64,000 nucleotides of DNA, taken from assembly GCA_900104565.1 (NCBI GenBank), contig LT629951.1, forward strand, positions 186,001 to 250,000, written 5' to 3'. Positions 1-64,000 of the stretch are shown one piece after another; positions within the stretch are counted from its first letter, which is position 1; each line of letters begins with the position of its first letter. The notes beneath the pieces were generated by a model. That model saw only the letters and a list, made by a program, of their open reading frames with translations, did no database searches and was not told where the DNA came from. Source of the stretch: Ruminococcaceae bacterium Marseille-P2935 (GTDB lineage: Bacteria; Bacillota; Clostridia; Oscillospirales; Ruminococcaceae). The position numbers were made by a program, and so were the translations under genes.

Positions 1-3000
1 TGAAGGTCTGGTCGTAACCGTTCGCGCCCGTCACGCGGAAGGAGAAGCCCTCCACCTTGCCGTCGCTGGATGTCTTTTCAATCCGCAGGGAGCCGGTCTG
101 GGCCGCGTTGACAAAGCCTTTTCCGGCCTCGTTCTCTACCTCGTAGATTTTGCCGTGTTCGGCGATCTCCACATAGTAGGCGTTTTCATCCAGCAGGAAG
201 CCCTCCGGCGCTTTGGTTTCCTTTACGAACACGCCGCCGTAGAGGATATGGGCCATCTCATAAATGCCGGTGCTGGTTTCCTCCATCTTGCCCAGCAGTT
301 CGTCGCCCTCGTCCAGCTCCTTATTTCCATTGGTATCGCGGTACACCTCGAACTCGGCCCCGGTGAGCTTGTTGTCCGGGTAGTCCTTATCCACTTTCGT
401 GAGCCGCAGGTTGCCGTAAATGCGCTCGTTGGCAAGGGAGATTTCCACTACCTGCCCATCTTCCTCCACAGTGACGGGGATGACCTCATCAGAGAGAATG
501 AAGCCTGCCGGGCTTTCCAGCTCTTTTAATACCCAATCCCCAAAAGGCACATCCGCGAAAGAGAAGCTGCCGTCCTCCGCAGAGGTGGCGGTGGCAAGGG
601 CGTTTTCTGCGGTAAACTCGGTTTCATCGCTCTGAAAGAGGCCGATCACAGCCCTGGAAAGGCCCGTGCCATTCTCATCGGTTTTGAGGCCCCGGATTTC
701 ACCGCGGATCAGCTCATTGGAAACAGCCTCGCCATTGTTGGCGGCAATCTCCACCACGGCCAGGGAAGGCCCGCCGTATTCAAAGCTGAACGGGAAGGTT
801 TCACCATTCAGCAGGTAATGGCTGTCGGTGGACAGCTCCTTCAGATAGAAGCTGCCAAAAGGCAGGTCGGTCTTGCACATGGCCTGGCCGTTCTCATCCA
901 CAGAAACGATTTCCAGAAGCCCGTCTGCCGGGATGATGGAGCCGTCCGCTGCGGTGATGTCCTCCTGGGCATAGAGGCCAAAGGTAACAGCGGTGATTTC
1001 GCCATTCATGCCAATACCAAAGGTTTCATCCTGCTCCAGTACCTTGTCAAGCGTCACAAGGGCTTTCTGGCGCTGGTTGTAGAAGCTGGCAGAAGTTTCG
1101 GTGATTTCGACTTCCTGGCCTGCATACACAAGCTCCACCTCGGTGATATTCTCGCCGGTGTCCGCCATGCCGTGGGGGAACTCGATTTCTTTCACCTGGA
1201 ATTTGCCCAGGTAGAGAGGCTGGCTCTGGGCCGTCCCGTCCTCCCCGGTGGTGATGGTGTCCACCACTTCGCCCGCAGAATAGCGCAGGGTGCCGTCCGG
1301 CGTGTAGACGTCCTCCAAAGCTGTGATCTCAAACACCGCGCCCGGCAGGCCGGTCACTTCGTACACCGGCTGATAAACGCCCTCGTTTTCCTGCACGGAT
1401 GAGAATACTTCGCCGGTTTTGCTGACCTTGATAACGCCTTTCTGGGCCATGTTGGACTTGGTGACTTCGATGACTGTCACGCCGCCCTCCTCGGTAGAAT
1501 TGTCCTCGGTCACATCAAAATACACAGGGGTGCTGTCCAGCACATAGCCATAGGGGGCCTGCACCTCCACCAGCGAATAGCCGGAGCCATACTCCAGCTT
1601 TTCCGGGGTGACAAGATAGCCCTCGGCATTGGTGTAAAAGGTATCAATCGTGGTGGGCGTCGGATAGGTGAAGGTCATTTCCACCTTGCTGCCATCCGGG
1701 CGGTAAATCTGGAAGCCTGCGCCCGCATAGGGGATGGTGACGCCGGTTTCCGCGTCCACCTTGACTACTTTTATATAGCTTTCAAAGGCTGCATTGTTGA
1801 TGAGATAGCGGTAGGTCTGCCCGTCCTGGGAGATATACACCTCAAAATCATCCATCAGCTCCCGGCCCTCCCAGCCTTTGGTCTGATGGACGATATACGT
1901 TCCATAGGGCAGCTTTTTCGACTGCGCAAAGCCATTCTCATCACAAACAAGAACATCGCGCTCGGAGTCCTTTGCCGCGTCATAGCTGCCCGCAGCTTTC
2001 AGATAGATTTGGAACTCTGCGCCTTCCTCCGGGGTTTCAATTCCTGTTTCGCCATCGTCCGTGTGTTTGATGATGGCAATATCCCCCTTGATGATCTGCT
2101 CTGTCACATCATTGGCGGTATCATTCAGCTCAATGGTGTATAGCTCCGGCTCCGCGCCCACATGGTGGATGGTGGAATCCACAAGGTAGCCCTCGCTGGG
2201 ATTGATTTCACGGATCGTCCAGTCGGAGTCGCAGACATAATAGCCGGTGGTGAACTGACCATTCTCGTCGGTCGTAAAGCTGTCGATGAGGGTATCGCCC
2301 TTATACAGCCCGTAGGTCGCTCCGGCAAGGGAGCCGTCGCCCTGGGGCGTTCCTGTTTCCACATCGCTCTTGGTGACGGTGACACGGAACTTTTTGAGGA
2401 TATTGTTCACGGTTTTATCCGTGACCTCATTCCATTCGATGGTAGCTGTCTGGGCCTCCGGCACCACATAGCGGATGGGGGTATCCACCTCCTCCAGCAC
2501 ATAGCCCGTGCCGATCAGCACGTTTTCAAACCTTGCCACTCCTGTGGAATCCGTCACCGCGTACTCATCCACCGGCAGGCCGGAGAGGGATGTGCCGGAC
2601 AAGTGGAAGGTCATGCCCTCCGCCAAACCGTCCTCGCTGGTTTTGGTAACTTCCAAACTGCCACGCTTGAGAACATTGTTAAAGGTCACGGTAGCCGTCT
2701 GGCCGCTGACGATGGTGACGCGCTGGGTGGCCTGGGGTTCATATTTGTCAATGGACTGCTCGGTTACGGTGTAAACGCCGGGATTGAGGTCGGTAATGTC
2801 GATTTCACCTGCGGCATTGGTGGTTTTGGTGGCGTTATATCCCTCGCCGGTGATGGTAAAGGAAATCCCCTCCACCTTGCCGTCCTCGGAAGTTTTGATT
2901 AACTTCATATTGCCGGTTTTCACTTCCAGATTAAGGTAGCCTACCATCTGGTCGGAAACCGTCGTGCCGTAGGTGGCAAAGTCCTGGGTGCCGCCCCCGG

Positions 3001-3925
3001 TCACGCCGTCCGTCCAAACCACCACGCCGCTGCGCTGGGCGCTGATCTTTTCCGCTTTCACGGTTACAGAGCCTTTGAGGGCCTGGCTGGATGTGATGGT
3101 GAGCTGGCTGCCGTCTACGGAGAAATTCAGCCCTGCGGTGCTGCTGCTAAAGGTATAGTCCCCCAGTACACCGTTGGTATCTGTAAGTGTGGCAGAATAC
3201 TTTTCTCCATCCCATTTCAGCTCATAGGCTCCCGCGTCGGCGGTGCTGCTGAAAAAGCTGGGCAGCATGGTATGGCGCTTCACCGCGCTTTCAATCGCGG
3301 AATACTGGCTGAAAATCTGGCTGCGCAGGGGATGTTCCGCGCTGATATATTCCGTTACATTGTTTTTCCCCTGGGCGTTGGCGTCCACATGGTTGAACTG
3401 GCTGTCACGCTCGCCCACGATGGTTTCCCAGACTAAAAGCTGGGTGGCGATATATCCGGCCATCTGGTTCGCATGATCGGGGTTGCTGCTCATCCATGAG
3501 GTGCTGGCGTTGCCCTGCCACCCATAGGTCATAATGCGCCCGATATACTCTTTGATGGTGTTGGGTGGAATCGTCGGATTGAGGCTTGAGGGGTAGTTAT
3601 CCCAGAAATCCTCGCCGCGCCCCGTATATTGGTCGCCGGAATGGACGCCGATTCCAGGCTCGATACAGTAGATAGCGCGCCCGTTGTATGCGTCCTGGGT
3701 GTGGACGGAAAAGTGGGTGCCTGCGCTGGTTGACCATCCGCCCAGAAAGTTGAGGGCCGGATGGCCCCAGCCTGCTTTATTGGGGTCGTTTGCACGGGGA
3801 ATATCCACCATATACGTCGTCATGGTTTCTCCTGCGGCAAACGCCGTAACACCTGTCCCCGCAAACATACCCAGGCACATGAACAGCGCCATGAGCAGGG
3901 AGAGAGGCTTTTTCAGTGTTTTCAT
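1..3925 (-). CDS. Thioester/Cna-B repeat surface adhesin (C-terminus beyond window)
   Basis: One reading frame without stops runs from an ATG at 3925, behind a strong AAGGAGG site, to the left edge: about 1308 codons with the C-terminus missing. Residues 1-30 form a signal peptide ending AFAA. A thioester (TQXA) domain follows, with Cys87 in IYCIEPG and Gln162 in ATQLLVWE as the probable thioester pair. From about residue 335 come roughly ten Cna-B/SpaA-type beta-sandwich repeats. Most keep the E-box glutamate of isopeptide-forming domains (for example VKETKAPEGF, LVEVQAPYGY), but one has Gln there (IVHQTKGW). Such proteins are wall-anchored adhesins or pilin-like stalks that bind host or partner-cell surfaces. 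An LPxTG sorting signal would be expected to the left of the window. Location next to parAB suggests it is cargo of a conjugative element. Confident of class; the ligand is unknown. Confidence 0.9.
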   Translation of the reverse strand, partial: MKTLKKPLSLLMALFMCLGMFAGTGVTAFAAGETMTTYMVDIPRANDPNKAGWGHPALNFLGGWSTSAGTHFSVHTQDAYNGRAIYCIEPGIGVHSGDQYTGRGEDFWDNYPSSLNPTIPPNTIKEYIGRIMTYGWQGNASTSWMSSNPDHANQMAGYIATQLLVWETIVGERDSQFNHVDANAQGKNNVTEYISAEHPLRSQIFSQYSAIESAVKRHTMLPSFFSSTADAGAYELKWDGEKYSATLTDTNGVLGDYTFSSSTAGLNFSVDGSQLTITSSQALKGSVTVKAEKISAQRSGVVVWTDGVTGGGTQDFATYGTTVSDQMVGYLNLEVKTGNMKLIKTSEDGKVEGISFTITGEGYNATKTTNAAGEIDITDLNPGVYTVTEQSIDKYEPQATQRVTIVSGQTATVTFNNVLKRGSLEVTKTSEDGLAEGMTFHLSGTSLSGLPVDEYAVTDSTGVARFENVLIGTGYVLEEVDTPIRYVVPEAQTATIEWNEVTDKTVNNILKKFRVTVTKSDVETGTPQGDGSLAGATYGLYKGDTLIDSFTTDENGQFTTGYYVCDSDWTIREINPSEGYLVDSTIHHVGAEPELYTIELNDTANDVTEQIIKGDIAIIKHTDDGETGIETPEEGAEFQIYLKAAGSYDAAKDSERDVLVCDENGFAQSKKLPYGTYIVHQTKGWEGRELMDDFEVYISQDGQTYRYLINNAAFESYIKVVKVDAETGVTIPYAGAGFQIYRPDGSKVEMTFTYPTPTTIDTFYTNAEGYLVTPEKLEYGSGYSLVEVQAPYGYVLDSTPVYFDVTEDNSTEEGGVTVIEVTKSNMAQKGVIKVSKTGEVFSSVQENEGVYQPVYEVTGLPGAVFEITALEDVYTPDGTLRYSAGEVVDTITTGEDGTAQSQPLYLGKFQVKEIEFPHGMADTGENITEVELVYAGQEVEITETSASFYNQRQKALVTLDKVLEQDETFGIGMNGEITAVTFGLYAQEDITAADGSIIPADGLLEIVSVDENGQAMCKTDLPFGSFYLKELSTDSHYLLNGETFPFSFEYGGPSLAVVEIAANNGEAVSNELIRGEIRGLKTDENGTGLSRAVIGLFQSDETEFTAENALATATSAEDGSFSFADVPFGDWVLKELESPAGFILSDEVIPVTVEEDGQVVEISLANERIYGNLRLTKVDKDYPDNKLTGAEFEVYRDTNGNKELDEGDELLGKMEETSTGIYEMAHILYGGVFVKETKAPEGFLLDENAYYVEIAEHGKIYEVENEAGKGFVNAAQTGSLRIEKTSSDGKVEGFSFRVTGANGYDQTF

Positions 3926-3956
3926 CTTGTTACCTCCTTGAAATGGCCGCAAAAAA

Positions 3957-3978
3957 AGCACATCGCTTTGGATGTGCT
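3957..3978 (-). terminator. Leader terminator hairpin before adhesin gene
   Basis: Read on the minus strand, AGCACATC pairs with GATGTGCT around a 6-nt loop and is followed by seven T. It ends about 20 nt before the adhesin ribosome binding site, so it lies inside the likely 5' leader and could act as an attenuator. Confidence 0.6.
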
Positions 3979-4010
3979 GCTTACGGCTGGATTCGTTTAC
4001 GTTCTAAAAA

Positions 4011-4037
4011 AGAGAGGCGCGCCCGAATCGCTGCCTC
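4011..4037 (-). terminator. Terminator downstream of parB
   Basis: Minus strand GAGGC / GCCTC stem with a 14-nt loop, followed by TCTTTTTT. It lies about 200 nt after the parB stop and about 50 nt upstream of the second hairpin at 3957-3978. The rest of 3926-4232 has no recognisable gene. Confidence 0.5.
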
Positions 4038-4232
4038 TTATCCGCCCTTCCACACAACCCCACACGTCTGTTGAAAAGAAGCCTGCCAGGGCTTTCTATC
4101 ATCTAAGGCTCTGGATATATCTTCTTTTTTAGGCTGTTTAGGTTGTCTGGAAGGGGTGAGGTGTGGAGAGGGGAAACCTGCAAAGCCAGGCGTTTTCCTG
4201 CAAATGGGCGCACTTCTCCCTTGTGAGTAAGG

Positions 4233-5195
4233 TTATCGCTCTAAACTGCGTTGGCGTTTTCGATACAGCTCCAGCGCCTTGATGATGGTATCCTCAATCT
4301 TCTGCGCGGGCGTCCCCGGCGCAAAATATTTGTTGATCCGCTCCTTTGGGATTTTGAATTGTTCTTTCTGATTGGGCTTTTCCTCCTTCATAATGGAAAC
4401 AAGCGCGTCCTTGGCTAATCGTTCCCCGCCTGTCTTGGCTTCGGACATCTGACGCATTTTGATGGCCTGGGCGTGGGACGGGGTACAGTCCAGTTCGTCC
4501 ATGATTGCAAACAAGTCGGCCTGTTCCTCTTTTCGCAGGTAGGACAGCTCCACCGCAGGCCGCAGGGCGATTTGCAGCGTTTCCGGGTCTTTCAACACCG
4601 AATTGTCCACCAATTCCAGAATTTCCGGGATGAGATTGGTGAGGCGGATAAAACGAAACACTTGATCTCTACTTTCACCACTTTGTCGTCCGAGTTGCGC
4701 CGCTGTATCTAACTTTGTCGCCACTGGCGATAAAGTTAAATCCGTCCTCTGTCCCTGCCTTTTCATCGCGTCCAGCTTCATTTTGTAGGCGAACGCCTTT
4801 TCTGAGGGCAGGATTTGTTCCCTTTGCAGGTTGGAATCCACCATAATGATCGTGGCTTCATCGTCGGTGAGCTGCCGCACGATACAGGGGATTTCTGTGA
4901 GGTTTGCCAGCTCCGCCGCCTTTTTCCTGCGGTGTCCGGCCACCATCTCATAACCGCCGTCCGGTTTGGGCCGCACTAAAGCTGGCACCAAAACGCCGTA
5001 CTGCTTCACGCTCTCCGTCATTTCCTGCATGGCAGCGTCCATCCGCACCTTAAATGGATGATTAGGAAAATCGCTGATTTCCGAGGGATTGAGGTTGATG
5101 ACTTTTTCCAGGCGCGCCTCCGCCCGGCTTTCTTCGGTGCTGAACAGGTCATCGGCTGAGGGAAGATTGAAGTTTAGCGCGTTGTTTTTCGCCAT
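4233..5195 (-). CDS. parB: ParB/Spo0J-type partition protein
   Basis: A 320-residue DNA-binding partition protein. The start at 5195 is chosen because AAAGGAGGTG lies 7 nt upstream; a longer frame exists but lacks such a site. The ParB N-terminal nuclease-like domain (about residues 30-130) is visible, with the signature GHRRKKAAE, followed by a helix-turn-helix region. Chromosomal Spo0J usually has GERRxRAA, so the GHRR form fits plasmid or conjugative-element ParB better. ParB family proteins bind parS sites and work with ParA to segregate DNA, or act as element regulators. The start overlaps the parA 3' end by 47 nt, which implies translational coupling. No consensus chromosomal parS palindrome was seen nearby. 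Confidence 0.88.
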   Translation of the reverse strand: MAKNNALNFNLPSADDLFSTEESRAEARLEKVINLNPSEISDFPNHPFKVRMDAAMQEMTESVKQYGVLVPALVRPKPDGGYEMVAGHRRKKAAELANLTEIPCIVRQLTDDEATIIMVDSNLQREQILPSEKAFAYKMKLDAMKRQGQRTDLTLSPVATKLDTAAQLGRQSGESRDQVFRFIRLTNLIPEILELVDNSVLKDPETLQIALRPAVELSYLRKEEQADLFAIMDELDCTPSHAQAIKMRQMSEAKTGGERLAKDALVSIMKEEKPNQKEQFKIPKERINKYFAPGTPAQKIEDTIIKALELYRKRQRSLER

Positions 5196-5997
5196 CTGCC
5201 AGCACCTCCTTTGAAAACTCTGCGTAAGCCTGGGCCACCTTGCTGCCTTTGTCATAGGCGTAAATACTCTTGCCTGCGGCGCTGATTTCTGCGGCTTTGA
5301 TTGCCACGGGGATTTCGGAACGATAGATTTTCAGAACGCTCCCGTAGCTCTGCCGCAGGGTATCCGCCGTCTGGCGGGCCAGATTGGTGCGTCCGTCCAC
5401 CAGGGTGAGCAGCACTCCGTCCACCTTTAAGGCCGGGTTGATCTGACGCTTCACCTTGCCTATGGTTTTGATAAGCTGGGTCATGCCCTTTGCGGGGAGA
5501 TAGTGGGCCTGGACGGGGATAATCACGCTGTCCGCTGCTGCCAGAGCGTTAATGGTAATCATACCCAGGGACGGCATACAGTCGATCAACACCACATCGT
5601 AGTTTTTCTTTGCCTCATTGACATAGGTGCGCAAAGTGACCTCCCGGCTCATGGCGTTTACCAGACTGACTTCCAGCTCCGACAATTCGATGTTGGCAGG
5701 CATAAGGTCTACGCCCTCGCTGTGGTGCAAAATGCCCTCATCCGTGGTGAATGGCTCATCACGGATGATTTTTCCCATGACGGTGGCAAGGGTGGTCTGC
5801 AAGCTGTCCTGATCTTGCCAGCCCAGGCAGGTGGTGAGGTCGCCCTGTGGGTCTGCGTCGATGAGCAGCACCTTTTTCCCCAGACGTGCAAGTCCAATGC
5901 CCAGGTTGACCGTCGTGGTCGTTTTGCCTGTGCCGCCTTTCTGATTGGCTAATGCGATCACACGGCCATTCTTCGGGCGGCTTCTTTGTTCCGGCAT
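5149..5997 (-). CDS. parA: ParA/Soj-type partition ATPase
   Basis: A 282-residue ParA/MinD-superfamily ATPase. The start at 5997 sits 8 nt after GGAGG; an ATG two codons earlier is too close to that site. The deviant Walker A is clear (KGGTGKTTTT, about residues 16-25), followed by a DADPQGDLT switch and a VVLIDCMPSLG Walker B region. These ATPases form nucleotide-dependent gradients on DNA that position ParB-bound cargo. It shares a transcript with the overlapping parB. Together they resemble the stabilisation module of integrative conjugative elements or large plasmids, not the chromosomal soj-spo0J locus, which normally lies near gidB/oriC. Confidence 0.92.
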   Translation of the reverse strand: MPEQRSRPKNGRVIALANQKGGTGKTTTTVNLGIGLARLGKKVLLIDADPQGDLTTCLGWQDQDSLQTTLATVMGKIIRDEPFTTDEGILHHSEGVDLMPANIELSELEVSLVNAMSREVTLRTYVNEAKKNYDVVLIDCMPSLGMITINALAAADSVIIPVQAHYLPAKGMTQLIKTIGKVKRQINPALKVDGVLLTLVDGRTNLARQTADTLRQSYGSVLKIYRSEIPVAIKAAEISAAGKSIYAYDKGSKVAQAYAEFSKEVLADGEKQRAKLQSSLSR

Positions 5998-6088
5998 TTT
6001 CATGTCCTCCTTTTCCATAGATTTAGCCGCCCGTTGGCAAGACGGACGGCTATGTACGCGGGAAATCTGAAAGACGGGCATGAAAAAA

Positions 6089-6120
6089 GGCCGTCTTATC
6101 TAACAGCAGATAAAACGGCC
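6089..6120 (-). terminator. Bidirectional hairpin terminator before parA
   Basis: A 13-bp stem, GGCCGT(C)TTATCT / AGATAA(A)ACGGCC, with a 6-nt loop. It is flanked by A-rich sequence on one side and CTTTT on the other, so it can stop transcription in both directions. It separates the small gene at 6146-6310 from parA. Confidence 0.75.
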
Positions 6121-6145
6121 CTTTTCGGACGGGGATATGTAGTTT

Positions 6146-6310
6146 TTATACTTTCTTCACCGGGGCGCACATTACCTTGAGCAAAAGTTCGTCGATACAG
6201 CCGGTGTCCCGGTTTTCTTTCAGCATGGCGTTGCGCAGGTTGTTAAGGCTCTGGATCACAATGCGGTTCTCTGTGGGGGTAAGATATATTTTAAGTTTCC
6301 GCTTTTTCAT
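6146..6310 (-). CDS. Small basic hypothetical protein of the element
   Basis: A 54-residue protein starting at 6310 behind AAAGGAGG (MKKRKLKIYLTPTE...). It is rich in Lys/Arg at the N-terminus and predicted to be largely helical (SLNNLRNAML, DELLLKVM). It has no signal peptide or membrane segment. No family is recognised. Its place immediately ahead of parA in a partition module suggests a small regulator or accessory DNA-binding protein, but that is inference. A terminator follows it, so it probably has its own transcript. Confidence 0.6.
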   Translation of the reverse strand: MKKRKLKIYLTPTENRIVIQSLNNLRNAMLKENRDTGCIDELLLKVMCAPVKKV

Positions 6311-6557
6311 TTGACACGCCTCCTTTGTGCCTCCATTGTATAGAAAGGGGAGCATTTTTACAAATGTGCGAATACTTTGCAACTTGAATCATAGAAAAAA
6401 TCTTATGTAAAAGACAGAATAAACTGTATTCGGTTTAGTCAAACCTTGACAAACCCGGCCAAACCTTCCAAAAGAAAATCCAGGAATAACAGACCGTAAA
6501 AGCTGGCTGTCACAGGGGAGAAAATCCCTCTCAAAAACGGCCCGATTTCGGCTCCCA

Positions 6558-6637
6558 GTTGCCCCATTTTTTAATCATAACGGGGTCAAAAATGCCTGTT
6601 GCCCCATTTTTAATCAAGAAAAATGAGGTCAAAACCG
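6558..6637. repeat. Two 40-bp direct repeats in element-end region
   Basis: Units at 6558-6597 and 6598-6637 share GTTGCCCCATTTTT, AATCA and GGTCAAAA at the same spacing. Just upstream (about 6437-6478) are three short CAAACC repeats. The gene-free stretch 6311-6752 between the small protein and rpsI holds these repeats and the rpsI terminator. They may be iterons or recombinase/excisionase binding sites. Confidence 0.6.
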
Positions 6638-6690
6638 TTCAAATCCGAACAAAATTAGAGAAACAAAATCAGCGTTTCGAGAATAGAAAA

Positions 6691-6718
6691 AGCCCGGAAA
6701 ACCGCATGGTTCCGGGCT
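6691..6718 (-). terminator. Terminator after rpsI
   Basis: AGCCCGGAA / TTCCGGGCT stem with a 10-nt loop; on the minus strand it is followed by TTTTTC. It lies 35 nt after the rpsI stop and ends the rplM-rpsI transcript. Confidence 0.85.
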
Positions 6719-6752
6719 TTTTGAACATTTTTGAATTGGTTTGTCGGGCCTG

Positions 6753-7151
6753 TTATCTCTTAGAGAACTGAGGCGCGCGACGAGCTGCCTTGAGACCGTA
6801 CTTCTTACGCTCTTTCATTCTCGGGTCACGAGTGAGGAAGCCAGCTTTTTTCAGAATGGGGCGCAGCTCCTCGTTGTGCTGCAATAGAGCACGGGAAATA
6901 CCGTGGCGCAGAGCACCAGCCTGGCCGGTAACACCGCCGCCAGCAACGGTGGCAATAATGTCAAAACGGCCCATGGTCTCGGTAAGCTCAAGAGGCTGAC
7001 GGGTGATCAGCTTCAGAGTGTCAAGACCGAAGTAATCGTCAATGTCTCTGCCGTTAATGGTAATAGAACCAGTGCCCGGATAAAGTCTTACGCGAGCTAC
7101 CGAGTGTTTTCTTCTGCCGGTGCCGTAAAAATAAGGTTTTTTATCGTACAT
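6753..7151 (-). CDS. rpsI: 30S ribosomal protein S9
   Basis: A 132-residue small-subunit ribosomal protein, full length for the family. It carries the conserved core ([14 protein letters not shown] near the N-terminus, [15 protein letters not shown]) and the universal basic tail ending [11 protein letters not shown]-like (here [12 protein letters not shown]). That tail reaches into the ribosomal P site. It lies 19 nt after rplM in the conserved L13-S9 operon. The intact 3' end abuts an accessory element; the 3' end of rpsI is a known integration site for some conjugative elements. Confidence 0.98.
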
Positions 7152-7170
7152 CGTCTGCTCCTCCTCTCAA

Positions 7171-7599
7171 TTACAGGGTCCAAGGCTCGGGTTTCTGAGC
7201 CTCGTGGTTGTTGTTGGTGCCTTTGTAAATGCGAACCCTTGTGAGAGCAGCTCTGCCCAGAGTGGTGTCGGGCAACATGCCTTTTACGGCAAGCATCATT
7301 GCTTTTTCTGGGTTTTCACGCATCAGGGTGGAGTACTGAACTTCTTTCAGACCGCCTACCCAGCCGGAATGACGGCGATAATATTTCTGCTCCAGCTTTT
7401 TGCCGGTGAGCACAGCTTTGTCTGCATTGAAGATGATTACGTGGTCTCCGCAATCAATGTTGGGAGCAAAGCTGGGTTTGTGTTTGCCTCTTAAAATATG
7501 TGCAGCGGTAGCGGCGGTGCGGCCCATTGGCTTGCCCGCAGCGTCCAGTACATACCATTTGCGGCTGATCTGGCCTGCTTTTGGCATAGTGGTTGACAT
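7171..7599 (-). CDS. rplM: 50S ribosomal protein L13
   Basis: A 142-residue early-assembly large-subunit protein. The start at 7599 is supported by AGGAGGG upstream and by the family N-terminus (RKWYVLDAAGKPMGR); a longer upstream frame would cross the promoter. Conserved segments include LRGKHKPSF, KAVLTGKK and GMLPDTTLGR. First gene of the rplM-rpsI operon. About 100 nt of leader lie between the predicted transcription start and the ATG, with two small hairpins (CCCCGGTTTTGGGG and GGCTTGCAAAAAGCC). Those could belong to an L13 autoregulatory leader, but the match is not certain. Confidence 0.98.
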   Translation of the reverse strand: MSTTMPKAGQISRKWYVLDAAGKPMGRTAATAAHILRGKHKPSFAPNIDCGDHVIIFNADKAVLTGKKLEQKYYRRHSGWVGGLKEVQYSTLMRENPEKAMMLAVKGMLPDTTLGRAALTRVRIYKGTNNNHEAQKPEPWTL

Positions 7600-7705
7600 A
7601 ATTTTCCCTCCTGAACCTATTATCTTCCTATTACATGGAATTTTACATTTCTGATTCTGGCTTTTTGCAAGCCAAAACGCCCCAAAACCGGGGTCAACAG
7701 GTTTT

Positions 7706-7734
7706 ATTATAGAGGGTAGAACCAAGCTTGTCAA
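7706..7734 (-). promoter_or_regulatory. Consensus sigma-A promoter of rplM-rpsI
   Basis: Minus strand TTGACA (7734-7729), 17-bp spacer, TATAAT (7711-7706). Both hexamers match consensus exactly, as expected for a strongly expressed ribosomal operon. Confidence 0.92.
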
Positions 7735-7933
7735 TAGTTTTTTTTCAAATTTTTAATTTACAACTTATAAACTCTTAAATTCACCGTTTTTTACCGTTTT
7801 TCTCCACCCTACTTAAAGACCATTTCACTTTTTAAGACCGTCGAATATTGTCGAGTTTCCACATACTGTGAAAAATATGCTGGGAAAATGGTGTAAAGAT
7901 TTTATATTATATATAAGGTATATGAGAAAGAGG

Positions 7934-7967
7934 TTTTCCACACTTTCCACAATGGGCATGTGGAAAA
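7934..7967. promoter_or_regulatory. Cluster of DnaA-box-like sites in AT-rich spacer
   Basis: TTTTCCACA at 7934-7942 and the opposite-strand copy at 7959-7967 both fit TTWTNCACA. CTTTCCACA at 7943-7951 and GTTTCCACA at 7855-7863 miss by one base. An AT-rich run lies between the two groups (about 7897-7925). The first and last boxes also form a perfect 10-bp inverted repeat (7933-7942 / 7959-7968) downstream of copA. The spacer 7740-7980 has no gene. Confidence 0.5.
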
Positions 7968-7980
7968 CTTGGCAAAACGA

Positions 7981-10200
7981 CTAACCCAACCGTTTGAATC
8001 GGGAAAGCTTTAATGAATTGAGCACCACAGATACCGAAGAAAGCGCCATGGCAGCACCTGCAAAGGCAGGAGAAAGCAAAATATGAAATGCCGGGTAAAG
8101 CACCCCGGCAGCCAGCGGAATTCCCAGGCTGTTGTATAGAAAGGCCCAGAAAAGGTTTTGGCGAATCACCCGCAGGGTAGCTTTGGCCAAAAACAGGCTA
8201 TCTGCTACCGAAGTCAGTTCATCCCGCATCAGCAGAATTCCAGAGGATTCTGCCGCAACATCGGTTCCTCCAAATACCGAAATTCCAACATCAGCCGCTG
8301 CCAGCGCAGGGGCGTCGTTAATTCCGTCCCCAACCATGGCAACCTTGCGTCCCTCATCTTTCAGCCGGGTAACCACCTCCTGTTTCCCGGCGGGGACGAC
8401 CTGTGCCATGACCCGGGTAATTCCTGCCTGCTTGGCAATGCGGTCAGCGGCCGAGCGGTTGTCACCGGTAACCATAGCGGTGGCATAGCCCTTTTGCGCC
8501 AGCAGCCCCATCACCTTTGCGCTGTCGGGGCGAATGGTGTCGGCCAGCGAGATTACACCCATTAGTTGGTCCTCCTCCGCCACATAAATAGCGGTACAGC
8601 CCTCCAAAGGCGAGGGAGTACCTGCGGGCAGTGCGACGCCGTACAGCTCCAGCAGCTCTCGGGTACCGGCAAGCACCCGGCGCCTGTCCAGTACAGCCTC
8701 CATGCCGCGCCCAGGTACTGTTTTAATTTCCTCCGATTTATGGTATTCCAGCCCCTCCTCCCCGGCGCGCTTTAATATTGCCACAGCAATGGGGTGGGCC
8801 GAACCATGCTCGGCCCCGGCGGCAGCCCGCAGTACATCTGCTTCGGTAAACCCTTCCAGTGCGGAAATGCCGGCCACACTTAAAACGCCCAGGGTAATGG
8901 TACCGGTTTTATCGAATAAGACGGTATCTACCTTGGCGGCGGCTTCGATCACATCGCCGCCGCGGTAAAGAATGCCAAGGTTTGCACCCCGGCCGGAACC
9001 CACGATCACAGCAATTGGGGTGGCAAGGCCTAAAGCACAGGGGCATGCGACTACCAGAACTGAAACGAAAATGTTTAATATAAAACTAAGTTCTTTCCCG
9101 GCGGCTGCCCATACAATCACGCTGAAAATGGCAATGCAAAGAACCGCCGGAACAAAAATCCCCGAAATTTTATCGGCTAGCCGGGCGGCAGGGGCTTTGC
9201 GCTCCTGCGCCTGGGTGACAAGCTTAATCACCTGAGAAATTGCCGTGTCTGCCCCAACCCCGGTGGCTTCCACGGTGAGCAGCCCATCCTTGCAGATGGT
9301 GCCGCCCGAAACCTTATCCCCCGGGGCTTTGGCTACCGGAAGGCTTTCTCCGGTCAGCATCGACTCGTCCACCGCGGCCTGCCCGCTTTTTACAATTCCA
9401 TCCACCGCAATCCTCCCCCCGGGGCGAACCAGAACAATATCGCCCAGCTGTACATCGGCGATCGATACTGTCTGCTCCACACCGTCCCGAATAAGAATCG
9501 CTTCGGTGGGAATCATGCTAACCAGGCTGTTAATGGCGAGCTTGGCCGAATTTTTGCTCTTTTCTTCTAAAAATTTGCCCAGCAAAACCAACGCCAGCAC
9601 CACAGCGGCAGATTCATAATACAAATTATGTGCCGAGTGGGTATACCCCTGCCAAACCTGCCAGGTGCTGAACAGGCTGTAAACAATAGCGCTGCCGGTA
9701 CCCAGAGCAACCAGGCTGTCCATATTTGGGTGAAGCTTTATGAGGTTTTTTACACCATTCGTAAAAAAACTGAAGCCTGCCGCCACCACCGGAATCGTAA
9801 GAATGAGCTGGGAGAGCGCAAAGCCCAGGGGGTTTGACTCCATAGCGATAAAGTTCGGGAGCGGAAGAGGAAACGGCAGCATGTGCGACATGCCAATATA
9901 CATCACCAGCGCACCAAACACAAGCGCGACTACAAGCTGAGCCGCTTTAAACCGGTGTTCCTCCACCAGCGTAGGAATATCGTTTTCGGCAATTTTAGCC
10001 GAAAAGCCTGCACGCTCCACGGCGGCAATCAAGGCATCGGCCCCCACTGTGGAATCAGACTGTATGGTGGCAATTCCGGTAGCCAGGTTAACCGATGCTG
10101 TAGTGACTCCTTTTACATGGGCAAGCGCCTTTTCGCAGGAAACTGAACAGGAGGCGCAGCTCATGCCGGAAATTTTAAGAGAAATTTGTTGAATTCCCAT
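7981..10200 (-). CDS. copA: Copper-translocating P1B-type ATPase
   Basis: A 739-residue membrane pump that exports Cu(I) at the cost of ATP, protecting the cytoplasm and metalloenzymes. In order: one heavy-metal-associated domain with GMSCASC (Cys15, Cys18), six to eight membrane helices, actuator motif TGES, the ion-binding CPC motif in [13 protein letters not shown], phosphorylation motif DKTGT, HP motif (SAHPIA), and GDGINDAP. The CPC motif and a single CxxC domain fit the Cu+/Ag+ subgroup. Start at 10200 follows GGAGC. No copper-responsive repressor (CopY or CsoR) or chaperone gene is adjacent, so its control is unclear. Confidence 0.95.
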
Positions 10201-10619
10201 CGAAATGCTCCATTCCGCCGTTCTTTACCGGCATAAAATAGTAGGAAAACCAGATGTACAGCACCATCTTTTTTGATGATGCCCTCAAAACCACGTTCCA
10301 AACGCAGATACTCCTGCATTTAAAACGAATCAGGCAGCAGTTTTTTAAGGAAAGCAGAAACGAAGCAGTTTCATCAGCACTCCGCTCTGTCCCGGCAAAC
10401 AGCCGAAAGCAACCGAACAATGGCATATATGCCGCCTATTACAGACGTAGAGCAGGAAGATAAATACTTTTTTAGTATTTCAAAAAATAACTGCCCTATG
10501 CCATAAAAACGGAAGAGTTGTATAATTTGAATTACGTTAAGATTGCCTGCATCAGTTATTGGGGGCCGAGAAACAGATCCTCGTAAAAAAGCGGAGGTAA
10601 TTTTTACAGTATAAAAAAG
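10201..10619. other. Gene-free spacer upstream of copA
   Basis: About 420 bases with no convincing coding frame. A short hairpin (AAATAC / GTATTT, about 10463-10481) is visible. It should contain the copA promoter, but no well-spaced hexamer pair stood out on the minus strand. Confidence 0.4.
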
Positions 10620-10645
10620 AGCCGGCGTTTTATACGCCGGCTTTT
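10620..10645. terminator. Hairpin terminator
   Basis: GCCGGCGT (10621-10628) pairs with ACGCCGGC (10634-10641), flanked by AAAAAAG and CTTTT. It lies directly after the stop of the membrane-gene remnant at 10652 on the minus strand. Confidence 0.8.
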
Positions 10646-10651
10646 GAAAGG

Positions 10652-10897
10652 CTATGCTAAATCCTGAATGCTCATTTTTTCTAATTCCGTCTTTTGGGCC
10701 CTTTTTTCGCGGCAGGCAAAATAAACTGCTAAAAAAATAACGGTAGAAATATTAGAGATAAGAAAAACCGGTATGACAACTGCGGCAATTTGCCCCACAC
10801 CGGGTTGATTGCCAGCCTGCTGTACAGTTTTTTGCTGAATGACCGCTCCGTTTGCAGAAGAACCTGTATTGGCCGCAGTTTGAAAAGCAGCTTTGCT
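10652..10897 (-). pseudogene. C-terminal remnant of a single-pass membrane protein
   Basis: An 81-codon frame ends in a good terminator but has no ATG after the in-frame TGA at 10898-10900; the only alternative start is a GTG without a ribosome site. The translation looks protein-like: a Gln/Asn/Ala-rich segment (QQKTVQQAGNQPG), one hydrophobic helix (IAAVVIPVFLISNISTVIFL), then a charged cytoplasmic tail (FACREKRAQKTELEK). This pattern suggests the 3' end of a gene broken by a frameshift or deletion upstream. Family not recognised. Confidence 0.4.
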
Positions 10898-11250
10898 TCA
10901 TGCGTATAGGAGAGAAAATAAAAAGCAAAGAAGAGGGATCACAAGCCCCAGCCACTTGCTTTGCTTTTTGCAAGAAAGATTTGAGGCCAGACAATGCCTC
11001 CCGGAAAAATGAAAGGCACCAGCATGGATCACACAGTTCTAGGTATTTTGCAGTTTCCCTTCCACCCTTTTTTCTTATACTCAGAAATTAATATTTTTGC
11101 GGTGTCAAAATTCTGTTTTTTCATTTACGGCAAGCCGCTTAATCAGTACAGTATAGGGTTCATTAGCTGTATTTTCAGGAAAATAGATTTTTGGAATGAG
11201 TTTATCCGGCCTTAACCGGACGGATGGGGGCGTGTAGTCAAGTTCGCAGG
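10898..11250. other. Gene-free spacer
   Basis: Between the membrane-gene remnant and the repeat array. Short open frames occur on both strands but lack ribosome sites and protein-like composition. An imperfect inverted repeat built on GCAAAG/CTTTGC occurs near 10893-10970. Confidence 0.3.
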
Positions 11251-11660
11251 AATGTGATAAAATAACCGCAAAGCGGCTATATTATATTGATGCGCCGGCC
11301 GATCCGCCCAAGGCTCCCGGCCCAATGCGCAATTTTATCACTCACTGCGTTCATGATAAAATGACCGCAAAGCGGCTATATTATATTGATGTGCCGGCCG
11401 ATCCGCCCAAGGCTTCCGGCCCAATGTGCAATTTTATCACTCACTGCGTTCATGATAAAATAATCGCAAAGGCGGCTATATTATATTGATGTGCCGGCCG
11501 ATCCGCCCAAGGCTTCCGGCCCAATGTGCAATTTTATTACTCACTGCGTTCATGATAAAATGACCGCAAAGCGGTTATTTTATATTGATGCGCCGGCCGA
11601 TCCGCCCAAGGCTTCCGGCCCAATGCGCAATTTTATCACTCACTGCGTTCATGATAAAAT
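11251..11660. repeat. Four tandem 99-100 bp palindromic repeats
   Basis: Units begin at about 11256, 11355, 11454 and 11554, with a partial fifth at 11653. Each starts with GATAAAAT and carries its inverse ATTTTATC about 75 nt later, so every unit can fold into a long stem-loop. Inside are CCGCAAAGCGG and GC-rich GCCGG/CCGGC arms. Units 1 and 4 have GCGC in both inner arms; units 2 and 3 have GTGC in both, which keeps pairing by G-T wobble. One unit has an extra G. It is not a CRISPR: there are no unique spacers. Confidence 0.9.
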
Positions 11661-11730
11661 AAAAAGAATCAAAACACGGTTTTAGTGAGTTGTGTTAGCA
11701 ATCGAATGGATATAACAGGAGGAATTAAAA

Positions 11731-12228
11731 ATGAAACGAATGGTAATTGGTATGATGATAGTTATAGTACTTATGGGCTTATCTTCAGGCTGCGTACAAA
11801 ATCAAATGGAATCAGGTGAAGCGAATAAGATAGAGAAAATTAACTTTGCAGAAAATCAGCTATATGCAGTAGCATATTTGGGGTATGAGAATTTGGAAGA
11901 TTTTTCTTTCTATGCAGACAAATATTTATTAAGTGATAACGTTCCCATACACTATTTTTCCCCGGGCGAATACTATCTTGTGATACCAAGATATGCAAAC
12001 ACCGACCTGCTATTATACAAAAATGATATGGATACAATGAGTACCTCGTTGGTATATGAGGAAAAAGAAATGCGGCCCTTTATCATTCAGTGTAATATCA
12101 GTGATATTTATTCTGATGTAACAATTTGCTTGATTTACCAGGGTGAAAAGGTTGAGTTCTCCCCCTATATATCGCTGAAAGACGGGTCCGTCCAGGTGGG
12201 AGAACGAGGAATAAATATAACAAAATAA
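11731..12228 (+). CDS. Small lipoprotein of unknown function
   Basis: A 165-residue secreted lipoprotein: hydrophobic signal with lipobox LSSGC (Cys21), then a soluble domain of about 145 residues rich in Tyr, Asp and Glu. The start follows AGGAGG by 8 nt. No known domain is recognised. The body looks like alternating beta strands (YAVAYLGYENLEDFSFYAD, YYLVIPRY, VEFSPYISLKDGSVQVG). It stands alone, directly downstream of the 99-bp repeat array, and is AT-richer than its neighbours, which may indicate acquisition. No terminator was found in the following 300 bases. Confidence 0.8.
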   Translation: MKRMVIGMMIVIVLMGLSSGCVQNQMESGEANKIEKINFAENQLYAVAYLGYENLEDFSFYADKYLLSDNVPIHYFSPGEYYLVIPRYANTDLLLYKNDMDTMSTSLVYEEKEMRPFIIQCNISDIYSDVTICLIYQGEKVEFSPYISLKDGSVQVGERGINITK

Positions 12229-12725
12229 CCCTGAAAAATGAGCAAATACTGCAAGTGAAAGCAGCACAACCAGCTGTTTTTGCCAGTGTGATGCTTTTCT
12301 GTTACGCAGCAGGGCGGAAACAGCTTTCCTTACATGGCTTTGCAGGGCGAAAACGAAAGGGGCCGTATATCCTCTGGTCCTTTAAAATGAAGTTCTGCTG
12401 CGTAACCACAGAAATGTGCACCTTTATCCGCCTAATGTCTAACTTTTTATATCGTTTATATATCTCCGCAGGAAATACAGGCGCCGTTTAGGCACAAAGG
12501 CACTAAAATTTACTGCGCCTGAAACATCATAAAAGTGCAAATAATTTATATTCATATTGCTATACATAAATTATGCTGCACCCATTGTTATTTTCCTGCT
12601 ATTTTTTATTTTAGCAAGGCAGGAGGGCTTACAAACTGCGCTAAAACCCGGCACGCCGGGCTAGGCTTGACCACTGACAGAACGAGCCATACCTGCCGTA
12701 ACAATCCGCTGAACTATAAAACAAA
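12229..12725. other. Gene-free spacer
   Basis: About 500 bases between the lipoprotein and the tRNA terminator. Open frames here lack start signals. Nothing else recognised. Confidence 0.35.
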
Positions 12726-12747
12726 AGCACCGTCGCAAGACGGTGCT
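12726..12747 (-). terminator. Terminator of the tRNA-Thr/Tyr transcript
   Basis: AGCACCGTC / GACGGTGCT stem with a GCAA tetraloop, T-rich on both sides (TTTT then TATTTT on plus; A-run inverse on minus). It lies 9 nt after the 3' CCA of tRNA-Tyr. Confidence 0.9.
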
Positions 12748-12755
12748 TTTTATTT

Positions 12756-12840
12756 TGGTGGGAGGAGATGGATTCGAACCATCGAAGTCAGAGACAACAG
12801 ATTTACAGTCTGCCCCCTTTGGCCACTCGGGAACCCTCCC
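12756..12840 (-). tRNA. tRNA-Tyr (GTA)
   Basis: 85-nt class II tRNA with encoded CCA. Acceptor GGGAGGG pairs with CCTCCC plus discriminator A. The anticodon loop CTGTAAA lies within CAGACTGTAAATCTG, and a long variable arm follows. The T-loop is GGTTCGAATCC. Read on the minus strand; second gene of a two-tRNA transcript. Confidence 0.95.
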
Positions 12841-12853
12841 ATATTAACATTTT

Positions 12854-12929
12854 TGGAGCTGGTGGACGGACTTGAACCCCCGACCTGCTGATTACAAATC
12901 AGCTGCTCTACCAACTGAGCTACACCAGC
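12854..12929 (-). tRNA. tRNA-Thr (TGT)
   Basis: 76-nt tRNA with encoded CCA. Acceptor GCTGGTG pairs with CACCAGC; D-arm GCTCAGTTGGTAGAGC; anticodon arm CTGATTTGTAATCAG with TGT; T-arm GGGGGTTCAAGTCC. It precedes tRNA-Tyr by 13 nt on the same transcript. Confidence 0.95.
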
Positions 12930-12991
12930 ATAATACCAGCCTGCAGAGCCTTTAGGACTCGCTGCCCTTACATATCAAAGTGACGGTTACC

Positions 12992-13020
12992 AATATACCA
13001 CACAATTTGACGGATGTCAA
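12992..13020 (-). promoter_or_regulatory. Sigma-A promoter of tRNA-Thr/Tyr
   Basis: Minus strand TTGACA (13020-13015), 17-bp spacer, TATATT (12997-12992). Transcription would start about 55 nt before tRNA-Thr. Confidence 0.85.
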
Positions 13021-13815
13021 CTGTTTGTATTGTTTTTTTGCATTTTATTAAGAAAATTTTTGCCGTACTCTTTTCTTCCCGGTTACAGCAGCCGGTAGCA
13101 TCCTGCAAAAGAGAACGCGGTGCTGTGCCCCCACCGGTCATTGGGACTTGGGAGTTGTTTTTCTCAGCGAAGGCAGTAGCCGCTGAAAAAAAACATCGGC
13201 ATGGAACAGCAGTGTATCATCTGAACAGCTTTTCTTCATAGCTATTTTCATTCAAATAATGAATCAGTATTTAAAATACCCAGAACACGGCGGATATGGC
13301 CTGCTATGTTATGCAAGGCCATGCCTCCGCCGGTAAATCCTCGGGGCCAGTAAGTGAAAATTGCAGCAGAGCAACAGTTTTCATAAAATAATGGTTATGT
13401 GGGCTCACGAAAATTACCAGGAATTTTCTTTTAATCTGTTGGTACCGTATTTTGCAAAAGCAGCTCCCCGCAGGGAAGCGATAAAGCATGCCTGCGGGGG
13501 AATACTGACCTAAAACATAAGACGAAGTGGGCACCGAATACCATGAATACTTTTGTATTTTGCACGATAACAGACAGGTTATTCGCTATTAAAAGGCATC
13601 AGGTAACTTTGAAAGCTTTTTCGCCATAGCCGTTTTAAAAAATATACGGCGTTATAACTACCTGTATTTTACCATATTTTTACAGGACTTCTTTTTCCCT
13701 GGCGTGCTGGTGTTTTTACAAAAAAATTAACCAATATGGTATTATGGTGTGATTATTTTAATCTAAACTTCAGAAAACCTAAAGGAATCCTTGTTTATCC
13801 CAAGTATTCTTAGCT
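13021..13815. other. Gene-free spacer of about 800 bases
   Basis: Between the tRNA promoter and asnB. Several short open frames occur but none has a ribosome site with convincing composition. No terminator with a clear T-run was seen after asnB. Confidence 0.35.
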
Positions 13816-15657
13816 TTATGACAGGCTGAAGGTAACCTTGTATTTTTTCAGCCAGTAATTTAGCTGTAAAAAGTATGCCACGGTTTGGGGCACCGTCATC
13901 AGTTGGCCATACCAGGGAATTTGGCTGGTGGATTGTGTAAGCTGCAATAATTTTTTGGGGCTGACTAACTGAAAAATTGGCTCGTTTGGGCTGGCGATAA
14001 TGTCCAGCAGGCGCTGTTTGACCATTTTGAAATATTCGGGATGATGGGTTTTGGGGTAGGGGCTTTTTTTTCTCCACAACACCTCGTCAGGCAGCAGCCC
14101 CAGCACGGCCTGGCGGAGCAGGCCTTTTTCGTATCCATTATATTCTTTGAAGCTCCAGGGGACAGAATATAGGTATTCTACAATTCGCGAATCACAAAAA
14201 GGAACCCTTACCTCCAAACCGGAATACATGCTCATGCGGTCTTTGCGGTCAAGCAGGGTTTGCATAAACCATTTGAGATTCAGGTTCATCATAATTTTAT
14301 TTTTATCATCATCCAAGCAGCCGCCCTTTAAAATATTACATTTTTTTACAGTGTCGTAATATTTTTCCATTACAAATTGGTTAGGGCTTATCTGTTTTGC
14401 AAGGTCATCCTGCAAAAAGCCGTACCGCCACAGGGTGGACTGCGCCCAAGGAAAGCCCTCCCTTTCCCGAATGGCCTTATCGCGGTACCAGGGGTATCCG
14501 CCGAATATTTCGTCTGCACATTCCCCCGAAAGGGCAACGGTACATCCTTTTTTTACCTCCTTGCAAAAAAGCAGCAGGGACGAATCAACATCCGCCATTC
14601 CGGGCAGGTCCCGGGCGTCCACTGCGTCAAATAACGCATCGACCAGCTGCGGGGTTTCCAGCACAATGCTTTCGTGTTCGCAGCCAAGGTAATCGGCCAT
14701 GACCTGAATATAGTGCGGGTCGCTGTTGGGCTGGAATTTGCTCGGGGTAAAATATTTCTCGTTGTCCTTGTAGTAAACCGAGTAGGTTTTAAGCCTCTGG
14801 CCTGATTCGGCCAGCCTTTTGGCAGCAACTGATGAAATAATGCTGGAATCCAGCCCGCCGGAAAGGAAGGCTGCAATGGGCACATCACTGACCAGCTGCC
14901 TTTTAATCGCATCTTCCACCAGGTAACGCACTTTTTCCACAGTTTCTTCCAGAGTGTCGGTGTGTGTGTGATCGGCCAGACTCCAGTATGCTTTGATTCG
15001 AAGGCCATCACAGTCATAAAACCCGCAATAGCCCGGTTTCAGTTCTTCAATATTTTTGAAAACTCCGTACCCGGGGGTCCTTCCGGGTCCAAGCAGAATC
15101 AGCTCGCTGACCGACTCCAGGTTGATTGCCGGTTTTACACCGGGGTGGGCAAGCAGAGTTTTTATTTCGGAGGAAAAAATGAACTGTTCCCCTGATTTTG
15201 TAAAAAAGAAGGGTTTTACCCCCATTTTATCCCGGGCGAAAAACAGCTGCTTTTTGCTGTGGTCCCAAACGGCAAAGGCAAAGATGCCGTTTAGTTTTTC
15301 AGCGCAGGCTTCCCCCCACGCAAGGTATGACTTCAGCAATATTTCGGTATCTGACCTGGTTTCAAAATCGAAGCCCAGATGGGAAAGCTCCTGCTTCAGC
15401 TTACCGCAGTTATATAATTCTCCGTTATACACCATGGTATATGCACAGCCGCCCCATACAGCAGACATAGGCTGCTTTCCATTTTCGGGGTCAATAACCG
15501 ACAGCCGTGCGTGTAAAAGCAAAGCGTTTTCCGATAAGTATATTCCGTTTTGGTCAGGGCCCCGCCTCAGCATGGTGGAAAGCATTTGTTCCCGGAAATT
15601 GTGAGAGCTTTGGGTTAGGTCCCCCGACAAGTGAATGACTCCTGCTATGCCGCACAT
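13816..15657 (-). CDS. asnB: Glutamine-hydrolysing asparagine synthase
   Basis: A 613-residue enzyme that makes asparagine from aspartate, glutamine and ATP. The start at 15657 is fixed by the catalytic Cys2 (MCGIAGV), which must be exposed after Met removal; upstream in-frame codons are not used. An N-terminal class II glutamine amidotransferase domain (about 2-190) carries RGPDQNG and VVYNGELYN-like motifs. The C-terminal synthetase domain has the PP-loop SGGLDSS and SGECADEIFGGYPWYR. Full length for the clostridial AsnB family. It follows a terminator by only 23 nt, so its promoter must sit in the short spacer or readthrough must occur. Confidence 0.95.
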   Translation of the reverse strand: MCGIAGVIHLSGDLTQSSHNFREQMLSTMLRRGPDQNGIYLSENALLLHARLSVIDPENGKQPMSAVWGGCAYTMVYNGELYNCGKLKQELSHLGFDFETRSDTEILLKSYLAWGEACAEKLNGIFAFAVWDHSKKQLFFARDKMGVKPFFFTKSGEQFIFSSEIKTLLAHPGVKPAINLESVSELILLGPGRTPGYGVFKNIEELKPGYCGFYDCDGLRIKAYWSLADHTHTDTLEETVEKVRYLVEDAIKRQLVSDVPIAAFLSGGLDSSIISSVAAKRLAESGQRLKTYSVYYKDNEKYFTPSKFQPNSDPHYIQVMADYLGCEHESIVLETPQLVDALFDAVDARDLPGMADVDSSLLLFCKEVKKGCTVALSGECADEIFGGYPWYRDKAIREREGFPWAQSTLWRYGFLQDDLAKQISPNQFVMEKYYDTVKKCNILKGGCLDDDKNKIMMNLNLKWFMQTLLDRKDRMSMYSGLEVRVPFCDSRIVEYLYSVPWSFKEYNGYEKGLLRQAVLGLLPDEVLWRKKSPYPKTHHPEYFKMVKQRLLDIIASPNEPIFQLVSPKKLLQLTQSTSQIPWYGQLMTVPQTVAYFLQLNYWLKKYKVTFSLS

Positions 15658-15680
15658 AGTTGTCACCTCGCAAAAAAATA

Positions 15681-15702
15681 GGCGCTCCCCTTGGGGAACG
15701 CC
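15681..15702 (-). terminator. Terminator just upstream of asnB
   Basis: Minus strand GGCGTTCCCC / GGGGAGCGCC, followed by TATTTTTTT. It lies after the two-helix membrane gene and ends 23 nt before the asnB start, so it may also attenuate asnB. Confidence 0.8.
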
Positions 15703-15774
15703 TTTGTTCTGTACAATATATGCTGGCATATGCCAAATAGTGCTTCCTTCATAATTCGGGGGGCATTATTCCTG

Positions 15775-16383
15775 TTACTGTTGAAGAAACAGACAGGGGG
15801 GTTCATCCTTTTTAAAGGTGTTTTGATCTGCGTTTTTTATTGTTTGCAGCCACAGATACCACGGATTTCCAAATGTTTTCCTCGCAACAATAGCAAATGT
15901 GATCAATACAAGAATCATTGTCACCATAGCTACTACTGTCAAAACGACTCTTCCCTCTACAATGTTACTAAGCTCATCTGCATTTTCTCCCGCAATAACG
16001 ACATCGTTTTTATCGAAATACAAGTTAATGTGTGTGCCGTCAGGAAGTCCTGCCGGTAAACCGATCGTTTCCGGATCAATATAGTAAAGCTTGTTTTTTA
16101 CATAACGAACCTGCCCGCTTTCCACCCTTCCGGTACGGGATTCGTCATAGTCTCCGTCATATCCCAATTTTGTGCCCGACATCATGTATCCTGTTAATAT
16201 AAAAAGGATGACAACAAACAGCAGGGTAATCCCCAATGTGCCCCAGAGCGTTTTAAGGAACGCTTTTGCTGCCGCTTTTTCTTCCGGTGTTTTATTCGGT
16301 TTTTTGTTCAACCGCAGGCCAAGCCAGATAAAGCCTATTCCCTTTGCGGCGTTCATATTCCGTGCAACATCATTGATACTCAT
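15775..16383 (-). CDS. Two-helix membrane protein, unknown function
   Basis: A 202-residue protein with a basic cytoplasmic N-terminus, a first membrane helix at about residues 49-68 (LGITLLFVVILFILTGYMM), and an extracellular beta-rich loop of about 75 residues containing VRYVKNKLYYIDPETIG and INLYFDKNDVVIAGE. A second helix follows at about 144-165, with a short charged cytoplasmic tail. The layout resembles DUF3592-type proteins, but I cannot confirm the family. Start at 16383 follows AAGGA. It is upstream of asnB on the same strand, separated by a terminator. Confidence 0.75.
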   Translation of the reverse strand: MSINDVARNMNAAKGIGFIWLGLRLNKKPNKTPEEKAAAKAFLKTLWGTLGITLLFVVILFILTGYMMSGTKLGYDGDYDESRTGRVESGQVRYVKNKLYYIDPETIGLPAGLPDGTHINLYFDKNDVVIAGENADELSNIVEGRVVLTVVAMVTMILVLITFAIVARKTFGNPWYLWLQTIKNADQNTFKKDEPPCLFLQQ

Positions 16384-16499
16384 ATCATATAATCCTTTTT
16401 CATGGTACTTGATAGCCGTGGCCGTTACAAGTTTTACCTAAATCAAGTTGTTTATATTGTAATTGGCCTAAATTTTAGCTATTAGTGAATAAACAAAAA

Positions 16500-16526
16500 G
16501 ACAAACCTGTTTTTAACAGGTTTGTC
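16500..16526 (-). terminator. Terminator of tRNA-Pro
   Basis: GACAAACCTG / CAGGTTTGTC stem with a 7-nt loop, T-run on both strands. It starts 6 nt after the tRNA 3' end. Confidence 0.9.
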
Positions 16527-16532
16527 TTTTTG

Positions 16533-16609
16533 TGGTCGAGGCGACAGGATTCGAACCTGCGGCATCTTGGTCCCAAACCAAGCACTCTACCAAACTGAGC
16601 TACGCCTCG
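16533..16609 (-). tRNA. tRNA-Pro (TGG)
   Basis: 77-nt tRNA with encoded CCA. Acceptor CGAGGCG pairs with CGCCTCG; D-arm GCTCAGTTTGGTAGAGT; anticodon arm CTTGGTTTGGGACCAAG with TGG; T-arm CAGGTTCGAATCCTG. A single gene with its own promoter and terminator. Confidence 0.95.
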
Positions 16610-16705
16610 TCGTTGCACTGGAAATAAAAGTTGTACCGATCTGTACCTTGGTGAGTGGATGCTAGCGTTTAGCGCAGATTCCCTTATATTTGCAAGTGCT
16701 TTAAT

Positions 16706-16734
16706 ATTATACCTTACAAATGCTTCCCTGTCAA
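16706..16734 (-). promoter_or_regulatory. Consensus sigma-A promoter of tRNA-Pro
   Basis: Minus strand TTGACA (16734-16729), 17-bp spacer, TATAAT (16711-16706). Both hexamers are exact. The predicted precursor leader is about 90 nt. Confidence 0.9.
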
Positions 16735-16780
16735 TCATCAGTTTTATAGCGGGTATTCCCCGCAAAAAAACCATTCTCCC

Positions 16781-16809
16781 TTGACTTTATGCCGTTAAAC
16801 CGATAGAAT
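16781..16809 (+). promoter_or_regulatory. Sigma-A promoter of glyS
   Basis: TTGACT (16781-16786), 17-bp spacer, TAGAAT (16804-16809). It diverges from the tRNA-Pro promoter 47 bp away. The leader to the glyS ATG is only about 60 nt, too short for a T-box. Confidence 0.8.
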
Positions 16810-16875
16810 AAACCTGTTAAGGTCATGTCAAAGATAGGTTATAAGAAAGCGTTTGGCTGGAGGTAATTTTACAAA

Positions 16876-18252
16876 ATGAAAAATACAGAAAAAACCATGG
16901 AAAAAGTGGTTGCCTTATGCAAAAACAGAGGCTTTGTGTACGCCGGTTCGGAAATTTACGGCGGTCTTTCCAACACTTGGGACTACGGCCCTTTGGGTGT
17001 AGAGTTTAAAAATAACGTAAAACGTGCCTGGTGGAAAAAATTTGTGCAGGAATCCCCCTACAACGTAGGGTTGGACAGTGCCATTTTAATGAACCCTCAG
17101 ACCTGGGTGGCGTCCGGCCACGTAGGAGGTTTTTCTGACCCCCTGATGGACTGTAAGGACTGCAAAACCCGCCATCGTGCAGATAAACTGATTGAAGAGC
17201 AGGCTGGATTTGACCCCGCTGGCTGGAGCGATGCCAAAATGATGGAGTACATTAAGGAAAACGGCATTAAATGCCCCGAATGCGGTTCCACCAATTTTAC
17301 CGATATCCGCAAGTTCAATCTGATGTTTAAAACCTTTCAGGGCGTTACCGAGGATGCGAAGAATGAGATTTACCTTCGCCCCGAAACAGCACAGGGTATT
17401 TTTGTAAACTTTGCTAATATTCAGCGTACTACCCGCAAAAAGCTGCCCTTTGGCGTTGGCCAGATTGGCAAGTCCTTCCGTAACGAAATTACCCCGGGCA
17501 ACTTTGTATTCCGTACTCGCGAATTTGAACAGATGGAGCTGGAATTTTTCTGCAAGCCCGGCACCGACCTGGAATGGTTCGCTTACTGGAAAGATTTTTG
17601 CCACCAGTGGTTGCTGAAGCTGGGCATGCAGGATGAAAACCTGCGGCTGAGAGATCACGAGCAGGAAGAACTTTCCCACTATTCCAATGCAACCACCGAC
17701 TTTGAATTCCTTTTCCCCTTTGGCTGGGGCGAGCTGTGGGGAGTTGCGGATCGTACCAACTTTGACCTTACCCAGCACCAGAACCATTCCGGCAAAAGCC
17801 TGGAGTATTTTGACCACGAGACCAACGAGAAATATGTGCCTTATGTTATCGAGCCGTCTTTAGGCGCCGACCGTGTGGCGCTGGCATTTTTGTGCGATGC
17901 CTATGACGAGGAGCAGGTTGGCGAAGGCGACACCCGTGTGGTACTGCGTCTGCATCCGGCGCTGGCGCCCTTTAAGGCTTGCGTACTGCCCTTGTCAAAA
18001 AAGCTGAATGAAAATGCAGGCAAGATTTACGAAACCTTGCGCGCACACTTTATGGTAGATTATGATGACGCCGGCTCAATTGGCAAGCGCTACCGCCGCC
18101 AGGATGAGATTGGCACCCCCATTTGTATCACCTATGACTTCGAGTCGGAAGAGGATGGGTGTGTAACTATCCGTGAGCGTGACAGCATGGAACAAAAACG
18201 CGTACCCATCGATTCGCTGGTAGCCTATATCGACGAGATGATCAGGTTTTAA
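16876..18252 (+). CDS. glyS: Glycyl-tRNA synthetase, single-chain dimeric type
   Basis: A 458-residue class II synthetase that charges tRNA-Gly. It is the alpha2 (eukaryote/archaea-like, GlyQS) form, not the two-subunit alpha2beta2 enzyme. Visible are the N-terminal [14 protein letters not shown] segment, a zinc-type pair CKDCKTRH / CPECGSTNF (about residues 94-143), motif 2 region [20 protein letters not shown], motif 3 with [12 protein letters not shown], and a C-terminal anticodon-binding domain (about 350-458). Start follows GGAGG. It has its own promoter and terminator, so it is monocistronic. Confidence 0.96.
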
Positions 18253-18300
18253 TAGGACATTTTGGCTTTTATATTGGGCTGTACAATATAAAAATTAAAA

Positions 18301-18328
18301 AGGACGGCCATTTGGCCGTCCTTTTTTC
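18301..18328 (+). terminator. Terminator of glyS
   Basis: AGGACGGCCA / TGGCCGTCCT perfect 10-bp stem with a two-base loop, followed by TTTTTT, 48 nt after the stop. Confidence 0.92.
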
Positions 18329-18501
18329 GAGGGGGGATTTATTTGGGTCAAAGAGTTTTCTGTTCAGATTTAAGGCGGGAAACTGGAAAAGCCCCCTTCC
18401 AGGAAAGAGGATGGCTGCCTTAGCTCTCCCCTTCTGTTACTATGGATATTGATGGGGCAAGCTATTTTTGCCAACTCTCTTGTAAAAGCCTCCGTTCTGC
18501 T

Positions 18502-18531
18502 CCGGCCTGCCAAAAAACAGGCCGGATTTTT
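18502..18531 (+). terminator. Orphan terminator-like hairpin upstream of mtnP
   Basis: CCGGCCTG / CAGGCCGG stem with an 8-nt loop, then ATTTTTG. The stretch 18329-18629 has no gene. Because glyS already ends at 18328, this hairpin implies a separate short transcript or a leader attenuator for mtnP. No known riboswitch was recognised. Confidence 0.6.
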
Positions 18532-18629
18532 GTTGTTTTTTTTTGTGAGTTTTCGTTTTGCTGCACTTGGAAAAGAATGGAGAGAATGGTAAAATTGTTG
18601 TAAAATTTAAATTTTTAAGGAGTATTTTT

Positions 18630-19424
18630 ATGGAACATATTGGAATTATTGGCGGAAGCGGATTTTATGAATTGTTGGAAAACCCGCGTATGTTTATTCA
18701 CGACAACAAATATGGCCGTTCGTCCGAAATGTTTGAGGGCACGATTGATGGGGTACCTGTTTATTTTTTGCCCCGCCATGGTCCAAACCATAAGGTAATT
18801 GTACCCCGCATTAACTACCGGGCAAACATTTGGGCATTTAAAGAGCTGGGAGTGAAGCGTATTTTTGCCACCAACTCAGTGGGTTCCTGCAACGAGGAGA
18901 TGAAGGTGGGGGATTTTGTCATTCCTGATGATTTTGTGGATTTTACCCGGCGTTCTCCCCGTAGCCTGTATGACGACATGACCACGGCTATTCATGTGGA
19001 CATGTCCCCTTCTTCTTATTGTCCAGACCTGCGCAAAGCCCTGATTGATGCATCACGTCAGGTACGCCCCAACAACACCCATGACCATGGGGTTATTTTT
19101 GTCAATGAGGGCCTGCGCTACGAAACCCCCTATGAGCTTAAAATATTTAAAATGCTGGGCTGTGACTTGATTGGTATGACTACCCTGCCGGAGGCGGTAT
19201 TTGCCCGGGAGGCAGCTATTTGTTATGCCCACATCTGTGTGCCGGTTAATTACTGCTTCGGCCAGCATATTGATGCCAACGACTTCCCCCGCATTTTGGC
19301 GGAAGCCATTGGCGACTTTAAAAAGATCCTCACCATAGCCATTAAAAATGTACCGCAGGAACGGGATTGCTGCTGTGCTCACGCACTGGACAATGCATTG
19401 CTGGAAAAAGTGGACGAGCAGTAA
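18630..19424 (+). CDS. mtnP: S-methyl-5'-thioadenosine phosphorylase family enzyme
   Basis: A 264-residue nucleoside phosphorylase of the MTAP/PNP-2 family. It splits methylthioadenosine (from polyamine synthesis) or a related purine nucleoside with phosphate, feeding purine and methionine salvage. The start at 18630 follows AAGGAG; a longer frame exists but lacks a site. Seen: GIIGGSGFYELL at the N-terminus, the phosphate-binding PRHGPNHKV, NSVGSCNEEMKVGDFVIPDDFVDFT, and TLPEAVFAREAAICYA. The enzyme could prefer methylthioinosine or inosine, since specificity is set by few residues. A HAD phosphatase follows after 15 nt, probably in one operon. Confidence 0.85.
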   Translation: MEHIGIIGGSGFYELLENPRMFIHDNKYGRSSEMFEGTIDGVPVYFLPRHGPNHKVIVPRINYRANIWAFKELGVKRIFATNSVGSCNEEMKVGDFVIPDDFVDFTRRSPRSLYDDMTTAIHVDMSPSSYCPDLRKALIDASRQVRPNNTHDHGVIFVNEGLRYETPYELKIFKMLGCDLIGMTTLPEAVFAREAAICYAHICVPVNYCFGQHIDANDFPRILAEAIGDFKKILTIAIKNVPQERDCCCAHALDNALLEKVDEQ

Positions 19425-19439
19425 ACGGAGGACAATGGA

Positions 19440-20102
19440 TTGAAACAGATAAAAGCCATCCTGACTGATTTGGACGGTACCCTGCAGGATTCGACCGACA
19501 GTATTTGTGCGGCGCTGCATGATTCATTTATCAATGTGGGAGTACTCCCACCATCCAAGCAGTCAATTTTAAACATGTTTGGCCTGCCGGTGGAGGTCAT
19601 GCTTACCGAGCTTACCGGCGTTTCGCCTGACGACAAGGCAAAAATTGATGAGTTTTTGGCCGAATACAAGCGCCAGTACCCTATCCATATGGAGCACGCT
19701 GGACTGATTGACGGTGCAGAGGCGGCAATGCGGCATTTTGCAGCGCAGGGTTGTCCCATCTGCCTGATTACCTCCGAACGGCAGAAAAACGTAAACCATG
19801 TACTGAAAAAATATGGGATGCAAGACGTGCTGCGCTATGTGATCACAAGGGATGACGTCACCCATTTTAAACCGCATCCTGAGCCGTTGTTAAAGGGCGC
19901 TCAGAAAATGGGTGTTATGCCGGAAGACTGCGCTTACATTGGCGAGTCCCCTTTTGATATGCAGGCCGGAAAAGCGGCGGGGGTGTATACCATTGGGGTG
20001 CCCTCCGGCTGTTGGAGCCTGCAGAGCTTGATCGACTGTCGGCCTGATCGAATTATTGACCGGATTGGCGATTTAAAAAACGCAATTTATTATCATTTGT
20101 AA
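19440..20102 (+). CDS. HAD-superfamily hydrolase, phosphoglycolate phosphatase-like
   Basis: A 220-residue phosphatase of HAD subfamily IA. It starts with TTG, 8 nt after GGAGG; the nearby ATG at 19434 hits a stop after two codons. Motif I LTDLDGTLQDS gives nucleophile Asp10 and acid/base Asp12. Motif II is LITSER, a Lys-containing motif III is in THFKPHPEP, and motif IV is YIGESPFDMQAGKAAG, with Glu where Asp is commoner. The cap between about 15 and 90 is the helical C1 type. Its position behind mtnP suggests a role in nucleotide or sugar-phosphate salvage, but the substrate cannot be assigned. Confidence 0.82.
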   Translation: MKQIKAILTDLDGTLQDSTDSICAALHDSFINVGVLPPSKQSILNMFGLPVEVMLTELTGVSPDDKAKIDEFLAEYKRQYPIHMEHAGLIDGAEAAMRHFAAQGCPICLITSERQKNVNHVLKKYGMQDVLRYVITRDDVTHFKPHPEPLLKGAQKMGVMPEDCAYIGESPFDMQAGKAAGVYTIGVPSGCWSLQSLIDCRPDRIIDRIGDLKNAIYYHL

Positions 20103-20221
20103 CGGCCGTGAACAGAGCGTATTGCAAGGAGGAACTTTTTTTACAGGCGGAAGTACGCTTGATAGGGATGATAGGCTTTTTACCGTTTTTTCTTTATCTC
20201 CATTAATCTTTATTCATAACA

Positions 20222-20260
20222 ACAGGCGTCTCTCCACAGAAAAGAGAGACGCCTGTTTCA
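20222..20260 (+). terminator. Strong hairpin after mtnP-HAD operon
   Basis: ACAGGCGTCTCTC / GAGAGACGCCTGT perfect 13-bp stem with a 9-nt loop, followed by TTTC. The T-run is short. Confidence 0.7.
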
Positions 20261-21034
20261 GTATTCCCATTGGGATACAGAATTTAAAACCAGAGAAAAA
20301 CAGGGGCAACTTACATGGAAGCTGTAATAAAATATTACAAAATGTAAAGGCGGAAAGCAAGATACGACGTTCTGTCAAAATTGTAAGGCTGCGCTTCAGC
20401 CCCAAAGCCAATTGTACCCTTTTTGCAATTCAGGCTGTTCTCCACAATTTTGCGGCGGGCTGGTTGCCCCCAAAACAAAGCGCTGCGAGACAAACGATTT
20501 TCTAGGCGGAGCTGGCGTTGCCCACCTGTGCGCCCGGTCATCTTTATGACCATTCATTGAATTGAGCGTTTTTATTTTTTTAAGAATAGAGCTTATACCA
20601 ATAAATTGGAACGAGTGAAGGATAAAATAATAAATCTGAAGAGTTTCCAAGCAAACATTAATGCAGATATTGATATTCAATATATCCAAATATTTCCTCA
20701 TATTTTCCAGACCGTTTTGTTCAATAATTTTTTTGAACGTTGTACTACCAGATCCCTAAAAATGATATCACTTCAATTTAAAAATCTTAAAATATTTTCC
20801 AAATCATGAACTTTCCATCCCTTTGTTGTATTCCCGAATGGATTGTTATATACTAGAACAGTACTAAAACCCGATGGATAGGTTTTAGAAAAAACCAAGG
20901 ATATGGAATCATCCTACCGTTTCAATATCCGCAAAACCAGGCGGAGTAAAAACGGCCTGCCGTTTGCCGGGAAAGCGGCTGCTGCACCGCATGCAAAAAA
21001 AGGCTGTAAAAGGTTGCGGCATTGGTGAGGAATT
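20257..21034. other. Gene-free spacer of about 780 bases
   Basis: No frame with a good start or protein-like composition on either strand. A weak hairpin (AAAACC / GGTTTT) lies near 20866-20887. It may carry the promoter of the small membrane gene and alr. Confidence 0.35.
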
Positions 21035-21205
21035 ATGAAAATAAAACGAATTGGAAAAATTATATTATGTATTGGGCTAATCTGCCTGGCGTTGGGCGCG
21101 GTGCTTATGATGGTTGCGCCCGACCCATGGCCGCTAATTTGTTTTGGGGTGTCCATCCTGCTGAATGTGGTGGGTATCAACCTGATTTTAGCTGCCCGGC
21201 GGTAA
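21035..21205 (+). CDS. 56-residue two-helix membrane protein
   Basis: A short gene starting ATG after GTGAGGAATT. The product has a basic start (MKIKRIGK), a helix at about 8-27 (IILCIGLICLALGAVLMMV), a short APDPWP turn, a second helix at about 33-53 (ICFGVSILLNVVGINLILA), and ends AARR. Positive charges at both ends place both termini in the cytoplasm. It lies 33 nt upstream of alr and is likely co-transcribed with it. No family recognised. Confidence 0.65.
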   Translation: MKIKRIGKIILCIGLICLALGAVLMMVAPDPWPLICFGVSILLNVVGINLILAARR

Positions 21206-21238
21206 CCCTATTACAATCTGGAACACGGAGGTTCCCCG

Positions 21239-22450
21239 ATGATTGACATATTAAAACGCACTTGGGCGGCAGTGGATTTAGACGCTGTCGCTGGGAATGT
21301 AACTGCAATTCGCAATACGCTGCGCCCCGGCTGTATGCTGATGGGGGTAGTAAAGGCGGATGCCTATGGCCACGGAGACTATTATGTATCCAAAGAGCTG
21401 GCCGAGCTTGGAACCGACTGGTTTGGTGTGTCAAACCTGGTAGAGGGCATGGCTTTAAGGGATTACGGGCTAACCCAGCCCATTTTAATTTTTGGTGCAA
21501 CGCCTGTTTCCCAAACGGAACAGCTGATCCAACACAGCATAACTCAGGCGGTCTATTCCCACGAGCATGCGCTGGCGCTGAGCCGTGAAGCCCAGCGGCT
21601 GGGGCTGACAGCAAAAGTTCATGTAAAGGTAGACACCGGCATGGGCAGGCTGGGCTTTGTGGAGGACGGCATTTCGGATGAGGCCGAGCACCAGATTGCC
21701 GAGGTCTACCAGCTGCCCGGGCTGGAGGTGACTGGGATTTTTACCCACTTCGCCTGCGCGGACGAGCGCAGCGAAAGCGCCGTTTTATATACGAAAGCAC
21801 AGTTTGACCGCTTTATGAAGGTGTGCAGATATTTGGAGCAGAAGGGAATCCGGCCAGGGATTCGCCATTGCTGCAACAGCGGCGGTACCTTGCTGTACCC
21901 CGAATACCAGCTGGATATGGTACGCCCCGGAATTATTCTTTACGGGCTGGACCCCAGCGACGAATGCAGGGGGATTCTGCCCCTTTCCCCGGCTATGTCC
22001 CTTTATACCACCGTTTCGATGGTAAAAGAGATTAAGGCAGGGACCTGCGTCAGCTATGGGCGTACCTTTACTGCCCCTAAAGATATGACGGTTGCTACGG
22101 TAGCCATTGGCTATGCCGACGGGTATTCCCGCGGGCTTTCCAACAAGGCGCGGATGCTGGTGCGGGGGCAGTTTGCCCCGGTGGTCGGCCGTGTCTGTAT
22201 GGACCAGTTGATGCTGGATATAACGGGTATTCCTCAGGTAACCGAAGGGGATGTGGTGACAATTGTTGGGCAGGATCAAAGCAATGTGCTCACCGTGGAT
22301 GAGATGGCCGCATTGTGCGATACGGTCAATTACGAAAAAGTATGTGTAGTGGGCCGCCGGGTGCCGCGGGTATATTATAAAAACGGCAAAGAATTCGGTG
22401 CGGTGGATTACATACGTCCCGGAAAGACCGATTGGTCCAGGGAAGGTTAA
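21239..22450 (+). CDS. alr: Alanine racemase
   Basis: A 403-residue PLP enzyme converting L- to D-alanine for peptidoglycan. It has the fold-III barrel with the PLP lysine in VVKADAYGHG (Lys39), a GMGRLGF loop, and the C-terminal beta domain. The catalytic tyrosine is in CVSYGRTF, with further motifs VAIGYADGYSRGLSN and GRVCMDQLMLDIT. In spore formers a second alanine racemase often acts in spores to block alanine-triggered germination; whether this copy is vegetative or spore-related cannot be told. Start follows GGAGG by 8 nt. The extension after about residue 375 is slightly longer than usual. Confidence 0.95.
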   Translation: MIDILKRTWAAVDLDAVAGNVTAIRNTLRPGCMLMGVVKADAYGHGDYYVSKELAELGTDWFGVSNLVEGMALRDYGLTQPILIFGATPVSQTEQLIQHSITQAVYSHEHALALSREAQRLGLTAKVHVKVDTGMGRLGFVEDGISDEAEHQIAEVYQLPGLEVTGIFTHFACADERSESAVLYTKAQFDRFMKVCRYLEQKGIRPGIRHCCNSGGTLLYPEYQLDMVRPGIILYGLDPSDECRGILPLSPAMSLYTTVSMVKEIKAGTCVSYGRTFTAPKDMTVATVAIGYADGYSRGLSNKARMLVRGQFAPVVGRVCMDQLMLDITGIPQVTEGDVVTIVGQDQSNVLTVDEMAALCDTVNYEKVCVVGRRVPRVYYKNGKEFGAVDYIRPGKTDWSREG

Positions 22451-22460
22451 CAGTGGATTC

Positions 22461-22494
22461 AGCGCCTCGAACAAGCTGGTTTGAGGCGCTTTTT
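22461..22494 (+). terminator. Terminator of alr
   Basis: AGCGCCTC / GAGGCGCT stem with a 14-nt loop and TTTTT, 10 nt after the alr stop. Confidence 0.85.
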
Positions 22495-23496
22495 GCTGCC
22501 TTAACAGCCGGTTTGCATCGTTTCAAAAGCAGCCCGGGCTCAAACCCCGCAGCGGCATCCTATATTTCCATGCCAAGCAATAAAAACTTTTGCATTTTAG
22601 GACGTTCCTACCTGTCTTTTTGCAACATGCCCGGCAAGCTCTGCACTTCCTGACGGCGTTTAGCCAGGTATTTCGAAGCCTCATCGTGATATTCCTATGA
22701 ACGCTAATGTACTTTATGTTTTTACCATGTTTTAAAAGGCTTTCCATGCAAATTGAACAACATACGGCTCCATTATTTGGGGGTTGCGCTTAAAATACGG
22801 TGCGCCGCCCGAGGGTTTGCCTGTGGGCAGCTGCCGTACTATAGCCTTAAACTGCTTTGGTGAAGGTAATTTAATTAGTTTTGGCGGGTAAGCTCACAGC
22901 TTTTTGAGAAACTGCAAAACAGTCTGTTCCTGCTGAAAAACCTGCTTTTCCTCCTAGGAAAATCGAAAAAATCTTCCGCGGCTATTTACGCGCAGTCCCA
23001 CACTAAAAGGGCGTACGAACCTGTTGGGCATGTGCCTCATAAGCATACGTACCCAGAACCCATACACCAAAGGGCACGCGAGGGGAGGTACAATGCCTCC
23101 TCATAGAAGGCACACAATAGCGATACCCAGGGGGTACAGGCGGGTGCGGAAGGGCAGCGGTTTCAGCTGCCTATGGACTGTACTGCTCCAAGTGCCACCC
23201 CAAAAGGGGATATGGAAATGCGAGGGCAGTGCCTGCCTTCCGCTGGGTACTTTTACTGCAAGTGAAACATACATCCGCCGTTTGGATTATGTTTAGAACA
23301 CAGGGGATATTCCTGTGTTGCTGCCGGGTTACCGGTTTCAACATACTGCCGGTGTGTTCGGAATACTTGACAGACGGCGGCTGGCACCAAAAATTACGGC
23401 TCCCCGCCGCTGGCGTTAAGAGAGATTTCGGCCTTTGGAAGGCTTTTGCAGGCGTTTTAGGGTGGGGCGCAATCAAGAAAAAGAGGGGGGCTGCAT
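22495..23496. other. Gene-free spacer of about 1 kb
   Basis: Only short open frames without ribosome sites, on both strands. No terminator, tRNA or repeat was recognised. It could hold a decayed gene or an unrecognised RNA. It precedes the tandem membrane proteins and must hold their promoter. Confidence 0.3.
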
Positions 23497-25629
23497 GTGC
23501 AGGTAAAGACATGGGTAAAAAAGCTTACAGGTTTTTATGAGCAGGATGTTGTACAAGCTCCTTCTAAAAGGCGGCCAAAACGGCAGCGTATGTTAATGGT
23601 GGGGGTGGTAATCGTATGTTTTGCAGTGCTGGCGGAAATTTTTATCTGCAACAGCCGAGCATGGGAAGCAAAATTAGCGGGGCTGCCTGCTCTTTATTAC
23701 CCGGCGCAGCAGTTTTCTTCCCTTCAGGACTGCACCCTGCGGGAGGATGGCCTGTTGGAAATAACCGGGGAGAACCCGGTGTTTACGATAGACGATATTT
23801 ACCAAAAGGTACATTCTGTGGCGCTGGATGTTGTCGAAACACCAAAGCCGTTTACCTTTCAGGTTGGTGTTTGTGATGATGCGTTTGCCAAAGGGGAACG
23901 ATGGAGCAGCTCCTTTACTGCCCACGGCGGGGCAAGGCGTTCCTTAAATGTTGCAATCCGCTCCAACGGCCAGATGCACAGCTTGTCCGTCTCTTTTCCT
24001 GGTGAGGCGGCGGGGCTTTTCGTAACAGGGGTAGAGCTGAACCGGCCGGTGCCGTTCCATTTTTCATGGCTGCGTTTTTTAAGCGGTGCGGCGGGGCTTA
24101 TTTTATTAGCTGCTGCGGTGATTTACCGGTGGGACCGTAGGCTGCTTTGCCTTCGAAACAACAAACAGCAGCTTATTTACCGGCTTTGTGCAGCGGTTTT
24201 GGCAGCGTTTTTTTGCTTTACCTTTTATTCGGGGCTTCCGGCCGACATGCACAAGGAACCCCACGGCCTGGCGGCAGAATACCACCCGGGGGAGGAAAGC
24301 TTTGACCGGTATCACATGATGTTTGATTCGCTAAAAAATGGCCGCCTTGACCTGAATTTGGAGCCCAACGAGCGGCTTCCTCTGGTGACCAACCCCTACG
24401 ACCCAAGCATCCGCGAGGAGCTGGAGATCCCCTTCCCGTGGGATATCGCCTATTACGAGGGTAAATTTTATTCTTATTTTGGGGTAGCGCCGCTGTTCCT
24501 GTTCCACCTGCCTTATTATTGCCTCACCGGCTTTTTGCCTTCGGCCGAGCTGGCCACCCTGTTTTTTGGCCTGCTGTTTTTGATGGGCTACACCCTGTGT
24601 TACCCCCGCCTGTTTGAATACCTGAATATGAAACCGCCTTTTCTGCTTTGGCTGGGGGGGTATCTGGCCGGAGCGCTGGCGTGCGGCGCGCTTTGGGTGA
24701 TGCGGCGCCCCCTATTTTACGAAGTGGCCGCCCTGTGCGGCATTGCGTCGGTTGTCTGGATGCTTTATTTTTCCCTGCAGACAGCCCTGAGAAAAAAACA
24801 GAAACCGCTGTTTGCATTGCTGACCGGTATTGCGGCAGTGATGGTTGCGTCGTCACGCCCCAACCTGCTGTTATACAGCCTTTTGGCTGCTTTGCCCCTG
24901 CTGCAGGCATGTTTTTTTGACCGGCAGCAACCGTTCAAAAAACGGCTGATCACTTTGTGCTGCCTGGCAGTCCCTTTAGCGGCCGGGGCGGGTGGGCTCA
25001 TGTGGTATAACTATACCAGGTTTGGTTCGGTACTGGAATTTGGCGCCCGTTACCAGCTTACAGTGAGCGATATTTCTTATAACCGGGCGCCGGGGCTTGG
25101 AGGCTTGCTGACCGGGGTTTATCATTACCTGCTGCAGCCGCCCTACCTCAGTTTGGATTTTCCATACTTTGGCCTTAGCGGGTATGGCGCCGGGTTTTTT
25201 GGAAACTATTATTTTTTAAACCCCATGGTGGGGGCGGTGTACCTGCCCATTGTGCTGGCGTCCCCCTGGGTGCTGCTGTGCCAAAAGGGCCGGAAGAAAA
25301 GAGGCTTTTCCGACTGGTTTGGCTGGGGGCTGCTTGGGCTGCCCCTATTGATGGTGATTCTTTTATTTTCCATGGGCGGGGTGCATTTTCGCTATACGCT
25401 GGATTTTATGCTTTTTTTGCTGCTGGCGGGAATATTGGGGGGCTGCAAGCTTTATAAAAATACAGCGGCCCGTCTGAAGAAACCAGTTTTCTGGGCGGTG
25501 GCCATTTTGCTTCTTCTCACCTGCCTGGCGGGGCTGGCGCTTTCTTTCACCGGGGAATACAACCTTTTCCTGCATAACCGGCCGGAATGGTTTTTAAATT
25601 TGAAGTACTGCTTGGAATGGTGGAGGTGA
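23497..25629 (+). CDS. Polytopic membrane protein, GT-C glycosyltransferase-like (copy 1)
   Basis: A 710-residue protein starting GTG behind a G-rich ribosome site. One helix (about 31-51) is followed by an extracellular beta-rich domain of about 130 residues, then roughly ten to twelve helices. A large outside loop carries NPYDPSIREELEIPFPWD and YYEGKFYSYFGVAPL, and later segments include MVASSRPN, LMWYNYTRFGSVLEFGARY and FRYTLDFMLF. This layout is seen in GT-C type enzymes, which move lipid-linked sugars onto surface polymers. No verified catalytic Asp pair could be placed, so the activity is inference. It is 4 nt from a paralogue with the same architecture. Confidence 0.6.
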   Translation: MQVKTWVKKLTGFYEQDVVQAPSKRRPKRQRMLMVGVVIVCFAVLAEIFICNSRAWEAKLAGLPALYYPAQQFSSLQDCTLREDGLLEITGENPVFTIDDIYQKVHSVALDVVETPKPFTFQVGVCDDAFAKGERWSSSFTAHGGARRSLNVAIRSNGQMHSLSVSFPGEAAGLFVTGVELNRPVPFHFSWLRFLSGAAGLILLAAAVIYRWDRRLLCLRNNKQQLIYRLCAAVLAAFFCFTFYSGLPADMHKEPHGLAAEYHPGEESFDRYHMMFDSLKNGRLDLNLEPNERLPLVTNPYDPSIREELEIPFPWDIAYYEGKFYSYFGVAPLFLFHLPYYCLTGFLPSAELATLFFGLLFLMGYTLCYPRLFEYLNMKPPFLLWLGGYLAGALACGALWVMRRPLFYEVAALCGIASVVWMLYFSLQTALRKKQKPLFALLTGIAAVMVASSRPNLLLYSLLAALPLLQACFFDRQQPFKKRLITLCCLAVPLAAGAGGLMWYNYTRFGSVLEFGARYQLTVSDISYNRAPGLGGLLTGVYHYLLQPPYLSLDFPYFGLSGYGAGFFGNYYFLNPMVGAVYLPIVLASPWVLLCQKGRKKRGFSDWFGWGLLGLPLLMVILLFSMGGVHFRYTLDFMLFLLLAGILGGCKLYKNTAARLKKPVFWAVAILLLLTCLAGLALSFTGEYNLFLHNRPEWFLNLKYCLEWWR

Positions 25630-25633
25630 GGGT

Positions 25634-27673
25634 ATGAAAAAAAAGCTGCTGCCCCCCATTTTATTGTTTCTGTTGGCACTGGTGTTGGAACTTGGGGTCT
25701 TTAACTTCCGGCACCTGGTTACGGCGTTGGATTCTCTGCACCAGCGGCTGCTGCCCGCCTCCTCGCTGCGTATGGAAAACGGGGAATATCAGGACGGGCG
25801 ACTGCGGGTCAAAGAGGGGGAGCCTATCTATATTTATAACATTGGCAAAGAGCTGAAATCGGTAGAGCTTTTGGCAGACACCCAAGGCCAGGTATACACC
25901 TATGACCTGCTGATTCAGGACCAGGCGTATTCCAAGGGCTGGCGATATGCCGGTACCTACAGCTCTATCTGGTCGGTACCGCGCTCCAAGGTAGCTTCCA
26001 TCCACTCCAACGGCAAGGCGTCTGCCCTGCAAATTGTTTTTACCTCTCTGCAAGGAGACCTTTTTTTATACGGGGCTGCCCTGAACCCGACGGTTCCCAT
26101 GAATTTTTCCATCGGCCGGCTGTTTTGGGTTTCTGCTGTACTGTTGGGTGGGTGGCTGTTTTTTAAAAAGCGGCTGTGGGCGGTGGAATTCTGCCCGCAG
26201 AACCCCAGGCATCGGTTTTCTGTTGCGGCGGTTATTCTGCTGGGAATGCTTTTTTGCGGGTATTCCTTTATCACCACCATACCGGACACGGAATGGTATT
26301 TAGGCCAGGCCCTCAGCCTGCCTTACACTGGGGATGCCCTCAGCTACAGCGATGCCTATCATCAGCAGCTGGACGCCTGGATCAAGTGGCAGGCAGAATT
26401 GGATATTCCTGTTGACCCCGCACTGCAAACGCTGGAAAACCCGTATGACCCATCACAGCGTTCTGAAGCGGGGGTTCCCTTTGCATACGACCGGGCGTAC
26501 TATAACGGTTCGTATTATTCCTATTACGGGGTTGGCCCGCTGGTTGCAGCGTATCTCCCGTTTTATCTGCTGACCGGCCGCATGCTCTCTACCCAGGCCG
26601 CCTGCCTGGTTTTTGGAATGTCGTTTTGCCTGGCTATGCCGTTGGCGGTGATGCAGTTGTTGTTCCGCCTGGTAAAACGGGTGAACCTGCCGGTGCTGCT
26701 GATAGGAGCCCTTGCGGTGGTATTGGGCGGCGGTGCCATGTGGTGTGTGCGCATTGCTACCTTTTACGAGGTGCCGGTGCTGGCGGCGCTAAGCTTTTTA
26801 GCAGCCTTTTTGTTTTTTGGGGCCCGGGGCGCCAACTTGGAAAAACCATCCTCTGTTTATATGGCGCTTAGCGGGATCAGCTATATATTTATGGTAGCGT
26901 CCAGACCGAATTTTGGCTTATATGGGCTGCTGCTTGCACCAATTTTCTGGCAGTTTTTATTTCATAAGGGGCTGCCGGGTAAAAAACGGGCTGCTTCGGC
27001 AGCGGCGTTTGGACTGCCGGTTTTGCTGGGGGCGGCCGCACTGATGTGGTATAATGCTGTGCGCTTTGATTCCCTGTTTGAATTTGGCGCTGTTTATAAC
27101 CTCACCATCAGTGATGTGCGTTACAATACCCTTTTTAAACTGGGCAACTTTTTTCCCACGGTGTACCACTACCTGCTGCAGCTGCCCACCTTCGATTTAT
27201 ATTTCCCGTTCTTCCGCCTGAGCGGAATGGACCAGGTGGCGTGGCACAATTATTATTACGCATGGCCGACGGTAGGGCTGTTGGGGCTGCCTGGCGCTGT
27301 GCCGGCGCTGGGGCTTCCTTTTCTGGCAAAAGGGGAGAAAAACCGTTTGCTGCGGCATACTATGGTTCTTTTCCTGCTGGTGCCATTATTCCTCTGTTTT
27401 TTTGATTTTTCGGTTGCCGGTATATTTACCCGGTATGCAGCAGATGTGCTTCCAATCTTTTTATTTGGAGGCGTTTTGTATACAGTTGTATTTCTATCAA
27501 GGACAAAAGGGGATAGCGCCGATAAAAAACAGGTGACGATAGCTATTATTTTATTTTTTTGTACAGCTCTGATAGGAATTTTTCTTTCTTTTAGTGGATA
27601 TTTTGGCCATTTTTTAATTGATTCACCAAAAGAGTATATAAAACTTCAAACTGTATTTCAGTGGTGGACTTGA
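25634..27673 (+). CDS. Polytopic membrane protein, GT-C glycosyltransferase-like (copy 2)
   Basis: A 679-residue paralogue of the preceding gene, starting 4 nt after its stop with GGTGAGGG as ribosome site. Same plan: N-terminal helix, extracellular domain of about 130 residues, then about ten helices. Matching signatures are NPYDPSQRSEAGVPFAYD, YYNGSYYSYYGVGPL, MVASRPNFGLYG, LMWYNAVRFDSLFEFGAVY and FTRYAADVLPIFLFGG. Both end in a similar QWWT/EWWR tail. The first external loop differs most, which suggests different acceptors or donors. Likely translationally coupled with copy 1, perhaps acting as a pair. Function inferred only from topology. Confidence 0.6.
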   Translation: MKKKLLPPILLFLLALVLELGVFNFRHLVTALDSLHQRLLPASSLRMENGEYQDGRLRVKEGEPIYIYNIGKELKSVELLADTQGQVYTYDLLIQDQAYSKGWRYAGTYSSIWSVPRSKVASIHSNGKASALQIVFTSLQGDLFLYGAALNPTVPMNFSIGRLFWVSAVLLGGWLFFKKRLWAVEFCPQNPRHRFSVAAVILLGMLFCGYSFITTIPDTEWYLGQALSLPYTGDALSYSDAYHQQLDAWIKWQAELDIPVDPALQTLENPYDPSQRSEAGVPFAYDRAYYNGSYYSYYGVGPLVAAYLPFYLLTGRMLSTQAACLVFGMSFCLAMPLAVMQLLFRLVKRVNLPVLLIGALAVVLGGGAMWCVRIATFYEVPVLAALSFLAAFLFFGARGANLEKPSSVYMALSGISYIFMVASRPNFGLYGLLLAPIFWQFLFHKGLPGKKRAASAAAFGLPVLLGAAALMWYNAVRFDSLFEFGAVYNLTISDVRYNTLFKLGNFFPTVYHYLLQLPTFDLYFPFFRLSGMDQVAWHNYYYAWPTVGLLGLPGAVPALGLPFLAKGEKNRLLRHTMVLFLLVPLFLCFFDFSVAGIFTRYAADVLPIFLFGGVLYTVVFLSRTKGDSADKKQVTIAIILFFCTALIGIFLSFSGYFGHFLIDSPKEYIKLQTVFQWWT

Positions 27674-27824
27674 CCGGATCCGATATAAAAAGAAGTAACA
27701 ACCTGTTTGCATGTGACAATGGCGAAAATTGCATGAAATACGAAAAAACAGTAACAAAAAAGTGCATATTACTTCTGTAATGACATATAAAATGTATATC
27801 TTGCAACAAAGCGGTAAAACATTA

Positions 27825-27908
27825 TTGACTATGTTTTATAGAGGTTGTACACTGTACGCACATCAGCAACGGTGCTGTAGAAGTTTTTGCGGCACCGTTG
27901 TTTTTTTT
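27825..27908 (+). promoter_or_regulatory. Promoter-like hexamers followed directly by terminator hairpin
   Basis: TTGACT (27825-27830), 17-bp spacer, TACACT (27848-27853). About 14 nt later CAACGGTGC / GCACCGTTG (27867-27875 / 27892-27900) is followed by eight T. It either ends the membrane-protein operon or makes a very short RNA. It is part of the 27674-28309 gene-free stretch. Confidence 0.5.
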
Positions 27909-28005
27909 ACGCTGTCTAACGCGAGCAATTTGCAAAATATGGGAGAGAGTAATTTGTGATAAATTGACAAAATTGGATGATCTAATATATTTGTTTTAAA
28001 TGATA

Positions 28006-28034
28006 TTGACATATTTTTATGGATTGTGTATACT
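28006..28034 (+). promoter_or_regulatory. Sigma-A promoter of the liv operon
   Basis: TTGACA (28006-28011), 17-bp spacer, TATACT (28029-28034). Transcription would start near 28041, giving a leader of about 270 nt before livG. Confidence 0.88.
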
Positions 28035-28078
28035 TTGTACAGACTCAAAATAAATGATTCATGAACAGAAAATGATGG

Positions 28079-28116
28079 GGCTCTCGATCAATTCGAAAAG
28101 AGCCTTATGTTTTTTT
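28079..28116 (+). terminator. Leader terminator (candidate attenuator) of liv operon
   Basis: GGCTCT / AGAGCC stem (28079-28084 / 28099-28104), then TTATG and seven T (28110-28116). It lies only about 40 nt after the predicted start site, so most transcripts could stop here. A second inverted repeat, CCGCACA (28243-28249) / TGTGCGG (28285-28291), ends 5 nt before the livG ribosome site. Confidence 0.65.
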
Positions 28117-28309
28117 AGGTATCAGCGTGTTAGAACAAAGAACGGAATATATACCAAAAAGCAGGAAATGTTCCTGTTGTGAGGACAGTATGCTGCCGGA
28201 TGAAAGCAATCATGCGGTTAGAATAAAATAGGTTATCGCGTTCCGCACAAAGTGTTAACCAAGAATTATGAAAGTGATGCTGTATGTGCGGAGAACGGAG
28301 GGGAAGGAC

Positions 28310-29068
28310 ATGTTGGAGGTCAACAACGTCGGGATTGTATTTGGTGGCCTGGTAGCACTGGATCAGGTCAACATGAAGGTGAAAAAAGGTGAGATCCATG
28401 GTCTCATCGGGCCGAATGGTTCCGGTAAAACAACACTGATCAACGTCATTACGGGCTTTTACGTGCCCACTTCAGGTGAGGTAAAATTTAATGGCAATGT
28501 AATTAGCGGAAAATCTCCGCATTTAATCAGCCACGCCGGCCTGGGACGTACATTCCAGAACATTAACCTGTTTCCGGAAATGTCGGCGCTTGAGAATGTG
28601 GTAACTGCCCGGTGCGTACATACCAATTATAATATGCTGGATGCAGTCTTTAAAACGAAACCCTTTAAAGAGCAGGAAGCAGAAGCTAGGGATAAGGCTA
28701 TTTCGCAGTTGGAGTTTGTGGGGCTGCAGGATGATTTGAACACCAAGGCGAAAAACCTGCCCTATGGCAAACGGCGCCTTCTGGAAATTGCGCGTCTGCT
28801 GGCAACCGACCCCCAGCTGGTGCTGCTGGACGAGCCGGTAGCAGGCATGAATGAGCAGGAAAGTGATGAGGTTGCCCGTATTGTACATAAGATGAGGGAT
28901 GTTGGCGGAAGAACCATCCTGTTGATCGAGCACCATATGAAGTTTGTAATGAACCTTTGCGAACAGCTCACCGTTTTAAACTCTGGCTGTGTGATTGCCG
29001 AGGGTGTACCTGAAGAGATTCAGAATAACCAAGAAGTTATTGCCTGTTATCTTGGCAAACGGAGGTAG
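28310..29068 (+). CDS. livG: Branched-chain amino acid ABC transporter ATPase (LivG type)
   Basis: A 252-residue ABC ATPase of the hydrophobic amino acid uptake family. The start at 28310 follows GGAGGGGAAGG; an upstream in-frame ATG lacks a site. Walker A is GPNGSGKTT, the Q-loop region is GRTFQNINLF (LivG-typical), the signature is the divergent LPYGKRRLLEIARLL, Walker B is LVLLDEPVAGMNEQE, and the switch His is in LIEHHMKFV. It powers import with LivF through the LivHM channel. First gene of the operon, 5 nt before livF. Exact substrate unknown. Confidence 0.93.
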   Translation: MLEVNNVGIVFGGLVALDQVNMKVKKGEIHGLIGPNGSGKTTLINVITGFYVPTSGEVKFNGNVISGKSPHLISHAGLGRTFQNINLFPEMSALENVVTARCVHTNYNMLDAVFKTKPFKEQEAEARDKAISQLEFVGLQDDLNTKAKNLPYGKRRLLEIARLLATDPQLVLLDEPVAGMNEQESDEVARIVHKMRDVGGRTILLIEHHMKFVMNLCEQLTVLNSGCVIAEGVPEEIQNNQEVIACYLGKRR

Positions 29069-29073
29069 ATGGA

Positions 29074-29781
29074 ATGCTGGAAATAAAGAATTTAACCTGC
29101 CATTATGGCGTAATCCGGGCGCTGCATGACATCTCTATGACCATTCCGGATGATGGTATTTTTGCAGTAATTGGAGCAAACGGCGCCGGAAAAACCACGC
29201 TGATCAATTCCATTGCCGGCCTGGTTACCCCTACCGAGGGAAGCATTAATTTTAACGGCACCGAAATTACCGAGCTGCATACCAAGGATGTAATCCGTAA
29301 TGGAATTGCGCTTTGCCCCGAGGGCCGCCGTGTTTTTAAAAGCATTTCGGTTTACGAGAACCTGGTAGCCGGCGCTTATATTATGAAAGATAAAAAACGG
29401 GTTGAGGAAAATATAGAAGAGGTTTTCCGCTTGTTCCCCCGACTGAAAGAGCGTGAAAAACAGCTGGCGGGTACTCTGTCGGGCGGCGAACAGCAGATGC
29501 TGGCGGTTGGCCGTGCACTTATGACTGACCCCAAATTGCTTTTGCTGGATGAACCGTCTATGGGTCTTGCCCCCAACCTGATTGACTTTGTGTTCGAAAC
29601 CATGGAGCGTATTCATAAAGAATTGCATATCCCCATTATTGTAGTAGAGCAAAACTCTGAAATGGCCCTTTCGGTAGCCGATTATGCCTATGTGCTGGAG
29701 GTTGGGGAAATGACCCTGCAGGGCACCGGGCAGGAGCTGCTGGAGAGCGATGAAGTTAAAAATAAATACTTAGGCGCATAG
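29074..29781 (+). CDS. livF: Branched-chain amino acid ABC transporter ATPase (LivF type)
   Basis: A 235-residue ABC ATPase, partner of LivG. Walker A GANGAGKTT, LivF-type CPEGRRVFKSISVYENL Q-loop segment, canonical signature LSGGEQQMLAVGRALM, Walker B LLLLDEPSMGLAPN, and H-loop replaced by the usual VEQN of LivF. Starts 5 nt after livG with AGGTAG-type spacing. An 86-nt gap with a CCCTTAA / TTAAGGG inverted repeat, but no T-run, separates it from the binding-protein gene. Confidence 0.93.
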   Translation: MLEIKNLTCHYGVIRALHDISMTIPDDGIFAVIGANGAGKTTLINSIAGLVTPTEGSINFNGTEITELHTKDVIRNGIALCPEGRRVFKSISVYENLVAGAYIMKDKKRVEENIEEVFRLFPRLKEREKQLAGTLSGGEQQMLAVGRALMTDPKLLLLDEPSMGLAPNLIDFVFETMERIHKELHIPIIVVEQNSEMALSVADYAYVLEVGEMTLQGTGQELLESDEVKNKYLGA

Positions 29782-29867
29782 TTTTGTATCAACCCCTTAA
29801 ACGAGTTTTTTAAGGGTACTGATAGAGCGAAAAGATTTTTAAACAAAATAATCTTGGAGGGAAAATC

Positions 29868-31010
29868 ATGAAGAAAACAAGAATTCTAGCATCTGTGCTG
29901 GCGTTGGCAATGGCTTCGTCCATGCTGTTCACATCCTGCGGCGGCAGTGATGTCATTAAAATCGGTGCAATCGATCCTTTGACCGGCGCACAGGCCGTTT
30001 TTGGGCAGGACTCTATTAACGGCAAAAAGATGGCTGTGGAAGAGATTAACGCCAAAGGCGGTGTACTGGGCAAAAAAATTGAACTGATCTCTGAGGATGA
30101 CGGTGCACAGGCTGCACAGGCTGCTACTGTTGCAACTAAGCTGATCACCCAGGATAAGGTTGTAGCTATTGCAGGCGCTCATGGAAGCTCCAGCACCCTG
30201 GCAGTTATGGAAGTACTGAACAAATACGGCGTACCTTGCGTTACACCTGGTTCATCCTCCCCGAAGATCACCTCTTCTGGTTGTGAGTGGATCAGCCGTG
30301 GTATCCCCGATGACCGCCTGCAGTCCAAGATTCTGGTAAAATATGCCGGAGAGACAGACGGCGTGAAAAAACTGGGCGTTCTGTATTCCAACGATGACTA
30401 TGGCAAGGGCGGCTATGACGCAGCTGTACTGGCCGGCGAAGAATACGGCGTTGAAATTGTTGGCGAGACCTTTATGTCAGACGATCAGAACTTTACCACC
30501 CAGATCAGCAAGCTGAAAGATGCCGGCTGCGACGGCGTTATGTTCTGGTGCGTGTACTCCCCTGCCAGCCTTATTGCAAAACAGATGAGAGACATGGGCT
30601 GGGATGTTAAACGGTATGCTTCCCCTGGTATCAACAACCCGCAGGCATTCGAGCTGTCTGACGGCGCTATCGATGGCATTATCAACACCACCGGTTTCGT
30701 TGCCGCTGACCCAGATGAATACGTTCAGGACTGGATTAAACGTTACGAAGAGAAGTATGGTATTGAAGCTTCCCAGACCGCAGCTGTTGGTTACGACTCC
30801 ATCTATCTGATTGCCCAGGCAATTGAGCGCGCCGGTTCCACCGATGCGAAAAAGGTACAGCAGGAGATCCGTTCTACCAAAGACTTTAAGAGCCTGAAAG
30901 GTATGCTGACCATCAACTCTGAAACCGGTGAGTATGAGTGCGAAGTTCGCTTGACCAAAGCAAACAGTGCAACCAAGACCTTTGATTACATCGCAAGCTA
31001 TACTGCCTAA
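29868..31010 (+). CDS. livJ: ABC transporter substrate-binding lipoprotein (LivJ type)
   Basis: A 380-residue periplasmic-type binding protein anchored as a lipoprotein: signal peptide with lipobox LFTSC (Cys24). It is a type I fold (peripla_BP_6) with KIGAIDPLTGAQAVFGQ at the start of the mature domain, VAIAGAHGSSSTLAVM in the binding cleft, and LGVLYSNDDYGKGGYDA in the second lobe. It captures branched-chain or related amino acids or amides for LivHMGF. A strong ribosome site (GGAGGG) and a stable 3' hairpin suggest higher expression than the other subunits. Ligand not determinable from sequence alone. Confidence 0.92.
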   Translation: MKKTRILASVLALAMASSMLFTSCGGSDVIKIGAIDPLTGAQAVFGQDSINGKKMAVEEINAKGGVLGKKIELISEDDGAQAAQAATVATKLITQDKVVAIAGAHGSSSTLAVMEVLNKYGVPCVTPGSSSPKITSSGCEWISRGIPDDRLQSKILVKYAGETDGVKKLGVLYSNDDYGKGGYDAAVLAGEEYGVEIVGETFMSDDQNFTTQISKLKDAGCDGVMFWCVYSPASLIAKQMRDMGWDVKRYASPGINNPQAFELSDGAIDGIINTTGFVAADPDEYVQDWIKRYEEKYGIEASQTAAVGYDSIYLIAQAIERAGSTDAKKVQQEIRSTKDFKSLKGMLTINSETGEYECEVRLTKANSATKTFDYIASYTA

Positions 31011-31046
31011 TATCAGATAAACTCGTATTAATCAAACAACCGATAA

Positions 31047-31072
31047 CTGCCCGCCAATAATTTGGCGGGCAG
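31047..31072 (+). promoter_or_regulatory. Stable intercistronic hairpin after livJ
   Basis: CTGCCCGCCAA / TTGGCGGGCAG perfect 11-bp stem with a 4-nt loop and no T-run after it. It lies 36 nt after the livJ stop and 125 nt before livH. Such elements often protect the upstream mRNA end and raise binding-protein yield. Confidence 0.65.
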
Positions 31073-31196
31073 CATATCATAAAACCATTTTCCCATGCTG
31101 CTGCAAGGCAGCCGGAACGATTGCAGTCGTTGTAGATGAATGGGCGGAACACCAGGTCCGTAGTCATGGGATGAACTACCTTGTGAGGTGAAGTGA

Positions 31197-32069
31197 ATGG
31201 GTTTATTTATTTTACAAATCGTAAATGGGCTGGTCATCGGCATGCTATATGGACTGGCCGCCCTGGGTTTTTCTATGATCTTTAAAGCGTTGGGTTATAT
31301 GAACTTTGCCCACGCCGACACCATTATGATTGGTGCCATTGTTTATTATTTGTTAATTACCGCGTTAAACATGCCGTTTTATCTGGCATTTTTCTTAGCG
31401 TTGATACTAACTATGGGTTATGGCGTATTCACAGAAAAGATTCTGTTTGTGCGGTTCCGCAGAACATCCCCCATCACCTTTATGTTGGTTGCAATGTCGC
31501 TGTCCACTGTTGTAAAAAACGTTACATTATTATTGTTCGGGCCGCTGCCCCATGGCTTAAGCATGAATTATACAGATGCTTATTTTATGGTAGGCGGTAT
31601 GAAAATTTCACTGAACAACTTTGTTATCCTTGGAATCGCTCTTTTAATTTTGCTAATTCTGCAGCTGTTCTTCACTAAAACGAAGTTCGGCTTATCCATC
31701 CGAATGGCACAGGACGACCCGGACACGGCCTCTGTAATGGGTGTTAACGTACTTTCTACCCGTGCGGCAACCTTCGGAATCTCTGCCGGTTTAGGCTGCG
31801 TGGCAGGTATGCTGATGGGACCGATGTTCTCTATTTCTACTGAGCTTGGTACACAGATTTCACTGAAATCCTTTATTTCAGCAGTAATCGGTGGATTGGG
31901 CAACTTTGTAGGCTCGGTTTGCGGTGGCTTGATCGTAGGCGTAGTAGAAAGCCTGGGGGCAACCTATGTTTCTTCGGGTTATAAAGACGTTATTGTGTAT
32001 ATCGCAGGTATTATCGTACTTGGTTTCTTCCCATATGGTATTTTCCGGCGTGTAGCCACAAAACACTAG
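31197..32069 (+). CDS. livH: Branched-chain amino acid ABC permease (LivH type)
   Basis: A 290-residue inner-membrane permease with about eight helices. The family opening is clear (LQIVNGLVIGMLYGLAALGFSMIF), followed by NFAHADTIMIGA and the ATPase-coupling segment SIRMAQDDPDTASVMGVNV, then SAVIGGLGNFVGSVCGGLIVG near the C-terminus. Forms the channel with LivM. Start ATG follows GTGAGGTGAAGTGA. Starts 187 nt after livJ. Confidence 0.93.
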   Translation: MGLFILQIVNGLVIGMLYGLAALGFSMIFKALGYMNFAHADTIMIGAIVYYLLITALNMPFYLAFFLALILTMGYGVFTEKILFVRFRRTSPITFMLVAMSLSTVVKNVTLLLFGPLPHGLSMNYTDAYFMVGGMKISLNNFVILGIALLILLILQLFFTKTKFGLSIRMAQDDPDTASVMGVNVLSTRAATFGISAGLGCVAGMLMGPMFSISTELGTQISLKSFISAVIGGLGNFVGSVCGGLIVGVVESLGATYVSSGYKDVIVYIAGIIVLGFFPYGIFRRVATKH

Positions 32070-32088
32070 AAGGGGGGATACAATACAT

Positions 32089-33150
32089 ATGTCCAACAAG
32101 TCACTTTCCTTAAATGGCGGCGGAATCATGGATAAAATGACCAAACATAAGGATCTTATAAAAGTAATCATCTTTTTAGCTTTTATTGCCTTTTGTTATT
32201 TTGATTCCTATTTTTCCATTGTCGGTATCCGTTCCTGCGTAAATGCCATGGCAGTTATTGGATTGGTGCTCATTTCGGGCTATACCCGCCAGATTCATCT
32301 GGGCCAGATGGCATTTGTTGGTTTGGGCGCGTATACCTCGGCTATTTTAATGACCAAGTTAGGGTGGAACTTTTGGCTTACCATTCCCTGTGCTATTATT
32401 GTTGCAGGGTTAATTGGCGCTTTGCTGGGTATTCCTACCCTGCGGCTCCGTGACGGCCCCTACCTGGCTTTGGTTACACAGATTTTTGGTGAAGTTATTT
32501 ACGTGTTAATCATTAATCTGGAACCCCTGACGGGCGGTACCTTTGGTATTAATGGTATTCCTGCGCCCTCTGTCGGCTCTGTCAGCTTTGCCAATCCTTC
32601 CCTATTACTGCTGGTTACAGCGGCCTTTACCATGCTGGCATTTTTTGTGGCGAATAAAATTGCAAAATCAAAATATGGCCGGTTCTTTATTTCTATACGT
32701 GAATCAGAAGCAGCTGCTCAGTCGGTTGGTGTAAACACCATGAAGTATAAAATCATCGCGTTTACCCTTTCCTCTGCGTTTGCAGGCCTTGCGGGTGTAT
32801 TTTATGCGCAGTGCTTTGGTGTAATCAATGCTACCGAATTCCGCTGGTCTTTCTCATTGGAGCTTCTTTCCATGGCAATTATCGGCGGTATTGCAAGCCT
32901 GGAGGGCGGTGTGCTTGGCGCAATCACCCTGACAGTGGCGTTGGAAATGCTAAGACCATTGGGTTCTGCGGCCAGAATGATCGCATACGGTGTGCTGGTT
33001 ATTTTGGTGCTGGCCTTCCTGCCGGATGGTATTATCTCGCTAATCGGCAAGAGATGGTCAGAAATTAAACTGATGTTTAGTGATCGTATTAAGGTGTTTA
33101 CCGACGATCGAAAGAAAAAACGGCCCAAAAAGGCCAAGGTGGATGCTTAA
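32089..33150 (+). CDS. livM: Branched-chain amino acid ABC permease (LivM type)
   Basis: A 353-residue permease, partner of LivH. Family motifs: SGYTRQIHLGQMAFVGLGAYTSA, GIPTLRLRDGPYLALVT, the coupling helix SIRESEAAAQSVGVN, and IIGGIASLEGGVLGA. The C-terminal tail is long, cytoplasmic and very basic (KVFTDDRKKKRPKKAKVDA). A run of G 13 nt upstream serves as ribosome site; the internal Met14 is a possible alternative start. It lies 19 nt after livH. Confidence 0.92.
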   Translation: MSNKSLSLNGGGIMDKMTKHKDLIKVIIFLAFIAFCYFDSYFSIVGIRSCVNAMAVIGLVLISGYTRQIHLGQMAFVGLGAYTSAILMTKLGWNFWLTIPCAIIVAGLIGALLGIPTLRLRDGPYLALVTQIFGEVIYVLIINLEPLTGGTFGINGIPAPSVGSVSFANPSLLLLVTAAFTMLAFFVANKIAKSKYGRFFISIRESEAAAQSVGVNTMKYKIIAFTLSSAFAGLAGVFYAQCFGVINATEFRWSFSLELLSMAIIGGIASLEGGVLGAITLTVALEMLRPLGSAARMIAYGVLVILVLAFLPDGIISLIGKRWSEIKLMFSDRIKVFTDDRKKKRPKKAKVDA

Positions 33151-33200
33151 TTTAGAGGCATGCCCATTTGTATTGTAGTTTAAAACAGGAGTTGAAACAA

Positions 33201-34481
33201 ATGAGCTTAACACGCGAGACATATCAGCTCTATTTGGACATTTTGACAGAAGAGCTGATTCCCGCGTTGGGCTGTACCGAGCCAATTGCAATTTCTTATG
33301 CAGCAGCCAAAGCCCGGGAGGTGCTGGGCTGTATGCCAGAGCATATTAAAGTGCGATGCAGCGGCAATATTGTAAAGAATGTAAAAGGCGTAGTGGTACC
33401 CAATACGGGTAATTTAAAAGGCATAAATGCAAGTGCTATTGCCGGAACAGTGGGGGGAGACGCCTCTAAGGTTTTAGAGGTTCTCACCGTACTGACGCCC
33501 GATGATATTGCAAAAACCAAAGACCTGCTGAAAACAGACTTTTGCAAGGTGGAATTGTGGGAGGATGCTCCTGCCAACCTTGCAATAGACGTAGAGGCGT
33601 TTGGGGAAGGCCATCATGCCAGGGTGGTAATTGTGAATGCACACACCAACATTGTCCGGCTGGAAAAAGATGGAGAGGTTTTATTTGAGAAACCGGTAGA
33701 AAAAACCTGCACCTATAAAACCGACCGTTCTAAACTCAATGTAAAAGATATTCTAGAGTTCGCTGATACCTTGAATGTTGAAGATGTACGGGACTTATTT
33801 TCCCGGCAGATTGCCTACAACACGGCAATTTCCAAGGAGGGGCTCACCCATTCCTATGGAACCGGCGTTGGTGCTACACTGCTTAAATTTTATGGGGATC
33901 AGGACGTACGTATTCGTGCAAAGGCAGCAGCGGCAGCAGGGTCGGACGCCCGCATGAGCGGGTGTGACCTGCCGGTGGTCATTAACAGCGGCAGCGGAAA
34001 CCAGGGGATGACGGTGTCCCTTCCAGTAGTGGAATATGCCAAGGAACTGGATGTCGGCGAAGAAAAACTTTTCCGGGCTTTGGCGGTAAGTAACCTGGTT
34101 GCACTGCATCAAAAAACTCAAATTGGTTCCCTTTCAGCCTATTGCGGGGCAGTATGCGCGGCGGTAGGTTCCGGCGCTGCAATTACCTATTTGCATGGCG
34201 GCAGTTATGAAGATATCAGCCGTACCATAATCAACACCCTGGGGGATGTTGCGGGTATTGTGTGCGACGGTGCCAAACCTTCCTGTGCGTCTAAAATTGC
34301 TTCTGCGGTAGATGCCGCAATTTTGGGGCATACCCTGGCCATGGATGGCAAAGCCTTTGCTCCCGGGGAAGGCCTGATTAAAGACGATGTGGAGCAGACC
34401 ATTGCCAGTGTTGGCCGCTTGGGGAAAGAGGGCATGAAGGAAACAGATGTAGAAGTACTTAAAATAATGCTGGATGAATAG
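33201..34481 (+). CDS. cyuA: L-cysteine desulfidase / UPF0597 family
   Basis: A 426-residue iron-sulfur protein of the CyuA/YhaM family, related to bacterial serine dehydratase alpha subunits. Known members break L-cysteine into pyruvate, ammonia and sulfide. Cluster-type cysteines are visible in LGCTEPIA (Cys25) and CDGAKPSC near the C-terminus, along with the GNLKGINASAIAG glycine-rich segment. The start at 33201 follows AGGAG. It lies 50 nt after livM, so the transporter may bring in cysteine or a related amino acid. Some homologues act on serine; the substrate is inferred. Confidence 0.85.
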   Translation: MSLTRETYQLYLDILTEELIPALGCTEPIAISYAAAKAREVLGCMPEHIKVRCSGNIVKNVKGVVVPNTGNLKGINASAIAGTVGGDASKVLEVLTVLTPDDIAKTKDLLKTDFCKVELWEDAPANLAIDVEAFGEGHHARVVIVNAHTNIVRLEKDGEVLFEKPVEKTCTYKTDRSKLNVKDILEFADTLNVEDVRDLFSRQIAYNTAISKEGLTHSYGTGVGATLLKFYGDQDVRIRAKAAAAAGSDARMSGCDLPVVINSGSGNQGMTVSLPVVEYAKELDVGEEKLFRALAVSNLVALHQKTQIGSLSAYCGAVCAAVGSGAAITYLHGGSYEDISRTIINTLGDVAGIVCDGAKPSCASKIASAVDAAILGHTLAMDGKAFAPGEGLIKDDVEQTIASVGRLGKEGMKETDVEVLKIMLDE

Positions 34482-34706
34482 CTATTTTAAGTAAGGTTTT
34501 TGGTTATCTAAAATAAGGGCTTTTTCTGAATTGCAGGTTCGCCCTCCCAGCTGCCTTCTTTGTGTCAGGCGGTGTTTTGGCAATATTCTGCTGTTGTTGG
34601 GATGAAACGATTTTTTGTTTGTTTTCCCGTTAGGCTATCCTCGGAGGGAGAAACCTTGCCCTGTTTTTTAGAAAACCATTAAAAAGAGTAAAGAGAGGGA
34701 TATTTC

Positions 34707-35900
34707 ATGCTGAAAAACAGAGATCAAAAATTAATTCAGGCAAAATTACAGGCGGAAATGCAAAAACAAGGCATTGACGCATTGATTCTTACCTCTCCGG
34801 ATGGCATTTATTATGCAACCGGATATGCCAGCTCCTTCCTGTTCACCACCTATCAGACCGGCTACTGCATGGCTTTGGTTCCTGCCAGCGGTGAATGTGA
34901 AGTTATTATGATGGAAATGGAGCGTCAAACTGCCGAGGCTCAGCTGAAGGATGTTAAAATCCATACCTATCCAACCTGGATTTACATCGATGACGAGGGC
35001 GTTGATACCGGTGAAAAGCCAGCTCAGCCTGACCTGAACGCTCCGTTTGACGCATTGGCAGAAATTATCCGTTCGAAAACTGCTAATGCAAAGGTTGGTA
35101 TGGAACTGCAGTTCCTGCCCCACAACAACTATGCGCATGCCAAAGAAGTTTTTGGTGACAACCTGGTAGACGCAACCGAGGTACTGCGCCGGGTACGCGC
35201 AATTAAAACCCCCTGGGAGATTGATGTGCTGCGCCGTGCCGCCAAGAGCTCGGAGCGCGCTATGCTGGAAACAGCCGGTTATATTCAGCCGGGCTGGACC
35301 CAGAAGATGGTATTTGACGCATTCCGTGAAGCCTGCTTCCGCCAGGATCCAGAGGTTGACTCCTATGTGCTGGTGCCCTCTATTGGCAAACGCTACTCCT
35401 CTATGGAGCTGCCGCTGGAGGATGTAGTGCTGGAGGAAGGCGACATTGTTCGCTTGGACTGCGGTCCCTGCATTCATAAATACAACTCCGACCTCTGCCG
35501 CACCTTTGTGCTGGGCGAGCCCAGACCTGGTCAGGCAGAACTGTATGCGAAACTGAAAGCCGGCCATGACTACGAGATGTCTTTGATTGGTCCAGGCGTC
35601 AAGATGAGCGAAGTGTTCAACAAAGTTTTGGACTTCCAGCATAAAAATGGTTTGGAAAAATATAACCGCGGTCATTTCGGCCACTCGGTTGGCTGCCAGA
35701 AATTCTCCGAGGAATATCCGTTTATTGCACCGTCCAGCGATGCAGTGTTTGAGCCAGGTATGGTTTTCTGTGTGGAAATGCCGTACTATAGCGCCAAACT
35801 GGGCGGTTTTAACCTGGAGGACGAGATTTTAATCACAGAGAACGGCGTAGAGCGCTGGACCTATGTGAATGATGATCTTTACTGGGGCAGAAAATATTAA
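34707..35900 (+). CDS. M24-family metallopeptidase (Xaa-Pro dipeptidase-like)
   Basis: A 397-residue protein with a creatinase-type N-terminal domain (about 1-150) and a pita-bread M24 catalytic domain. All five metal ligands of the family are present in order: Asp in VRLDCGP, Asp in YNSDLCRT, His in GHFGHSVG, Glu in FCVEMPYY and Glu in NLEDEILITENG. This supports an active dinuclear aminopeptidase or prolidase; creatinase-like activity cannot be excluded. Start follows AGAGAGGG. It lies 225 nt after cyuA, a gap with no terminator, so it may belong to the amino-acid operon and release residues from imported dipeptides. Confidence 0.85.
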   Translation: MLKNRDQKLIQAKLQAEMQKQGIDALILTSPDGIYYATGYASSFLFTTYQTGYCMALVPASGECEVIMMEMERQTAEAQLKDVKIHTYPTWIYIDDEGVDTGEKPAQPDLNAPFDALAEIIRSKTANAKVGMELQFLPHNNYAHAKEVFGDNLVDATEVLRRVRAIKTPWEIDVLRRAAKSSERAMLETAGYIQPGWTQKMVFDAFREACFRQDPEVDSYVLVPSIGKRYSSMELPLEDVVLEEGDIVRLDCGPCIHKYNSDLCRTFVLGEPRPGQAELYAKLKAGHDYEMSLIGPGVKMSEVFNKVLDFQHKNGLEKYNRGHFGHSVGCQKFSEEYPFIAPSSDAVFEPGMVFCVEMPYYSAKLGGFNLEDEILITENGVERWTYVNDDLYWGRKY

Positions 35901-35911
35901 TCAGTAAAAAA

Positions 35912-35942
35912 ATGACACCGTGTTAAACCACGGTGTCATTTT
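35912..35942 (+). terminator. Terminator after M24 peptidase
   Basis: ATGACACCGTG / CACGGTGTCAT perfect 11-bp stem with a 6-nt loop, ending in TTTTG, 12 nt after the stop. It closes the liv-cyuA-peptidase unit. Confidence 0.85.
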
Positions 35943-35998
35943 GAATCCCATTTTATGCAGACGCTTTGAGCGTCCTTAGGAAAGGCGGCATAAACAGC

Positions 35999-36988
35999 AT
36001 GAAGTATAGAAAAATTGGAAAAACCGATATTTCCGCCTCGGCAGTAGGTATTGGAACCTGGGCAATAGGCGGCGGTGAGCTTTGGAGCGGCAGTGATGAC
36101 GCCCAGTCGATCAGGGCGCTGCACGCAGCGGTAGACAGCGGTATAAACCTGATTGATACTGCTCCCGGCTACGGCTTTGGGCACAGTGAAGAGGTGGTTG
36201 GAAAAGCCATCAAGGAAATTGGCCGCGACAAAATTGTTTTGTCTACCAAATGCGGAATCTGGTGGAAAACCCAGCGGGGCACCTATTTTAATACCCGTGA
36301 TGGAATTTCTACCTATAAATGTGTAGACGCGGAAACGATCCGCATTGAAATTGAAGACAGCCTCACCCGCCTGGGCACCGATTATATTGATATTTACCAC
36401 ACCCATTGGCAGAGCACACCGCCCTATATTACCCCGGTAAGCGAAACTATGGGCGCACTGCTGGACCTGCAGAAGCAGGGAAAAATAAGGGCAATTGCGG
36501 TATCGAACGCCGACACCAAATGTATGGACGAGTATTTTGCTTGTGGGCGCATCGAAGCCTGCCAACCGGGCTACAGTATGCTTAACCGCAAGATTGAAAA
36601 AGACATTCTTCCCTATGCGATGGGGCATGACATGAGCGTATTGGCCTATTCCCCGCTGGAACGTGGCTTACTGACCGGAAAAATTACAATGGACACCAAG
36701 GTGGATATGGCACAGGATATGATGCCGTGGATGAAGCCGCAGAACCGTGCGCGGGTCATTGCCATGTTGGACGGCTGGAAGGATTTGACCGAAAAATATG
36801 GCTGCACTATGGCACAGCTGGTTATTGCCTGGACCATTAGTCAACCAGGGCTTACCCATGTACTGTGCGGCGCCAGAAAAGAGAAAAACGCTATGGAAAA
36901 TGCAGCGGCCGGTTCCATCGAGCTGAGTGCTGAAGATATTACAGCTATGCGCGCAGCCGTAGAAGCATTGGGAGAGCCTGTAGTATAA
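35999..36988 (+). CDS. Aldo/keto reductase
   Basis: A 329-residue TIM-barrel NAD(P)H oxidoreductase. The start at 35999 follows AAAGGCGG. The catalytic tetrad is present: Asp53 and Tyr58 in LIDTAPGYGFGHSEE, Lys84 in LSTKCG, and His in YHTHWQ (about 129). Nucleotide-binding C-terminal residues lie in LCGARKEKNAMENAAAG. It is close to the general stress/YhdN-like bacterial AKR group (GTWAIGGGELW near the N-terminus). It reduces carbonyls or oxidises sugar alcohols; the physiological substrate is unknown. Monocistronic between two terminators. Confidence 0.9.
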   Translation: MKYRKIGKTDISASAVGIGTWAIGGGELWSGSDDAQSIRALHAAVDSGINLIDTAPGYGFGHSEEVVGKAIKEIGRDKIVLSTKCGIWWKTQRGTYFNTRDGISTYKCVDAETIRIEIEDSLTRLGTDYIDIYHTHWQSTPPYITPVSETMGALLDLQKQGKIRAIAVSNADTKCMDEYFACGRIEACQPGYSMLNRKIEKDILPYAMGHDMSVLAYSPLERGLLTGKITMDTKVDMAQDMMPWMKPQNRARVIAMLDGWKDLTEKYGCTMAQLVIAWTISQPGLTHVLCGARKEKNAMENAAAGSIELSAEDITAMRAAVEALGEPVV

Positions 36989-37070
36989 TGGTGTACACCC
37001 GGAATGCTCCATTTTACTTAGAGTAAAAAAGAACCTGCTAGATATTAGTCGAGTGTTCGTAAAACAGCGA

Positions 37071-37109
37071 AAGGTCAAGTATCCGCAAAGGATACTTGAC
37101 CTTTTTCTA
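37071..37109 (+). terminator. Terminator of aldo/keto reductase gene
   Basis: AAGGTCAAGTATCC / GGATACTTGACCTT perfect 14-bp stem with a 5-nt loop, followed by TTTC. Confidence 0.88.
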
Positions 37110-37257
37110 TACAGGGTTTGGGGCAGGCACGCCCAAACATGATAACGGTGACAATTAATCTGGAACCGTGGTAGAATTTTGCTCTCAAGCAGCAGGTTTT
37201 AGAGAAAGGCCTTTGGCGCATTCAAAACCGGAACACATTCCAATAAAATGGAAATGG

Positions 37258-37458
37258 TCAATCTTCTTTATTGGAACGATATCTTTTTAAATTCACAATA
37301 AATGCCGCAATCCACAGCACCGAACAAAGAATATTCAGCGCAAACCAGAAAACAGAATCGTTATATGTTTGATATACAACTTCAAGGATGGCTCTAATTG
37401 TCCAAATAGCAGCGCATAGTGCAAAAAGTATTACGGTGAAGAGACTTGTTTTTTTCAT
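37258..37458 (-). CDS. Small two-helix membrane protein
   Basis: A 66-residue protein starting at 37458 behind GGAGGTG. Helix 1 spans about residues 5-25 (LFTVILFALCAAIWTIRAIL) and helix 2 about 36-57 (FWFALNILCSVLWIAAFIV), with a basic end (NLKRYRSNKED). No known family. It is alone on the minus strand, facing away from the ThrE-like genes. Confidence 0.65.
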   Translation of the reverse strand: MKKTSLFTVILFALCAAIWTIRAILEVVYQTYNDSVFWFALNILCSVLWIAAFIVNLKRYRSNKED

Positions 37459-37764
37459 AACAGGCACCTCCGTCAGATTCCGATTTGTCTTTTTGTTATT
37501 ATATAGCAGGTTTGGTATTGAAACAAAAAATTTCTTTGTAAACATGTAGAAAATGAGGGCAGCCAGCTGACTGCACTCAATCACTTTTTATATACCCTGC
37601 CCATGATGGCGGGTTCTTTTTTTGAGTATAAGATCATTGCCGGCATAGCCGGTGGAAATAAAAGCACCTTGGCTTTTGAATGGAAGGTAAAAAATGAAAA
37701 CGGATTGAAAAGGAAGAATCACTGCTTCGCCGACAGCAGGGCAGGTTGATTAAACGGGCTATAA

Positions 37765-38211
37765 TTACCGGGCTGCCTTGTGTAACGACAGTATTTTCCG
37801 CCAAAGATGTACCACTGACGAGACCAGCATAATCCCCAAAGCCAGCGCTCCTGCAATTCCAATCGTATGGAAAAGCGATTCCAAAAAGGTTTGTGTGTTG
37901 CCGTTCAGGGCATACTCCATGGTATAGTAAATACCGCCGCCTGGAACCAGTGGAAGCATTGCCACCACCAAAAAGCAGGTAACCGGGGCTTTGAACAGCC
38001 GCGCCATCCCTTCGGCATAGATCGATATTGCTATCGTTGCCAAAAAATATTGCATGAAGTCGCTTCCGACGGGCGCTGTTACTGAATAGACAAGCCACCC
38101 CAAAGCACCTCCCAGGGCTGCAAAGGGGAAAATAGAACGCCGTACATGAAAAATAAAACAGAATCCCAGGCAGGCGCAAAAAGCAAACAGGCAGTTTATC
38201 AAAATGTCCAT
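37765..38211 (-). CDS. Threonine/serine exporter family, small subunit (ThrE_2/DUF3815)
   Basis: A 148-residue membrane protein with four to five helices. The N-terminus is ILINCLFAFCACLGFCFIF, followed by the family segment FAALGGALGWLVYSV and the conserved AMLPLVPGGGIYYTMEYAL motif. In the ThrE family this half supplies the C-terminal domain of the exporter; many Firmicutes encode the two halves separately. The large half lies upstream on the same strand, but 381 bases away. Exports threonine, serine or small metabolites such as succinate in known relatives. Confidence 0.85.
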   Translation of the reverse strand: MDILINCLFAFCACLGFCFIFHVRRSIFPFAALGGALGWLVYSVTAPVGSDFMQYFLATIAISIYAEGMARLFKAPVTCFLVVAMLPLVPGGGIYYTMEYALNGNTQTFLESLFHTIGIAGALALGIMLVSSVVHLWRKILSLHKAAR

Positions 38212-38592
38212 TGCAACTTCCTTTCTGCCGTTTCCGCCGGCAAATCATTATAGAAAATTGTTTTGATACAAATGCGATATCTTTAAAATTGCAGCGGGTT
38301 CTTGTCCCTATAAAAATTGCACGAAAACCCGGTCAGGGAAAATGACAATCCCTGTGCGATTAATGGCCGAGCGGTCCCAAAGGGTGTGGAGGATGCTGGA
38401 TTTATCTACTCAGTACAGTGTGAAGGTTTTTCCGATAGGGGGCTAAAGTGCCCCCGGGATTCTTTCAGCAAAACAGGTGATGTGACGGCGTGGACTGGTG
38501 TTATTTGCACTGCGCAAATCTTTTTTGATAAGGGACTGTATGCCGTTTGACGTAAGAGTTACGGGACCTAGGCGGGTATAAAAGTGTGCAGA
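38212..38592. other. Gene-free spacer between exporter halves
   Basis: These two half genes are often adjacent. Here 381 bases separate them, with no convincing coding frame on either strand and no clear terminator. It may hold an independent promoter for the small subunit. Confidence 0.35.
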
Positions 38593-39363
38593 TCAAACGA
38601 TGCCAACCATGAAAAAGCGGGATAACCAGAGGGTAATGCCCGAGCCCAAAGCGATTGCGGCACCAATCAACAATGCTTCGGTCAGTTTAATCATACCGGC
38701 AATCAGGTCCCCACCAATAATATCACGCATAAAATTAGTCAGCTCCACTCCGGGAACCAGGTTCATCAGGGCACCTATTATTATTTTATCCACATTTGTG
38801 CCAAGTCCAATGCCAACCCCAAACAGTGCAGCGGCGGCAGAAAAGGCACTGCTGGCCACGTTGACGAAAAACGCATTGGTATTAAATTTGGTAAGGAATA
38901 CGCCGGTAAGCTTAATGATAAGGCCGCAAAATACCGAACAAAGCCCGTCAAGAATGCTTCCGCCAAAAAACAGAGTGAAGAAAAATGAGGTAAGCGCATA
39001 GGCAATTAGTAAAACCGGCAGTGAAAAAGCGGGCCGGCCGGAAATTTGACACAGCTGTGCCTGAATATAGTTAAAGTCAGGGCATTCACAGCAGACATTG
39101 CGGCTCAGCCGGTTAAGCTCATCTACCCTTACCAAGTCCATATGTAAAGCGCGCAGGCGCTTGGTTTTGGTAATACAGTGCCCCTCGGGCGTAGTGATTG
39201 TTACTACAATAAAGGAGGGAATGGCAAATATTTCTTTTTCGGACACACCGTAGGCAGTTAGAATACGGTCAATGGTTTCTTCTACCCGGTAAATTTCGGC
39301 ACCATTTTGCAGCAGCAGGTAACCTAAATCGGCCGAAACTGCCAGCAGCTGCTCGTAATTCAA
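38593..39363 (-). CDS. Threonine/serine exporter family, large subunit (ThrE/DUF1212)
   Basis: A 256-residue protein beginning with TTG behind AGAGGGGG. A cytoplasmic N-terminal domain with the family motif LLQNGAEIYRVEETI (about residues 17-31) and a strand region VVTITTPEG is followed by about five helices from residue 118. The motif MNLVPGVELTNFMRDIIGGDLIAG (residues about 205-228) mirrors LVPGGG in the small half. Predicted amino-acid or dicarboxylate efflux with the 37765-38211 product. Confidence 0.87.
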   Translation of the reverse strand: MNYEQLLAVSADLGYLLLQNGAEIYRVEETIDRILTAYGVSEKEIFAIPSFIVVTITTPEGHCITKTKRLRALHMDLVRVDELNRLSRNVCCECPDFNYIQAQLCQISGRPAFSLPVLLIAYALTSFFFTLFFGGSILDGLCSVFCGLIIKLTGVFLTKFNTNAFFVNVASSAFSAAAALFGVGIGLGTNVDKIIIGALMNLVPGVELTNFMRDIIGGDLIAGMIKLTEALLIGAAIALGSGITLWLSRFFMVGIV

Positions 39364-39554
39364 AACAACCCCCTCTTTCTTTCAAAACTCATTTTACAAA
39401 CCAAGTTTATCACACGAAAAGCTGTGTTACAATCCGAAAAGCTTTATAATTTCTTAACATTTGATTCGTGCACGAGGTAGGCTTTTATGCTATACTTATC
39501 CTTGTCATAAAATGCTTGTCCTGCGCCAGCGGGGAATCTATGGGAGGAACATTC

Positions 39555-40616
39555 ATGCTTCAGCAACCGAACCGGTTAGGTGGCGGCTTTGTACCGGAAC
39601 AAAAAGAATATGTTTACATTCCCGGGGTAGGGTTTCCGCCTGCGCCCAAAGTTGCTCCGCAGATTATTGCGCTGAAACGCACCGCCATTTTGCTGGGAAC
39701 TTCACTGTTATTTTATTTGATTATCAGCATGCTGCTGCCAGTTGTTCTTTATGGGCTGGCCCAGCGTTTTATGTACCGCCTTATGGTGGGTGGTGTGGTC
39801 AGCTCAGGTATTTCCCTGGAATTTGTCTCCGAGCTAATTAGTACAGTGTGCTACCTGGTACAATTTTTGGTACCCTTTTGTGTATATTGCGCGGTGATGC
39901 ATATGCCCTCGGCGGTGGCTTTTCCGTCCAGAATACCCGATTCTTCGATTGCCTTGCCGGCAGTACCGATTGCTTTGGGCGTTTCGGTGATTGCAGGAAC
40001 AAGCGTAGGGGTAGTCCAACAGGTTTTCCAGCAGTTTGGGGTTGTTCCGGTAGCGCCTGATTATGCTCCTCCGGGGAATATGGCAGCTTTTGTGCTTTAT
40101 GCAGTGCAGCTGGCGGTTTTTGCCCCATTGGTGGAAGAATTTGTGTTTCGGGGTGCAATTATGCAATCTCTTCGCCAATTTGGCGATACCTTTGCGCTGG
40201 TAATCTCCTCCTTGATATTTGCAATGCTGCATATGAACATGGTACAGTTTCCCTATGCATTTTTGATGGGGCTAACCATTGGCTATTTTGTTTTGCGCAC
40301 CAGCTCTATCTGGACAGGAATTTTTATCCATATGGCAAACAATGGAATATCACTTGTTTTTACAATAGTAGACCCTGTGCTTGATGACAGTACGTATATA
40401 TTACTCTATTATATACTAAATGCAATACTGCTTCTTGCAGCCTTGCTCTGCGCAGTATTCATGCTGCGCAGCCATCGAAATATGTTTACCATGTCCAAAC
40501 AAGGCTCGGTGATTCAAGAAAAAATTAAATACCGGGTTTTCCTGTTATGCGTGCCTATGCTGGCGGTTATTGTTCTGTGCGGGTATTATATTCTGCAAAA
40601 TTTCCAAAAAGTATAA
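39555..40616 (+). CDS. CPBP-family intramembrane metalloprotease
   Basis: A 353-residue membrane protein; the start at 39555 follows GGGAGGAACA. A cytoplasmic Pro/Gly-rich N-terminus of about 45 residues precedes about eight helices. The Abi/CAAX protease motifs are intact: EEFVFRGAIM (EExxxR), FAMLHMN with the metal His, and a later HMANNG. Known relatives cleave prenylated or membrane peptides and can give bacteriocin self-immunity. Here no peptide or bacteriocin gene is adjacent, so a housekeeping role is equally possible. Confidence 0.88.
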   Translation: MLQQPNRLGGGFVPEQKEYVYIPGVGFPPAPKVAPQIIALKRTAILLGTSLLFYLIISMLLPVVLYGLAQRFMYRLMVGGVVSSGISLEFVSELISTVCYLVQFLVPFCVYCAVMHMPSAVAFPSRIPDSSIALPAVPIALGVSVIAGTSVGVVQQVFQQFGVVPVAPDYAPPGNMAAFVLYAVQLAVFAPLVEEFVFRGAIMQSLRQFGDTFALVISSLIFAMLHMNMVQFPYAFLMGLTIGYFVLRTSSIWTGIFIHMANNGISLVFTIVDPVLDDSTYILLYYILNAILLLAALLCAVFMLRSHRNMFTMSKQGSVIQEKIKYRVFLLCVPMLAVIVLCGYYILQNFQKV

Positions 40617-41080
40617 TGATAGCAGACAGGATTGCAGTATAGGAAATATTGGCAGCGAACGGCTTTGTTGTTAAGAGCCCGTCATAAAAAAGGCATGATA
40701 GATCAAATACAAGTGAGCGGGTCCTTAACCCTGCAAGGGGAAGGGATGCGCTCTTTTTGCAAAGGCAGCTGCAGAAAAACTGCTTGAAGCAGTACTTTAA
40801 CACAAGCTGGCCCGCTTTTAGTCGGCCAACCGGGTAAATTTGTTGGTTCCCGGGCGGAGACTTCCTTGATGGCAAACCTTGTAAATTTTTTATATGGTGC
40901 AGCCAACTGTTATAAAGTTTGGCGGCCGGTTTATAGAATACGGCTGAAAAGCTGATGATTTTGGGGGGATAGTCTGTACCGAGGAATACGGCAAGCAGAA
41001 TAGTACCGTTTTTAAGCATTGGTGAATCATGCCCGGCTATCCACAGGAAAGCAGCATGTTGAAAAAAGGAGGAGACAGCA
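40617..41080. other. Gene-free spacer before tadA
   Basis: A long open frame spans this region on the minus strand but overlaps both flanking genes and lacks a ribosome site, so it is probably not coding. Nothing else recognised apart from the tadA AGGAGG site at its end. Confidence 0.4.
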
Positions 41081-41542
41081 GTGGCTTCAGAAGATGATAA
41101 CCGTTTTATGGAGTATGCCATTTTGTTGGGAGAAAAAGCGGCAGCATTGGGCGAAGTACCGGTAGGTGCTGTGGTTGTGAAAGATAACGAGATAATCGGA
41201 GAAGGTTATAATCTGCGGGAAACAGGGAAAAACCCACTGACCCATGCCGAAATGATTGCCATTCATTATGCCTGTGAAAAACTGGGTGGCTGGAGACTTT
41301 CCGGCTGTACCCTTTACGTGACGCTGGAACCCTGCCCCATGTGTGCAGGCGCAATCGTAAACAGCCGGATTGACCGGGTAGTATTTGGCGCGCCAGACCC
41401 AAAAGCCGGCTGCTGCGGGTCGGTGATTAACCTGTTTGCTCTGCCGTTTAATCATAGGCCTGCCTTGTCAGCAGGGGTTTTGGAAGAGGAGTGCCGGGTA
41501 CTTCTGCAGCAATTTTTTAAACAGCTTCGCAAAAAAAATTAG
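41081..41542 (+). CDS. tadA: tRNA-specific adenosine deaminase
   Basis: A 153-residue zinc deaminase that converts the wobble adenosine of tRNA-Arg(ACG) to inosine. It starts GTG, 8 nt after AGGAGG. The zinc and proton-shuttle motifs are complete: HAE (His55, Glu57) in THAEMIAI, and PCPMCAG in LEPCPMCAGAI. Other conserved segments are GEVPVGAVVV and GAPDPKAGCCGS. Full family length. Often followed by dnaX in Firmicutes, but not here. Confidence 0.95.
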   Translation: MASEDDNRFMEYAILLGEKAAALGEVPVGAVVVKDNEIIGEGYNLRETGKNPLTHAEMIAIHYACEKLGGWRLSGCTLYVTLEPCPMCAGAIVNSRIDRVVFGAPDPKAGCCGSVINLFALPFNHRPALSAGVLEEECRVLLQQFFKQLRKKN

Positions 41543-41724
41543 TTTCCCGATTTTAAAGTCAAATATATTTCATGTTACACATCCATTCCCCTACCCTAGC
41601 ACGTGACCTCTTTTAATGGGGCGCGGTTGTGCGGGGGGAGGCTGGGGCGGTGTTGGTATTAGCAAAAGTGGCCTTTGGGCAAAGAAGGGATTCCCCCTTT
41701 CCACCGGCAATCGGTGGAAAACCC

Positions 41725-41742
41725 TGTGGAAAGTGTGGATAA
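41725..41742 (+). promoter_or_regulatory. Tandem DnaA-box module
   Basis: TGTGGAAAG followed directly by TGTGGATAA, the inverse of the perfect DnaA box TTATCCACA. The 18 bases match 17 of 18 in the inverse of 7934-7951. It lies in the 41543-41774 spacer between tadA and a bidirectional terminator. Confidence 0.5.
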
Positions 41743-41774
41743 CATATACTATTTGTAGGATTTCGAAAGAAAAA

Positions 41775-41808
41775 AGGAGCCTTTTGTGTAAAGGGCTCCT
41801 TTTTTTCG
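41775..41808. terminator. Bidirectional terminator between tadA and nitrilase-like gene
   Basis: AGGAGC(C)CTTT-type arm pairs with AAAGGGCTCCT, with A-run before and seven T after, so it serves both converging genes. Confidence 0.85.
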
Positions 41809-41818
41809 CGTAAATAAG

Positions 41819-42859
41819 CTATTTTTCGTAACTGCTTAAAAGATACTCTTTGTAAAATTCCGTATTGGTATCGTAGGTATAAATGTTGAAAACTTCCCCC
41901 TGCTTTTCCAGGTCCAAGCGCACCAATGCAAACGGCGGGGCCCCCTCTTCCTCTGTTACCCGTGCCATTACGCCGTCCTTCTCCCGTGTAATGGGAAATG
42001 GCGCCAAAACCGAGGAAACACCGTTGAAGTCAGTGCCGATCCGGCTTCCTCCCAGCAGGTGAGATTTTAAAATAAACAAATTGCCTTCGGCAGCCCGAAT
42101 CATAGAAAGATCGGTTTCGCCGGCAGGTTTTGCCCATCCGGTGCAAAGCAAACTGGTTCCCTGACGGGACAGTATTTTAACCGGTTCAAAGTATTGCAGG
42201 TCATTCCCTGCAAGCATTGCCGCCCGGCCAAGTTCACAATCAAAGGCTTCCAGCTTTTTGCCCGGCTCTATTCCCAGCATTTTTTCCACAGAAGATAAAT
42301 GAATTTTGTCGTAGGTGGACACAATTTCTCCGGAGGAACTGAAAAAATAAAACCGATTGTAAATTTTATCGTCCTCCATTACCAATGCACTGCCGGCCAT
42401 AATAGGAATAGCAAACCGGCCGGAGAGCTGTTCCATACTATACAAAAAAGCATCTAATACAGGGGCGATTAAATTATCCGCCATAGAGCGGAATTCTTCC
42501 TTTAAGCCCGAATCGCCGGCACGAATCAGCTCCGCCAGTTTAAGCGCTGTTTTTTCAAAAGAAGGCAGAGCGAAGGCCGGCAGTACACCGCTGTATTCGG
42601 GAAAACAAATGAGCTGTGCACCGCCGCCTGCCGCTGCGCGCACAAGCTGTTCCAACTGCGATAGATAATCCCCAATCGAAGAATAATTTTGGATTTCCAG
42701 GGGACAGACAGCCACCTTTACGTTATTGGGAGAGACAAACTCTAAATTTTTACAGGGGTCTATATGCAGACGGTCCATACTTTTAGAAATTTTAGATATT
42801 GATATTTTAGAGGTCATCAAATATTGTAAAAAGCCTAAGCTAAAATCATTTTTTGCCAT
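41819..42859 (-). CDS. Nitrilase-fold protein lacking the catalytic cysteine
   Basis: A 346-residue member of the carbon-nitrogen hydrolase superfamily. The N-terminal 45 residues are an extension; the fold starts at VKVAVCPLEI. Of the Glu-Lys-Cys triad, Glu88 (LICFPEYSG) and Lys185 (STYDKIHLSS) are present. At the nucleophile position the sequence reads GRAAMLAGNDLQYFEP, placing Gly218 where Cys is normal. It is therefore probably not a hydrolase on its own; it may bind ligand, act as a regulator, or pair with the neighbouring nitrilase-fold protein that keeps Cys. Start follows GGAGC. It lies 96 nt after that neighbour on the same strand. Confidence 0.8.
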   Translation of the reverse strand: MAKNDFSLGFLQYLMTSKISISKISKSMDRLHIDPCKNLEFVSPNNVKVAVCPLEIQNYSSIGDYLSQLEQLVRAAAGGGAQLICFPEYSGVLPAFALPSFEKTALKLAELIRAGDSGLKEEFRSMADNLIAPVLDAFLYSMEQLSGRFAIPIMAGSALVMEDDKIYNRFYFFSSSGEIVSTYDKIHLSSVEKMLGIEPGKKLEAFDCELGRAAMLAGNDLQYFEPVKILSRQGTSLLCTGWAKPAGETDLSMIRAAEGNLFILKSHLLGGSRIGTDFNGVSSVLAPFPITREKDGVMARVTEEEGAPPFALVRLDLEKQGEVFNIYTYDTNTEFYKEYLLSSYEK

Positions 42860-42955
42860 GCTATGCTCCGTTCTGCCGTATGCTGCGGCTGATTTTTAAA
42901 AGGTTCGAAGGCACATAGGGTACGATAGACGAATGACTAAGATTATAAAATAGCC

Positions 42956-43654
42956 CTACCGTTCCAGTTCGGCGGCATAGGCCCGGTAAACGTCCGGGCG
43001 GCAGCCTTGCTCCAATTTACTGCGCCGTGCCATTATGGCCGGGTCATCCAGGTCAATCGAAAGCATCACCGGCAGGTCGGTTCCAAGAGGCAGCAAAAAC
43101 TGCTCCTCTCGCCTGGCAGTTTCTTTTCCAGCCAGAATACAGCGGCTGTTATTATTGACGTTAACTACAGTTGCCCCATAGGACATGGCAGCATTATATG
43201 CCCCCTGTAAAATGGTGTGCATACCGTAATCGACAAATTCAATGTATTGAGAGGAGATAATCAGCTTTGCACCCCGCATGACGGCACTTCGCAGCACTTC
43301 CGGGTGATAAATATCCACATCAACACACAAAAAAATACGGCCAAACGGGGTGTCGTATAAATCCAGGTCGGTAGAGCGCTTAAGCGCGGTTTGGTAGGTA
43401 AGGTTTAAATGGGTGGCACGCTGCACCCCAATTACCTGGCCGTCCGGCCCTATGAATGCCATACATAAAAAGTTGGTGGCAACAAATCGGCCGGTTACTA
43501 AATACACATTGTATTCTTTTGCATAATTAATACATTTTTTAATATATCGAGGCGCCTCATATTCGGCGGTATAATTTTTAATGTCAGAAAAAACCACCAT
43601 CTGAGTTCCCTCAAGGGGTGGCTGAAATGGCTGTGTTAGCCCCAACGACAGCAT
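42956..43654 (-). CDS. Short nitrilase-fold protein keeping only the catalytic cysteine
   Basis: A 232-residue carbon-nitrogen hydrolase-like protein; the start at 43654 follows AAAGGAG. Cys110 sits in the right context (FGRIFLCVDVDIYHPEVLR). The general-base Glu position reads MVVFSDI (Asp24), and the Lys position reads QRATHL (Ala80). The N-terminus is shorter than usual for the family. The missing residues are exactly those retained by the downstream paralogue at 41819-42859, so the two may form a mixed complex or be diverged non-enzymes. Substrate unknown. Confidence 0.75.
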   Translation of the reverse strand: MLSLGLTQPFQPPLEGTQMVVFSDIKNYTAEYEAPRYIKKCINYAKEYNVYLVTGRFVATNFLCMAFIGPDGQVIGVQRATHLNLTYQTALKRSTDLDLYDTPFGRIFLCVDVDIYHPEVLRSAVMRGAKLIISSQYIEFVDYGMHTILQGAYNAAMSYGATVVNVNNNSRCILAGKETARREEQFLLPLGTDLPVMLSIDLDDPAIMARRSKLEQGCRPDVYRAYAAELER

Positions 43655-43884
43655 GATATCCGGCTCCTTTCTTTTTTTGCGGTGTGTATCAAGTTCCGGC
43701 AGGCATTGTCGGAATGAAAAACCTCTACGTTTTAAAAGGTTTTTCTCTTGCTTGTACTTCTTATTATACAGGAAAGCAACCCTCCGGACAACGCAAAATA
43801 ACCCCTTCTTCGGCAAATTTCATAAATTTTTTATGAGGTTTTCCTCCCCCATCTGTAAGTGAGGGCAGTTATGCAGCAAAAGGG

Positions 43885-44202
43885 TTAAAGGTTCCCTACC
43901 CCAATGCCAAGTGATGCAGGAAGAAAAAAACAAATAAGGAAAGCTTTTGTTTTTTCTGGCAGGAATAGCGTTTGAAAATAATGGCTGTTTTCAAAAGAAG
44001 TAACGGGCAAATTATAGAACATGGAAGGTACGGTTTTTGCAGTAAGCTCCTGTGTAAGATGAGCGGCATTCAAGCATGGCGGTACAATGAGGTTTGGCTC
44101 TGCAGCTGACAGGTACTGAAAAATGCCCCGCATGATGATTGTTGGTTTGCCAATCATCCCGTCAATCACTAACGCATTAGGTCTGTTTTTTGCTTCTGCC
44201 AT
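43885..44202 (-). CDS. Hypothetical protein, doubtful
   Basis: A 105-residue frame starting at 44202 with a weak site (AAGGTAAGGG, 7-8 nt upstream). Composition is protein-like near the start (NALVIDGMIGKPTIIMRGIFQYL) and hydrophobic at the end (FLICFFLPASLGIGVG), but no family is recognised. It stands between two better-supported genes on the same strand. It could be a truncated gene or non-coding. Confidence 0.3.
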   Translation of the reverse strand: MAEAKNRPNALVIDGMIGKPTIIMRGIFQYLSAAEPNLIVPPCLNAAHLTQELTAKTVPSMFYNLPVTSFENSHYFQTLFLPEKTKAFLICFFLPASLGIGVGNL

Positions 44203-44437
44203 TTTTTAACCCTTACCTTTGCCGTCAACCGTATTGTATGGAAGAACAGCCGGTTAAGAAGTGATACCCTTTCGCTTTTGAGCATTTAAAAGACGAATTT
44301 TGTAGCGAAAATTACCCGATAAACAGCTTTTGCCGTTGCAGTACCTGCAGTGCGGCAATAAAAACATCCCGCTTTCCGGACCTTATATACATCAGCTTAA
44401 ACGGGCGGTATCAAACAAATAAACAATAAAAAAGCAT

Positions 44438-44464
44438 CACCGGAGTTTTGGTAAAAACTCCGGT
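44438..44464 (-). terminator. Terminator of purA
   Basis: CACCGGAGTTTT / AAAACTCCGGTG perfect 12-bp stem, followed on the minus strand by ATGCTTTTTT, 15 nt after the purA stop. Confidence 0.85.
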
Positions 44465-44478
44465 GGCAAAAGAAAACA

Positions 44479-45966
<1,488 letters not shown>

Positions 45967-46182
45967 TCAAATCTGCACGGTTGCTTTGGGTGCAAATCTT
46001 GAATCTTTACAAAACAAGAAGCTTTTGTACCACTATTTTGCGGTAACGCAAAACCGGTAACTGGCAATTCAAAACGGAACTGCTCGTGAAGGGAAAGTAC
46101 CGTCCCAAAATCCCTGCTTTCTTTCCGCGCTGAAAAAGCAGGAGACACAGTATCAATTATGCGCGGAGGAAAGGTGATTATT

Positions 46183-46626
46183 ATGGCTTTAACCCCAAAA
46201 GATTATGAACAGATGAATAAAAAGGCGTCTCCCCCCACTAAAAGCTATCTAACAATTCCCATGGCATTTTTAATAGGTGGGCTTATTTGCACATTAGGGC
46301 AATTTTTAACCAACCTGTATACTATGCTGGGGCTGGTAAAAGAAATCGCCTCTGCAAGCACATCGATTACCCTGATATTTTTGGCGGCGCTGCTGACCGG
46401 GCTGAACGTATTTGACAATATTGCTAAGGTAGCTGGAGCCGGTACATTGGTACCCATTACGGGCTTTTCCAATGCAGTGGCAGCCCCTGCGCTGGAATTT
46501 AAAAGTGAGGGGCTGATTTTAGGCGTAGGTGCTAAAATGTTCACCATAGCGGGGCCGGTTATTGTGTATGGCACCGTTGCATCGGTAATTTATGGGATTA
46601 TTCTATATGTTTTTAAGCTTTATTAA
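46183..46626 (+). CDS. spoVAC: Stage V sporulation protein AC
   Basis: A 147-residue membrane protein of the SpoVA complex, with about four helices. In known spore formers SpoVAC acts as a mechanosensitive channel in the spore inner membrane and passes dipicolinic acid during sporulation and germination. Family segments: IGGLICTLGQFLTNLY, GLNVFDNIAKVAGAGTLVPITGFSNAVAAPA and FKSEGLILGVGAKMFTIAGPVIVYG. The start at 46183 follows AAAGGTG; an upstream in-frame ATG is less well placed. First of a three-gene set with spoVAD and spoVAE. Confidence 0.93.
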   Translation: MALTPKDYEQMNKKASPPTKSYLTIPMAFLIGGLICTLGQFLTNLYTMLGLVKEIASASTSITLIFLAALLTGLNVFDNIAKVAGAGTLVPITGFSNAVAAPALEFKSEGLILGVGAKMFTIAGPVIVYGTVASVIYGIILYVFKLY

Positions 46627-46791
46627 AAATGTTTCTAAAACTTAAGCCCTTTAAACGGTGCTGGTGAAAAATAGGGCCTTTACCGGCTTTTTAAGGAATC
46701 ACTATGCCATAACCGTTTTAATCGAACGAATTGGGCTGAGGCACAAAAATTAAATTTTACATGCCGCGAAACGGCAGAATGGAGAGATTAT

Positions 46792-47808
46792 ATGGCAACC
46801 CGAGTTGGAAAATACACAATCCGTATGGACAACCCACCCTCAATCATCGGCTTTGCCGCTGTAGGTTCCAAAATGGAATCAGAGGGGCCGCTGGCGCAGA
46901 ATTTTGATCTGCTCTGTCCGGATTCCACCCTGGGGGAACAGACCTGGGAAAAGGCAGAAAGCCGCCTGCAGAAGGACGCGGTAAATACCGCTCTTTCCAA
47001 ATGTCAGCTTTCCCCGCCTGATATTGATGTCATTTTTGCAGGAGACCTGCTGAACCAGTGTATTGGTTCTACCTATGGGCTGAGGGATTTGGGAATCCCT
47101 TTTGTAGGCCTTTATGGCGCCTGCTCCACCATGGCCGAAAGTTTGAGTATGGCATCCCTGTTCATTGAAGGGAAAATGGCGTGCCGCACACTGGCGGTTA
47201 CCTCTTCTCACTTCTGTTCGGCCGAACGGCAGTTCCGTTTTCCGCTGGAGTATGGGGGCGTGCGCACCCCAACCGCCCAGTGGACAGCCACTGCTTCAGG
47301 CGCAGCAGTCGTGGGGGAAAAAGTTTCTCCGCCCTACGTACGTCAGGTTTGCCTGGGCTGTATTGAGGATTTAGGAATTAAGGATGCCAATAACATGGGT
47401 GCGGCAATGGCGCCGGCAGCAGCTAAAACCATTCAGCGGTTTTTTGAAGACACCTATACCAATGCCGACAACTACGACCTTATTCTTACCGGGGACCTGG
47501 GGACGGTGGGTTCTGACCTAATGATTCAGTTGTTAGAGAAAGAAAATTATCAGGTTCGTGCCAAACACAAGGATTGCGGCATGATGCTTTATGATTTAAA
47601 CAATCAGGATGTAGGAGCAGGCGGGTCCGGCTGCGGCTGCAGTGCCAGCGTGCTTTGTTCTACCATTTTGCCTCAAATTAAAAACGCACAGTTAAACGAT
47701 GTATTGTTTATAGCAACCGGTGCGCTGCTAAGTCCCACTTCCGTACAGCAAGGGGAGTCTATACCGGGTATCGCCCACCTGGTGCACCTATCCTCCCGGG
47801 AAAAATAA
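46792..47808 (+). CDS. spoVAD: Stage V sporulation protein AD
   Basis: A 338-residue thiolase-fold protein that binds dipicolinic acid on the spore inner membrane. Family motifs: PPSIIGFAAVGSKMESEGPL near the start, FAGDLLNQCI, GLYGACSTMAE and VTSSHFCSAERQFRFP. Start ATG follows GGAGAG. It lies 165 nt after spoVAC, a wider gap than in Bacillus. Full length. Confidence 0.95.
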   Translation: MATRVGKYTIRMDNPPSIIGFAAVGSKMESEGPLAQNFDLLCPDSTLGEQTWEKAESRLQKDAVNTALSKCQLSPPDIDVIFAGDLLNQCIGSTYGLRDLGIPFVGLYGACSTMAESLSMASLFIEGKMACRTLAVTSSHFCSAERQFRFPLEYGGVRTPTAQWTATASGAAVVGEKVSPPYVRQVCLGCIEDLGIKDANNMGAAMAPAAAKTIQRFFEDTYTNADNYDLILTGDLGTVGSDLMIQLLEKENYQVRAKHKDCGMMLYDLNNQDVGAGGSGCGCSASVLCSTILPQIKNAQLNDVLFIATGALLSPTSVQQGESIPGIAHLVHLSSREK

Positions 47809-48057
47809 GACAGGTGTTTTCATTTCCCTATGGGGCGCAAGTGAAAAAACTGAAGTAAGCAATGTAAATAATACAACTGGAGATTAGAGCAGGCAAAAAT
47901 AGGATTCGATTGCCCATTGACAGGCAGCAAGGCATACTGGCAAAACAACGCAGCACATTTTTGGGTGCCTGCCGGTAAGTACATTTTTTTACGAGGGTTG
48001 GCTGCCGGTTTATCGGGTCGTATAAGGTGTTCAAGCAATAGAAAGGAATTATGGATT

Positions 48058-48426
48058 ATGGAAGTCTTTATGGAATATCTGAAAGCATTTTTGGTTGGCG
48101 GATTGTTCTGTGCTGTTGGCCAGGTGTTAATCGATTATACCAAACTTACTCCTGCGCGCATTCTGGTGTCCTATGTGGTGGCAGGCGTTTTACTTGGTGC
48201 TCTGGGCGTTTATAAACCCCTGGTGGAATTTGCCGGGGCGGGTGCCACGGTACCGCTTACTGGTTTTGGTTACCTGCTTTCTACCGGGGTAAAAAAAGCA
48301 GTGGCCGAAAAAGGCCTGATTGGTGTGCTTACAGGCGGTTTAACAGCATCGTCTGCAGGTATTACGGCAGCTATTTTATTCGGTTTAATTGTTGCGCTCG
48401 TTTTTAAACCAAAAGATAAAAGCTGA
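48058..48426 (+). CDS. spoVAE: Stage V sporulation protein AE
   Basis: A 122-residue membrane protein, third SpoVA subunit, with about four helices. It is distantly similar to SpoVAC: VGGLFCAVGQVLIDYTKLTPARILV, GVYKPLVEFAGAGATVPLTGFG and KGVKKAVAEKG-like segments. The start at 48058 (MEVFMEYLK) follows AAAGGA; Met5 is an alternative. It lies 249 nt after spoVAD. No spoVAA, AB, AF or second AE was found next to it, matching the minimal clostridial AC-AD-AE set. Confidence 0.92.
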   Translation: MEVFMEYLKAFLVGGLFCAVGQVLIDYTKLTPARILVSYVVAGVLLGALGVYKPLVEFAGAGATVPLTGFGYLLSTGVKKAVAEKGLIGVLTGGLTASSAGITAAILFGLIVALVFKPKDKS

Positions 48427-48600
48427 AAAAGCAAACATTTTATGTGGGCAAATTCAGCGTATGGAATGTTTTTTTACCCAATAAGCCCTTCGAAGCACCC
48501 ACTATACAATACCAATTCTCTGGCTGGCGCAAATACAGTTTTTCGCAGTGTATATTACCAGGTGCATACGGCTTTTGCCATGCGGAATTTGCACAAAAAA

Positions 48601-48626
48601 AGCCTGCCCAAAACATCGGGCAGGCT
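48601..48626 (+). terminator. Terminator-like hairpin after spoVA genes
   Basis: AGCCTGCCC / GGGCAGGCT 9-bp stem with an 8-nt loop. A-run before, only TAGTGT after, so it is more convincing on the minus strand. It lies about 175 nt after spoVAE. Confidence 0.55.
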
Positions 48627-48817
48627 TAGTGTATTATTAATAATTCCAGTTGGGATAAATGAACATTCTGCAACATCCCTGTAATGCATGGTAAGCAGGG
48701 TTCCCCAACCTTTACGAGTGGTTCACAGGGCGTCCCCTATATCATTACCAGCGGCAGCGCGCTCCGGGTTTTACCAGGGAGGTGCCAGGCAAGAAGGGCT
48801 TATGGGTACCAATAACA

Positions 48818-48991
48818 TTAGGCCAGGCCACAATCTATATAATCTTTCCATTTTTCCTCATGTGCTTTATTGGCAGCCATGCGGTAAACAATGTAGACAG
48901 TGGCCATAATTAAAGAGGCCATCGCCATCATTAAGGGTACCGCCACAGTGAGCACGGTGACGGGAGAAGTAGCTTTGCTCTGCTTTTTCAT
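48818..48991 (-). CDS. Small single-pass membrane protein
   Basis: A 57-residue protein starting at 48991 behind AAGGATGG. Basic, Ser/Thr-rich N-terminus (MKKQSKATSP), one helix at about residues 11-37 (VTVLTVAVPLMMAMASLIMATVYIVY is cut here to its hydrophobic core), and a charged tail with HEEKWKDYID. It lies 87 nt beyond the rpsT stop on the same strand. No family recognised; it may be sporulation-linked from its surroundings. Confidence 0.55.
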   Translation of the reverse strand: MKKQSKATSPVTVLTVAVPLMMAMASLIMATVYIVYRMAANKAHEEKWKDYIDCGLA

Positions 48992-49078
48992 GGAGCACCA
49001 TCCTTTTGCGCCAGATATAACAAAAAAGCAGCCCAATGAACCATCGGCCTGCTTGATTTTGTTCGGTTTGAGTGGAAT

Positions 49079-49339
49079 CTAGCCAACCTTGTTCAGCTTG
49101 CAAACCAGGCCAGATTTTTTTCTTGCAGCGCAGTTCTTGTGCAGAAGACCTTTAGCGCAGGCCTGATCGATCTTTTTCACTGCAAGTTTAACAGCAGCCT
49201 CTTTATCGGCAGATCCGTTTTCCATAGCCAGCTCGGCTTTTTTGATTACGGTCTTTAAGTTACTGCGAACCGCTTTATTCTGCATGGTTTTGGCTTCAAT
49301 CACCTTAACCCTTTTTTTTGCGGACTTGATGTTTGGCAT
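49079..49339 (-). CDS. rpsT: 30S ribosomal protein S20
   Basis: An 86-residue helical ribosomal protein starting at 49339 behind GAAGGAGGTG. Family N-terminus MPNIKSAKKRVKV, then NKAVRSNLKTVIKKAE, and the conserved IDQACAKGLLHKNCAARKKS near the C-terminus. Transcribed away from gpr, as in many Firmicutes where rpsT and gpr are divergent neighbours. Confidence 0.97.
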   Translation of the reverse strand: MPNIKSAKKRVKVIEAKTMQNKAVRSNLKTVIKKAELAMENGSADKEAAVKLAVKKIDQACAKGLLHKNCAARKKSGLVCKLNKVG

Positions 49340-49375
49340 AAATTCCACCTCCTTCAGATCATGACAGTACAAGTT

Positions 49376-49404
49376 ATATTAACATTTTTTACGTTAAATT
49401 GCAA
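49376..49404 (-). promoter_or_regulatory. Sigma-A promoter of rpsT
   Basis: Minus strand TTGCAA (49404-49399), 17-bp spacer, TAATAT (49381-49376). The leader to rpsT is about 30 nt. Confidence 0.75.
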
Positions 49405-49574
49405 CTGAAATTATAAAAAAACTTTTATTTTTCAAATATTTCCTTCTAACCCACCCATTTTGGACAGAGATTTTAGTGAAGCAGTCGTTATAGCGAACAG
49501 CCAACAGCAGCCTGCAAGATGAAGTTAGCAGGAAAAAAGAAAATATAGGATTGCACAGAAAGGATGAAACATAC

Positions 49575-50462
49575 ATGAATTCTCGCACCGACTTAGCAAT
49601 TGAACAAACTGAAGAACTGGAAGGCCGACTGCCCCAGGGGGTGCGGATGGAACAGCACCAGATTCAGGGCGTTATGGTAAACCGGGTCTATATTGAAAGT
49701 GAAGCTGGTGCAAAAGCGTTGGAAAAGCCAAAGGGCTGTTATGTCACAATAGATATAGCCCCGCTGTGGTCTTCGGTAGAGTATGGAGCCGAAGAGGTGG
49801 ACGCCCTGGCGGAAGAAATCCGCACCCTGCTTCCTCAGGAAGGGGTGATTTTGGTGGTTGGACTTGGCAATAGTAATATTACCCCGGATGCCCTGGGCCC
49901 AAAGGCCATCGGCCAGATTTTAGCTACCCGGCATATTCCAGACGAAGTAAAAAAAGAAGGTGGGCTTACCGAGCTTCGCGCGGTTGCGGCGCTGGCTACG
50001 GGTGTTTTAGGGCAAACAGGCATTGAAAGCGGAGAAATTATACATTCAGTGGTAGAGCAGATACAGCCGGCCGGCGTCATAGTAATTGATGCATTGGCCG
50101 CTAAAAGCGTTGAACGGTTGGGCAGAACAATTCAAATTGCAAACTCGGGAATTTCACCCGGGTCGGGCGTTATGAACCGCCGAAAAGAACTAAGCCAAAA
50201 TACACTGGGGGTTCCGGTTGTATCAATTGGCATTCCAACCGTAGTGGATGCTGTTACGGTTGTGTGGGATATGATGGTTCTTAACAATCAGGAGCGGGAA
50301 GAGCTAAGCAAAAAAATTCAGCCGGGCGGCAGCGCCATGATGGTGACCCCACGGGAGGTAGACCAATTGATTGAACGTGGGGCAAAGGTGCTTTCTATGG
50401 CGGTAAACCGGGCATTGCAGCCTTCCATTTCGGCAGAGGATTTAACCTACCTGCTTTCCTGA
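49575..50462 (+). CDS. gpr: Germination protease GPR
   Basis: A 295-residue peptidase of family A25 that degrades small acid-soluble DNA-binding proteins when spores germinate. The start at 49575 follows AAAGGA. The N-terminal TDLAIEQTEELE matches the zymogen propeptide region and resembles the SASP cleavage site. The core has VGLGNSNITPDALGPKAI, VAALATGVLGQTGIE, VIVIDALAAKSVERLGRT and SGISPGSGVMNRRKEL. Made in the forespore; a sigma-G promoter is expected but was not clearly seen. Part of the rpsT-gpr-spoIIP-lepA-hemW neighbourhood. Confidence 0.96.
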   Translation: MNSRTDLAIEQTEELEGRLPQGVRMEQHQIQGVMVNRVYIESEAGAKALEKPKGCYVTIDIAPLWSSVEYGAEEVDALAEEIRTLLPQEGVILVVGLGNSNITPDALGPKAIGQILATRHIPDEVKKEGGLTELRAVAALATGVLGQTGIESGEIIHSVVEQIQPAGVIVIDALAAKSVERLGRTIQIANSGISPGSGVMNRRKELSQNTLGVPVVSIGIPTVVDAVTVVWDMMVLNNQEREELSKKIQPGGSAMMVTPREVDQLIERGAKVLSMAVNRALQPSISAEDLTYLLS

Positions 50463-50491
50463 CGGCATATTTTACCATAAGGCAGAATAGA

Positions 50492-50585
50492 CTTTGGTAT
50501 AGTCAACAAACTACGCAATAGTTTGTGGGCGGCAGACGAAGCCTTCCGTCGCACCAAAGTACAGATGTTGACTATGTATCCAAAG
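50492..50585. repeat. MITE-like inverted-repeat element between gpr and spoIIP
   Basis: Ends CTTTGGTATAGTCAACA (50492-50508) and the inverse of TGTTGACTATGTATCCAAAG (50566-50585) match over a 10-bp perfect core (ATAGTCAACA / TGTTGACTAT) plus an outer CTTTGG. Inside, CAAACTA / TAGTTTG forms a small hairpin. The 94-bp unit codes for nothing. The whole gap 50463-50910 has no gene. Confidence 0.6.
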
Positions 50586-50910
50586 AAGAGTTGCCTGTGA
50601 GGGGATCGCGGAGCAACTGCCGGATGCGCTCGAAGCGGCAGCGGTTTTGAAGCTTTTGGTGTATGACACGCCCTATTTATTGCCCGGATAGGGCCGCAGC
50701 ACAATGGCCAATGGCAGATTGTGCAGTCAGCGCTAAGTATGTGTTATGCACTGCCCTCGCTGCTGGCTATGTACAGCAGTATCGGTACAGAATGCTGGGA
50801 GTTAACAGGCTAAAAGGCCGATTAGGGCCTTGCTGCCGGTCACTTTCTTCCCTTTGGGAACTGCTGTGGGCATTGGGATGTCGAATCTTGCCTGTTTGGA
50901 GGTTTCAGCC

Positions 50911-52059
50911 TTGAGAAGACGATCATCATCGGGGCGGAGGAAGGCTCCTTTCCTACGCCTTTTTTCTTTTGTTCTTACCGCAGGTTTTTTATTATTTGGC
51001 ATAATAAAGCTTGCCCCTATGGGTCTGCAGCTGATTGAAAAAGCGGCGCTCGCGTCTACCGTGGCAACCATGCCAGATGCGGGTCTTTCCCTTTTGGAAA
51101 AACGGTTCGCGCCGGATGTGTCCAAGCCTGGGGAATCAAAACCTCCGGAGGATTCAGGGCCCCCCTCTTCCCCGCCACAAAGTTCACAGCAGCCAGACTC
51201 GCAACAACCCGGCACCTCCTCTGGCCCTCCAAAAGAAATTCCTGAGGTGGACCCCGAATACCGCGGTACTATTTTAGCCGAAAATTTGGCAGGGTCAGAT
51301 AACGGCAGTTACCTAAAATATGGCGCAGGGTACTTAAAAAATTATACCAACCTTAGTTTTGACCAAATCCGCAGTATTTTAGACCAGCCGATGCAGCTGA
51401 AAATCAAAAATGACGACCAGCCCAAGGTATTAATTGTGCATACCCATACCACCGAGGCATACGAAGAATATGACCGCGATTTTTACGATACCCGGTATAC
51501 CTTTCGCTCCACCGACCCGGAGAAAAACATGACTAAGGTTGGCGAAGTGCTTTGCCAAACCCTCAACGAGATGGGTGTGCCTACCATACAGGATAAAACC
51601 CTGCACGATTACCCGTCTTACAATGGTTCTTATGACCGGAGCAGGGAAACCATAAATGACTACCTGAAGAAATACCCCTCCATTCAGGTGGTGCTGGATG
51701 TTCACCGGGATGCGATTCAGCGGGAGGAGACTTTGGTCGTAAAGGCGGTAGCAGAGGTACAAGGGCAGAAGGCTGCCCAGCTAATGATGATTGCCCCTTG
51801 TGACGACGGTACCAATACCATTCCCAAATGGCGCGAAAACCTGCGCTTTGCCGCCGCGTTCCAAAGCCAGATTGAAACCGATTATCCACAGCTGACCCGC
51901 CCCATTTTCTTTAGCTACCGGCAGTATAATATGAATGTGACGCCCTATTCCCTTTTGCTGGAATTTGGATCCCATGGGAATACTTTGGAGGAAAATCTCG
52001 TCACCGCCCGTATGGTGGGCGAATCTTTGGGCAAACTTCTCAAAGAGAACATGCAATAG
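50911..52059 (+). CDS. spoIIP: Stage II sporulation protein P
   Basis: A 382-residue cell-wall hydrolase (amidase and endopeptidase) that, with SpoIID and SpoIIM, thins septal peptidoglycan and drives engulfment. It starts TTG at 50911, 8 nt after GGAGG. A basic N-terminus (RRRSSSGRRK) and one helix (about 20-38) are followed by a Pro/Ser/Gln-rich linker (about 80-115), then the catalytic domain with zinc-type His in LIVHTHTTEAY and VLDVHRDA, and LLEFGSHGNTLEE near the end. Made in the mother cell and also the forespore in known species. Confidence 0.94.
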   Translation: MRRRSSSGRRKAPFLRLFSFVLTAGFLLFGIIKLAPMGLQLIEKAALASTVATMPDAGLSLLEKRFAPDVSKPGESKPPEDSGPPSSPPQSSQQPDSQQPGTSSGPPKEIPEVDPEYRGTILAENLAGSDNGSYLKYGAGYLKNYTNLSFDQIRSILDQPMQLKIKNDDQPKVLIVHTHTTEAYEEYDRDFYDTRYTFRSTDPEKNMTKVGEVLCQTLNEMGVPTIQDKTLHDYPSYNGSYDRSRETINDYLKKYPSIQVVLDVHRDAIQREETLVVKAVAEVQGQKAAQLMMIAPCDDGTNTIPKWRENLRFAAAFQSQIETDYPQLTRPIFFSYRQYNMNVTPYSLLLEFGSHGNTLEENLVTARMVGESLGKLLKENMQ

Positions 52060-52075
52060 CAAAGAGAGGTACCCA

Positions 52076-52462
52076 ATGAAACGCAGCACCCAACTTTTTT
52101 TGGCGTCCTTTGCCATTACCCTAATTTTAACCCTTTTGGTATGCGGTTTTGTGGCAGTGGACCAAAGCACCAGCCGGTATGGGTTTGGTGAATTTAAACC
52201 GATTTTTTCTGTCCAGCCCCGGGACGATCTTCATTATGAGATTACCTGGTTTGGCAAAGATTATATTTTATCGCTGGATATTTTTAATATAGCTGCAAAA
52301 TACCGCCATGAATACAGTTTTTTATCCTCTGCACCCCAACGGCTGGCCCGGCAGCTGGTGACCTTGAGCATCGAGACCTATCAGGAACAGCAGGAGCGGC
52401 GGTTAGAGGAAGAATTTATTCAAAATGTGCTGGATGATATTCAGAATGAGAAGCAGCCATAA
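52076..52462 (+). CDS. Small membrane-anchored protein after spoIIP
   Basis: A 128-residue protein starting ATG behind GAGAGGT, 16 nt after spoIIP and so in the same transcript. An N-terminal helix at about 8-28 (FLASFAITLILTLLVCGFVAV) is followed by an outside domain with YEITWFGKDYILSLD and a long charged C-terminal helix (EQQERRLEEEFIQNVLDDIQ). No family recognised. Linkage to spoIIP suggests a sporulation role, perhaps in engulfment, but this is inference. Confidence 0.72.
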   Translation: MKRSTQLFLASFAITLILTLLVCGFVAVDQSTSRYGFGEFKPIFSVQPRDDLHYEITWFGKDYILSLDIFNIAAKYRHEYSFLSSAPQRLARQLVTLSIETYQEQQERRLEEEFIQNVLDDIQNEKQP

Positions 52463-52500
52463 AAACGGGCATTTTATTCATATGTAGCAACAAAAATATT

Positions 52501-52537
52501 AAAATGGGGCATTGCTTTTAAAACGATGCCCCATTTT
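52501..52537 (+). terminator. Terminator of spoIIP operon
   Basis: AAAATGGGGCAT / ATGCCCCATTTT 12-bp stem with a 13-nt loop and T-rich end, about 40 nt after the stop. Confidence 0.85.
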
Positions 52538-52964
52538 AACTTTATTTTACCATATCATTTTCAGCAAAATCAGGTTTTAAACAAACCCTTACTCAAGGGC
52601 TTTGCCGTCAATCTTATGCTTTCAGCTTTTGTTTTTTTATTTATACGCTTCTGTTTACCCATATGCCACATGTCAACCGGTACGCCATAACGCCCTAAAA
52701 TCATTCGATTTTTGCGGTTTTGGTAGCAAAGCCAACCTGGAATGACCCTGTTGAAGGTGAAGGGTTTAACTTTAATTTGTTGTTTTGTTGCAGGATAGTT
52801 TTACTTCAAAGTGAAACGAGTATTTTCGCTTGAATAAATAATACCTAACCAATTATCTAAATCCTGTTGAATTCCGCAAAACAATACTACTTAACTAAAT
52901 TCGATAAATTACTATTATTGGGTTATATAGTTTTGGGTGTCTCTTTCATAATATCCATTTCATA
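52538..52964. other. AT-rich gene-free spacer
   Basis: About 430 bases between two terminators facing each other. A short inverted repeat (CTTCAAAGTGAAACGAG...CGCTTGAA, about 52805-52832) is visible. No gene or RNA recognised. Confidence 0.35.
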
Positions 52965-52998
52965 AAACAGTCAGGCGAAATATTTCGCCTGACTGTTT
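52965..52998. terminator. Terminator of lipoprotein/nucleoside hydrolase pair
   Basis: AAACAGTCAGGCGAAA / TTTCGCCTGACTGTTT 16-bp stem with a two-base loop; A- and T-rich on both sides, so active in both directions. Lies 10 nt after the lipoprotein stop. Confidence 0.9.
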
Positions 52999-53008
52999 TT
53001 AAACGGTT

Positions 53009-53572
53009 TTATCCTTCTGACTCAAGGGGTTCCCATTTGCTAAAATCGTGGGCAACCCGTACCCGTGTATCCACCCGGTGAAGGCCGTCCAAAGCGACCG
53101 GGTCCCCAGTAATCATTTCCCATTTGGTGGCGCGACAATACAACCAGTCGTTGTCATAATCGGTCACCTGCTGTATTTCAATACCATCATCATTTTCCCC
53201 AGCCAGCGAAAGAATCTGCATATCTTTCCCCTGCAGGTCGACCGAATAAAGGGTGCCGCAGTCGGCGTAATAAATGCGGCTGCCAATAATGTTAAAATGG
53301 GGGGAGGTGCGGCCAATATTTACCACGAAAACCGGTTCCCCCAAAGGGGCTTTATAAAACACCCCATATTCAATCAGTTCGGCGTCCGGGTCGATTACCT
53401 CAGAATAAAGGTTGTTGGTATCGTACTCAGCAGGTAGTATAGGCTCCCCTGCTGTGGAGGAGGATTCTGCACCTGGCTTGGGTCCCGAAAAAACCTCATT
53501 CCCCTGCCCGCCGCAGGCTGCAAAAGCGAAGCATAAAATTGCCGGCAGCAAAAGAACTGCAAGCTTTTTCAT
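53009..53572 (-). CDS. Lipoprotein, unknown function
   Basis: A 187-residue secreted lipoprotein with lipobox AFAAC (Cys20), a Ser/Pro/Gly linker, and a beta-rich domain (YADCGTLYSVDLQGKDMQILS, ending LHRVDTRVRVAHDF) that recalls part of a beta-propeller (DUF5050-like) but has too few blades. The start lies 2 nt after the nucleoside hydrolase stop, with its ribosome site inside that gene, so the two are coupled. It may be a truncated propeller protein. Confidence 0.78.
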   Translation of the reverse strand: MKKLAVLLLPAILCFAFAACGGQGNEVFSGPKPGAESSSTAGEPILPAEYDTNNLYSEVIDPDAELIEYGVFYKAPLGEPVFVVNIGRTSPHFNIIGSRIYYADCGTLYSVDLQGKDMQILSLAGENDDGIEIQQVTDYDNDWLYCRATKWEMITGDPVALDGLHRVDTRVRVAHDFSKWEPLESEG

Positions 53573-53574
53573 GA

Positions 53575-54546
53575 CTAGTTCCCTTTCTTGACGCAGTCCA
53601 GCATCATCTGATAAAATTTAGGCTGGTCGGCATTGTAGGCAACCAAAACATTGCCGTTGGGGTCGTCCTTTACCAAAAGTTCCCCGTCCGAAGCGCCGCC
53701 CCCAATGTCAATATTGCATGTTTGCCGGCGCCAGTCGGTAATTACGGTGGGGTCAATGACTGCCGCAACGGCCAGTGCGTCATGAATGGGGTCCTCAGTA
53801 CCGTCATGCCAGCCCATCCGGCGGGAAGCATCTGCCCGCAGGCGGATCAGCTCTCCGGCCAGCTTGCCCGCTTTTGTACCGGTGGCGGTTAACTCGTCGG
53901 CCTCGGTGACCTTGATACAGGCGGCATGGGTAGCGTTGATCGGAATAATGCGTACGGGTACGCCGGAATCCAAAACGATTTTGATTGCTTCAGGGTCATG
54001 GAAGAAGTTTGCCTCAGCAGCAGTGGTGATGTTGCCCATATGCACTCCACCGCCCATAAATACAACCTCTTCAATGTTTTCTATAATTGTGGGGTCCATA
54101 CGGAAGGCCATGCCAATGTTGGTGGGGGGGCCAACCGCAATGATGGTTACTTTGTCGGGGGAATTTTTTACTGTATCCAGAATAAAGGAGCAGGCGTGCT
54201 GTTTTTGTGGTTTAGAGGTTGCGGCAGGCAGGTTTAAATAAGCAGGATGAATGCCATATTCCACACCATTTTCCACTATGGTAATAGGGCTGCCGGGGTT
54301 GTTGGCGTTACGTCCGGGGGTCATATTGCGCACCATAGGTGCGGGGCAGCCGGGATAAACGGGAATATTCGCGCCAAGCATATCCAGCACCCGCAGGGTG
54401 TTTTCCGTGCAGTTTTGAAGCGGACGGTTGCCTTGGGTTATGGTAAAACCCAAAATATCAAATTTTTCCGACAACACCGCCATCAAAATGGCAACTGCGT
54501 CATCCGACCCGGTGTCCACATCCATTATCAAAGGTTTTTTTGTCAT
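53575..54546 (-). CDS. Nucleoside hydrolase (inosine-uridine preferring type)
   Basis: A 323-residue enzyme that splits the N-glycosidic bond of nucleosides to release ribose and base. The Ca2+/ribose motif DVDTGSDDA (Asp9, Asp11, Asp15, Asp16) is intact, and other family segments are ITQGNRPL, VTIIAVGPPTNIG, VVFMGGGVHMGN, EANFFHDPEA and EDPIHDALAVAA with the C-terminal metal Asp. Base preference cannot be set. The gene is inserted, with its coupled lipoprotein, on the strand opposite spoIIP and lepA. Confidence 0.92.
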   Translation of the reverse strand: MTKKPLIMDVDTGSDDAVAILMAVLSEKFDILGFTITQGNRPLQNCTENTLRVLDMLGANIPVYPGCPAPMVRNMTPGRNANNPGSPITIVENGVEYGIHPAYLNLPAATSKPQKQHACSFILDTVKNSPDKVTIIAVGPPTNIGMAFRMDPTIIENIEEVVFMGGGVHMGNITTAAEANFFHDPEAIKIVLDSGVPVRIIPINATHAACIKVTEADELTATGTKAGKLAGELIRLRADASRRMGWHDGTEDPIHDALAVAAVIDPTVITDWRRQTCNIDIGGGASDGELLVKDDPNGNVLVAYNADQPKFYQMMLDCVKKGN

Positions 54547-55057
54547 TTTGTATTCACACTCCTAATATTAATTTCAGTTTAGCTGCCAGGGTACTCCCCT
54601 TATGCCGGACCCTATCCAGGCGTTCCCTCTATCCATACGCAATAGCATGTGAGGGCGTACAAACAAATAGAACGACACACAAAGGGGTGTATACCATGCA
54701 CACATATGCCACAAAAGGAATAAACAGCTGCGGCCGAAAGAAAGTTGTGTTGCAATGGCCTGTTTGTAGCCCAGTTCATTTACGACCTGGGAAACCACAG
54801 CCGCTTCCGGTGGGAACAGATGCCCTCAAAAAGGAACCTTTCGTTAGTTTTGATATGCAGAAACCCCACAACCAGAACATCCATAAAGTCAAACGGCGGC
54901 TGCTGTGTGATGCTGAATAAGCGGCGTTTCTTTTGGCACATTGTCAGCAGCCTTCTTTTTCATGTTTTTTGACTATAGTATAGCATAAAATAAAGGAAAA
55001 TGGCGGTTAATTCTTGGAAAATTTACAGTTAGCCGTTCCCACTGACGATTGATTTGT
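54547..55057. other. Gene-free spacer before lepA
   Basis: About 510 bases between divergent units. An open frame of 126 codons on the plus strand overlaps the nucleoside hydrolase start and lacks a ribosome site, so it is not called. Holds promoters for both directions. Confidence 0.35.
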
Positions 55058-55065
55058 GGTATACT
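55058..55065 (+). promoter_or_regulatory. Extended -10 promoter of lepA
   Basis: TATACT (55060-55065) preceded by GG within TGTGG, giving a TG-N-type extension; no good -35 at 16-18 bp. Transcription would start about 67 nt before lepA. Confidence 0.5.
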
Positions 55066-55139
55066 AATCCTGTTAGCGCAAAGTGGGTTTGCGCAAAGTC
55101 AAAACCTTGCGGTATACCGCATATTTCGGAGGTTTATTT

Positions 55140-56945
55140 ATGTCCGACAGACGTAAAAACATTCGCAACTTTTGTATTATTGCTCATATTGACCACGGAA
55201 AAAGCACCCTGGCCGACCGTATTTTAGAAAAAACCCAGACAGTAGCGGCGCGGGATATGGAAGAGCAAATTTTAGATAACATGGAAATCGAACGCGAACG
55301 CGGCATTACCATCAAAGCCCGGGCGGTACAGTTAAATTATAAGGCTAACGATGGCCAGATGTATGCCTTTAATTTGATTGACACCCCGGGGCATGTTGAC
55401 TTTAACTACGAGGTGTCGCGCTCTTTAGCTGCTTGTGAAGGTGCTATTCTGGTGGTAGATGCCTCGCAGGGGATTGAAGCGCAGACCCTGGCCAACACCT
55501 ACCTTGCCATCGAGCATGACCTGGAAGTTGTGCCGGTGGTCAATAAAATTGACCTGCCGGCGGCAGACCCGGAGCGTGTATGCCATGAAATCGAGGATAT
55601 TATTGGTATTCCCGCTATGGACGCCCCCCGTATTTCGGCCAAAACCGGTGTGAATATTGAAGAGGTGTTAGAGCGGATTGTCACCGATATTCCGGCCCCA
55701 AAAGGGGATGATGACAAGCCGCTGCAGGCACTTGTTTTTGACAGCTATTACGACAGCTATAAAGGCGTTATTGTGTATGTGCGAGTTATGGAGGGCGTGG
55801 TACGCCCCGGCATGACCATTCGAATGATGGCCAGCGGCGCCGAATTTACAGTGGTAGAAACCGGCGTAATGGGAGCTACTTCCCTGGTACCCACCCCAGA
55901 GGTTTATGCCGGCCAGGTTGGCTACATTACCGCCAGCATTAAAACGGTACGGGACACGACCGTAGGCGATACAGTAACCGATGCCGACAACCCCTGTGAG
56001 CATGCCTTGCCCGGTTACCGCAAGGTAAACCCCATGGTGTTTTCGGGCATTTACCCGGCCGATGGAGCCAAATACCCCGACCTGAGGGACGCTTTAGAAA
56101 AATTACAGCTTAACGATGCCTCCCTCACCTTTGAACCGGAGACATCCGTAGCGCTGGGGTTTGGGTTCCGCTGTGGTTTTTTGGGCCTGCTTCATATGGA
56201 AATTATTCAGGAGCGGCTGGAACGGGAATATAATCTGGATTTGATTACCACTGCCCCCAGCGTGGAATATAAAATTCATTTGACCAACGGCGAAATGATA
56301 ACCATTGACAACCCTACCAACTACCCTGACCCGGCGTTGATAGCGGGTGCAGAGGAGCCTTTTGTTAAGGCGAGCATTTTTACCCCCACCCAGTATATTG
56401 GCAATATCATGGAGCTTTGCCAGGAACGCCGGGGCGTGTACCTGGACACCAAATACCTGGATGCCGACCGGGTGGAGCTGCATTACGAACTGCCCTTAAA
56501 CGAAATTGTTTACGACTTTTTCGATTCCTTAAAATCCCGCACCAAGGGCTATGCTTCCTTTGACTACGAGCTTTGCGGCTACCGTCCCTCTAAACTGGTT
56601 AAGCTGGATATTATGCTGAACGGCGAGGTTGTGGATGCACTGTCCTTTATTGTATTCAGCGACAACGCATACCCCCGTGCCCGCAAAATGGCCGAAAAGC
56701 TGAAGGAGCATATTCCCCGGCAGCTGTTTGAGGTGCCTATTCAGGCGGCAGTAGGCGGCAAGATTATTGCCCGCGAAACGGTAAAGGCTATGCGCAAGGA
56801 CGTATTGGCCAAATGTTACGGCGGAGATATTACCCGGAAGAAGAAACTGCTGGAAAAACAAAAAGAGGGTAAAAAGCGTATGCGCCAGCTGGGTACTGTG
56901 GAAGTGCCGCAGGAGGCGTTTATGGCAGTGCTTAAGCTTGACTGA
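55140..56945 (+). CDS. lepA: Elongation factor 4 (LepA)
   Basis: A 601-residue translational GTPase that back-translocates or remodels stalled ribosomes. The start at 55140 follows CGGAGG; a longer in-frame ATG would be less well placed. G1 [10 protein letters not shown]2/RGIT, G3 DTPGHVDF, G4 NKID and G5 SAKTG are all present, followed by EF-G-like domains II, III and V and the LepA-specific C-terminal domain (SDRRKN start; [18 protein letters not shown] and [17 protein letters not shown] near the end). Same conserved neighbourhood as spoIIP and hemW. Confidence 0.97.
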
Positions 56946-56972
56946 TGCCGTAACGGAAAGGCGGGTTTTACA

Positions 56973-57494
56973 ATGGCCACAGTTTCTTGGAAAAGAATTT
57001 TGAAAGAATGGATCATACCATTTGGTATAGAAATTATTGTTGTTCTTTTACTGATTAAATACGTTTTCTTTTTTGTAACAGTACCAACCGGGTCGATGAT
57101 CCCCACCATTAACGAAGGGGACTGGCTGTTTGCCACCCGGGTGCATAACCCCGAAAACCTGAAACGAGGCGACATTGTTGTGTTCGATTCAGAAGAGCTT
57201 GGGGTTACCCTGATCAAACGGCTAGTTGGGCTGCCTGGTGAAAAGGTTGAGGTTGACGGTACTGGCGCCGTGTTCATCAACGGAGAAAAGCTGGAGGAAC
57301 CATATGTTGCGCATCCATCCGGGTTGGAAGGAAGCTTTGAGGTGCCCGAAGGCTGCTATTTGTTTATGGGGGACAACCGGGCAGGCTCTAACGATGCACG
57401 TTATTGGGAGCAGCCTTATATCCCGGCCGATAAGATTATTGGGCATGCTCACTTTACACTTTTCCCCTTTACCCGTTTCGGTATACTGAAATGA
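56973..57494 (+). CDS. lepB: Signal peptidase I
   Basis: A 173-residue S26 membrane peptidase that removes signal peptides of secreted proteins. A single N-terminal helix (about 13-36) is followed by the Ser-Lys dyad: Ser41 in PTGSMIPT and Lys82 in TLIKRLVGLPGE. Box E GDNRAGSNDARYW is intact. It lies 27 nt after lepA and its stop overlaps the hemW ATG by 4 bases. In many Firmicutes hemW follows lepA directly, so lepB is an insertion in this gene order. Confidence 0.94.
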   Translation: MATVSWKRILKEWIIPFGIEIIVVLLLIKYVFFFVTVPTGSMIPTINEGDWLFATRVHNPENLKRGDIVVFDSEELGVTLIKRLVGLPGEKVEVDGTGAVFINGEKLEEPYVAHPSGLEGSFEVPEGCYLFMGDNRAGSNDARYWEQPYIPADKIIGHAHFTLFPFTRFGILK

Positions 57495-58621
57495 CAGGGC
57501 TTATTAAAAAACAGGATGATTTGGGCATTTACCTTCATGTTCCTTTTTGTTTATCCAAATGCCCTTACTGCGATTTTTATTCCCTGGTTTCCACCCCGGA
57601 ACTTTGGGAGAAATATACCAGCAAGCTAAGGGGGTTAATCTGCTGCAACCCGTTTACAGGGCGGCAGGTGTCTACTTTGTATTTTGGGGGAGGCACTCCT
57701 TCGGTGCTGGGGGCCGGGCATTTAAAGAGGCTGGTCACAGCGGTGAAAGAAAGTTTTTGCCTTCAGGAAGATGCAGAGATTACCTTGGAAATGAACCCCG
57801 GGGACGCTTCGCGCGAGTTTTACCAGCAGATGAGGGCCAGCGGGGTAAACCGCATCTCCATGGGGCTGCAGGCCGCTCAGCCAGATGCCCTGCAGCAGCT
57901 GGGGCGCCGTCATACCCGAGAGGATGCCGCACAGGCGGTAACCTGGGCCAGACAGGCTGGGTTTGACAATCTATCGCTGGATTTAATGCTTGCTACGCCT
58001 GGGCAGACCCAGCGGCAGGCAGCAGAATCCATAGAATTTTGCGCAGGCCTTGGGGTGGATCATATTTCAGCCTATTTATTAAAGGTAGAACCGAATACTC
58101 CCTTTGACAGCAAGGAGATCACCTCCTTGCTGCCGGGGCCTGATGAAGCCGCGGCGCTTTATTTGTTTGCTGTAGAAAAGTTAAATCAACTCGGTTATCA
58201 GCAGTACGAAATTTCAAACTTTGCCCGGGAAGGTAAAATATCCCGGCATAATACCCGGTACTGGCTTGGGCAGGACTACCTGGGCCTTGGCCCGGCTGCG
58301 CACTCGCTGGTCGATGGTAAGCGGTTTTACTTTCCCCGGGATTTAACTGGTTTTTTAGCGGCCCGTGACCCTATGGAACTGGTGATTTCAGACGGAGAGG
58401 GCGGGACGGAAGAAGAGTTTATTTTGCTGCGGCTGCGGCTGAGCAGCGGAATCAGCTGGGACGAGTACCGCGAACGGTTTAAAGGTAGCCCGGAACGGCT
58501 GGTTCAAAAAGCAGCACCCATGGCAAAAGCAGGGCTTGCCGTACTGGACGACACCCACCTGGCCCTTACAGCCCAGGGCTTTTTAGTTTCAAACGAGATT
58601 ATTACCCGTCTGCTTTCATGA
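57491..58621 (+). CDS. hemW: Heme chaperone HemW (radical SAM)
   Basis: A 376-residue radical SAM protein related to HemN. The cluster motif is CLSKCPYCDFYS (Cys20, Cys24, Cys27), a CX3CX2C spacing. YFGGGTPS, EMNPGD and the family segment ISMGLQ follow. HemW proteins bind heme and pass it to target enzymes instead of oxidising coproporphyrinogen. The start overlaps lepB (ATGA), so the two are translationally coupled. C-terminal HemN_C-like domain from about 300. Confidence 0.93.
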   Translation: MTGLIKKQDDLGIYLHVPFCLSKCPYCDFYSLVSTPELWEKYTSKLRGLICCNPFTGRQVSTLYFGGGTPSVLGAGHLKRLVTAVKESFCLQEDAEITLEMNPGDASREFYQQMRASGVNRISMGLQAAQPDALQQLGRRHTREDAAQAVTWARQAGFDNLSLDLMLATPGQTQRQAAESIEFCAGLGVDHISAYLLKVEPNTPFDSKEITSLLPGPDEAAALYLFAVEKLNQLGYQQYEISNFAREGKISRHNTRYWLGQDYLGLGPAAHSLVDGKRFYFPRDLTGFLAARDPMELVISDGEGGTEEEFILLRLRLSSGISWDEYRERFKGSPERLVQKAAPMAKAGLAVLDDTHLALTAQGFLVSNEIITRLLS

Positions 58622-59283
58622 ATGCAGACTGTTAAGGTTTTGGGTGAAAAACAAACCCTTTGCATTGTTGGTTTACGAAAAGGCAGTGCCATATAAATTG
58701 CGGTGTGTGCTTTAACCGGTATTCCTTGCATCATTACGAATTATTCGCGCAGGAATTCCCTGCCGGGCATTATAATCGGACGGTCGGCTTGTGGGTGTAT
58801 TTGAATGATTAAAGTGGCACACTATCGTAACAATTATTGCATGAAAGCTGCCACAGACAACTTTTGTTATTTATAGGATAAAAACAGGTACAATTCAGAA
58901 GATGCGTGCTTAAGGATGCGCGTGCCTATTGGTATGCGTTGTTCAGCAGGGGGAGGTATTGTATCAATGGGGAGGCTCCAAACTTTTGAGTACCGAACCC
59001 TTACCCAAGTCTGTTTTCCCCTTTTAGGGAATCCGTGTACTGCCTTTGGGGCATGGGATGGAAGCCATTCGTAAATAGATAGGATGCAGCAGGGGCTATT
59101 TTAGGAAAACAGATTCATCAAATGAACCCTGCCGTTTGCGGGAGTCGTGTGCGAACATGATAAAAAATCTGTATTTTACAGTTTTTCTACAGGCACACCC
59201 TTGTCTTTGTCGTGAAATGACGGGTTAAAAAGACAGATAAGCTGTACCAACGGTTCATTCTGGTCAACTGGAGGAGATAAAAT
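58622..59283. other. Gene-free spacer of about 660 bases
   Basis: No convincing frame on either strand, no tRNA and no clear terminator after hemW. Its last 15 bases hold the GGAGGAG site of the next gene. Confidence 0.35.
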
Positions 59284-59778
59284 ATGGCAGAGATAAAAAC
59301 CAATGCGATGCGTATGTTGGACCGTGCAGGGGTTCCCTACCAGGTGCATACATATGACCATGACGACGGTCTGATCGATGGGGTCAGCGTAGCGTCAAAA
59401 TTGGGAGAAGACCCAAACCGGGTTTATAAAACGCTGGTAACCCGCAGCGTGGGCGATAACCTGTTTGTATTTGTGATTCCGGTGGACTGCGAGCTGGATT
59501 TAAAAAAAGCCGCCAGGGCGGTGAAGCAAAAATCTGTATCGATGATTCATGTGAGCGAAATCAATAAATTAACGGGTTATATTCGGGGAGGTTGTTCTCC
59601 CATTGGGATGCGTAAGCTATATCCTACTGTGATTCATTCGGCGGCCACCTCTTTACCAAGCTTTGCTATAAGCGGTGGGAAAATTGGTCTGCAGGTTGAG
59701 CTGAACCCGTTGCAATTAGCCCAAACAATAAAAGCCGATTTTGCCGACCTGGTGCTGGCAGCAAAGGAGGAAGCGTAG
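59284..59778 (+). CDS. ybaK: YbaK/EbsC-type Cys-tRNA(Pro) deacylase
   Basis: A 164-residue trans-editing protein that hydrolyses cysteine wrongly attached to tRNA-Pro. Family features: KTNAMRMLDRAGV at the start, DPNRVYKTLVTR, the catalytic Lys region VPVDCELDLKK-like (here IPVDCELDLKKAAR), and the GGCSPIGMRK motif. A strong GGAGGAG site precedes the ATG. The stop overlaps the GTG start of the next deacylase by one base, so the two are coupled. Confidence 0.92.
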   Translation: MAEIKTNAMRMLDRAGVPYQVHTYDHDDGLIDGVSVASKLGEDPNRVYKTLVTRSVGDNLFVFVIPVDCELDLKKAARAVKQKSVSMIHVSEINKLTGYIRGGCSPIGMRKLYPTVIHSAATSLPSFAISGGKIGLQVELNPLQLAQTIKADFADLVLAAKEEA

Positions 59779-60266
59779 TGGCTGGACGTGAACAGGTGAT
59801 TCAAAGGTTGAATGAGCTGCAGCTCCCATATGAAATTACCGAGCATCCGCCGGTATACACCATAGAAGAGATGGATGCCCTCAACCTGCCTTATGCGGAA
59901 AAAGTAGTAAAAAACCTTTTTTTGCGGGATTACAAAGGAAAACGGCATTTTTTAGTGGTGTTAGCCAAAAATAAAAAAGCAGACTTGAAGGAATTAGCCA
60001 GCCAGTTGGGCTCAACCCCACTCAGCTTTGCTTCACCTCAGCGTCTGCAAAAATATTTATGCCTGGAAAAGGGAGCAGTTACCCCACTGGGAATGATAAA
60101 TGATGTAAATTGCGCTGTCGAGGTGGTTTTTGATCGTGACTTAGCAGACCAAAAGGTGCTGGGGGTGCATCCCAACGAAAATACCGCCACTGTCTGGATC
60201 TCTTACGAAAATTTATTGAAGTTTGCAGAATCCTGTAATCATACTGTTCATTTAATAACAATATAA
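59778..60266 (+). CDS. ProX/PrdX-type aminoacyl-tRNA deacylase
   Basis: A 162-residue member of the YbaK/ProX editing superfamily, closest in motif to ProX/PrdX proteins that remove alanine from mischarged tRNA-Pro. It starts GTG, overlapping the previous stop, with AAGGAGG 7 nt upstream. Signature segments: EHPPVYTIEEMD, AKNLFLRD-like (VVKNLFLRDYKG), LVVLAKNKKADLKEL and GAVTPLGMINDVN, where many relatives have SPFGLIND. Substrate by analogy only. Confidence 0.87.
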   Translation: MAGREQVIQRLNELQLPYEITEHPPVYTIEEMDALNLPYAEKVVKNLFLRDYKGKRHFLVVLAKNKKADLKELASQLGSTPLSFASPQRLQKYLCLEKGAVTPLGMINDVNCAVEVVFDRDLADQKVLGVHPNENTATVWISYENLLKFAESCNHTVHLITI

Positions 60267-60703
60267 TAAAACCTTGCAGCAACAAAATATGCTTTCATAT
60301 GGGGTGTGAACCGCCGCATCTTCAATAACAAAAAGTTTGCAAAGTTCTATGCCCGCAGCCGAAAGAATAACACTGACAAAATAATAATTTGGCAAGCCCG
60401 CTATTCGGATGCTTTGAAAACAGGAGTTCTTTACCGTTATTCATTGTATTTAAGGAATAAAAACAGACCCAAAGGCTTGCACATAGCTGTACGTTCATAA
60501 AACAGCAGCAGGCCCTTGCTTATATGGCAAACGGCACTTGGTTTGATCAAAAACAGCCAATCAAAATTATCAGACACTTTTAAAAAGTATCACAATCCAA
60601 CCCACTATATTCATCCGACTTTGCATTGCGAAATACGCAAAATGCGATTCGGGCAAATTATTTTACAAATCTTATTATAAAATCAATTTTGGAAGGTGAT
60701 GTG
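60267..60703. other. Gene-free spacer
   Basis: About 440 bases. A 64-codon frame at 60306 begins with GTG but lacks a ribosome site and is very basic; it is not called. The rest is AT-rich and probably holds the promoter of the XRE gene. Confidence 0.35.
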
Positions 60704-60955
60704 ATGAAGAGCAACCTAATTAGTCTGAGGCTACGTCAAATCCGCATGGAAAGTAAGCCAAAGGTAACCCAGTCCGACCTGGTGGCCCGGCTGCAGACCC
60801 TGGGAGTCTATATGGATGAGACTATGATTTCAAAAATTGAAATGGGTAAACGCGGGGTTTCCGATATTGAATTGGTAGCGTTGGCTAAGGCACTAAAAAT
60901 TCCGGTAAATGGGTTGTTAAGTGATCTGTTGGAAGATGAGGAAAAGAACAAATAA
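60704..60955 (+). CDS. XRE-family helix-turn-helix regulator
   Basis: An 83-residue DNA-binding protein made of little more than one lambda-repressor-type domain (about residues 6-72): LRLRQIRMESKPKVTQSDL, then the recognition helix MDETMISKIEMGKRG. The Cys/Gln substitutions typical of phage repressors are absent. The start at 60704 follows GGAAGGTG; GTG one codon upstream is possible. It stands alone, convergent with the PFOR gene, and may control its own or nearby promoters. Confidence 0.85.
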   Translation: MKSNLISLRLRQIRMESKPKVTQSDLVARLQTLGVYMDETMISKIEMGKRGVSDIELVALAKALKIPVNGLLSDLLEDEEKNK

Positions 60956-61067
60956 AAAGTTGGCGGTATCCATGGCGCAGTGCGAGCATGATGCATTTTA
61001 TGGCAGCCTAGCATTTTGAGGTACCTATTTGGTGAAAGAACATGACAAAGAGAAAAGCATATGATTA

Positions 61068-61096
61068 AGGGCGCGGAAAACTCTGCGCCTTTTATC
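61068..61096 (+). terminator. Terminator of XRE gene
   Basis: GGCGC / GCGCC short stem with a 10-nt loop, followed by TTTTATC. Moderate strength. Confidence 0.55.
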
Positions 61097-61103
61097 ATAA
61101 CCT

Positions 61104-61136
61104 AAAAAAGAGGCGCATTCAATGCGCCTCTTTTTT
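61104..61136. terminator. Bidirectional terminator after PFOR gene
   Basis: GAGGCGCATT / AATGCGCCTC stem flanked by six A and six T; ends the PFOR transcript 10 nt after its stop and backs up the XRE terminator. Confidence 0.9.
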
Positions 61137-61145
61137 ATATAGAAA

Positions 61146-64000
61146 TTATTCTACGTCGTACAGTTTAGAAAGTCTCAGCAGGTGATTGTATTTTTCTGCT
61201 GCGTTTTCAGCCGCTTTATCGAACAGAGTGTCTGCACGATCCGGGAAGGTACGGGTCAAAGCACTGTAACGAACTTCGTTGTTGATGAAGTCTTTGTAAG
61301 AAGCGGTAGGAGCTTTGGAATCCAGCTGGAAGGGGTTTTTGCCTTCTTTTGCCAGTCTGGGGTCAAAGCGGAACAGGTGCCAGTAACCAGAAGCAACCGC
61401 ATTCTTAATAGTAGTTTGAGCCAGGCCCATGCCGCCTTTGGTACCATGGTTGATACAAGGAGCGTAAGCAATGATAATAGAAGGACCATCATAAGCCTCA
61501 GCCTCGTTAATTGCCTTGATTGCCTGGTTATAGTCGGCGCCCATACCAATCTGGGCAACGTATACATAACCGTAGCTCATAGCAATTGCAGCCAGGTCTT
61601 TCTTCTTCACCTCTTTACCAGCAGCAGCAAACTGAGCAACAGCGCCGGTCGGGGTGGATTTAGAGGACTGACCACCGGTATTGGAGTATACCTCGGTATC
61701 GAATACCAGGATATTTACATTCTGGTTAGAAGCAATGACATGGTCCAAACCGCCAAAGCCAATATCGTAAGCCCAGCCGTCGCCGCCGAAGATCCAGCAG
61801 GACTTCTTGCTCAGGTAGCTCTTGCTCTTGAGGATTTCCTTGCCAGCGTCGCAGCCGCAAGCTTCCAGAACACTGATCAGCTTATCGGTAGCCAGTTTGT
61901 TCTCGGCAGAATTGTCCATGGTGGAAAGATAACCTTCGCAAGCAGCTTTTACATCTGCTTTGTCGGTGCTTTCGCCCAAGGCTTTTACTTTTTTGCTCAG
62001 GTTCTGACGGATATAGTCCTGAGCCAGGAACATACCGTAACCGTACTCAGCGTTATCCTCAAACAGGGAGTTTGCCCAAGCGGGGCCATGGCCATCTTTG
62101 TTTACTGTATAAGGAGTGGAAGGAGAAGAACCGCCCCAAATAGAGGAACAGCCGGTAGCGTTGGCAATATACATACGGTCGCCGAACAGCTGGGTTACCA
62201 GTTTTGCATACGGAGTTTCGCCGCAGCCTGCGCAAGCGCCGGAGAACTCGAGCAGAGGCTGTTTAAACTGGCTGCCTTTTACCGTGTTCTCTTTAAATTT
62301 CTCGTTTACTTCTGGTTTCGCATCCAGGCTCTGGCCATAAGCAAAGACATCTGCCTGAGCCAGCTGGCTGTCCAGTTTCTGCATGGTAAGAGCTTTTTCG
62401 CCCTTCTTGCCCGGGCATACGTTTACGCAGGAGCCGCAGCCTGTGCAGTCCAGAGCGGAAATGGTCATGGCAAATTTCATGCCGGGAACACCGGTCATAT
62501 CCATTGCCTTGGTGCCTGCAGGAGCAGCCTTAAGCTCATCTTCGGTCATAGCAATTGGGCGGATAACAGCATGGGGGCAAACATAAGAGCAGAAGTTACA
62601 CTGAATGCAGTTGTCAGGGTTCCAGGAAGGAACATCAACAGCAACACCGCGTTTTTCATAGGCAGAGGACCCCAGAGGTACAGCACCGTCAACGTGGTCC
62701 ATAAAGGCAGATACAGGCAGGGTATTGCCCTTCTGTGCGTTAACAGGCTCCAGGATGTTGTTAATATAGTCAACCAGATCCTTGCGGTCGCCGGTAGCAG
62801 CAGCTTTTGCTTCGTCCTTGCCAGCGTTCTTCCAGGATTCTGGAACTTTAACCTCAACTGCACCCGAAATGCCGCGCTCGATGGCAGCATGGTTCATGGC
62901 AACAACCTTTTCACCTTTTTTGCCGTAGGAAGCGGTAGCAGCATCTTTCATGTATTTTACTGCTTCGTCCACGGGGATGATATTTGCCAAGCCAAAGAAT
63001 GCAGACTGCAGAATGGTGTTGATTCTGCCGCCCAGGCCAATCTCACGGCCAATGTCTACGCCGTCGATGGTGTAGAACTTAATGTTGTTGTTGGCAATAT
63101 AGGACTTCACTTCGTTGGGCAGTCTCTTTTCGATCTCGTCCATATCCCAGCTGCAGTTAAGCAGGAAGGTACCGCCGGGAACGATATCGGAAACCATGTC
63201 ATACTTGCCAATATAAGCGGGGTTGTGGCAGGCAACAAAGTTTGCCTTGTTGATCAGGTAGGTAGATTTAATCGGGGATTTACCAAAACGCAGGTGCGAA
63301 ACGGTAACGCCGCCGGATTTTTTGGAGTCATAATCAAAATATGCCTGTGCATACATGTCGGTATGGTCACCGATGATTTTAATGGAGTTTTTGTTAGCGC
63401 CAACGGTACCGTCAGAGCCCAGACCCCAGAATTTGCAGTTGGTGGTACCAGCTGGTGTGGTATCTGGGTTTTCATCCAAAGGCAGGGACAGGCAGGTTAC
63501 ATCATCGTTAATACCGATGGTGAAATGTTTAATTGGAGTTTTGGAAGCCCCGTTTTTGTAGGTGGCAATGATCTGAGCAGGGGTGGTATCTTTAGAGCCC
63601 AGGCCGTAACGTCCGCCATAAACAGGAACATCTTTAAATTTGCTGCCGCTCAGTGCGGTAACAACATCCAGGTACAAAGGCTCGCCCAAAGCACCAGGCT
63701 CTTTGGTGCGGTCGAGAACCGAGATTACTTTAACAGAATCAGGAATCACATTCAGCAGATACTTGGTGGAGAACGGACGATACAGGCGAACCATAACCAA
63801 ACCGTATTTGCCGCCCTTTGCGTTCAAATAATCTACAGTTTCCTGAATAGTGGAGCAAACAGAACCCATAGCAATAATGATGTTCTCAGCGTCAGCTGCA
63901 CCATAATAGTTAAAGGGAGCGTAATTGGTGCCAATCTTCTCGTTGACCTTGTTCATATACTCAACCACAACCTCAGGAAGAGCGTCGTAGTATTTATTGC
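61146..64000 (-). CDS. nifJ: Pyruvate:ferredoxin (flavodoxin) oxidoreductase (N-terminus beyond window)
   Basis: The C-terminal 950 residues of the one-piece enzyme that turns pyruvate and CoA into acetyl-CoA, CO2 and reduced ferredoxin, central to anaerobic clostridial energy metabolism. The frame continues past the window edge; about 230 N-terminal residues are missing. In order: PFOR domain II, gamma/EKR region, two ferredoxin clusters (CIQCNFCSYVCPHAV and CTGCGSCVNVCPGKKG), and the TPP domain with CAGCGETPY, NATGCSSIWGGSSPSTPY, GGDGWAYDIG and EVYSNTGGQSSKSTPTGA. All cluster cysteines look intact. Strongly expressed judging by codon use. Confident identification. Confidence 0.97.
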   Translation of the reverse strand, partial: NKYYDALPEVVVEYMNKVNEKIGTNYAPFNYYGAADAENIIIAMGSVCSTIQETVDYLNAKGGKYGLVMVRLYRPFSTKYLLNVIPDSVKVISVLDRTKEPGALGEPLYLDVVTALSGSKFKDVPVYGGRYGLGSKDTTPAQIIATYKNGASKTPIKHFTIGINDDVTCLSLPLDENPDTTPAGTTNCKFWGLGSDGTVGANKNSIKIIGDHTDMYAQAYFDYDSKKSGGVTVSHLRFGKSPIKSTYLINKANFVACHNPAYIGKYDMVSDIVPGGTFLLNCSWDMDEIEKRLPNEVKSYIANNNIKFYTIDGVDIGREIGLGGRINTILQSAFFGLANIIPVDEAVKYMKDAATASYGKKGEKVVAMNHAAIERGISGAVEVKVPESWKNAGKDEAKAAATGDRKDLVDYINNILEPVNAQKGNTLPVSAFMDHVDGAVPLGSSAYEKRGVAVDVPSWNPDNCIQCNFCSYVCPHAVIRPIAMTEDELKAAPAGTKAMDMTGVPGMKFAMTISALDCTGCGSCVNVCPGKKGEKALTMQKLDSQLAQADVFAYGQSLDAKPEVNEKFKENTVKGSQFKQPLLEFSGACAGCGETPYAKLVTQLFGDRMYIANATGCSSIWGGSSPSTPYTVNKDGHGPAWANSLFEDNAEYGYGMFLAQDYIRQNLSKKVKALGESTDKADVKAACEGYLSTMDNSAENKLATDKLISVLEACGCDAGKEILKSKSYLSKKSCWIFGGDGWAYDIGFGGLDHVIASNQNVNILVFDTEVYSNTGGQSSKSTPTGAVAQFAAAGKEVKKKDLAAIAMSYGYVYVAQIGMGADYNQAIKAINEAEAYDGPSIIIAYAPCINHGTKGGMGLAQTTIKNAVASGYWHLFRFDPRLAKEGKNPFQLDSKAPTASYKDFINNEVRYSALTRTFPDRADTLFDKAAENAAEKYNHLLRLSKLYDVE

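Follow-up and report, generated by a model that had tools for sequence, protein, structure and literature searches.

Do two neighbouring genes for nitrilase-fold proteins, neither with the usual catalytic residues in full, encode one divided enzyme or a pair that has given up the chemistry? The question arises at a locus of Ruminococcaceae bacterium Marseille-P2935, which we analyzed within a stretch of 64,000 nucleotides (the window; contig LT629951.1, positions 186,001 to 250,000). An initial annotation had placed a short gene, here S, directly ahead of a long one, here L, and had read their missing residues as complementary losses that a heteromer could make good. ORF coordinates bear out the arrangement, with S upstream of L and both on the minus strand (Table 1).

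Table 1. Features at and around the S-L locus (coordinates within the window)
Feature	Position	Strand	Basis or remark
S, short nitrilase-fold protein, 232 aa	42956-43654	−	ORF, PF00795 match
L, long nitrilase-fold protein, 346 aa	41819-42859	−	ORF, PF00795 match
Gap from S stop to L start, 96 bases	42860-42955	−	start codons chosen by script
Promoter-like site TTGTCC-17-TATAAT upstream of S	43763-43791	−	consensus match only
Hairpin and T-run directly after L, possible terminator	41770-41806	−	by eye; absent from terminator scan list
Cytidine-deaminase-family gene	41081-41542	+	Pfam match
Gene of a cluster whose representative matches an Rce1-like protease	39468-40616		cluster match
Adenylosuccinate synthetase	44479-45894		Pfam match
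Compact sporulation cluster: spoVAC, spoVAD, second SpoVAC/SpoVAEB gene, germination protease (gpr), spoIIP	46090-52059		
lepA	55083-56945		farther on, past sporulation cluster
HemN-like radical SAM gene	57491-58621		farther on, past sporulation cluster

The distance between the two genes ranges from −8 to +41 bases in 34 other adjacent pairs and is 96 bases in the window, all with script-chosen start codons. Promoter-like sites occur eight times in the region, compared with 4.3 in shuffled sequence. The cytidine-deaminase-family gene is presumably tadA. Across the 45 loci compared, the Rce1-like protease (cluster c1) is a neighbour in 17, the deaminase (c2) in 14 and spoVAD (c3) in nine, and these commoner neighbours name no pathway. 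A 105-residue open frame at 43885-44202 on the minus strand, between the adenylosuccinate synthetase gene and S, gave zero Pfam matches and may not be a gene.

Both proteins match the carbon-nitrogen hydrolase family PF00795, L with 67.3 bits and S narrowly, with 25.5 bits against a cut-off of 23.2; the profile is matched by 32 of the 44 aligned S sequences at E values up to 0.01. Automatic PF00795 annotation will label both genes carbon-nitrogen hydrolases. In the member shown, the scores fall far below the NCBIfam cut-offs for named enzymes. A profile-profile comparison of L with S (hhalign) gave a probability of 99.4%. In the AlphaFold2 model discussed below, the L half has the nitrilase fold (Z 26.9 to 1ems, rmsd 2.4, 249 residues aligned). 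The S half is outside the listed fold matches of the joined model, and its predicted secondary structure fits the nitrilase fold. The model gives L a helical N-terminal extension at about residues 4-30, with helices at roughly 4-18 and 21-30 before the fold begins, whereas S runs from a strand at 2-7 straight to a strand at 19-22 and lacks the helix found between the first two strands of L. Known members of the superfamily, such as mouse Nit2 (2w1v), C. elegans NitFhit (1ems) and N-carbamoylputrescine amidase (TIGR03381), thus share profile similarity with both S and L, and their fold with L. S and L differ from them in having no cysteine on the nucleophile column, in the absence of the lysine from S, in the extra N-terminal helices of L and in being a two-gene system.

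In the window's L, Glu88, Lys185 and Gly218 align with the catalytic Glu, Lys and Cys positions of a comparison set of 17 further nitrilase-like proteins, in which those columns hold Glu in 17, Lys in 15 and Cys in 17, in agreement with the initial annotation. Glu occupies the Glu88 position in 28 of 35 L sequences and is replaced in the other seven. Of the 35, 33 retain Lys185, as do all seven of a further set of L sequences. The nucleophile column holds Gly in 27, Glu in four and Ala in four of the 35, with Cys in none; it is free of Cys in the further seven too, and in all six of these that are readable at the Glu position, from genus g76, that residue is Ala. Glu225 of L is kept.

S is where our reading departs from the earlier one, which had assigned Asp24 and Ala80 to the Glu and Lys positions and had taken Cys110 for a surviving nucleophile. 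The letters are as claimed, and Ala80 does lie on the Lys column, which holds Ala in 39, Gly in three, Ser in one, Cys in one and Lys in none of 44 S sequences (a forty-fifth, L069, is cut by its contig end and was omitted from this alignment). Asp24 is the likely equivalent of Glu, with weaker alignment behind it: it follows strand 2 in the AlphaFold2 model as Glu88 does in L, and its region falls in a gap of the joint alignment in all 44 S sequences. The position, in this weakly aligned part, holds Asp in 23, Asn in six, Glu in four, Thr, Gly and Pro in three each and Ser in two. Cys110, on the other hand, is out of register, since four alignments place Asp112 on the nucleophile column instead. 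A joint MAFFT alignment with the 17 nitrilase-like proteins has Asp there in 43 of 44 S sequences and Gly in one; hhalign of the S and L profiles sets Gly218 of L opposite Asp112; the S profile compared with solved enzymes by HMMER again has Asp112 at the nucleophile in each of the four printed alignments (e.g., with 2w1v); and a HMMER profile of 16 ordinary nitrilases gives Asp in 42, Gly in one, Leu in one and a gap in one of 45 matched stretches. The S sequence at this site is L-C-V-D-V-D-I-Y-H-P-E, against I-C-x-D-x-x-F-P-E in most of the comparison nitrilases. The D-V-D-x-x-x-P block of S aligns gaplessly, Asp114 and Pro118 are each present in 44 of 44 sequences, and counting back from these two anchors brings the nucleophile column to Asp112. 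Position 110, two residues ahead of that column, holds Cys in 26, Leu in nine, Ala in six, Ser in two and Ile in one of the 44, and a nucleophile-column Cys is found in none of them. On this register, S has lost both the lysine and the nucleophile, the latter now Asp, and L has kept Lys185 and usually Glu88 with no nucleophile Cys, so that neither protein has a complete Glu-Lys-Cys triad and the two sets of losses do not complement each other.

The pairing itself is real and conserved. A profile search at E values up to 1e-8 found S in 43 of the 396 genomes sampled from the host family, spread over 17 of 126 genera. L was found in 42 of the 396 at 223 bits or more, with the next match at 75 bits; at E values up to 1e-8 the L profile reaches 106 genomes, including ordinary nitrilases and S itself, and it is the 223-bit line that separates L. 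Both genes are present in 42 genomes, S only in one, L only in none and neither in 353 (Fisher 4.5e-56, uncorrected for kinship). In 35 of the 43 S genomes they are adjacent, S then L, a recurrence that exceeds chance. Distance matrices of S and L agree over 35 pairs (r 0.88, reached in 0 of 2000 shuffles), statistics that shared ancestry inflates. An order-level search found strong S matches in two of 394 genomes and strong L matches in two of 280; these are the same two family members, plus an L-like protein of 208 bits in genome G445. Five further genomes matched S weakly (42-50 bits) and were taken as ordinary nitrilases for comparison. A scan of named genomes, which reaches close relatives only, returned seven loci titled Negativibacillus, Oscillospiraceae, Clostridia or Bacillota.

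Exceptions to adjacency are few. The six genomes of genus g76 carry both genes on different contigs, and the stretch surrounding S is free of L (S at L053, L057, L080, L085, L088 and L090; L at L107-L112, with Glu replaced by Ala in all six). At L088 the S gene adjoins spoVAC/spoVAD clusters. The pair of genome G088 is split between contig ends. Genome G075, rated 100% complete, has S (G075:C1:948126-948740, locus L078) and no recognisable L. This near-complete genome counts against the two-subunit reading given below, and it offers a natural test of any role for S alone.

We used AlphaFold2 to ask how the two proteins might fit together, with S, linker and L read as a single chain and stops entered as Gly; this was a single-chain run with no negative control. 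The underlying alignments (A5 and A6) held 11 read-through pairs and 28 long-only sequences. A 72-row alignment (A4) was excluded from folding because it misplaced about 128-145 residues of each unpaired short sequence onto the long half. For the fused window pair the mean pLDDT was 90.2 and the pTM 0.89, and the only stretch below 50 was the linker, at 235-267. A divergent second pair (L072), with 33% identity along the fused chain, gave a mean pLDDT of 91.3 and again a pTM of 0.89. Independently placed halves would cap the pTM near 0.6, a figure reasoned from the larger half's share (346 of 612 residues) and not from a control run, so both runs place the halves confidently. S and L thus probably form a physical complex, a predicted heterodimer, and the earlier proposal of a heteromer made from two proteins without a complete triad holds up to that extent.

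At a probability of roughly 60%, we consider the pair a non-hydrolytic heterodimer of nitrilase-fold pseudoenzymes that serves as a sensor, carrier or scaffold; the larger part of this probability attaches to the non-hydrolytic heterodimer, the smaller to the role. Since neither S nor L has the nucleophile Cys, the complex should not hydrolyze amides or nitriles by the nitrilase mechanism, and pocket residues conserved without a nucleophile (Lys185 of L, Asp112 of S) point to binding over hydrolysis, as far as conservation is a guide. On this account the gene for an active nitrilase-superfamily amidase would have been duplicated in tandem. In the order of events that we infer, one copy, S, would then have lost its catalytic residues and its first helix; the other, L, would have lost the nucleophile and kept the pocket lysine and mostly the glutamate. 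The products, usually encoded together, are predicted to pair as one unit, and the partner of the complex would most likely be either a small ligand, an amide or a carboxylate, or else a protein. The second option of the initial annotation, a sensor built from two dead enzymes, is the kind of answer that we tend to favour. Described pseudoenzymes mostly act alongside a live partner. If the heterodimer reading is true, the pair is a clean bacterial case of an enzyme complex outliving its chemistry.

Relatives within and outside the family bear on this origin. A tree from a quick search recovers S as a single clade (SH-aLRT 100) and L as another (85); the G445 protein groups with L (94), and all three are separated from a set of 16 other nitrilases (95). 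At the site two positions ahead of the Lys column, Gln is found in 34 of 35 L sequences (Tyr in the window's), in 42 of 44 S sequences and in the G445 protein. The same position holds His or Tyr in 14 of the 17 comparison sequences, with the G445 protein among the other three. G445 is a single MAG from outside the host family, 60% complete, whose contig ends after 4185 bases (L126, G445:C72:1-4185). On its minus strand are two overlapping nitrilase-like frames, 2736-3935 and 3842-4183. The downstream frame is complete and has Glu, Lys and Cys (in F-P-E, R-K and V-C-M-D). The upstream frame, truncated by the contig end, is similar to the C-terminal portion of L (33 bits, with an E value of 1e-10 in a tiny search). 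These frames (L125/L126) are like S-L in order, and the G445 protein is the nearest relative of L found outside the family (208 bits); they differ in that the complete protein has retained the whole Glu-Lys-Cys triad and belongs to another family. A full triad in a pair from another genome had been named beforehand as grounds against complementary losses, and the G445 frame supplies one in part, from one fragmentary MAG. By these sequences, the loss of the nucleophile from both members may have been preceded by a tandem arrangement in which one triad or more was still complete, with G445 a possible ancestral form. This intact-triad relative could supply a before-and-after comparison.

A variant of the favoured account is rather doubtful but deserves mention: the nitrilase pockets may have been rebuilt, starting from an active tandem pair such as G445 hints at, for a cysteine-free function that needs both Asp112 of S and Lys185 of L. 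That function would be either ligand sensing, with the two pseudoenzymes as a switch, or a reaction not yet recognised. As a point against the favoured account, the conservation of Lys185 and the near invariance of Asp112 could signal such unrecognised chemistry.

We think it unlikely that the pair serves sporulation or germination. The window pair does lie near spoVAC, spoVAD, a second SpoVAC/AEB gene, gpr and spoIIP, and SpoVAD is present in 42 of 43 S genomes compared with 303 of 353 others (Fisher 0.028, uncorrected). However, SpoVAD is found in 345 of 396 family genomes anyway, genome completeness differs between the groups, and both the deaminase and the Rce1-like protease are commoner neighbours than spoVAD. 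The sole S genome without SpoVAD, G239, is 70% complete. The sporulation link is a weak one.

Catalysis of a non-cysteine reaction, through Asp112 of S or through Lys185 and Glu88 of L, strikes us as quite improbable. Asp112 is constant in 43 of 44 sequences while position 110 drifts, and Lys185 is nearly as steady (33 of 35, then 7 of 7). The glutamate is not, being replaced in seven of 35 L sequences and in all six readable g76 sequences; mapped on the S tree, it has changed five times or more. We know of no nitrilase-fold enzyme with an Asp nucleophile.

A targeted literature search for nitrilase pseudoenzyme pairs or paired homologues found no such pair by title, with most subscription papers outside its reach. 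The closest precedents we found are the sorghum heteromeric nitrilases and the dead-paralogue activators of trypanosomatids. The original paper on the former is reportedly that of Jenrich et al. (2007). According to a later source, two sorghum nitrilase paralogues, NIT4A and NIT4B2, form one active heteromeric nitrilase (PMC5154151). S-L would likewise be a heteromer of paralogues, as predicted, but the sorghum complex is active and both S and L are without a nucleophile. In trypanosomatids, deoxyhypusine synthase and AdoMetDC each keep a dead paralogue as a needed partner (PMC3663545). There one subunit is catalytic, whereas by the known mechanism none is in S-L, and the proteins are unrelated.

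These prozymes invite the suggestion that S-L activates a third, active nitrilase in the cell, which we regard as distinctly unlikely. The host genome has at least one further nitrilase-like match (G000:C7:95814-96269), and dead paralogues that activate enzymes are known from the trypanosomatid work (PMC3663545). Against this, the S and L profiles matched nothing beyond the pair in the 45 loci compared (E up to 1e-3). Within the pair itself, neither S nor L has the nucleophile of a catalytic subunit.

The division of one hydrolase site between two chains, Cys110 from S with Glu88 and Lys185 from L, was the initial proposal for this locus and is now very improbable. In known nitrilase sites, Glu, Lys and Cys come from one chain. 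All three letters are present in the window pair, and a confident arrangement of the S and L halves is predicted for two pairs. But the nucleophile column holds Asp112, with Cys110 two residues off and drifting. Cys110, Glu88 and Lys185 occur together in only 16 of 41 pairs (45 S sequences minus four, three of them without a known L and one with L cut off). Nor do the residues travel together: Glu is kept in 16 pairs and lost in seven where Cys110 is kept, and kept in 12 and lost in six where Cys110 is lost (Fisher p = 1.0). Mapped on the S tree, Cys110 has undergone at least four changes and the partner Glu at least five, and independent pairs are few. The model of the L072 pair is equally confident even though its S has Leu at 110. 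On register and conservation together, we reject a complementary active site. Decay into functionless relics, which the lost catalytic residues and the low identity of relatives to the window proteins (18-46%) might suggest, is also highly improbable and disfavoured by uninterrupted frames, near-invariant columns in both proteins and joint retention over 17 genera, even after separation onto different contigs in g76.

Another tandem arrangement was seen in genome G173, which has S and L and also, at locus L116 (G173:C44), neighbouring nitrilase-like frames at 1210-2103 and 2115-3152 on the minus strand, both with Cys on the nucleophile column.
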